From positions 1 to 31,044 of the IMG/VR virus record IMGVR_UViG_3300031857_000896: DNA of 31,044 nt. One strand, written 5' to 3'. Positions within the stretch are counted from its first letter, which is position 1. Every line of letters starts with the position of its first letter. The stretch comes from a virus. The position numbers and the translations under genes are program-made. Below are positions 1 through 31,044 of this stretch, one piece after another. Below the pieces are notes generated by a model. That model saw only the letters and a list, made by a program, of their open reading frames with translations. It searched no databases and was not told the DNA's origin.

Positions 1-2
1 AG

Positions 3-989
3 GCAATCGGCAATGACGCACGGCCTGTCATCTTCGACGAGGTCGAGGACGATAAGAACAATCGTGAACGTCGGCATGCTATCATCCAACTCATGCGTCA
101 GTCATCCTCTGACACGCGCGGGTTGATCCTCAAGGGAGGTGCCAACCACGAGAGCCAGTCGTTCTCGGTGCGGTCATCGTTCCTGCTTGCATCGATCGGC
201 GTCGGCCTGACCGAAGCTGCGGACATGACACGCACCGCTGTGGTCACGCTGCTACCGAACGAGGCGCATAGCCTTGATGAGATGAAGCGGATGGAGGCGC
301 AGTTCCAGAAGCTGCAGAACCTAACGCACATGATCCCGCGCGACATGCCTCAGCGCCTGATGGCTCGGCAGCTCGCCAACATCTGGTCGCTACGCAAGAA
401 CATCGAGATCTTCAAGGAGGTCATCGCAACATCGATGGCTAACCGACGGATCGGTGACCAGCTCGGGACGTTGCTGGCTGGAGCGTACTCGCTCAGCTCA
501 CGCAACATCATCAGCCGGCGCGCGTGCGAGAAGTATCTGGATGCCTATGATTGGTCGGACTTTACGTCCGTGCAGTCTGTGCGTGAGGACATCGCACTGC
601 TTCACCACATTTGTGGTAGCGTAATCCGTGTCGAGACGCGCAACGGCACACAGGATCGTGCCATCGGTGAGATCATGCACGAGCTGATCCGCCCGCAGTA
701 TGAGCCCGATGTCAATCCGGTGAAGGCTCATGCCACGCTGGGTCGGTACGGTCTGAAGATTGAAGAGAATAATCTGGGCGTGTGGGTGGCGACCAACGTG
801 CTGTCACTGAACAAGCTGATGTCCTCATCGGTGTACGCTGAGGGCTGGCAGAAGGTGCTGCAGCGCAACCCATCCTGTAAGAAGGCGGACAAGAGCATGC
901 GGTTTGGCGGCGAGGTGAGCCGCGCGCTGTTCATCCCGCTGGTCCACTGGCCCATCCATGAGAAGGCAAACGAAGATGGCACGGAATAA
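3..989 (+). CDS. Phage primase/helicase-type ATPase, C-terminal part (5' end outside window)
   Basis: The frame is open from the first bases of the window, so the gene starts upstream and only about 328 C-terminal residues are visible. The first residues include PVIFDEVEDD, which fits a Walker B strand (hydrophobic residues followed by DE). It is followed by a Ser/Arg-rich segment ending in FSVRSSFLLASIGVGL, a pattern I associate with the ATPase half of phage primase-helicase proteins (toprim/DUF927-like). Walker A must lie upstream. The likely role is a motor that unwinds DNA at the phage fork, but an ATPase of another branch cannot be excluded. It ends with TAA and overlaps the next small gene by 14 nt, suggesting one plus-strand replication operon. 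An internal ATG at position 93 is not the true start, because the Walker B motif lies before it. Confidence 0.6.
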   Translation, partial: AIGNDARPVIFDEVEDDKNNRERRHAIIQLMRQSSSDTRGLILKGGANHESQSFSVRSSFLLASIGVGLTEAADMTRTAVVTLLPNEAHSLDEMKRMEAQFQKLQNLTHMIPRDMPQRLMARQLANIWSLRKNIEIFKEVIATSMANRRIGDQLGTLLAGAYSLSSRNIISRRACEKYLDAYDWSDFTSVQSVREDIALLHHICGSVIRVETRNGTQDRAIGEIMHELIRPQYEPDVNPVKAHATLGRYGLKIEENNLGVWVATNVLSLNKLMSSSVYAEGWQKVLQRNPSCKKADKSMRFGGEVSRALFIPLVHWPIHEKANEDGTE

Positions 990-1164
990 ACTCAGCTCGA
1001 TCCCGAGCAAACAGTTCGAGATGGCAACCATCATGGTCGGACAGTGGACGGACGAACGCCTGAAGAAAGCTCAGGCCATCGATCTGATCAGGGCGTATGG
1101 GCTCGACGTTATCGAGGCAGAGAAGATCCTCGACAAGGAACTGCGTAAGAGAAAGTGGAAGTGA
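976..1164 (+). CDS. Small basic helical protein, unknown function
   Basis: A 62-residue protein that I do not recognise. It is rich in charged residues and probably all-helical, with a very basic end (KELRKRKWK). I chose the ATG at 976 because GAGAAGG lies 9 nt upstream; an ATG at 958 in the same frame has no comparable site. The gene overlaps the end of the ATPase gene by 14 nt and its stop codon lies 3 nt before the helicase start, so it is translated as part of the replication operon. The basic tail could touch nucleic acid or a partner enzyme, but that is inference only. Confidence 0.6.
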   Translation: MARNKLSSIPSKQFEMATIMVGQWTDERLKKAQAIDLIRAYGLDVIEAEKILDKELRKRKWK

Positions 1165-1167
1165 TGT

Positions 1168-2655
1168 ATGGTCCAGCTTAGAGACTATCAGGAGCGTGCA
1201 ATCGACGCCGTTCGTGATAGCTTCAGGCAGGGTCATAAGCGCACGCTGCTGGTCAGCCCGACTGGCAGCGGCAAGACCCTGATGTTCAGCTACATATCGG
1301 CAGGCATGGCGCGCAACGATAAGCGCATCGTGATCATTGCGCACAGGCGTGAGCTGCTCAAGCAGATCAGCGCCGCGCTCAAGAACGTGGGCGTCAAGCA
1401 TGCGGTGCTGGCTGCGGGCACACTGGGCCTGCCTCGGGCCAATGTCGTGGTCGCTTCGGTGTTCACGCTGGCACGCAGGCTGGCCAAATTCCCGGCCCCT
1501 GATCTGATCATCGGGGACGAGGCGCACCACTTCACGCCTGACTCCACATGGGGGAAGGTTGTGCAGGCCTTTCCGAATGCCCGCGTATTGGGCGTCACAG
1601 CCACGCCTGAGCGCCTCGATGGCAAAGGGCTAGGTCTCCTATTCGATGACATGGTTATGGGCCCTACGGTCGCTGAGCTGACCGAGCAGGGCTATCTGTC
1701 ACCGGCTGAGGTCTATGCCCCGAGCAAGCCTGACCTATCCCGGGCGCGTACCCGCATGGGTGATTACGTCACGAAGGATCTCGAGGACACGATGGACAAG
1801 CCATCCATCACCGGCAGCGCGGTAGCTCACTATCGCAAGCTGGCCGATGGTCGTCGGGCTGTGGCCTTCTGCGTCAGCGTCAAGCACGCCAAGGATGTGG
1901 CCGAAGAGTTCAGGCAGGCAGGCTATCATGCCAGCCACGTCGACGGTGGCATGGATGAGAAGGAACGGGACAGCGTGCTGGCTCGGTTCGAGGCCGGTGA
2001 GATACAGGTTCTGACGAGCTGCGACCTGATCAGCGAGGGCTTCGACCTTCCTGCCATCGAGGTCGCCATCCTGCTCAGGCCGACGAAGAGCCTGTCGATG
2101 TATCTCCAGCAGGTGGGCCGGGCCATCCGCCCATCACCGGGCAAGGAGAAGACGATCGTCCTCGATCATGCCGGCAACACGAAGATGCATGGGTTCATCG
2201 ACGAGCATCGCGAGTGGGAGCTGACGACTGAGCGTGCGCGCAAGCGCACCAGTGAGACAGCGGTGCCGACCGTGCGCAGTTGTCCGTCATGCTTCGCAAT
2301 GCACAGGCCCATGCCGGTCTGCCCGAAGTGCGGTCACGTCTATCAGTTGAAGTCGCGCAAGGTGCAGCAGGTTGAGGGCGAGCTGGTGCAGGTAACGCGA
2401 GCCGACGATGCCAAGCAGGCGTCAGCCGTGATGGATCTGAACCGGCGCTTTAGTGTCTTGAAAAAGATTGGAAGTAGCAGAGGATACGCACACCCTGACA
2501 AGTGGGCATTCAATGTCATCTGCGGTCAGGAGTCTGCCCGTCTGGCTAAGCTCAGGTCGGCAAACGGGAGCGTCACGACCGATGGTCTGACAGTGGAAGA
2601 GAGGTCAAGGATATGGAACGCGACGATTGGGAGGATGACGAAACCAGCGCCGTGA
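1168..2655 (+). CDS. DEAH-box superfamily 2 helicase with C-terminal zinc knuckle
   Basis: This 495-residue protein has the full set of SF2 helicase motifs: a Q-type motif at the start (RDYQERA), Walker A SPTGSGKT at 30-37, AHRREL, Walker B/DEAH at 117-120, VTATPERLD (motif III), and QQVGRAIRP at 314-322 (motif VI with the arginine finger). A C-x2-C-x9-C-x2-C cluster at residues 372, 375, 385 and 388 should bind zinc and is common in phage helicases of this type. ATP-driven unwinding or remodelling of DNA during replication or recombination is the expected role. It begins 3 nt after the preceding stop and overlaps the next gene by 43 nt. A VRR-NUC nuclease gene follows closely; helicase/VRR-NUC neighbours recur in phages. 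The helicase assignment is secure; the substrate is not known. Confidence 0.92.
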   Translation: MVQLRDYQERAIDAVRDSFRQGHKRTLLVSPTGSGKTLMFSYISAGMARNDKRIVIIAHRRELLKQISAALKNVGVKHAVLAAGTLGLPRANVVVASVFTLARRLAKFPAPDLIIGDEAHHFTPDSTWGKVVQAFPNARVLGVTATPERLDGKGLGLLFDDMVMGPTVAELTEQGYLSPAEVYAPSKPDLSRARTRMGDYVTKDLEDTMDKPSITGSAVAHYRKLADGRRAVAFCVSVKHAKDVAEEFRQAGYHASHVDGGMDEKERDSVLARFEAGEIQVLTSCDLISEGFDLPAIEVAILLRPTKSLSMYLQQVGRAIRPSPGKEKTIVLDHAGNTKMHGFIDEHREWELTTERARKRTSETAVPTVRSCPSCFAMHRPMPVCPKCGHVYQLKSRKVQQVEGELVQVTRADDAKQASAVMDLNRRFSVLKKIGSSRGYAHPDKWAFNVICGQESARLAKLRSANGSVTTDGLTVEERSRIWNATIGRMTKPAP

Positions 2656-2837
2656 TCGTGCCGGTTTCCCTGATCCACGCCCTTACATTCGAGATGCTGC
2701 ACACCATTGATACGTGGCATGAGGATAGGAACCTCGACGAGGTGAACCTGAGCAAATGCTTTGTCGCCATGATGGCTGCCGTTGACGCAGCGATGGAGCG
2801 GCTGAGCAACTCATCTGGACAGGAGACACTGCAATGA
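2613..2837 (+). CDS. Small acidic protein, unknown function
   Basis: A 74-residue protein whose first 43 nt overlap the end of the helicase gene in another frame. A purine-rich stretch (GAAGAGAGG) sits just upstream of the ATG. The N-terminus is strongly acidic (MERDDWEDDE) and the rest alternates hydrophobic and charged residues, as in a small helical bundle. The stop codon overlaps the ATG of the VRR-NUC gene (ATGA), so the two are translationally coupled and may act together. I recognise no domain. Its position between helicase and nuclease suggests an accessory or adaptor of DNA processing, which is inference. Confidence 0.6.
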   Translation: MERDDWEDDETSAVIVPVSLIHALTFEMLHTIDTWHEDRNLDEVNLSKCFVAMMAAVDAAMERLSNSSGQETLQ

Positions 2838-3154
2838 AAGAGGCCGTCATCCAGCAGGAGATCCGGCTTGCTCTGGGTCAGCGCGACGACATCATGCTGT
2901 TCCGCATCAACGTCGGCAAGTTCCGACCGCTTGATGGTGGGCCGCGCGTTATCCAGTCAGCGCCAGAGGGGACTCCCGACCTGCTTGGGGTGATGACCCC
3001 GGGCCGAGCGTTCGCCATCGAGGTCAAGACCGAGCGAGGCAAGCAGCGCACGGCGCAGGTGGCATGGCAGAATGCGTGGGAAAAGCGCGGCGGGATCTAC
3101 GTTTTGGCCCGATCAGTGGAGGATGTTTATCGTGGGCTTGACATTCAGCCTTAG
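2834..3154 (+). CDS. VRR-NUC domain nuclease
   Basis: A 106-residue single-domain protein matching the VRR-NUC family of PD-(D/E)xK nucleases. The active-site set is visible: E9 in an N-terminal helix (QQEIR), the signature EGTPDLLG with D49, and AIEVKTERGKQR with E63 and K65. Length is typical of stand-alone phage VRR-NUC proteins. Family members cut branched or flapped DNA (structure-specific endonuclease); here it would act on replication or recombination intermediates together with the helicase upstream. It starts by ATGA overlap with the 74-residue gene. The last codons contain a promoter-like TTGACA, and a 44-nt spacer follows, the longest gap in this block. Confidence 0.88.
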   Translation: MKEAVIQQEIRLALGQRDDIMLFRINVGKFRPLDGGPRVIQSAPEGTPDLLGVMTPGRAFAIEVKTERGKQRTAQVAWQNAWEKRGGIYVLARSVEDVYRGLDIQP

Positions 3155-3167
3155 CGGTATACATTAT
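3138..3167 (+). promoter_or_regulatory. Putative sigma70-type promoter for the exonuclease/annealase/SSB genes
   Basis: A perfect -35 TTGACA at 3138-3143 is followed after 18 nt by CATTAT at 3162-3167 (four of six matches to TATAAT). Transcription would start near 3174, ahead of the GGAGG at 3186-3190 and the ATG at 3199. It overlaps the end of the VRR-NUC gene. Elsewhere in this block genes abut or overlap, so a 44-nt spacer supports a regulatory role. Host sigma-factor preference is unknown. Confidence 0.5.
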
Positions 3168-3196
3168 GACAACAACATAAAGACCGGAGGTATACA
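3156..3196 (+). repeat. Pair of GGTATACA direct repeats flanking the presumed transcription start
   Basis: GGTATACA occurs at 3156-3163 and again at 3189-3196. The copies are 33 bp apart, about three helical turns, and each contains the palindrome GTATAC. One overlaps the -10 region and the other the ribosome binding site, where an operator would be effective. A 54-residue ribbon-helix-helix-like protein is encoded just downstream and could be the binder; this is inference. Chance occurrence of an 8-mer pair is possible. Confidence 0.3.
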
Positions 3197-3198
3197 AC

Positions 3199-4134
3199 AT
3201 GGCAATTATTTCTGTGCGTGACGAAGCGCACTGGCACGAGTTGCGTGCCAAACACATCGGCGGTAGTGACGTGGCCGCCCTGTTCGGGCTGTCTCCCTTC
3301 ACATCCCGCTGGCAGTTGTGGATGGAGAAGGCTGGCAAGATTGCCCCCGAAGATCTGTCAGATAACAAAGCTGTGCAGGCCGGCACGTTCCTCGAGAGCG
3401 GCATCGCCAACTGGGCAGCGCATCGCTGGTCGATGGATGTCACCAAGGTCATCGACTATTTCACGGTCGATGATTGCCCGGGCATGGGCGCATCGTTCGA
3501 TTACATCACAGCGGACGGCGCACCTGTGGAGATCAAATGGTCTGCTCGCGGTCATGGCTGGCATTACAGCGGCGATGAGATCCTCGAGGCCCCTGAGAAT
3601 TACATCCTTCAGGTGCAGCATCAGCTCGCTTGCACGTCATCCGATCATGCATGGCTGGTCGCCCTGATCGACGACGAGCCGCGCCGCATGAAGATACCGC
3701 GTAACGATAACATCATCGACGCTATCAAGTCTGAGATCACCACGTTCTGGGACAGCATCGCCAATGGTGTCGAACCGGAGATCGACTTCCAGAAGGACGT
3801 GGCTGCGCTGACCAAGCTGATGGGCACGCTACCCAAGAGCGACATCACGCTTGATGATGGCGACGCCCTGCTCTTCGCAGACTATAAGCTGGCCAAGGAA
3901 GATGAGAAGAAGGCCATCGCCCGTGCTGACGAAGCCAAGGCTCTGATCATGGTCAAGGTTCGGGAGAAGCTCGAGCTTGTGAACACGTCCAAGGATAAGG
4001 CCTCGGTCAAGTGCGGCGAATATAAGATGTCGATCAGCACCGTCGCCGACAATCCCGGGAAGGTGATCACGCAGGACATGGTCGGAACCGTAACAGGAAA
4101 GCGCTCGGGTTATACCCGGGTTGTCATCAGCTAA
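3199..4134 (+). CDS. YqaJ-type viral recombinase exonuclease
   Basis: A 311-residue protein of the YqaJ/lambda-exonuclease fold. Signatures in order: IGGSDVAALFG at 20-30, G62 with E66 (AGTFLESGIANW), GASFDYI with D101, VEIKW with E111 and K113, and a later YILQVQHQL helix. D101-E111-K113 form the PD-(D/E)xK site. The remaining part, about 210-311, is a helical C-terminal extension that may bind the annealase. The enzyme is expected to chew one strand of double-stranded ends, producing single strands for RecT. A strong GGAGG lies 8 nt before the ATG. The stop (TAA) overlaps the next ATG by one base. Partner genes for annealase and SSB follow directly. Confidence 0.92.
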   Translation: MAIISVRDEAHWHELRAKHIGGSDVAALFGLSPFTSRWQLWMEKAGKIAPEDLSDNKAVQAGTFLESGIANWAAHRWSMDVTKVIDYFTVDDCPGMGASFDYITADGAPVEIKWSARGHGWHYSGDEILEAPENYILQVQHQLACTSSDHAWLVALIDDEPRRMKIPRNDNIIDAIKSEITTFWDSIANGVEPEIDFQKDVAALTKLMGTLPKSDITLDDGDALLFADYKLAKEDEKKAIARADEAKALIMVKVREKLELVNTSKDKASVKCGEYKMSISTVADNPGKVITQDMVGTVTGKRSGYTRVVIS

Positions 4135-4298
4135 TGAAAGAGCTGGTCATGACCCGGGTCAACAAGGAGCTACTCAACCAGCTCCGCTCTGTTGCCGCTC
4201 GCCACCCTCTGAAGCCAAGCCTGCGCTCATCGCTTGAGCGCGCCATCGAACTGATGATTGAAGATCTCGAAGAGGAAATTCGCAATGCAAACAAGTAA
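4134..4298 (+). CDS. Small ribbon-helix-helix-like protein
   Basis: A 54-residue gene whose ATG overlaps the exonuclease stop (TAATG) and whose 3' end overlaps the annealase start by 14 nt. The sequence reads as a short strand (VMTRVNKELLNQL) followed by two helices joined by a Ser/Pro turn (HPLKPSLRSSLERAIELMI). That is the pattern of Arc/MetJ-type ribbon-helix-helix DNA-binding proteins. A start at the internal ATG at 4149 would keep the whole motif. The tail is acidic. As a dimeric repressor it could control this module, for instance through the GGTATACA pair near 3160-3196. Function is inferred from the fold pattern only. The conserved position between exonuclease and annealase overlaps supports that it is translated. 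Confidence 0.5.
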   Translation: MKELVMTRVNKELLNQLRSVAARHPLKPSLRSSLERAIELMIEDLEEEIRNANK

Positions 4299-5355
4299 CG
4301 CAGTCACCCCCATCAAGCCGATGGATCGCTTCCGTCAGGAGCTGACGGCGCGTGAGGACCACCTGCGCAAGCTGCTGCCGAACACCATGTCGGTAGATAA
4401 GTTCCAAGCCATCGTGGTTGCAGCTGTCGCTGACAACATCGATCTGCTCGACTGTGATCGTGGCTCGCTGCTCAAGGCCTGCCTGAGCGCCGCTGAGCTG
4501 GGCCTGTCGCTCAATAAGAACATGGCTGAGGCTGACATCCTCAAGGTCTGGAACGGCAAGACCAAGCGCAATGAAGCGCAGTTCCGTCCCCGCTACAAAG
4601 GTCTGATGAAGCTGGCCCTGCAGGGCGGTGACGTGCTGAAGATCGAGAGCCGTCTGGTCTATGCCAACGACACGTTCGAGGTCGAGGAAGGCATCGACCC
4701 CCGCATCATCCACAAGCATGGCCTCTCCAATCGTGGCGAAATGGTCGGCGCATACTGCGTGTGGAAGCTGAAGAACGGGGAGACGCAGTTCGAGATCATG
4801 AACAAGAGCGAGATCCTTGCCATCCGTGATCGCTCCTCTGCCAAGACCAAGGACGGTAACATCGTCGGCCCTTGGAAGACGGACGAAGCTGAGATGTGGC
4901 GCAAGACTGTGGTCCGCCGGGCCAGCAAGTACATGCCGCTCTCGACCGAAGCGCAGCGCGCAGTGCAGGAAGACAACGAAGCTGACGGCATCGTCGATGC
5001 AGACGATCTCGTCGGGGACGTGGGAGACATCACAGACGTAACGCCTGAGCCGACCATGCACCGCGCCGAGAAGCAGGTCAGCGTCCTCGAGCAGAAGGTC
5101 GCGCGCAAGCCAGCGCCCGAGCCTGAGCCAGAGATTGAAACAGAACCTGCGCCAGAGGTCACACTCTTGCATGCCGTCGAGGATGCGGATGGCGTGGTAG
5201 ACTGGGACACATGGGCCTATGCAGCCTATGAAGCCGTCGCAGATCTCAGTGAAGAGCAGCGCGCAGAGTGGAAGGCGATGCACGCTGACATGATTGATGA
5301 GGCTGAGATGATGGCACCCCGTGCGCTCAAGCCCCTCAAAGACCTGTTGAAATAA
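4285..5355 (+). CDS. recT: RecT family single-strand annealing protein
   Basis: A 356-residue protein with the RecT family core. Residues about 10-80 contain LTAREDHLRKLLP and DRGSLLKACLSAAELGLSL. These are followed by RPRYKGLMKLALQ, EGIDPRIIHK and, near 220, WRKTVVRRASKYMPLS. Such proteins coat single strands and anneal them to complementary DNA, working with a partner exonuclease. The C-terminal 110 residues are acidic and Pro/Glu-rich (EPEPEIETEP) and probably flexible. I prefer the ATG at 4285 over an upstream TTG- or ATG-like extension because AGAGGA lies 9 nt upstream. The gene follows the YqaJ exonuclease and precedes an SSB-like gene, the classic arrangement of a phage recombination cassette. 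Confidence 0.9.
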   Translation: MQTSNAVTPIKPMDRFRQELTAREDHLRKLLPNTMSVDKFQAIVVAAVADNIDLLDCDRGSLLKACLSAAELGLSLNKNMAEADILKVWNGKTKRNEAQFRPRYKGLMKLALQGGDVLKIESRLVYANDTFEVEEGIDPRIIHKHGLSNRGEMVGAYCVWKLKNGETQFEIMNKSEILAIRDRSSAKTKDGNIVGPWKTDEAEMWRKTVVRRASKYMPLSTEAQRAVQEDNEADGIVDADDLVGDVGDITDVTPEPTMHRAEKQVSVLEQKVARKPAPEPEPEIETEPAPEVTLLHAVEDADGVVDWDTWAYAAYEAVADLSEEQRAEWKAMHADMIDEAEMMAPRALKPLKDLLK

Positions 5356-5366
5356 GGAGAAAGTAA

Positions 5367-5675
5367 ATGGCTAAGAAGTATGATCTCGTCGTCAAGGTTG
5401 GCGAATACACCGATGGACAGGGCCAGACCAAGGGCCGCTTCAAGAACGTCGGCGTCATGATGGAAGGGCAGAACGGCCCATACATCCTGCTCGACCGCAC
5501 GTTCAATCCTGCCGGCGTTGGCGGCAATGATGGACGGGAGAGCATCATCGTGTCCCTGTATGAGCCAAAGGCTGACGGTAACCAGCCGAGCCCTGCGCAG
5601 CAGCAGCACTCGCAGCAGAAGGCCAATGCCTTCCAGCCGCAGCCGCGTGACCTGCAGGACGATGTGCCCTTTTGA
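5367..5675 (+). CDS. SSB-like single-stranded DNA binding protein with acidic DDVPF tip
   Basis: A 102-residue protein. Residues 1-70 alternate hydrophobic and polar residues, with aromatic and glycine positions, as expected for a small OB-fold or similar beta barrel. Residues 70-95 are a Gln/Pro-rich linker, and the protein ends in DLQDDVPF. That last segment closely copies the conserved SSB C-terminal tip (DDDIPF), which recruits SSB partners such as RecO, exonuclease I and helicases. I therefore read it as a phage ssDNA-binding protein working with RecT and YqaJ. AAGGAG lies 7 nt before the ATG. The OB-fold itself is inferred from pattern, not from clear motifs; the C-terminal tip and the context carry the assignment. 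It is the last plus-strand gene and converges on the late operon. Confidence 0.62.
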   Translation: MAKKYDLVVKVGEYTDGQGQTKGRFKNVGVMMEGQNGPYILLDRTFNPAGVGGNDGRESIIVSLYEPKADGNQPSPAQQQHSQQKANAFQPQPRDLQDDVPF

Positions 5676-5684
5676 GAATGATGA

Positions 5685-5707
5685 GGCGGGGGCTTACTGC
5701 TCCCGCC
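5685..5707. terminator. GC-rich hairpin between the converging early and late operons
   Basis: GGCGGGGGC (5685-5693) can pair with GCTCCCGCC (5699-5707) around a 5-nt loop, giving a 9-bp stem with one G-U pair on the plus strand. It lies between the SSB-like stop and the end of the 2224-residue gene, which is where a shared terminator would be expected. There is no U-run on either side, so it is not a standard rho-independent terminator; it may only slow or collide polymerases. Confidence 0.3.
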
Positions 5708-8700
5708 GCTTCACGTCGTTGTAAGCAGCGTTAAACCTGCTCATAATCTCGAGCTGCTTGCTCCGGTATTCATCAGGATCCATTTCATTGGCATCCTTGC
5801 GCAGCTCTTTAAGTTCCTTGTCAGCCGTCTTGTAAGCTTCCACCACAGTGGAGTCGATAGCCACAGGCTTCGAGTTTTCCATGAACACCTTCTCGGAATC
5901 GTCACCCTCGTCCGCCAGCTTCTGTGCGTCGATGGCCCTCTTCATGTCAGGCTGTGCCTCATAGAACCTACCCATCGGAGAGTACTCGATAAGCTTCGGG
6001 TCGAAGTAGAATGGGTTCAGCTTCTTCGCCGCCTCGATATCACCTTCGACAGCCCCGCCGACCAGACGGCCCACGCCTCCAGTGTATTGGTCGACGAAGT
6101 ATTTGAGTTGGTCAGGCGACACGTCGATGTCACCCTTCACTCGGCCATAACCACCAGTCGCCTTCTGAAGGCCCTCAGCAATCATCTTATAGACTTCAGG
6201 TGTTGAGGGCTTGGCGCGCGATGCCTGAGCAATACTTTCATCGAACGGCTCGTTGTAGATTGGAGACTTGAAGAAGCTCTCATTGATCAGCAGGTCGTAC
6301 ATCGGAGCGACGCTGGTCGGTGCTAGAGTGCGCGCCTCAGTGCTGCGGATGACGGGCGATAGGGACGACAGGAAGGCAGCGCCAACCTGCTGACCAGCCG
6401 TCAGGATATCGACAGACGCCTTGGCATCCGATGTCTTGCCAGCCAGAACCTCAGCCATCTTGCCACCGACATACCGCTCGAACACGAACAGGAAGCCAAT
6501 GGGCAGCGTGAGCGGCTTCTCATCTGGGCTGTAATAGACGTGCAAGAACGCCAGCTTCCGCCACTCAGGCATCTGGCTATAGTCATCCTCGCCATCCCCA
6601 TCACTATCCGGGGCGTTCATGACATTCAGCATGCCGAGGGCAAAGCCAATGCCAAGCTGCGCGACAAGCATTCTGCGATAGGTCGAGCTGTCGAGGCTGG
6701 TCACCTTGCGCGTGAGGTTGGTTAGAGACGGCGTCGTCCACCAGAAGATGCCGTCAATGATGCGCCCGAAGCGTCCCATCTTGGTGAGGTCGAGCGTGCT
6801 GCGCAGTGCAATAGGCGCAGCCTGCTCTGGTGTGAGGCCGGCTTCCGTGAGCGCACGATAGGCAGCGACGCGCGGCACCAGATCCACGAAGTCGTTGATA
6901 CCATCGACTGCCTTCAGCAGCTTATTGAAACCTTCCTTGGTTTCGTAATAGCCAGACTTCACGCCTGTTGCAGTCAGACGCTTCAGCTCCGCTTCCATCC
7001 GCTGGGCCACGCGCTCAGCGCGCTCAGCAAATTCCTGACCAGCAGCGCCGCCATTGACGATCATCTCTTCCGTCAGAGCCTTGACGAATGCAATCTCTTC
7101 ACTCCCCGGTTCGCGATTAACGAGATGGGAGAACACACCCGCCATCGTGTTGGGAGACCATGAATACTTCCACGTCTTCATGGCAGCCGACTTGCCATAG
7201 GCTGCGCTGCGCTTACGGCCCTTCTCAGTGAAGACATTACCGGCTGCGTCAGACACACTGCGTAGAAACTCACGCGGCCAGAAGGCAGGGTTGAACCGCG
7301 TGTGCAGCCCGCGCATCACGGACATTATCTTTAAGAGCCGCTGAGTCCACTTACCAAGTTGCAGCGGGTCGAGGTTGTTAAAGGCGCGCAGGGTAGCGCG
7401 GCCCTCCTCGTTGGGTGCAGTCTCAATGATGTACGGCTTGCCGTTCTTGAAGGCCCGGATGCCGTTCTTATAGGCATTCTCATCGGTGATCTTGACCGGC
7501 TTGCCCTTAACGATCTTCGGGCTCTTCTCATCATAGATCGTGAGCAAACCTTCGAACGCATCCGGATCACGCTGATACTCAGTCGCTACCGTATTGATAA
7601 CCTGATTACGCTGACCCATCTCCAAGAACATCTCGGCGTCAGCGATCATGTTATACAGAGAGTTGGCTGCCTGAGAAGAGCGGCCCTTGGCTTCCTTCAC
7701 AGGCTTCGCTCTCAGTCCAGCGACACGACTATAGACCGGACGGCCTCCCTCATACGCGCCATAATCGGCGTGTGGATCAGGCTGCCCTTCGACAGTCAGG
7801 TCACCGCTCGGGGCCCAGCCCTTGTAGGGCGTGTAGTTGGGGTACTTGCGCTTCCAGTCAGCCATTGTCTCGGCGGAGACGAGGCCGTCATTCACCATCA
7901 TTTCCTGCGTCTTATTGCGCAGGCGGTCATGCAGCTTCAGTACCCGGTTGATATAGCGCATCTTGCCCGAAAGCTGGAGGTCACTGAGGATTGCTTCGGC
8001 CTGAGCATCAGTCAGACCTGAGCCACCATCAGGCATGTCCTTATTCTTTGCAGCGATCTCAGCATTACGCTCGGCAGCACCGCGAGCCTGAAGCGCATCG
8101 TTGATATCGTCCAGCGTGACACCGTTCTTGATGGCATCATTCACCGCGTCGTCGATGGGGTCGACGTAATCACGGCGCAACTTCATGAGCTGACCGTTCT
8201 TCTTGGAGAGGAAGGTCTCGAACTTGCTATAGAACGAGTCGGATTCCGGCAGCGTCTCCATGCCATATGATCGCGCGCGCCAGTTATCCGCAGCCCGGAT
8301 GCCAGAGAACTGACTTCCGATATTACTCCATGAAGCACTGGTGCGCCAACGCGCAGCAGCCTGACGCAGGCGGCTCATGCGCACGGGCTCAGGGTCTACC
8401 GATGCCTGAGGTTGGGTCTCGATAGATGCCGACGGCCCTTCAGCGCGGCGGCTGACGACCACTTCTTCCGGCTTGCGCTCACGCTCGGATTTCAGCGCAC
8501 CAGCGGCGCGCAACTCCTCGCGGTTCTTGCCCCTCTGTGCGGATACATCACGTGCTTCAATCTCTCCGGCAAGATCCTGATAGCGGGTGAACCCACGATC
8601 AGCGTCTTCGGAGAAGAACTTCTTGGCCATTCTTGCGACAGGGGAATCCTTATCTGTACCATCCCATGTGGGCATATTATCAATCGCCGACTGAAGATCG

Positions 8701-11700
8701 GACGCATAAGAATTGATATTGCCTTCAATTAAGGAAAGCGCGGTCGCGTCGATAGGCAGTGCAGGGATGCCGGATGTCTCACGGTAAACATTGAATTTAC
8801 GTATGGCATCAATCGCGACATCAACCCCAACGTCATCAGCAGCTGGATCCTCAAAGAAGTAAGGAGCGATAGCCTCCTCAATCTGTTGTTCAGTCGGGAA
8901 TAGACCGAGGTCGCCTTCGAGAGTATCAACCAAGAAGGATAGAATATCCGACGCGCTCTTATTTGCCTCGAGTTCTGCCTTCATTTTATCAATGAAGATC
9001 CTCCCCTCGTAAGCCTTCTGAGCTGGGCTGAGCTGGTTCCAAACACCCTCAGGAGAGCCGCCGACTGCAAAACCTTCCTTGTCCTGCACCCAGTGCTGAA
9101 CCTCATGGAGCAGCGTACCCAGAGGGTCTGCTGCCTTAGTGTAGAGAGTTATAGATTTTTTATCAGGGTTAAATGAGCCTTGAATATTGCTGCCCGGGAG
9201 AGACTTCTTAACAAAGACTTGAATGTTCTTCGCCTCAGGATAGATCTTATAAAGCTCTGGATGCCTAATGAGATCCTGAAGCTCGATGGCTCCACCCCTG
9301 ATAAACTTATCTTGGTTCGACATCTTCGTAGTATCGAAGTCTGCAATCAGATCTTCGAGGAACATTCTCTTCTGCGCCAAGTTATCAGGCTGCAGATAGC
9401 GCCATTCGTTGTCGTATGGGTTGCGCTCCCAGCCAGTAGCAACGCGGATGGTGGCGGCGTCCTGACCTTCCTGCTCCATCTGCTGTGCGACAGCATAGTC
9501 TTCGGCGATTAAGCGGCGATTTTCTGCATCGATTTCGTTCTCGCCTTCGCGAGCTTCCGTGATCCCACGACCAGCGTAGATCGGGCGGCGACCCGGCATC
9601 TCTGCTGTGCCTGCAAAATATGCAGCGCGCTTGGCAGATCCCTTGTCCTCGCGGGTTGCGAACTCACCGCTGCGGATCGCATCGAACACTGCGTTCGCGT
9701 CGTTCAGGTTCTGGTCGAAGAAGAAGTCGCGGATCGCATTCAGGAAGCGGCGCATCTTCGCGAACACAGTGTTCTTTTTCTGGAAGCCTTCTGCACTCTC
9801 AGCCATCCACGCACGGAAAGCCTCAGCGACAATCTCTTCGTCCTTGTTCGCCCGCGTCTCGCCGCGATAGGCGTACTCAATGATGCCGCGCATCACGAGG
9901 TCGCGCTTGGCGAACTTCAGGATGGCGCTCCATTCAGCGTCGCTGAAGAAGCCGTGATCCTTCAGGTAATGCACCAGCTCATGGTACAGCACCGACTCCA
10001 TCACCGTGCCATCTGGGTTCATGGCGACGCGGATGATGCTGTCCATCGGGTCGTAGCTACCAGCGAACTTACCGCCCTCGAGGAGGTCGCGGACAATCAC
10101 CGTGATATTGTCGAAGCCAAAACCCTTGAGGATCTCACGCAGCTTGTTGCGCGCATCTTCACGCGCTGCCTTGCGGGCCTCGTAATCAGCGGCCTCCTGC
10201 TCGGTCGTGACGCCACCGGCCAGCTCGCCGGCCATAGCAGACGGAGCTGGTGGCTCACCCAGAGGAACAGCCGCAACGCCCGGCTCTTCAACCACTGGCT
10301 CGGCTGCCCCAGCAACCACCTCGGGCGGGGCAGCGGAAGGTGGCGCTGGGACTTCTTCTTCAGCGACAGGCGGAACCTGCTCGAATGCGGCGCGCGCCTG
10401 TACCTGACGGCGCTCTGCCTCATTCAGCTCAGTGTTCGGATAGCCGCGCTCGGCCAGCGCCTGACGGAATGCACCAGCCGGGTTCTCAACGGTTGCATCA
10501 TTGATGATTGTGTCGAACAACTGCTGCCGCTCGGTCTGCGCCTGACGGATCGGGGAACCCTGACCAATCAGAGATGCAGTTTCCAGCGCGCTCTCACGCT
10601 CAAGGGCCGCACGTTCTTCTGCGGCGCGGGCTTCATCTTCTACTGCCAGCTCGACGTTCTGCTCGAGAGCCTGCTCAATAGACGACGGCTCGACAGCCGG
10701 TGCCTCGACACGAGCTGGTGCGGCAGCGCGCGTGCGCGCGAACTCGACGCGGTAATCGTTAACGATGCTCTGCGCTTCGTCGATCTCAGCCTGACGCTGA
10801 GCCTTCGTCGTCTCAGCCATGCGGCTGGCAGCCAGCGCGTTCATGCGGGACTGGATAGTCCGCTGAGCAGCGACCGGATCTTCTGCCTCGAGAGCCGATG
10901 CCACGTCATTCGCCAGAGACACGACACGACCGGCAGGCTTTGCACCCTCAGGCGTTCCGCTTGCTATGCGTAGGCGCTCTGTAATCGTCGCACGGTCGAT
11001 AGTCGGAGCGGGTTGGACTTCTTCCTCAGACGGGATCTCAAATGCGGCTGAGGCAGCCTCACGCTCAGCGAGATCGGATGCCCGCATCTCAAAGGCTTTG
11101 CCGGTGTCGTCACGCACAGTAATGTAGCCATCGGCATCTGGCTCGCTCATCACATCAATCGTGCGTGTGATCGGGGCAGATGGGTCTGCGCGGTTAGGGA
11201 ATGTGATCCGCGTGGTGCGGAGCGGCTCACCTTCAATTGTGGGCTGAGGCGCAGCAGGCGGTTGCTCAGCTCCGCGCGCTGCAAACCCCTGAGCTGCACC
11301 AGCGCCAGCACCAATGGTAGCCCCACCAATTGCACCAAGAGCGCCAGAGGACAGCAGGCCTTCGCTGATATCCGTCTCAGCAGCGGTGCCAAGCTTACCG
11401 ATGTTCTGCGCAAGCTGCGCACCGGACTCTTCGATGAACTCCTGCGGAGCTTCGCCAACGGCTGAACGCGCAGCTCCACGAATGATACCGGGTTTAAGCG
11501 CCTTGCTCGAGAATAGGTTCTGCTCGAGGCCCGGAAGCTTCGATGCCACATTGGACGCCAGCGCAGCGCCACCAGCAGCCACAACGAATGCGCGGTCAGC
11601 TTCTTCCTGTGTGCCGCCCTTAGCCAGAACATCCTGCGCTGCGCTGTAGCCAGCGTCAGTAGCGTTCAGTGCGATGCCTGTGCGGACAGCAGCGCGCTCA

Positions 11701-12368
11701 CCAGCTTGCGCAGCAGCCGTGCGGCCAAGCCCCTGAGCCAGCGCGGTCGCGCGATTAACGCCACCAGCAAGTACTGTGGCGGCAGTAGCTGGTACCTGCG
11801 ACGCAAAAAACTCTGCGACCTCAATCGGAGAACCAAACTGAGAAGTGACGGTCGAGACTTCGCGCTGCGCTTCCTCAGGGGTGCCGGGCAGAAGGCTTCC
11901 AAACACGCGGCCCGGAGAGATGTAATCAGCAATGTCGCTCAGCGCAGAACGCGCAGCTTCAGGACGCTTCGGACCCTCAAGGAATTGACGAGCGCTAGAA
12001 AGGCCACGAGCCAAAGCGCCGGGAGCCTTGGCTTCCTCTTCTACTTTCCGCTGCTGTTCCTGCGTGCGCTGCAAGCCAGCCTCAGAACGCGAACCCTTGA
12101 GAAACTTCTCAGCTTCACTCAGTACAGTTCCAGAGACAAGCGGTGCAAATGACGTGGGAAAAGCGCGCTGAGCAATGTATTGACCGGGCTTGGCGATATC
12201 TATGACGGCCTGCCCAAGCTTACCGCCAACGTCTGCCAGATCCTGAAGGAAGCCGGTCTCTTGGGGCTTCTTGGGCTTCTGCTTTTCAGCGGCTTGTTGC
12301 TTTTGAACACGAACCCGCGCACGGGCTAGAGCTAATGCGCGCTGCTGTTCAAGAGTCAACTCTGCCAT
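5694..12368 (-). CDS. Giant polyvalent virion protein with two zincin-like domains (2224 aa)
   Basis: Very large multidomain protein of the phage polyvalent type, expected to be packaged and delivered with the DNA. Visible layout: basic Gln-rich helix (1-35); Ala/Gly-rich, partly hydrophobic segments (about 180-365); small beta domain (about 380-440); charged coiled coil (about 460-640); Pro/Ala/Glu linker (about 660-710). A first zincin-like domain has HELVH at 796-800 and DEEIVAEAF with E845/E849 as possible third ligand. A second has HEVQH at 1088-1092 and GEIEARD at 1268-1274, resembling an LPD23-type domain. The C-terminal third resembles LPD38 (NPAFWPREF near 1690, VDQYTGG near 2087), with a hydrophobic stretch and DSDGDGEDD at 1921-1929. 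Proposed roles are protease activity in the virion or the infected cell. Start follows AAGGGTGG; it is the last gene of the late operon. Domain names are my recognition, unsearched. Confidence 0.82.
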   Translation of the reverse strand: MAELTLEQQRALALARARVRVQKQQAAEKQKPKKPQETGFLQDLADVGGKLGQAVIDIAKPGQYIAQRAFPTSFAPLVSGTVLSEAEKFLKGSRSEAGLQRTQEQQRKVEEEAKAPGALARGLSSARQFLEGPKRPEAARSALSDIADYISPGRVFGSLLPGTPEEAQREVSTVTSQFGSPIEVAEFFASQVPATAATVLAGGVNRATALAQGLGRTAAAQAGERAAVRTGIALNATDAGYSAAQDVLAKGGTQEEADRAFVVAAGGAALASNVASKLPGLEQNLFSSKALKPGIIRGAARSAVGEAPQEFIEESGAQLAQNIGKLGTAAETDISEGLLSSGALGAIGGATIGAGAGAAQGFAARGAEQPPAAPQPTIEGEPLRTTRITFPNRADPSAPITRTIDVMSEPDADGYITVRDDTGKAFEMRASDLAEREAASAAFEIPSEEEVQPAPTIDRATITERLRIASGTPEGAKPAGRVVSLANDVASALEAEDPVAAQRTIQSRMNALAASRMAETTKAQRQAEIDEAQSIVNDYRVEFARTRAAAPARVEAPAVEPSSIEQALEQNVELAVEDEARAAEERAALERESALETASLIGQGSPIRQAQTERQQLFDTIINDATVENPAGAFRQALAERGYPNTELNEAERRQVQARAAFEQVPPVAEEEVPAPPSAAPPEVVAGAAEPVVEEPGVAAVPLGEPPAPSAMAGELAGGVTTEQEAADYEARKAAREDARNKLREILKGFGFDNITVIVRDLLEGGKFAGSYDPMDSIIRVAMNPDGTVMESVLYHELVHYLKDHGFFSDAEWSAILKFAKRDLVMRGIIEYAYRGETRANKDEEIVAEAFRAWMAESAEGFQKKNTVFAKMRRFLNAIRDFFFDQNLNDANAVFDAIRSGEFATREDKGSAKRAAYFAGTAEMPGRRPIYAGRGITEAREGENEIDAENRRLIAEDYAVAQQMEQEGQDAATIRVATGWERNPYDNEWRYLQPDNLAQKRMFLEDLIADFDTTKMSNQDKFIRGGAIELQDLIRHPELYKIYPEAKNIQVFVKKSLPGSNIQGSFNPDKKSITLYTKAADPLGTLLHEVQHWVQDKEGFAVGGSPEGVWNQLSPAQKAYEGRIFIDKMKAELEANKSASDILSFLVDTLEGDLGLFPTEQQIEEAIAPYFFEDPAADDVGVDVAIDAIRKFNVYRETSGIPALPIDATALSLIEGNINSYASDLQSAIDNMPTWDGTDKDSPVARMAKKFFSEDADRGFTRYQDLAGEIEARDVSAQRGKNREELRAAGALKSERERKPEEVVVSRRAEGPSASIETQPQASVDPEPVRMSRLRQAAARWRTSASWSNIGSQFSGIRAADNWRARSYGMETLPESDSFYSKFETFLSKKNGQLMKLRRDYVDPIDDAVNDAIKNGVTLDDINDALQARGAAERNAEIAAKNKDMPDGGSGLTDAQAEAILSDLQLSGKMRYINRVLKLHDRLRNKTQEMMVNDGLVSAETMADWKRKYPNYTPYKGWAPSGDLTVEGQPDPHADYGAYEGGRPVYSRVAGLRAKPVKEAKGRSSQAANSLYNMIADAEMFLEMGQRNQVINTVATEYQRDPDAFEGLLTIYDEKSPKIVKGKPVKITDENAYKNGIRAFKNGKPYIIETAPNEEGRATLRAFNNLDPLQLGKWTQRLLKIMSVMRGLHTRFNPAFWPREFLRSVSDAAGNVFTEKGRKRSAAYGKSAAMKTWKYSWSPNTMAGVFSHLVNREPGSEEIAFVKALTEEMIVNGGAAGQEFAERAERVAQRMEAELKRLTATGVKSGYYETKEGFNKLLKAVDGINDFVDLVPRVAAYRALTEAGLTPEQAAPIALRSTLDLTKMGRFGRIIDGIFWWTTPSLTNLTRKVTSLDSSTYRRMLVAQLGIGFALGMLNVMNAPDSDGDGEDDYSQMPEWRKLAFLHVYYSPDEKPLTLPIGFLFVFERYVGGKMAEVLAGKTSDAKASVDILTAGQQVGAAFLSSLSPVIRSTEARTLAPTSVAPMYDLLINESFFKSPIYNEPFDESIAQASRAKPSTPEVYKMIAEGLQKATGGYGRVKGDIDVSPDQLKYFVDQYTGGVGRLVGGAVEGDIEAAKKLNPFYFDPKLIEYSPMGRFYEAQPDMKRAIDAQKLADEGDDSEKVFMENSKPVAIDSTVVEAYKTADKELKELRKDANEMDPDEYRSKQLEIMSRFNAAYNDVKRREQ

Positions 12369-12377
12369 TGCCCACCC

Positions 12378-13577
12378 TTATTGAAACAGCTTCTTTTCCG
12401 CAGCTGTCATAGCATTCCACTCAGCGTTTGTGCCAGTGAAATTTTTGCGCTCTGGGCCCGTGTAAACTTCACCGCGAACACTACGCCGGAATGGTGTCCC
12501 CGGCTTCCGGTTCTCAAGCACAGCGAGCCGATCACGTGAGCGGCGATAGTTGTCACGGGCAATTTCGTATTTGCCCTTGAGTTCCTTCTTCTTCTCAGGG
12601 TCTTTTTCTTTCTGATACGCATAGAAAGCATCACTGGCTTTCGTGCGCAGCTCAGGCAGATCGCGTGTGAACTTGCCAGTCTCTTCTAGGACAGACGTAG
12701 CTGAAGCTGGTTTGGGCCCGGCACCATCGCCACCGCCGCCACCGCCGCGAGGCCCACGAAGCGTGTCAACAATCCTTGCTTCCGTCAGTCGGAGGTCAGC
12801 CTTCTTACCCTTAACCTCAAGGTCAGCCATCTCGAGGCGCTGAGGCATTGTGACCTCTTCCTCTGCGGCTTTACGTGCGGCAGCCAAAGCTCGCTCTTCA
12901 GTTTCACCAGCAGCCAACGCTGCGTTGTAAACGGAGAGCGCACGATCCTGAGCGGACTGACGACCGCGAACAACAGCAAGACGAATGTCTTCATCCGCAG
13001 CCTGTAGGCGTGAGCGCTTCTCTTCACGCTTGAGTTTAGCCTCATCTAGGCCTTTAACGCCAGCTTCAAGACCAGAAGCCAAAGCCTGCATGAAATACGG
13101 GCTATTACTCTGAGCCATCGCGAAGCCGGCACGAGCCAGTGCGTCCCAACCCTCCTGCCTCTTATCACTTTCGAGACGCTCTAGATCCTTTGCTGTGCGC
13201 GCACGGCGCTCATTGAGGAGGGCTTCCTCTTCAGGATTCATGCGAGCCTTAGAGAGAATGTCTAGTACATTCTGCGCGCCAGCCTGCCTTGCCTGAGAGC
13301 CACGCGCTAGGATGGCATCAACCTCTTTATTTCCAGTCGGCGTAAATTCACGAGGCTTGATCATGCTACGAAGCGCAGCCATCTCATCATACTGCTGAGG
13401 AGGAGGCGCGGCCACAGCACGTTCAGATTGCGGCGCGACTACACCCACATTCATCGGCACACCGGGAAGAGGTGTGGCAGGCGTTGCTTGAACTGGCGGC
13501 GGACGACGGAACGGCTGACCCGCCATCATCATTGCCAGTATGCGTTGGCGCTCTTCCTCAGACATCATGCCAGCCAT
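12378..13577 (-). CDS. Coiled-coil rich virion-associated protein, unknown function
   Basis: A 399-residue protein that I do not recognise by family. The N-terminus is methionine-rich and amphipathic (MAGMMSEEERQRILAMMM), then Pro-rich (about 25-65). Residues about 110-270 are strongly charged, Ala/Glu/Arg-rich helices likely to form a coiled coil, and a Gly-rich linker (RGPRGGGGGGDG) leads to a Lys-rich C-terminus. I use the ATG at 13577, which overlaps the upstream stop (TAATG) and has AAGGA 9 nt before it, rather than a TTG 21 nt earlier. It lies between two presumed internal virion proteins and the giant polyvalent gene, so an internal, DNA-ejection related or scaffold-like role is likely. 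That is inference from context and from the absence of signal peptide or catalytic motifs. Confidence 0.65.
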   Translation of the reverse strand: MAGMMSEEERQRILAMMMAGQPFRRPPPVQATPATPLPGVPMNVGVVAPQSERAVAAPPPQQYDEMAALRSMIKPREFTPTGNKEVDAILARGSQARQAGAQNVLDILSKARMNPEEEALLNERRARTAKDLERLESDKRQEGWDALARAGFAMAQSNSPYFMQALASGLEAGVKGLDEAKLKREEKRSRLQAADEDIRLAVVRGRQSAQDRALSVYNAALAAGETEERALAAARKAAEEEVTMPQRLEMADLEVKGKKADLRLTEARIVDTLRGPRGGGGGGDGAGPKPASATSVLEETGKFTRDLPELRTKASDAFYAYQKEKDPEKKKELKGKYEIARDNYRRSRDRLAVLENRKPGTPFRRSVRGEVYTGPERKNFTGTNAEWNAMTAAEKKLFQ

Positions 13578-14551
13578 TAGCCTACATCCTTCAACCAACC
13601 CAGACCATGCATCGGGTGCTTCATGTTGCGCTTGCCATCCTTGACTGGGCCTTCAATCTCGCCGCCTTCTTTCTTGCCGAAGACGCCAAGCTTACCCAGA
13701 ATGCCGGCAACACTCCCCGTAACCCCAAGTAACTGCTGCAATGTTGACGGGCCCGGCGCGCTTTCAACGCGGGTGCCAGAGCCGGTGGCTGCTGGAGCGC
13801 CGCCAATAGCTGCAAGACGCTGTGCCTGCAGATACGGATAGTCACGCTGCGCCTCAAAGTCTTCACGGGCCAGATCAGCAGAACGCTGAGCAAGCTGTTG
13901 ACGAAGCAGGCCAATGTCCTGAAGGCCGGTAATGTCAGCAGTGCGCTGCTCCTGAAGCTGGGAGCCGAGCTGAGCATACCTTGGTGCGGCTTCCAGCATG
14001 CGATTGGATTCAGCGCCATAGAGATCAGCCGCTGTCTTGTAGCCCTCAGTCAGGGCGCTGACCTGCTTCTCAAGCGCTGCGGCCTGCGCGTCGCGGATAG
14101 CGCGTTGCGTGAACTCAGCACTGCGCGAACCGCCGAACGTGCCACCACCAATGAAGGTGCGGTTCACAGCCGGGAGGATGTTCTCATAGAGATTGCGACC
14201 AGCCATCGAGCCAATACCTGCCACGACGTTCTGGATATATGGGTTCATGTACTGCTGAGCGACACCGGGTGTGGTGAACGATGTGGTGCCACGACCTAGA
14301 GCTTCAGCCGACGCGCCAATGTACGGCTGATACGCACCCATCGATGACTTGAAGCCAGCGAATGCCTGCTCCTGCTCAGGCTGGAAGCCGGCGATTCGGG
14401 CAATAGGTACCTCCTTGCCCGCCGCGTCCTTGGTCACATACTTCTGATACGGCTCAGACGTGGACTCATACGCCTTCTTGAGGACGTTCTGTGCATACTG
14501 AGTATACCACTCAGGGAGGATCGTTTGGGTAGTTGTCTGTTGAACCGCCAT
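13577..14551 (-). CDS. Internal virion / tail-associated protein (NPYIQNVV type)
   Basis: A 324-residue protein. The middle has QQYMNPYIQNVVAGI followed by GGGTFGGSRSAEF, then long Ala/Gln/Arg helices, a pattern I have seen in structural proteins of marine and freshwater podoviruses annotated as tail or internal virion proteins. The C-terminus carries a hydrophobic stretch (LLGVTGSVAGILGKLGVFG) and a KKEGGEI segment like those in the 1081-residue neighbour. It could be a DNA-ejection protein that contacts membrane. Start and stop overlap those of its neighbours by one base each (TAATG twice), so expression is tightly coupled. Exact function is unknown. Confidence 0.65.
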   Translation of the reverse strand: MAVQQTTTQTILPEWYTQYAQNVLKKAYESTSEPYQKYVTKDAAGKEVPIARIAGFQPEQEQAFAGFKSSMGAYQPYIGASAEALGRGTTSFTTPGVAQQYMNPYIQNVVAGIGSMAGRNLYENILPAVNRTFIGGGTFGGSRSAEFTQRAIRDAQAAALEKQVSALTEGYKTAADLYGAESNRMLEAAPRYAQLGSQLQEQRTADITGLQDIGLLRQQLAQRSADLAREDFEAQRDYPYLQAQRLAAIGGAPAATGSGTRVESAPGPSTLQQLLGVTGSVAGILGKLGVFGKKEGGEIEGPVKDGKRNMKHPMHGLGWLKDVG

Positions 14552-17500
14552 TATGCCTTACTCCCAACCGCTTTAAGCATCTGCTCAATACCCTGCTGCG
14601 GTTTCGCAATCTTCTTTACGTTCTTGCGCCCTGCCCGTTTGCGCACCATTTGGCGCATCTTGTCAAGACGCCGCACACCCTCATTCGTCGAGCCATCACC
14701 AAGATCGGCCACGTCCTGAGCGCTCCAGACATATTCACCGTCCGAAAGCCAAGCCGGGATCTTGTCTTCCTGCCCACTGCCGATACCATTGACCGGACCC
14801 GGACCATGATGACCGCCGCCTTTGCGGTACTCCATGAGGTGCTTTACCATATCATCATTCATTTCGCCACCTTCAGCCATGCCAGTGGCTGCTTTCATCT
14901 GACCAACCGTAGGCCAATCGAAAGTCAGCGGCTTACTATATTGAGAGCGAACGTCCTGAAGGCTTTGAGTATAGCGACTGAGGATATCATTCAAAGCAGC
15001 ATTAGATTCCGTGATGCCAGCGTTATAAGAATTGAAAGGCATGAACCTACCTTTTCTTCCGCCAACATCCAAAGCTGCGTTGAGCTGTTCAGGCGTAGTA
15101 TATCGGCTGAGAACATTCATCATATCGCCAATATCTGCACCTCCTCGAATGTCTCGCTGACCATACAGCATGGGCGACGACAGCTCGCGCTGAGCGGCCA
15201 GACGCGCATCTTCAGATGCTCCCTGAGCATACATCGCCTTATTCAAGGCTGAAGATATACTTGCGTTATTGAGGTCTCCGTACAACGAAGCGTTGCGTGC
15301 AGCCGCCGCCTCACGCTCCGCGCGCGCGGCGTCAATCAGTGGGCTATATTCGGCCCGAACGCTATCTTGAGCGGCCTTGCGTGCGGCAGTCTGTTCAGCG
15401 CGAGCCGCCTGCCTCGTTTGCTCATAAAGCTCTCGGTCAATATCCCCGCGAGCAAAGTATGGCTGCGCCGCCTCGCGCGCTAAACGCTTAGCTTCATTCT
15501 CAGCGATTGACTTTCTCTGCTGTTCAGCTTGCAATTTTCTTCGCTGAATGTCGTAGTTACGGAGAAGTGTCCGATCTTGTTTTGAAAGTTTTCGATATTC
15601 ATCCGTGCCTATATTAAGACCTGTATATTCATCTATGAACCCCGAAAGCTCATCAGGCAATTCAATCAATCCACCCTCCGCAGCCGTGACAGGTGCAACG
15701 CCGCCAAGGCCAGCTCCGAATGTGTTAGCCTGCTTAATTGCCTGATCCAGCGTCAGTGTGCCTGCCTCAACCTGCTTAGCCAGATCATCCTGATAAGCAT
15801 TAAACCTAGCGAGGTTCTGATTGTACGTGTTCATGGTCGCGGCATTCAGCGCATCTACTTGCTCTTGCGTGTATTGATAGCGAGGCGTTCCGCCTACAGT
15901 CTGGACTGTCGCAGGAGTATAAGTCTGAGTAACCGGAGCTATCTGAGCCGGCTTAAAGAACTCAAACTCAGCAGTCTGCTTGCCGGGACCAGCCTGACCA
16001 TAAGTGAATGGATCGAAGCTACCAATCCCACGCTCACGGTTCATTGGTGTGAAAGAGACCCTGCTTTGATCAGGGGTGATTACCTCAGTTCCATCGCCGC
16101 CATCGAGGAGATCCCCAAGGCCCTTGATGAGCGTGGGCGCAAGCAAACCAAGGCGCGCCCAGTCCTTCCATGTCCACTTCTTTTTATCGCCGTCTTTGTC
16201 GTCTTTTTTATCCTCGCCATCTCCGGGCGGAGGCTCTTTATCTTTATCGTCAGTCTTAGTGTCGCCAGTGTCCTGAGCGGTAACAACCGTAGTAGGCGTA
16301 CCTTTATCGTCAGTCTTGTTATCACCAGTGTCCTTAGCAGTGACAACCGTAGTGGGGGTACCCTTGTCGTCGGTCTTAGTATCGCCAGTGTCCTTAGCAG
16401 TCACATCGATATTTGTAGCCGATGTGTCTTTATCACTACCAGTTTCACCAGTTTTACCGTCACCTTGTGCGGTAACAACCGTAGTTGGAGTGCCTTTGTC
16501 GTCGACCTTAGTGTCGCCAGCGTTCTGTGCAGTAACAACCGTAGTGGGCGTTCCGCCAGTGGTGTCCTGCGTATTATCCCCGGTGCGCGTACCAGTTACG
16601 TTGATGGCCCCAGTGGTGCCAATACCAGCGGTCGTGCCGCCTGTACGTGTTCCGGTTACGTCAATGCCGCCATCAGTAGAGCCGCCAGCGCCAGTGCTGC
16701 CACCTCCACTGCTGCCAATACCGCCAGTAACAGGCACCCCGTCTCTTAAACGAACGCCACGGGCAAAATCAAAATACGTGCCATCCCCGAGATCAACACT
16801 ATAGATGCCTTGATCTCTGGCAAACTTCATAAGCTCATCGTATTCGGGATCTCTGCCAGACAACTCACCCATTAGATAATCACTAAGACCAGCGACACCT
16901 GCATTTATCAGGGAGTTTTTAAGGCTCTGCCCAGTGGCGATATTGCCAGCAAAGCTGCCAGCGCCAGCGCCGACAGCAGAACCAAGGTTTGTCGCGACGG
17001 TCTTGGCGGCTTCCCCAGCTTGTGTGGTAGTTTTTACACCCTGAATATATGGTCCAAGGAACTCCGAGCCTGCGGCTGTAAGGCCACCGACCACTGCGCC
17101 CTTGAGTGGATCGCCGCCAGAAATCGCAGAGCCAGCGCCACCAGCCGCAGCTTGCGCCAGAACAGCACCGACACCCTGCAGGCCCGGGATCATACTTACG
17201 ACGATGGGCAGAGCGGCGCCGGCAATCTTATCAAACGTACCATAATCAGGCCTGTCAGTCGCAACCGATTGCCAGCTATCCCCGTATCCAGCTTTTTCAA
17301 TTGTCCAGTTTGCGACCTGACCCTGAGATGAGGACATTTCGTTCGCCGCATCAACCAGACTACGGATGCTATCTCCGCTCGCCGTGCTGCCGATTACGTT
17401 GCCCTTGCCGTCAACCAATCGATAACTTGCGTTGGGATCAACGGCAAACGTCGAACGCTCAGTTACGTCGTTCTCATTATCCCTGTCGGTCTGGCTGCCA

Positions 17501-17796
17501 TAGGTCCGCATAACGGCCTGATACTGGGGATTATAAATCCCAAGACCGGCCATGATATTGGCAGTAGAGCCGGGAATGATTTCCCCCGCTCCAACGGCGT
17601 TATCGTACATGCCAATATTGGAAATGCCGGCTTTCTGGGCAGCAGCAAGGGAAGCGGCGTCTTTCGATTGAATCTCTGCTTGTCGGCGCTGATAGTCAGC
17701 CTGATAGTCGGCAAGGTTAAAACCAGTGAGGGCAGCAATGTCCGCTTCAGAAAGTCCGGCAGCTCTCAGCTCGTCAATGTTATAGCCGTCCGCCAT
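14551..17796 (-). CDS. Large virion protein with repeat linker and SDGEYV C-terminal module (1081 aa)
   Basis: Large structural protein, probably internal or ejected with the genome. The N-terminal 180 residues are soluble and repeat-free. A long Ala/Gly/Ile-rich hydrophobic part (about 185-310, with KIAGAALPIVVSMIPG) could insert into membrane. Residues about 375-530 are a Thr/Asp/Lys-rich linker with 20-residue repeats built on KGTPTTVVTA, ending in a Lys/Asp run and KKWTWKDWARLGLL. A helical part (about 690-900) is rich in Ala/Arg/Gln. The C-terminus holds AEGGEM and the module IGSGQEDKIPAWLSDGEYV (about 1003-1021), a segment that recurs near the ends of many phage structural proteins. No enzyme motif is seen. 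Its place downstream of the stopper-like gene matches the P22-type order in which ejection proteins follow tail proteins. TAATG overlap with the next gene. Confidence 0.7.
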   Translation of the reverse strand: MADGYNIDELRAAGLSEADIAALTGFNLADYQADYQRRQAEIQSKDAASLAAAQKAGISNIGMYDNAVGAGEIIPGSTANIMAGLGIYNPQYQAVMRTYGSQTDRDNENDVTERSTFAVDPNASYRLVDGKGNVIGSTASGDSIRSLVDAANEMSSSQGQVANWTIEKAGYGDSWQSVATDRPDYGTFDKIAGAALPIVVSMIPGLQGVGAVLAQAAAGGAGSAISGGDPLKGAVVGGLTAAGSEFLGPYIQGVKTTTQAGEAAKTVATNLGSAVGAGAGSFAGNIATGQSLKNSLINAGVAGLSDYLMGELSGRDPEYDELMKFARDQGIYSVDLGDGTYFDFARGVRLRDGVPVTGGIGSSGGGSTGAGGSTDGGIDVTGTRTGGTTAGIGTTGAINVTGTRTGDNTQDTTGGTPTTVVTAQNAGDTKVDDKGTPTTVVTAQGDGKTGETGSDKDTSATNIDVTAKDTGDTKTDDKGTPTTVVTAKDTGDNKTDDKGTPTTVVTAQDTGDTKTDDKDKEPPPGDGEDKKDDKDGDKKKWTWKDWARLGLLAPTLIKGLGDLLDGGDGTEVITPDQSRVSFTPMNRERGIGSFDPFTYGQAGPGKQTAEFEFFKPAQIAPVTQTYTPATVQTVGGTPRYQYTQEQVDALNAATMNTYNQNLARFNAYQDDLAKQVEAGTLTLDQAIKQANTFGAGLGGVAPVTAAEGGLIELPDELSGFIDEYTGLNIGTDEYRKLSKQDRTLLRNYDIQRRKLQAEQQRKSIAENEAKRLAREAAQPYFARGDIDRELYEQTRQAARAEQTAARKAAQDSVRAEYSPLIDAARAEREAAAARNASLYGDLNNASISSALNKAMYAQGASEDARLAAQRELSSPMLYGQRDIRGGADIGDMMNVLSRYTTPEQLNAALDVGGRKGRFMPFNSYNAGITESNAALNDILSRYTQSLQDVRSQYSKPLTFDWPTVGQMKAATGMAEGGEMNDDMVKHLMEYRKGGGHHGPGPVNGIGSGQEDKIPAWLSDGEYVWSAQDVADLGDGSTNEGVRRLDKMRQMVRKRAGRKNVKKIAKPQQGIEQMLKAVGSKA
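16243..16560 (-). repeat. 60-bp coding repeats in the 1081-residue protein gene
   Basis: The plus-strand string ACAACCGTAGT recurs at 16283, 16343, 16475 and 16535. Neighbouring copies are exactly 60 nt apart, and the middle gap is 132 nt (60 + 72). Each unit encodes a 20-residue repeat of the form DTGDTKTDDKGTPTTVVTAK with small changes. Repeat number may vary between relatives because such arrays slip easily; the protein product is a flexible, charged linker. Confidence 0.85.
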
Positions 17797-17798
17797 CC

Positions 17799-18056
17799 CT
17801 AAGATCCCTGACTAATCACGTCGTTAAAACGCATTGCCCACTCACGCCAATCGTCAAACTGATAGGCGTCTGGAACGCCAAGAGATGCGAGTGACGCAAT
17901 CGTTGATAACCCAGATGCCCAGTTTTTCCAATCTCTTTCGTCCATGAGGCGCACAGCGACCCCAAAGTCCTCAATCGACGGGAACATATAGTCCGCCCAG
18001 TCCACCACATTGTCGACAATGCGCGGATCAATCGTGGTGGTCCGGACCTTCGCCAT
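17799..18056 (-). CDS. Small acidic protein, unknown function
   Basis: An 85-residue protein, Trp/Asp-rich (DERDWKNWASGL, FDDWREWAMRF), probably helical, without signal peptide or transmembrane segment. I do not recognise the family. Its ATG overlaps the stop codon of the stopper-like gene (ATGA), and it ends 2 nt before the start of the 1081-residue gene, so it is translated within the tail/virion part of the operon. A role as a minor tail component or chaperone fits the location but is not shown by the sequence. Confidence 0.6.
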   Translation of the reverse strand: MAKVRTTTIDPRIVDNVVDWADYMFPSIEDFGVAVRLMDERDWKNWASGLSTIASLASLGVPDAYQFDDWREWAMRFNDVISQGS

Positions 18057-19660
18057 CAGCTTTGATAGCGGCCATCCGCCGCTTCGATGTGCGCGATAAC
18101 CTGACCCATCTGGTAATCCCCACCAACCGTGTTCGATGAGAACCGGAAGCGCAGCTCGCGGCGCTGCTCCTTGAAGAACACCTGCTGTTCATACTTCTCA
18201 TTGGCTACAGCCGGGAAGCTGTGCAGTGGGCCATAGATCTCAGGCGCGCGGGCGTTGATCCGACCCGTGATCTGGGCTGTCATGTCACCCTGTTGCACGA
18301 AGTCAGGCTCAATCATCTCTACGTGGATAGACTTATTGCGCGGACTTTCGGCATTGATCAGGGAGATGTCGCCCGTCTCGAAGAAGCTCTCGATGGCATT
18401 GATCTGCGCGCCGTCGATCTCGTCAACACCGAACTCATGCTGCCAGATACGATAGCGCGTCGGGCCATTGCTGACCACGCGGATAGCTTCCGTCTGGGTG
18501 ATGCGAGTGTCGCTTGCTTCCGTGATGCGGATGTCCGCCACGCCCGGGCTGATCGGGCTGACGCCAGCAAGGATCGGGCGGTTCAGCGAGCCAGCATAGA
18601 TGCCAGCCGAGCGCCCCAGATTCGGCAGCTCCGTGTCGTACCACGTCTGCTCGCGGAAGTTATAGATTACAGCGTGCGTGCATTCCGTCGCATTGCCACG
18701 CGGATAGCACCACCAGATCTCACCGAAGCGCGGAACCTTATAGGCGAAGATCTTGTTCGCATATGCCCGGTTCAGGCCGTCGAAGAAGTAATTGATGTTC
18801 ATGTTGTTCGGCACTTCGCGAACGACGCCGTTGTACATCATGAAGCGGCCATCACCGACCCAGAAGTAAATCCCGTCATACTCAATCACGCTGTTCACCG
18901 CGATGATCGAGGACGACGAGCTGATCGTGTCGAAGGCGAACACATCCGTGCCGCCCGTGTAATAGACGCGGATCAGACTATCGAGCGTCCACAGCAGGCC
19001 GGCAGGGTTCTGACCACCACCACGCAGCGGCAGGCCCTTGACGATCTTCGAGGATGCGATGAACGCATCACCCGCGTCACCCGTCGTGAAGTTCGTGGGA
19101 TCGTTTGCATCCGACCACTTCACGTATCCGTTCTGGGAAAACATAAACAGATACGGGTGCAGCACCACTACACCACCGCTCACGCCACCCGTCGGGATAG
19201 GCGTCAGGGGCGTCGTGCCATAGATGTCGCCGAGATAGGCCGGATAGTTAGCACCCGTCGAGATATCGAGCGCTGATTCGGACGGATGCGCGATCACCAC
19301 TGTCGAGCTGCCAGCGCCGTCATAGAGCGCGTCGAACTGCCACATGAAGTTCGGGCCACCTGTGAACGTCGTGGGTGTGCGCGAGACCACCGAGCTGGTG
19401 TTGCCCGCGCCGTCAATCGTCATGCGCTGAATGCCCTCACCATAGCCCATATGGGTATAGGTGAAGTTGTTCAGCGACTGCAGGTGAAACTGATTGACGA
19501 TGCCTTCGACGTAGTTCGTGATCTGCCGATACCCGCCGATCTTGCGTGGCAACCCGCGCTGAAACCGGACCCACTGCCCGTCAACGTAGAAGTTACCTTC
19601 GAACTTCGTGCCGTCACGCTTGATGCCGGCCTCTGATCTGACGTTAACGGGTACGAGCAT
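18056..19660 (-). CDS. Tail stopper / packaged DNA stabilisation-like protein (P22 gp10-like)
   Basis: A 534-residue all-beta protein. The start (RSEAGIKRDGTKFEGNFY) and the repeated blade-like segments (SQNGYVKWSDANDP, LWTLDSLIRVYY, VSVIEYDGIYFWVGD-like, EIWWCYPRGN, VIYNFREQTWYD) suggest a beta-propeller. This matches the group annotated as packaged DNA stabilisation protein in P22-like and many environmental podoviruses. Such proteins sit below the adaptor and plug the portal channel, linking head and tail. The gene lies in the same operon as a gp4-like adaptor at 25909-26562, which supports the idea. An alternative is a different tail tube or hub protein. ATG start with AGGA 10 nt upstream. 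Confidence 0.55.
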   Translation of the reverse strand: MLVPVNVRSEAGIKRDGTKFEGNFYVDGQWVRFQRGLPRKIGGYRQITNYVEGIVNQFHLQSLNNFTYTHMGYGEGIQRMTIDGAGNTSSVVSRTPTTFTGGPNFMWQFDALYDGAGSSTVVIAHPSESALDISTGANYPAYLGDIYGTTPLTPIPTGGVSGGVVVLHPYLFMFSQNGYVKWSDANDPTNFTTGDAGDAFIASSKIVKGLPLRGGGQNPAGLLWTLDSLIRVYYTGGTDVFAFDTISSSSSIIAVNSVIEYDGIYFWVGDGRFMMYNGVVREVPNNMNINYFFDGLNRAYANKIFAYKVPRFGEIWWCYPRGNATECTHAVIYNFREQTWYDTELPNLGRSAGIYAGSLNRPILAGVSPISPGVADIRITEASDTRITQTEAIRVVSNGPTRYRIWQHEFGVDEIDGAQINAIESFFETGDISLINAESPRNKSIHVEMIEPDFVQQGDMTAQITGRINARAPEIYGPLHSFPAVANEKYEQQVFFKEQRRELRFRFSSNTVGGDYQMGQVIAHIEAADGRYQS

Positions 19661-19685
19661 CGCGGCGCGATCCTATGACAAACAG

Positions 19686-19967
19686 TTATTCGGAGGGCGC
19701 AGGCTCTTCCGCAGGTGCCTCCTCAGCGGGTGCTTCTTCGACTGGGGCCTCTTCCTCAGCAGGAACCTCTGGCTCCGGCTCAGGCTCAGGTGCGTTGGGA
19801 TCAACGATACCGTCTTCCGTCACGACCCAGCCGGGCTGAACATCGTCAGCAACCGGAAAGTATTGTGCCAGAACGTCAGGGTGAAAGCATTCCTCAATCG
19901 TAAAGCCGTCAACCGGGACGATGATTTCATCAACTCTACCGTCAATAATCCGCGCCATCTTTGTCAT
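19686..19967 (-). CDS. Tail fibre assembly-like small protein with acidic repeat tail
   Basis: A 93-residue protein. The first 60 residues (RIIDGRVDEIIVPVDGFTIE, then CFHPDVLAQYFPVADDV and PGWVVTEDG) resemble the short domain found in phage tail fibre assembly or fibre-attached proteins. The last third is an acidic, Pro/Ala/Glu repeat (EEAPAEEAPAEEPAPSE). I chose the ATG at 19967 because GGAG lies 8 nt upstream; a second ATG three codons later is possible. It lies directly after the glycine-rich adhesin-like gene and before the stopper-like gene, suggesting a chaperone or a small tail-tip part. The acidic tail could keep sticky beta-rich fibre chains apart during folding, which is speculation. 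Confidence 0.55.
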   Translation of the reverse strand: MTKMARIIDGRVDEIIVPVDGFTIEECFHPDVLAQYFPVADDVQPGWVVTEDGIVDPNAPEPEPEPEVPAEEEAPVEEAPAEEAPAEEPAPSE

Positions 19968-19969
19968 GA

Positions 19970-20683
19970 TTAATACTCCACAATCACGAGGCCAGCGCCG
20001 CCGTTTGCGACTGGGCCGCCACCACCAGCCGGGAAGCCTCCGGTGGCCCCCGAAGAGGCGCCCCCACCTCCACCATTAAGGCCCGGGGCGCCAGCGCCGC
20101 CAGCGCCAGTTGCTATAAAGTCAATTGAGTATATTGCGGCGCTAAATCCAAAAGTAACAGCAGCAGTAGAGCTACCACTAAAGCCTGCCCCGCCGGGATA
20201 GTTTGAGCTACCACCCCCACCACCAGCGCACCCATTGCCACCAAAGGCAGTGGACGTGCCGGCAGAATACCCGCCATTTCCGAATAGGCCCGCAGCACCA
20301 CCACCTGAAGAACCACCAGCCCCACCGGAGAAATTAATATCACCGCCAGATCCCGCGCCCACTGCGCCAGTCGTAGTCGCCCCACCCGTGGCTGAACAGT
20401 AAGCTCCGAAGGACGATGTGCCTCCTGTACTTGTTGTGGAATTGCCTCCAGCCCCAACTGTTACGGCAACGGACGTGACTCCAGTGACGTTAATGGTTCT
20501 CATTGAGAAACCACCACCCGCGCCAGAGTTGTATCCACCACCGCCCCACACTCGGACACGAACACTTGTAACACCAAGTGGCACGGTGAACGTGCCAGAT
20601 GATACAAATGTCTGCACCTGCCCGTTACCGAATACCCCCGTATAAGGATTGACGATAGGTGATGTTAAAGAAGGAAGGCTCAT
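19970..20683 (-). CDS. Glycine-rich adhesin-like tail protein
   Basis: A 237-residue protein dominated by glycine runs (GGGGYNSGAGGGF, GGSSGGGAAGLFGNGGYSAG, GGNGCAGGGGG, GGAGAPGLNGGGGG). It begins with the pattern VSSGTFTVPLGVTSVRVRVW and ends GGAGLVIVEY, both characteristic of the glycine-rich domain family found in phage tail tips. In phage S16 gp38, glycine-rich loops form polyglycine-II helices that carry variable receptor-binding tips; a similar role here is inference. It sits between a 952-residue beta protein and a fibre-assembly-like gene in the presumed host-recognition segment. The gene start is 5 nt after the neighbour's stop. Short repeats make it a candidate for rapid change. Confidence 0.7.
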   Translation of the reverse strand: MSLPSLTSPIVNPYTGVFGNGQVQTFVSSGTFTVPLGVTSVRVRVWGGGGYNSGAGGGFSMRTINVTGVTSVAVTVGAGGNSTTSTGGTSSFGAYCSATGGATTTGAVGAGSGGDINFSGGAGGSSGGGAAGLFGNGGYSAGTSTAFGGNGCAGGGGGSSNYPGGAGFSGSSTAAVTFGFSAAIYSIDFIATGAGGAGAPGLNGGGGGASSGATGGFPAGGGGPVANGGAGLVIVEY

Positions 20684-20688
20684 GTCAA

Positions 20689-23547
20689 TTATCCTTCAAT
20701 GGTTACGATGCGCCCAGATATCGTACCTTTAACCCCAAGGGTTGTCCGATTTCTGAAGTCAAAACTTTGAGATGTGACCGATGGATATGTGTTGCTTACA
20801 ACAGCAGTCCCACTGGTTTGAACAATACCAGCGCCGCCCGCCGAGCAGTTGCTAATCGCGATGCCAACAAGGGAGTACCCGTTACTGTAACCGATGGTCA
20901 CTGGCGCGGACGCTGTGACACCCGCAGTTATGGTTTCGCTATAAGACGTACTGTTAGCATAATAGATACCAAAAACCGGCTTTTGGCTGTTATCCAAATA
21001 AGCCGCGACAAAAGCGTCGCCATTATAAGGTTGCAACGAAACTGTATTATTAGAGCTACTATAGGCAGTGCTACTAAGATTGGTATAGCCATTTGTGGCT
21101 TGCGTTGCCACACCGCTATTCTGCAAAGCAGAGGGGGTGGGCAAAAGTCCATATCTAAGGGGCTGCCCACTACTCGCTGGGTAGGTCGCAATTATTGGAT
21201 CTCCAGACCCAGTTACACCAACAGACGAACCGGATCCGGGGCTAGCATTATAATATGTGGTGTTACTAGCCTCACCAGAATTCAAGCTGGTACTTCCTCC
21301 TGAGGATAGTAATTTTGAATACAGAGCGCTTGCGCTGCTACTGTTATAAAAAACAAGATAATCATCCGGAGTGACAGAGGGATTTGTCATGCGATAATAA
21401 GTGCCACTGGTTGATGATGATGTATTACTTATATTATATTCAGCATAACTGGTGTCCGAAGTGCGCCCCATATGATAATAACGAACAGTTCCTGTGGTGT
21501 TACACGGCCCCCAGATAATAAAATCTCCAGATCGAAATCCTGAAACTTGCACATTATTAAATGTGTGCGTTGATTCAGTTGTGGATTGAGAGTTTAATGT
21601 TCTAGTAGTGTCATTATATATGCTGTAGCGCATGTATTGGCTACCCTCTCTAAACCCAATTATAAAAAGAGAGTTCTGACCTAGTGGAGAGATCGCCCAA
21701 TCCAGATCCCCAGACCCATAAACACCTTGACCTACGAGTGTGTTTAGGAATGAATAAGAGGACGAATAAACACTAAAGGCAACAGTTGTGACGGAAGAAT
21801 TATAGGCAACTACAATTTTCCCATTAGTAAGCTGAATAACATATACCTGTCCAACATATGAACTTGCGCTGGCCGCAACGGTTATCAATGTCTGTTGAAC
21901 ACCTGCTGAATTGTAGATTGCCATCTTGACTGGATATGAGCCGGAGGCCGATTTATAAACAATCGCAATATCCCCGTTCTGTAGAGTGCAGCAGCTCGTC
22001 CCAAGGGAAGTCGCGTCCTCAATTAATGTCTGCGCCAGAAACTGCGTTGACGTGGTTGATGTTGACGGACCTAATGAGGCAGAAATTGTTTGTGTTGTAG
22101 CAGGGAAAAACGACGCCGTAGTTAACGTCGATCCGCCCCTGTTATAGCCGTTTACGGATGCCGAGGCACTGCCAGCGGACTGCGAAACTGAAGCAAAAGG
22201 CTCCAGCGCATATGACGTGGAATTTACTTTTGCGTAATAGATACCACGCGGCCAGTAATAGCTGTTTGCCAAAGACGGAGACTCAACGCTAGTCCTATAC
22301 AGCCGGATAGATGTCCCGATTGGAAAGATCTGGATTGTCGATCCTTGGCTGTAATTGTTCATCGCCCGAATTTCCGTGGCAGAACTCAAAGCCGTCCCGG
22401 AGGAATCGAACAAACGATAAAACGCCTTGCCTCGTTGCGTCGTGCCAGTTGCTCCAGTCGAAGTCGGAAGAAACGCCCATGTAACCATAAAGTTACCACT
22501 GGCATTTACTGCGTTTGCTGAAAAACCAGTGTAAGATCCCAGATCCGCATCAAAAAGCTTTACCTCAGATCCCAATGTCCCGGCAGAGGAATAAGATCTA
22601 AAGTAAACTGCGTTATTTGAAGTTGAATAAACAATACCAATGGCATCAGATGGCAGTAAGAAGGTTTTACATGAATAACCACCAGCGCCACCAGTTAAAC
22701 TAAAGTTGGTTCCAACAATTGAAGTGTTTGTTGCACTATAAACGTAATAGTAAAGAACGCCTAGTCCATTCCCCGTGAACATGATAGCAAATGAGTTGTC
22801 GCTTCTAACCGTAACACTAATCTGATTATTAACGCCACTCCCGGCTGATCCAGATGCAGTATTCCCATTGTAAGTTGATGTTCCGGTTGAACTAATAACA
22901 TGATAAACGACATTTGGCGTGTTGTTGTAGAACGCCACAACAAATGAGCTGTCTGACCGCGCAGCGAAGGCAACATGATTGCTAGGTCCTGCGGCGATAT
23001 AGGTTGTTAGAGCTGTGGCTGCAGTGGAGACAGTGCCATCTGCATTATAAATAGCGAAGCATAGGTAATAGTTTGTGGTGTACCCATTCCAGATAACAGC
23101 GAATTTACCATTCGGCAGCGCCAAGCACCCAATTGATCCGCCCGACAACTTATGAGTAGTTGTGGCGACAGTAACTTCCGAAACGACGACGTTATCATTC
23201 GCGTCGAGGATCTTAAAATAAACATAACCGTCGATGGACGCTCCTGAGGCGCGCTTGCCGTATGCAACAGCCACATTTCCGTTTGTCAACTGAGCGACCG
23301 CAGGAGCGACATTCATGCCACCATAGTATTCAATATACTTTAGCGTGCCTGCATTTGGTTGCGAGAGAATGGGGGCGCTCGGAGCAGAGGCTGTAAAGCC
23401 AAAAGAGGCCGTGCTTACAGCTGTATCCGAAACACGGCCCAATCCTTGAGACGTATTATAAATTGGGTCTCCCGCAGTGAAGCCGATTGAGCTTGCGGTT
23501 GTGAGGAATTGATTGCCTGAAGAAGCGCCAGAAACAGAGCGACCCAT
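20689..23547 (-). CDS. Large beta-repeat (propeller-like) receptor-binding or tail protein
   Basis: A 952-residue all-beta protein. A short unit recurs at least six times: an NG or DN turn, then a strand such as NVAVAY, KFAVIW, SFVVAFYN, SFAIMF, DIAIVYK or KIVVAYN, then an IYNSAG-like strand. That is the layout of beta-propeller blades. The N-terminus (MGRSVSGASSGNQFL) is typical of short phage fibre or baseplate proteins. No enzyme motif was seen. The gene is strikingly AT-rich: three sampled 60-nt lines have 21, 24 and 25 G+C, against 36-39 in neighbouring genes sampled. It probably binds the host surface and was acquired separately from the rest of the operon. The two neighbours downstream (glycine-rich, fibre-assembly-like) fit a host-range cassette. 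Confidence 0.65.
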   Translation of the reverse strand: MGRSVSGASSGNQFLTTASSIGFTAGDPIYNTSQGLGRVSDTAVSTASFGFTASAPSAPILSQPNAGTLKYIEYYGGMNVAPAVAQLTNGNVAVAYGKRASGASIDGYVYFKILDANDNVVVSEVTVATTTHKLSGGSIGCLALPNGKFAVIWNGYTTNYYLCFAIYNADGTVSTAATALTTYIAAGPSNHVAFAARSDSSFVVAFYNNTPNVVYHVISSTGTSTYNGNTASGSAGSGVNNQISVTVRSDNSFAIMFTGNGLGVLYYYVYSATNTSIVGTNFSLTGGAGGYSCKTFLLPSDAIGIVYSTSNNAVYFRSYSSAGTLGSEVKLFDADLGSYTGFSANAVNASGNFMVTWAFLPTSTGATGTTQRGKAFYRLFDSSGTALSSATEIRAMNNYSQGSTIQIFPIGTSIRLYRTSVESPSLANSYYWPRGIYYAKVNSTSYALEPFASVSQSAGSASASVNGYNRGGSTLTTASFFPATTQTISASLGPSTSTTSTQFLAQTLIEDATSLGTSCCTLQNGDIAIVYKSASGSYPVKMAIYNSAGVQQTLITVAASASSYVGQVYVIQLTNGKIVVAYNSSVTTVAFSVYSSSYSFLNTLVGQGVYGSGDLDWAISPLGQNSLFIIGFREGSQYMRYSIYNDTTRTLNSQSTTESTHTFNNVQVSGFRSGDFIIWGPCNTTGTVRYYHMGRTSDTSYAEYNISNTSSSTSGTYYRMTNPSVTPDDYLVFYNSSSASALYSKLLSSGGSTSLNSGEASNTTYYNASPGSGSSVGVTGSGDPIIATYPASSGQPLRYGLLPTPSALQNSGVATQATNGYTNLSSTAYSSSNNTVSLQPYNGDAFVAAYLDNSQKPVFGIYYANSTSYSETITAGVTASAPVTIGYSNGYSLVGIAISNCSAGGAGIVQTSGTAVVSNTYPSVTSQSFDFRNRTTLGVKGTISGRIVTIEG

Positions 23548-23549
23548 GA

Positions 23550-23864
23550 TTAAACCTCCTCGTAACCGTAAATCGTGACGCTGGTGTCAGCTGTCGTCGA
23601 ATAAACCACAAATGCCTCTGTCGCGTTTGCCACAACGCCAGCGCGCTCAAGAACCCCATTAACGTCAATCACGGTCTGATACTCAATGTATTCACTTGCA
23701 GTGGGCGTCCCACTTGAAGCCACCGCTACGTTAACGACGGCAGGGTATGCGCCGCGATTCACAATGCTGATTGTCGCGACCGCGACCGTTGCAGCGGGAA
23801 CAGTGTACACAACCGTATTGGTCGCTGCCGCTGGTACCGCTTGCCCTAAAATGCCTGTCGCCAT
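23550..23864 (-). CDS. Small beta-sandwich tail/capsid decoration-like protein
   Basis: A 104-residue protein rich in Val, Thr, Ala and Tyr (NTVVYTVPAATVAVATIS, then YIEYQTVIDVNGVLERAG and VVYSTTADTSVTIYGYEE), strongly suggesting a compact all-beta domain. Similar small proteins occur in fibre clusters of environmental phages, often with neither known partner nor function. There is no signal peptide. It lies between the 675-residue fibre and the 952-residue beta protein, so a fibre-attached or trimer-stabilising part is plausible. The start is the ATG at 23864 and the stop is 2 nt before the next gene. Confidence 0.6.
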   Translation of the reverse strand: MATGILGQAVPAAATNTVVYTVPAATVAVATISIVNRGAYPAVVNVAVASSGTPTASEYIEYQTVIDVNGVLERAGVVANATEAFVVYSTTADTSVTIYGYEEV

Positions 23865-23878
23865 CGCCTCAATCCCTA

Positions 23879-25906
23879 TTAGAAGCTGGAGAAGTAATAT
23901 GCCTTGGGTGTCGAGATACCACCTGCAGGCTGCCAGCTCAAGTTAGTTCCATCTGTTTGCAGATATTTGCCCGCGTTCCCGGCCTGAGATGGGAGGATTG
24001 TGGATGCACTCACGGTACTCCACGTCCCATCACCGCGCAGATATGTCGTCCCGCTCGGCGTTCCCGACGCTGCAATCGCATTGATCGGGATCGTCGACCA
24101 TGTGCCAGCTCCACTCAGGAACGTGGTAGCAGACGGAGATCCAGTCGCAGTGATCTTGCTGACAGTGATCGTCGACCACGTGCCATCACCAGTCAGGAAC
24201 GTCATGGAGTCCAGAGTGCCGGTGGCATTAATGCTGCCGACTGGGACGTAAGACCAAGATGCCGTCGAGCCATCAGTCGTGATGAACTTACCCGCGTTAC
24301 CAGTCTGGCTTGGAAGCGCGGCAGAGAAGGCCGCCGCAGCGACAAAGGCCGTCGTAGCGATCTGAGTAGAGCTGGTTCCCGGCGTGGCCGTCGGAGCAGT
24401 CGGAATACCAGTGAGGCCCGGGCTATCCACCAGAACTACATCAGTGCCAGTACCCGTCGTGCCGTAAGACGTGCCCCACGCAGAGCCAGTGCTGACCGGA
24501 ATACCTGCACCCGGATACACGGTGACGCCCGTGCTGGCGATTGTGATCGAGCCAGAGCCATTCGTGATGCTGACGCCAGTGCCTGCGGTGAGGGTGGAAA
24601 GGGAATAGTTCGTCCCGTTACCAATCAAAACCTGACCGTTGGTCGGAACAGTGGCCACGCCTGTGCCACCCTGAGGGACGCTCAGAGGCGTTGTGAGGCC
24701 CGACAGGGAGGTGATGTCGCTGTTAGCGCCAGAGGCTGCGGCACTAATCGATGCGCGCGCTGTGGCAGCGTTGGTGGCTGTGAACAGGCCAATACCCAGC
24801 GACGTGCCGCCCAGATTGATGAGCGCTGTGCCGGCAGTCGTTGCGCCCGTACCGCCCTGCGATATCGAGATCGGCGTGCTGAGGTTGTTCGTGTCAGCCT
24901 CGACGACGTTTGTGCCGTCACAGTACATGATAGCCGCGCCGTTTTGAACGACGCTAACGCCAGTCCCAGCTGCGGTTTTGACCGTAAGCGTGTAGCTGCC
25001 GGTCGTGTTGTTCCGGACCCAGTATTGCTGGATCGTGTTCGGAACGACGATCTCCATGTTCGCGGTCAGTACGCCGCTGAACTGATAGGCGATGCGGTTC
25101 AGGTTCGTGCCGGACAATGTGTACGGACTGGGCTGCCCAGTCAGGCTGATCGAGACATAGTCGAAGGCGAACGTGGCGCTCTGACCGTAACCAATCGTGT
25201 AGAAGTTCGATCCGTCAGTGATTACGCGGGCGCTGTCACCGGGATTGAATACCAGCGTTGCTTGACCGTTGATCAGCTCACCGCCAGTGGGTGTGATCGT
25301 CAGCCCACCAGTGCCTGAGTTACGGGCATCAAAGAACCAGTCGTTACCCGCAGTCGCTGCCGACGGCATTGTAAACGTGCCAGCGCCGCCGTTCCAAACC
25401 AGCACGCGAGCGCGGTCGACGGATGTCAGCGTATAGTTGGACGACAACAGCGTCGTGGGAGCCGCCTGATTGAGCGTGGTCGTGATCGCCTTGAGGCCAG
25501 CACCAGCCAGTGCGCTCGCGGATGCGGACGACGTGCCAGCGCCATACTGGATCGGACGCCATGTGCCGTTAACAGTCGCATTGCCCGTGAGGTAGATCTG
25601 CCATGCTTGACCAGCAGCAATGGTCTGGATCGTGTTGCCGCTGTTATCGGCGACCGTGAACGACGACGCGCCGACATTAAAGAACAGCGCGGTCTGGCCG
25701 ACGCTCGCCTGCGTGGCGTCCGGCATGCGGATCGTGAAGCCAGCTCCAGACGGCGTTACATCCATGATGGATGCGACGACATTCGTATTGGTTGCAAGCT
25801 CGGTCGGCCACGTCAGTGTGACGTTGGCGGTCAGAGCAATGGCGCGATAGCTTACGTCAGCGGGGTAGACGACTGTGCCACCGAAGGTATTTGTGAAAGA
25901 CGGCAC
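23879..25906 (-). CDS. Tail fibre protein with 26-residue repeats (675 aa, GTG start)
   Basis: A 675-residue fibre. The N-terminal part (PSFTNTFGGTVVYPADVSYR) is an attachment-type beta region. The middle has ISISQGGTGATTAGTALINL and a second VPQGGTGVATVPTNG, motifs common in phage fibre shafts. The C-terminal part has a 26-residue repeat around GTWSTI (GDGTWSTI, GAGTWSTI, GDGTWSTV), then YLQTDGTNLSW and ends YYFSSF. No peptidase or chaperone domain is visible. The start is GTG at 25906: AGGGAGG lies 7 nt upstream. It would form a trimeric fibre that touches the host. The neighbouring upstream gene is the adaptor, and downstream lie the other host-recognition proteins. The internal SASASALAGAGLKAIT segment looks like a hinge. 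Confidence 0.78.
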   Translation of the reverse strand: MPSFTNTFGGTVVYPADVSYRAIALTANVTLTWPTELATNTNVVASIMDVTPSGAGFTIRMPDATQASVGQTALFFNVGASSFTVADNSGNTIQTIAAGQAWQIYLTGNATVNGTWRPIQYGAGTSSASASALAGAGLKAITTTLNQAAPTTLLSSNYTLTSVDRARVLVWNGGAGTFTMPSAATAGNDWFFDARNSGTGGLTITPTGGELINGQATLVFNPGDSARVITDGSNFYTIGYGQSATFAFDYVSISLTGQPSPYTLSGTNLNRIAYQFSGVLTANMEIVVPNTIQQYWVRNNTTGSYTLTVKTAAGTGVSVVQNGAAIMYCDGTNVVEADTNNLSTPISISQGGTGATTAGTALINLGGTSLGIGLFTATNAATARASISAAASGANSDITSLSGLTTPLSVPQGGTGVATVPTNGQVLIGNGTNYSLSTLTAGTGVSITNGSGSITIASTGVTVYPGAGIPVSTGSAWGTSYGTTGTGTDVVLVDSPGLTGIPTAPTATPGTSSTQIATTAFVAAAAFSAALPSQTGNAGKFITTDGSTASWSYVPVGSINATGTLDSMTFLTGDGTWSTITVSKITATGSPSATTFLSGAGTWSTIPINAIAASGTPSGTTYLRGDGTWSTVSASTILPSQAGNAGKYLQTDGTNLSWQPAGGISTPKAYYFSSF
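24015..24250 (-). repeat. 78-bp coding repeats in the tail fibre gene
   Basis: The plus-strand string GTCGACCA occurs at 24093 and 24171, exactly 78 nt apart, and the surrounding sequence is clearly similar; a third, more divergent copy lies near 24015. Each unit encodes 26 residues ending in G-[DA]-G-T-W-S-T. Such arrays lengthen or shorten fibre shafts by unequal exchange. Confidence 0.75.
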
Positions 25907-25908
25907 TA

Positions 25909-26562
25909 TTAGTCCTCCCTACGAATGATGCCACGGTCGACGATCTGACGAATGTCTTCGCCATTCAGCGCGGCAATGGAGCGGTCGTAGAAACCCTGCC
26001 AGATTGGGATGATTTCCTCGTTCTTGAGGAACGGCGCAGCCTCCAAGAGAGAGGCATAGAGCAGCGCGTTCGGCGCATACTCAGTGAACCAGTTGGTCTG
26101 CACGTCGTCGCCGAGCAGCGGCGGCAGCTCGTAATAGATGATCTCATAGGGGAAATCATCGGACGGCGTCGGCGCGAAGAACCAATGCTGATAGTCGTAA
26201 TCCGCGTAGAAGCGCGGCGTGCCTGTCTGCGTCTGGTTCGGCCAGTATTGGCGCATATACTCATAGGAGCGCGGGAAGATCTCGCGCGTCGTATTGTAGC
26301 CAGCACCTGTGCCGACACGCATGCTGACGGTTTCGCGCCAGCGATCAGGCTTCGGATAGGTCGCCTGCCCCTGCGTCATGGTCGAACTGACCACCGTGAC
26401 GGTGCCTTGGATCTTCAGTTCACGTGCGAGGCGACGTTCAGCAAGCCCAACCAAGCTGGGAAGCTGCAGGTAAACTGAGGGATCTGTGGCCAGCGTAGCT
26501 CCGCGCTCCAGATAATTCCGGAGGTCATCAAGCAAACTGTTATACGTCATCGCTGTGGCCAT
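25909..26562 (-). CDS. Head-to-tail adaptor protein (P22 gp4-like)
   Basis: A 217-residue protein with the pattern of the phage adaptor family: an N-terminal helical part (SLLDDLRNYLERG, LVGLAERRLARELKIQG), a conserved GTGAGYNTTR/FPRSYEYMRQYWPN centre, GTPRFYADYDYQHWFFAP strands and a C-terminal helix (FYDRSIAALNGEDIRQIVDR). Such proteins form the ring under the portal and start tail assembly. The gp4-like call rests on sequence pattern and on the lack of any tube or tape-measure gene nearby. Other podovirus adaptors with the same fold are possible. Start ATG at 26562; AAGG lies about 8 nt upstream. It follows the lysis cassette directly and precedes the fibre gene. Confidence 0.65.
   Translation of the reverse strand: MATAMTYNSLLDDLRNYLERGATLATDPSVYLQLPSLVGLAERRLARELKIQGTVTVVSSTMTQGQATYPKPDRWRETVSMRVGTGAGYNTTREIFPRSYEYMRQYWPNQTQTGTPRFYADYDYQHWFFAPTPSDDFPYEIIYYELPPLLGDDVQTNWFTEYAPNALLYASLLEAAPFLKNEEIIPIWQGFYDRSIAALNGEDIRQIVDRGIIRRED
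25914..25920 (-). promoter_or_regulatory. Strong ribosome binding site fixing the GTG start of the fibre gene
   Basis: AGGGAGG on the minus strand lies 7 nt before GTG at 25906-25904. The adaptor stop codon TAA lies inside the spacer, so termination and re-initiation are coupled. This supports GTG as the true start of the tail fibre. Confidence 0.75.
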
Positions 26563-26572
26563 GAGCGAAGCC

Positions 26573-26719
26573 TTACATTAATTCAGCGATTGCTGCAATC
26601 AGCGCTGTAACAGCTGCGACGGCGACTGCCAACTTCGTTTTCACATTCATCAGCTTGACCATCAGGGTGGGCTGAACTGGGAGCTTCTCCCCTACTGCGC
26701 CGTCCTTTTTCTTAGCCAT
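26573..26719 (-). CDS. 48-residue membrane protein, possible holin-class accessory
   Basis: A short gene with ATG at 26719 and AAGGA 9-10 nt upstream. The N-terminal half is basic (MAKKKDGAVGEKL), and residues about 29-46 form one hydrophobic segment (KLAVAVAAVTALIAAIAEL). Positive-inside reasoning places the N-terminus in the cytoplasm. It lies between Rz1 and the adaptor gene, so a lysis role, as a single-TM holin or antiholin or a regulator of the two-TM protein, is possible. No family was recognised, and it might equally be a minor virion or membrane protein. A longer reading from an upstream start would reach into Rz1 and has no better start signal. Confidence 0.55.
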   Translation of the reverse strand: MAKKKDGAVGEKLPVQPTLMVKLMNVKTKLAVAVAAVTALIAAIAELM

Positions 26720-26730
26720 GTTCGCTTTCC

Positions 26731-27057
26731 TTATTTTGCTTTGGCCTTCAGGGCCTCTTGCCACGCTTCAACAATCAAGCGGTGCTTTGCTTTGCAATCT
26801 CCAAACGCTTCAATCATACCCTTTTCCCACAGCGCGCGCTCCGGATCAATTAGAGGAACGGGAGGCTCGCTCAGGTTCTTGCACGGAAACGCCAGATTCG
26901 CGGGTGGTGCCGGGAGTGTCTGTATCACGGATGCTTTGCTTGAGCACCCCGACGACGCCATCAGGAGGGGTAGGGCAGTCAGCAGGAGGAGCTGGGATGT
27001 TCCTGTAGATTTCTTTGATGGTGTTCGTCCGCTCAACAGATGTGACCTCTGCCGCAT
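26731..27057 (-). CDS. Rz1: Rz1-like outer-membrane spanin lipoprotein, overlapping Rz
   Basis: A 108-residue protein beginning inside the Rz gene in another frame. A basic N-region is followed by the hydrophobic LLLLTALPLLMA and SSGC, so Cys38 is the probable lipidated residue; the -3 position is Ser instead of the usual Leu, which makes the lipobox weaker. The mature part begins with Ser/Thr/Pro-rich residues (TLPAPPANL) as in other Rz1 proteins, then carries a helical C-terminus. A perfect AGGAGGT stands 6 nt upstream of ATG 27057 and fixes the start; longer readings lack this. The 3' half extends 115 nt beyond the Rz stop. Rz1 would sit in the outer membrane and pair with Rz across the periplasm to fuse the membranes at lysis. 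Confidence 0.78.
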   Translation of the reverse strand: MRQRSHLLSGRTPSKKSTGTSQLLLLTALPLLMASSGCSSKASVIQTLPAPPANLAFPCKNLSEPPVPLIDPERALWEKGMIEAFGDCKAKHRLIVEAWQEALKAKAK

Positions 27058-27244
27058 TTCGCACCTCCTCATACTCGTTAGCCTTGCTGTCGATGACTTG
27101 CTGCATCGCAGCACGCTGCTTCTCGGCCTTCTCCAGTGCTTTTGCATAGGCAGCGTCGCACTGCCAGTCCTTCACCTTGTAGCCACCGACAAAGCCTATC
27201 AGAAGTAGGCCGCCCATGATGTAAGGTGTCGGGATGCCAAACAT
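26846..27244 (-). CDS. Rz: Rz-like inner-membrane spanin
   Basis: A 132-residue protein with one N-terminal membrane segment (about 8-22, YIMGGLLLIGFVGGY). A charged helical part (about 28-85; KALEKAEKQRAAMQQVIDS) can form a coiled coil and span the periplasm, and the tail is Pro/Ser-rich. That is the layout of Rz. It begins by TGATG overlap with the endolysin stop, and Rz1 is embedded in its second half. It acts in the last step of lysis, bringing inner and outer membranes together. No other role fits as well. Confidence 0.8.
   Translation of the reverse strand: MFGIPTPYIMGGLLLIGFVGGYKVKDWQCDAAYAKALEKAEKQRAAMQQVIDSKANEYEEVRNAAEVTSVERTNTIKEIYRNIPAPPADCPTPPDGVVGVLKQSIRDTDTPGTTRESGVSVQEPERASRSSN
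27063..27069 (-). promoter_or_regulatory. Strong ribosome binding site fixing the Rz1 start
   Basis: AGGAGGT on the minus strand, lying inside the Rz coding sequence, precedes ATG 27057 by 6 nt after GGAGG. It decides between this start and several upstream in-frame candidates for Rz1. A full anti-Shine-Dalgarno match inside another gene is hard to explain except as an embedded start. Confidence 0.8.
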
Positions 27245-27855
27245 CAGAGCCAGCTCGCAAACTTCTTGGTCTTCATTTTACGGTCATCGAGACCGTGCGT
27301 GCCACCATTAATTCTCTTCGTCAGAGCAAGAATGGCAGCGTCGTTGATGCCCTGATCACAGATCGACCAGAGTTTGTTGCGGTCAAAGAACCAAAGCGCG
27401 CTCTCAAAGCACAACTCACCAGCCACGAGGTCTGGGTTTGTCATCACATCAGGACGACCGATATAGTCCGAAAACGCCTTGAAATTCGCCTTGCCAGTCA
27501 ATTGGAGGGCTCCTCGGCCTCTGTACAGCCACCCTTCGCCTGAAGCCTCATCGCCATTGCCCATGCGGTTGGCATAGACCCGGTTGGCAATCTTCTGCGG
27601 TTGACGCTCATAGGCTCGAGCCAAGGCGTCGGTCGGGAAGTACTTGCCGAAGATGCCGCGCAGGCCCTTCGCGCCGTAGTTTAGGTTCTCGGAGAACGTC
27701 TTGAAGTTCCCGCTTTCATGCGCAGTTTGAGCAAAAAAATGAGCAGCGCGATTAGGCGATAGCTTATAGAAAGCTGCAGCCGCCTTAAGCGTCCCCGGAC
27801 CAAACGCGCCATCTGCCGTTACTCCGATTTTCTGCTGAAGGTTTACGAGGCTCAT
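27244..27855 (-). CDS. Endolysin, GH19 (chitinase/lysozyme-like) family
   Basis: A 203-residue cell-wall hydrolase. Residues about 3-33 (LQQKIGVTADGAFGPGTLKA) look like a short peptidoglycan-binding repeat. The catalytic part follows, with AQTAHESGNFKTFSENLNY (Glu47 probable acid), then AYERQPQKIANRVYANRMGN and WLYRGRGALQLTGKANF, hallmarks of GH19 phage endolysins. No signal peptide or transmembrane segment, so a holin is needed for release; the two-membrane-segment protein just upstream, overlapping by ATGA, is the candidate. Rz and Rz1 follow directly. Enzymes of this group cut the glycan chain of peptidoglycan. Confidence 0.9.
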   Translation of the reverse strand: MSLVNLQQKIGVTADGAFGPGTLKAAAAFYKLSPNRAAHFFAQTAHESGNFKTFSENLNYGAKGLRGIFGKYFPTDALARAYERQPQKIANRVYANRMGNGDEASGEGWLYRGRGALQLTGKANFKAFSDYIGRPDVMTNPDLVAGELCFESALWFFDRNKLWSICDQGINDAAILALTKRINGGTHGLDDRKMKTKKFASWL

Positions 27856-28379
27856 TGTGGACCTTTCAGATTATCGCGCCATGCCGGAAAATCGTTCTCA
27901 TCAATCACGCCGTCGCCATTCAGGTCGTACCGCAGGTCGTTCCGATATTTCTCCCACGGGGCGAGATCATCATCGTCGTCGTCATCGACCGTTTCGGTCA
28001 GATCAACCTCTTCTTTGCTGTTAGTAAAGAAGGTTTCATTAGCAGCAACGGGCGTAGCTGTTACTGGGGCATCATCAACAGGCGCTGGCTCAACAGGGGC
28101 AGGCTCTTCCGGCTTAGGATCGCGCGCATTTGCATTCAAGCTCAAGCCACCCAGCAAGCCGACGAAAGCCCCGATAATGGTCTGGAATGCCGGATTGATC
28201 ATCTCAAGGACGGCAACACTGTCAATCAGCTCGTTAGGCATAAACAAGGCAACGACCAAAGCCAGCACAACTACGACGATAACCATCGACAATGTCGTGA
28301 TCGCCATGCGGATCGTGAACTCAATGGTGTCCTCGATGCCTTCTTTCTTGCTCTCAAAGCGCTCAAAGAAACTCATCAT
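27852..28379 (-). CDS. Holin candidate: two membrane segments plus C-terminal EF-hand
   Basis: A 175-residue protein. Two hydrophobic segments (about 24-47 and 64-82) are followed by a Pro/Glu-rich linker, an Asp run (DDDDDDDLAPW) and one EF-hand-like loop, DLNGDGVIDEND, at 152-163. The loop has Asp or Asn at positions 1, 3, 5, 9 and 12 and Gly at 6, as required for calcium binding. It also resembles a single dockerin repeat. Charge distribution puts both ends in the cytoplasm. It precedes the endolysin by ATGA overlap, the usual holin place, but is larger than classic holins because of its C-terminal half. The holin role is inferred from topology and position. ATG at 28379; AAGGG lies 5-6 nt upstream. 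Confidence 0.65.
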   Translation of the reverse strand: MMSFFERFESKKEGIEDTIEFTIRMAITTLSMVIVVVVLALVVALFMPNELIDSVAVLEMINPAFQTIIGAFVGLLGGLSLNANARDPKPEEPAPVEPAPVDDAPVTATPVAANETFFTNSKEEVDLTETVDDDDDDDLAPWEKYRNDLRYDLNGDGVIDENDFPAWRDNLKGPQ

Positions 28380-28894
28380 TTATCCCTTTCAGCCAGCGGA
28401 TTAGCTAGGGTTTTCGTAATACGCTCATCAACCTGCTTCTCAAGATCCTTGATGCGCCGCTGCTGCTCAAGGTCTTGCGCTCGTAGCTCTTGTATAATAG
28501 CCCGCTGAGATTGCAATGTTTCTCTCTCAGAGACCTGTGTGCGTGCCGTAACGGCATCGACAGTCTGACGCGCGCTCATCACGCTACTGCCAAGACTGGA
28601 CGAGAGAGATGCGAGGTTATCCGAGAGATACTTGGTGGTCTCCAAGTTCATGCGGATCATGCGCTCGTTGCTCTCCTGCTTCTCCTTCATCTGGGCGAAC
28701 TCGTCACCCATAGATGCATAGGTGGCAGTCACCTCCTGCATGGTCAGGAATTGCTGGTAAACTTCGAAGCCAGCCCAAAGGGAACCAGCAGCGCCAGACA
28801 GAGCAGTGAGAACGACAAATAGCTTGCCGCCAGTAAACTTAATCCCGCCAACTTCAATGGAAGTGCCTTCAGGCTTTTCATCTTCGTCACTCAT
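28376..28894 (-). CDS. Membrane-anchored coiled-coil protein next to the holin
   Basis: A 172-residue protein: an acidic start (SDEDEKPEGTSI), then IEVGGIKFTGGKL, one hydrophobic segment (about 24-44), and a long coiled coil (about 60-165) of Glu/Gln/Arg. I recall similar proteins near lysis genes in marine podoviruses without a firm function. The stop overlaps the holin candidate start (ATGA) and the gene overlaps its upstream neighbour by 8 nt. It could be a membrane-tethered partner that controls the holin, an alternative spanin-like element, or a virion protein. The coiled coil would lie in the periplasm if the acidic N-terminus stays inside, but the topology is uncertain. Confidence 0.6.
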   Translation of the reverse strand: MSDEDEKPEGTSIEVGGIKFTGGKLFVVLTALSGAAGSLWAGFEVYQQFLTMQEVTATYASMGDEFAQMKEKQESNERMIRMNLETTKYLSDNLASLSSSLGSSVMSARQTVDAVTARTQVSERETLQSQRAIIQELRAQDLEQQRRIKDLEKQVDERITKTLANPLAERDK

Positions 28895-30407
28895 ATTGCT
28901 CGTCCACCATCTCTTCCCAAAGAGAATCCTGACCCCTCATCATGCGATACAATGCCATATTCGCGTCAGGAATGCGACGGCCTTTATAGATATCGCGCGG
29001 CTGATAGAATGGCATGTCTGGGATGCGGGCCTGCGTGTATGCTGAATAGCCAGCCGGTATGGCCGCAAGCTGGGACATTGCCTCACTGTCACCATTGTTC
29101 ACGTCCCCCACATCAATCACCTGACCGGATGCCATCTCACCTTGCATGCCAAGCAACTCCATCTGCTGCGCTTGCCCGGAGGGTGTGGTCGTGTCGCTGC
29201 CGATGAACGTCGTGATGACGGGCGCGAAGGTCGGGCCTTCGGTGGGTGATATGGTATATGTCTCAGCGACTGTCTCTGTCGTGGTCTGTTCGCCATATTG
29301 CGCCGCGTATTGCGCATCGGCCTGTGCCACGAATGCCACGCTCTGGAGGCTGGCTTGCAGGACTGTTTCACGTGAAAACAGATCAGCCTCTGCCACTGCC
29401 TCGCTCTGGAAGAACTCGACGTTACGGTCGCGTCGTACTTCGCCTGCGATGGCAGCCGTCTGATCAGGCCCTGACTGCTGCTGCTCAACGCGCGCTGCCT
29501 CTGCCTGCTGAGCCTCTTCTGCCACATTGTCCAGCGCCTCAGACACCTCAGCTTCGCTTGGCGCGCCGGGGGCATCGCCTGCAGCCAAGGCCTCGAGCTG
29601 ATCGGGGCTGAGAGGCTCATCGTTCGCGTCCTCAGCCTGATCCTCGTCGGCCTCCTCCTGCTCCACTACATCGTCGGAAACTATGTCCTCTTCTGACACA
29701 GCTTCCTCAGCCATCTCAGTCTCAACTTCAACCTCTACAGCCTGCTCCACAACCGGATCTTCAACAGGCTCGGGTTCGTTTTGCAAAACTGTTTCTGTCG
29801 GGTCAGGCACGACATCAGGGGCTGGATCAACTGCGTCAAGCACCGGGATTGGCTCTGGCTCTGGTTGTTGAGCAGCACCAAATGACAGGCTCGCATTGTC
29901 AATCTGCGGGCCATAAGGGCCACCCCAAAAGCCGACATCCTGCGCCGTGAAGCTCAGTGTAGCTGTGTTAAATGGTGATGCAGTACCAGTGAGAGAGAAG
30001 GTTTCGTATTGTGGTTGGTAGGTTTGCAGACTGAGTAGGTTCACAGACTGCACAGGCTCGCCGCCAAGATACAGGTTAAGGTTGGCAGTCAGCCAGTCCT
30101 GCGGGCCGTTCGGGTTCTGACACCAGCCGCCGATGCTGTTGTTGCATGGCAGTCGGTATTGGAAGCTAACGGTAAAGCCAGTGTATGTCTCTGGCGTTGA
30201 CACAGTCTGAGCTGTCGTAGTGGCCAAGAACGAAAACGTATAGCACGCGCCGCCAGACGGGCCACACCCGCCATAGACGCCGCCCGGCCACTGCGAAGAC
30301 CAGCCCATCGCGCCTTGCTCAAAGCCCGGGTTAATCAGCAGATTATCCTGCGCAAAGGCAGGGGCGGCAATCAGCGCCGCGAGGAGGACTTTTGTTTTTC
30401 TTCCCAT
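28887..30407 (-). CDS. Exported jelly-roll/CBM-like protein with acidic linker
   Basis: A 506-residue protein with a clear Sec signal peptide: MGRKTKVLLAALIAAPAFA, with cleavage after AFA at residue 19. The mature part starts NLLINPGFEQGAMGWSS, a pattern of CBM4/9- or DUF642-like jelly-roll domains (about 20-180), and contains four cysteines (GCGPSGGAC, PCNNSIGGWC), suiting disulfides outside the cytoplasm. An acidic Pro/Glu/Asp linker (about 185-285) follows, then a helical part and an unknown C-terminal domain with PTFAPVITTFIG. The ATG at 30407 is chosen because the signal peptide starts there and AAGGA lies about 10 nt before it. Export of a phage protein with a carbohydrate-binding-like fold next to the lysis genes is unusual. 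It may act in the periplasm or on the cell surface, or be a virion part; function unknown. Confidence 0.62.
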   Translation of the reverse strand: MGRKTKVLLAALIAAPAFAQDNLLINPGFEQGAMGWSSQWPGGVYGGCGPSGGACYTFSFLATTTAQTVSTPETYTGFTVSFQYRLPCNNSIGGWCQNPNGPQDWLTANLNLYLGGEPVQSVNLLSLQTYQPQYETFSLTGTASPFNTATLSFTAQDVGFWGGPYGPQIDNASLSFGAAQQPEPEPIPVLDAVDPAPDVVPDPTETVLQNEPEPVEDPVVEQAVEVEVETEMAEEAVSEEDIVSDDVVEQEEADEDQAEDANDEPLSPDQLEALAAGDAPGAPSEAEVSEALDNVAEEAQQAEAARVEQQQSGPDQTAAIAGEVRRDRNVEFFQSEAVAEADLFSRETVLQASLQSVAFVAQADAQYAAQYGEQTTTETVAETYTISPTEGPTFAPVITTFIGSDTTTPSGQAQQMELLGMQGEMASGQVIDVGDVNNGDSEAMSQLAAIPAGYSAYTQARIPDMPFYQPRDIYKGRRIPDANMALYRMMRGQDSLWEEMVDEQYE

Positions 30408-31044
30408 GCCGCTGCAGCTTCCTTGCCGATCTTGCCCTCGAACGGGCATGGGGTGCCGGCCATCTTCATGGCGTCGAATACGCGCGTATCCTGACATAGA
30501 AGCGATACAGCGGCCACGCGCATGCCCATATCGTATAGCGTCTTGCTGAGCTTCAGGGCTTCGCAGTTTTTATCGCGCACCGTCTTGCCAGCAGAGATGC
30601 CGAGGATCTGCGTCTGGACGGCCCCAGAGACGCCTGTGGTGCAGAGATCCTGCGAATAGCTCATCATGCTTGGAGCGATGGCTGAGGGCGGCGGAGAAGT
30701 GATTTTCTGCGTCACGCTCTGGTTAGATTGGCTCTCGCTATAGCTCTTGCTGTCCGAGACGTTGACGTTGTTGTTCTGGTTGACGCTACGGCTATCAGAC
30801 GTGCTGCTCGATGTGTTCTGGTTCACATTTGTGCTAACCGAGCGGCTGTCATTGATGTTCGTGTTGACGTTCTCAGAGGTGCTGGTCGAGACGTTCGTGT
30901 TCAGGTTCGTCGACGTAGACGAGCTGGTCGATGTGCTATCGTTGAAGTTCCGGTTGGTATTAAGGTTCGTCGAGGTCGACGCACTCTCATTGAAGTTCCG
31001 GTTCGTATTGAGATTGGTGCTGTTAATGGTGCTGGTCGACGTGC
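30371..31044 (-). CDS. Exported Asn/Ser/Thr repeat protein, N-terminus outside window
   Basis: The frame stays open to the window edge, so the 5' end lies beyond it; about 224 C-terminal residues are visible. The upstream part is a low-complexity, alternating polar repeat (STNLNTNRNFNES, SENVNTNINDSRSV, NQNTSSSTSDSRSV). It resembles curli-like or beta-solenoid repeats with Asn at every second or fourth place. A conserved-looking globular domain follows: ITSPPPSAIAPSMM, LCTTGVSGAVQTQILGIS, NCEALKLSKTLYDMGM, VSLLCQDTRVFDAM and GTPCPFEGKIG, with four cysteines. I recall this domain from other environmental podophages, always of unknown function. An internal GTG at 30824 is not the start, because the same frame continues. 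It overlaps the next gene by 37 nt. Cysteines suggest export, but no signal peptide is visible here. Confidence 0.55.
   Translation of the reverse strand, partial: TSTSTINSTNLNTNRNFNESASTSTNLNTNRNFNDSTSTSSSTSTNLNTNVSTSTSENVNTNINDSRSVSTNVNQNTSSSTSDSRSVNQNNNVNVSDSKSYSESQSNQSVTQKITSPPPSAIAPSMMSYSQDLCTTGVSGAVQTQILGISAGKTVRDKNCEALKLSKTLYDMGMRVAAVSLLCQDTRVFDAMKMAGTPCPFEGKIGKEAAAAWEEKQKSSSRR
30890..31042 (-). repeat. Repetitive coding DNA of the Asn/Ser/Thr-rich protein
   Basis: TTGAAGTTCCGGTT occurs at 30942-30955 and 30990-31003, exactly 48 nt (16 codons) apart. The segment AGGTTCGTCGA recurs near 30903 and 30963. The units encode Asn/Thr/Ser-rich stretches such as STNLNTNRNFN. The array continues past the window edge, so its full length is unknown. 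Confidence 0.75.

Follow-up and report, generated by a model that had tools for sequence, protein, structure and literature searches.

Does a single giant protein of a phage carry two zincin-type metallopeptidase domains, and if so, what would they cut and when? The question arises from a 31,044-base linear IMG/VR virus record, a fragment that was analysed at full length (the window). An initial annotation had described a 2224-residue frame at 5694-12368 with HELVH at residues 796-800, HEVQH at 1088-1092, GEIEARD at 1268-1274 and an LPD38-like C-terminal third, and had proposed that the two zincins mature the virion or attack host proteins after injection. The frame is real, although its strand (minus) had been left out, and all three motifs lie at these residues. 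The functional proposal is a published hypothesis for the class, since Iyer et al. 2017 (PMC5512222) proposed self-processing, activation after entry, or attack on host proteins. These authors reported zincin MPTases in about 36% of polyvalent proteins (1-5 per chain, about 8% with several), sorted them into 12 clades, and also treated the LPD38 domain. The double zincin and its hypothesis are consequently not new, the class having been described in 2017, and the present protein (P0001) is ordinary for it; what is new here is the assignment of E845 and E1269 as third metal ligands, the latter probable, an LPD23-zincin module, and mosaicism among close relatives.

Genome context and domain layout

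P0001 is encoded on the minus strand from an ATG at 12368, with a AGGGTGGGC stretch upstream, down to 5694. Translation starts 9 nt past the stop codon of the preceding gene, and the plus-strand reading of 5694-12368 contains stop codons throughout. The gene is the last of a minus-strand late block, in which ejection protein and virion structural families lie upstream of it on the same strand. Directly upstream is the gene of a 406-aa protein (12378-13598, minus) with homologues in two related loci, L003 and L011, followed in the same operon by a member of the DNA ejection protein family (13577-14551, minus; phrog_4287, E 1.1e-17) with homologues in L003, L011 and also L004. The block further encodes a virion structural family (18056-19660), tail fibre-like proteins, an endolysin and a spanin, while the left end of the window carries helicase, nuclease, RecE- and RecT-like genes on its plus strand. 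A pattern search of bacterial genomes with a three-sequence alignment returned 30 pattern matches and 0 relatives; the host was therefore left unassigned.

Several other features of the window were recorded. Adjoining the ejection protein gene is that of a 1081-aa protein (14551-17796, minus) with a repeated 'TKTDDKGTPTTVVTAQ'-like linker (about 16194-16554, 60-nt period), of which only the C-terminal 110-180 residues are conserved in relatives. Two further large frames have no PHROG match: one beside the tail fibre (20689-23547, minus) encodes a 952-aa beta-repeat-like protein, and the other (28887-30497, minus) an acidic protein of 536 aa whose N-terminal stretch is lectin-like and which appears to have a signal peptide. 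The right contig end (30400-31044) is low-complexity, repeat-rich DNA with an Asn/Ser-rich frame at 30371-30826, and possibly caused the assembly to end there.

Within P0001, the N-terminal part (residues 1-720; 10209-12368, minus) is low-complexity, helical and Gly/Ala-rich, with no family match. It is followed by a zincin domain around HELVH (D1), an LPD23 domain that adds to those named in the initial annotation, a zincin domain around HEVQH (D2), and a conserved C-terminal core (residues 1330-2224; 5697-8381, minus; PHROG 14770/616/10691). The core contains a Pfam match to LPD38 at residues 1927-2110 (6039-6590, minus; PF18857, E 4.5e-30), in agreement with the LPD38-like third described before. 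Polyvalent proteins are large and combine domains of disparate predicted activity; P0001, with two zincins, LPD23 and LPD38 in 2224 aa, fits this description in part. Chance is a poor source of such motifs in a chain with 11 His and 194 Glu: at least two HExxH were found in 0.005%, and at least one in 0.4%, of 20,000 residue shuffles of P0001.

Two zincin domains and their predicted metal sites

D1 was delimited to residues 733-910 (9639-10172, minus) by hmmsearch, AlphaFold and Foldseek against the PDB. Homologues were collected over three rounds and conservation was scored on 43 diverse ones, in which H796, E797 and H800 of the active-site helix (HELVH; 9969-9983, minus) are invariant. The initial annotation had offered E845 or E849 as third ligand; the alignment favours the former, since E845 (9834-9836, minus) is invariant in 43/43 and residue 849 is not conserved (E 28, D 5, K 4, R 2, and H, M, Y and P 1 each). 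Located in an EIVA stretch on the glutamate helix, with E844 at 98% before it, E845 also fits the ExxA/S motif defined for the third-ligand glutamate of gluzincins (PMC7213743). These frequencies do not simply reflect a search for the motif, as HExxH is present in 30/30 D1 matches caught solely by a FFSDAEW-type pattern. For domain counts a two-round, D1-only profile was used because five rounds draw in D2; it matched 60 regions in the fetched loci. Tandem D1-type zincins were seen in one of these relatives (L125, frame 3-7745, at 1133-1315 and 1361-1550), and tblastn searches for D1 in named phages did not find it.

The AlphaFold model of D1 (43-row alignment; pLDDT 83.8, pTM 0.78) runs from a long helix through three strands and the HExxH helix to further helices and the E845 helix, and DSSP accordingly assigned three strands followed by a helix at 70-83 (model numbering). 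Foldseek against the PDB ranked zincins at the top almost throughout, including IrrE (probability 0.89), minigluzincins such as selecase (up to 0.95), lethal factor, collagenases and Wss1, with none below E 0.001 (best E 0.055). A Pfam match of D1 to EcoEI_R_C (E 5.5e-5; 23.8 bits, under the 24-bit cut-off) was judged a chance helical match.

D2 spans residues 1025-1285 (8514-9296, minus) in an AlphaFold model of residues 940-1292 (pLDDT 88.2, pTM 0.78), and here too DSSP placed three strands ahead of a helix (143-159, model numbering). Invariant in all 53 aligned homologues are H1088, E1089, Q1091 and H1092 of HEVQH (9093-9107, minus), E1098, and G1268, E1269, E1271, A1272 and R1273 of GEIEARD (8547-8567, minus), the predicted glutamate helix. 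Judged by the ExxA pattern of glutamate helices, which E1269-IEA fits, E1269 is the probable third metal ligand, E1271 being equally invariant (53/53). The family signature HE[VIL]QH...GExEAR is near-universal, and HExQH was present in 40/40 D2 sequences found by the GExEAR pattern alone. Between the two motifs lies an all-helical insert in the secondary structure of the model (about residues 1106-1254; 8607-9053, minus), and the distance from HExxH to GExEA varies from 38 to 221 aa among homologues (180 in P0001). Foldseek of D2 gave no solved match in the PDB, the helical insert dominating the search; predicted phage proteins yielded 14 significant matches, and those with a name are mostly 'large polyvalent protein associated'.

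LPD23 (residues 956-997; 9378-9503, minus; Pfam PF18838, E 8e-8) lies directly N-terminal of D2, and because it precedes D2 in 41/53 homologues, stand-alone proteins included, we treat LPD23-D2 as a module. The D2 family is widespread, with at least 113 IMG/VR relatives and members in Pseudomonas, Stenotrophomonas and EBPR phages. Stand-alone LPD23-D2 proteins measure about 300-650 aa; those recorded individually (316-630 aa) are L089:236-1183, L064:3322-4563, L081:2246-3835 and L068:5254-7143, the last fused to a methyltransferase domain. A further relative (L042, frame 1-9834) has tandem D2-type zincins at 1573-1883 and 2000-2259.

Judging from their profiles, D1 and D2 are homologous and form separate families of one superfamily: hhalign aligned the strand-HExxH portions of the two (P 2.8e-6), and the D1-only profile also matches D2 inside P0001 (14.9 bits). 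Both are under purifying selection, with low Nei-Gojobori dN/dS values against L003 (0.044 for D1 and 0.124 for D2), which retains both HExxH motifs. Like the MPTase domain of Iyer et al. 2017 (PMC5512222; PF18818), they combine a three-stranded sheet, an HExxH helix, a glutamate helix and a variable insert, and they share with it the setting of giant phage proteins with LPD domains, for which several copies per chain had already been reported. Unlike that domain, D1 and D2 both miss the curated Pfam cut-off, P0001 being unmatched by MPTase-PolyVal (PF18818) at E 1; among the 53 D2 relatives there is one match (E 0.0083). A PDB sequence search with the whole of P0001 and both profiles gave nothing usable, its best match being a neutral metalloprotease on the HExxH stretch of D2 (E 0.07). 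The claim of two separate zincin-type domains is thus upheld by profiles, residue conservation, selection and AlphaFold models. Of the structural expectation attached to it, the predicted zincin fold around each HExxH stood; matches to solved zincins were obtained for D1, individually weak, and for D2 there were none. That P0001 is a polyvalent protein with two zincins is, in our judgement, very likely.

Relatives of P0001 and exchange of the D1 slot

Window-by-window BLAST of P0001 against four relatives (L003, L004, L011 and L028), a small number, revealed a mosaic. In L003, residues 401-1300 are 74-99% identical and the C-terminal core 31-44%, with residues 1-350 replaced; its protein (P0002) is also longer before D1, by a segment of some 230 residues (about 780-1000) that P0001 lacks. 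L004 resembles P0001 from residue 1328 onward only (72-83%), its N-terminal part being replaced throughout and its middle part, which differs, containing HEIMH. L011 and, from residue 201 on, L028 retain the N-terminal part of P0001, with about 60-96% identity up to the D1 slot (roughly 65-96% over residues 551-700 and 76-86% over 601-700). Similarity is then lost from about residue 701 to 925, where BLAST of residues 701-900 gave no match in L028 and, in L011, only a shared-motif match on D2. Both regain similarity at LPD23-D2 (about 50-60%) and continue at 60-84% in the C-terminal core.

In place of D1, L011 has a zincin with HEIVH and L028 one with HEFLH. Their hhalign probabilities against D1 (60 and 27, respectively) indicate superfamily-level kinship only, and the slots of L028 and L004 are alike (32% identity, E 1e-37). 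In the four relatives compared, the D1 slot is by sequence always filled by a zincin, drawn from three families, and D1 itself seems to have given way to different kinds of protease among the close relatives. The L011 zincin resembles by eye the N4 virion RNA polymerase (vRNAP) type (GxxxxDDxTIYL...HE(I/L)VH...NEFMA/QEFMA); as BLAST gave only E 0.11, this kinship is not claimed.

More distant comparisons rest on Vibrio, Ruegeria, Burkholderia and Pseudomonas phages. The giant proteins of Pseudomonas phages H66 (gp60), F116, 8P and AF share with P0001 the LPD23-D2 module (E 3e-10 for H66 gp60) together with a second HExxH, and their gene is likewise the last of the late region, before the lysis genes. 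Unlike P0001, they carry D2 first, the second HExxH following about 195-200 aa after it in AF, 8P and H66, their other zincin belongs to another family, and homology to the C-terminal LPD38 core is not detectable. That core is shared instead with the 4515-aa 'DarB-like' protein of Burkholderia phage JC1 (gp69) and other Bcep22-like phages (residues 1414-2161 against 3688-4443 of gp69; 23.6% identity, E 5e-24), whose two HExxH (HEAAH and HEAFH) are neither D1 nor D2 by profile. C-terminal homologues listed by the search also occur in Stx-converting phage records. N4 vRNAP (gp50) is, like P0001, a giant ejected protein, with a HELVH zincin (C1 domain) before a large helical C-terminal domain; P0001, in contrast, is without an RNA polymerase, and the sequence homology is below significance.

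Proposed function and alternatives

The location of P0001 is suggested by two of these relatives, H66 gp60 through LPD23-D2 and JC1 gp69 through the C-terminal core. The record of H66 gp60 notes a virion protein by mass spectrometry (the full wording being that of notes on neighbouring proteins), and JC1 gp69 is an abundant virion protein, with 51 unique peptides from CsCl-purified virions (PMC9144972). By analogy, P0001 is likely to be a virion protein, one that probably travels in the head and is ejected together with the DNA; its place in the late operon beside a DNA ejection protein also counts for this.

The explanation that we consider best as a whole, and to which we assign about an even chance, is a packaged and ejected polyvalent protein with two gluzincin-type metallopeptidase domains of different families, of which D1 is exchangeable and trans-acting. 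P0001 would be packed in the head and enter with the DNA. D1 would bind metal through H796, H800 and E845 with E797 as general base, in a slot that other zincin families appear to fill in close relatives. D2 would use H1088, H1092 and E1269 with E1089 as base; it is the more stably kept of the two and works as a unit with LPD23, and the helical insert between its metal-site helices probably sets substrate access. Both would be metallopeptidases with separate specificities, each cutting proteins, and at least D1 may, once inside the cell, act in trans on proteins of the host or of the entry stage and not as a fixed virion maturation protease. That such trans action is the main role of D1 we put forward tentatively, at somewhat below an even chance. 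The swapping of D1 inside an otherwise conserved chain favours an exchangeable trans-acting payload over a fixed maturation protease; domain swapping can also be neutral recombination, which counts against the payload reading.

The occurrence of D2 in proteins of 300-650 aa, the exchangeable D1 and the uncleaved packaging of N4 vRNAP together weaken the maturation role offered by the initial annotation. They bear also on self-processing, in which one or both zincins would cut the giant chain into units, a step suggested for P1 DdrB that could fall before packaging, within the head or after entry. We hold this to be rather unlikely and yet a serious rival. Iyer et al. 2017 (PMC5512222) put it forward for the class, citing a processed 76-kDa DdrB, and a need to process long chains would fit the distribution of motifs, at least two HExxH being present in 26/44 D2 frames of at least 1500 aa, H66 gp60 among them, against 0/29 of less than 1000 aa (counts in which some records are near-identical and some frames cut). 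The precedent is not clear-cut, as the virion peptides of DdrB span 59.5% of its 108.7-kDa chain. Close kinship of DdrB with D1 or D2 was not evident: profile matches stand at about E 0.02, and a two-sequence BLAST of the P0001 slot against the C-terminal part of DdrB gave E 0.003 over the strand-HExxH stretch. N4 vRNAP is packaged unprocessed (PMC5512222), and the chain around D1 is conserved while D1 itself is exchanged. Since D2 and LPD23 occur in short proteins without a second HExxH, the role of D2 would not be only that of cutting a giant chain.

A different possibility is that the zincin folds serve structure, encapsidation or binding and that proteolysis is dispensable. A region of N4 vRNAP that includes its zincin is needed for encapsidation (cited in PMC5512222), and ArdC, whose domain is of this kind, retains its antirestriction function with a metal-ligand glutamate mutated (PMC7213743), so conserved zincins need not serve as proteases. 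The catalytic glutamate and ligands of D1 and D2 are nevertheless invariant across distant families and dN/dS is low, and we regard a purely non-proteolytic role as improbable. Far less probable still is another chemistry, such as that of alpha-ketoglutarate HExxH hydroxylases: while a preprint on the N4 structure notes that HExxH is common to radical-SAM-associated enzymes (PMC12633501), Foldseek matched D1 to peptidases (IrrE, selecase, lethal factor, Wss1), and D1 and D2 alike have the ExxA glutamate helix of gluzincins.

Returning to the packaged and ejected protein with an exchangeable D1, what deserves following is that a single slot takes zincins of different families. Speculatively, and with little probability at present, the D1 slot may be a protease-swapping site, at which otherwise near-identical giant ejected proteins exchange zincins of unrelated families, each of which would cut its own host proteins (of defence or of entry) once injected, LPD23-D2 staying as the common tool. 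No domain is commoner in polyvalent proteins than the zincin, and yet the literature covered here offers little direct evidence on what any of these zincins cuts. In this lineage, proteins alike in frame differ in the zincin that fills a single slot, which makes a natural experiment, and a cultured LPD23-D2 relative (Pseudomonas H66/F116 or AF) could tell apart cleavage of the chain itself, cleavage of host proteins and a role in structure alone.
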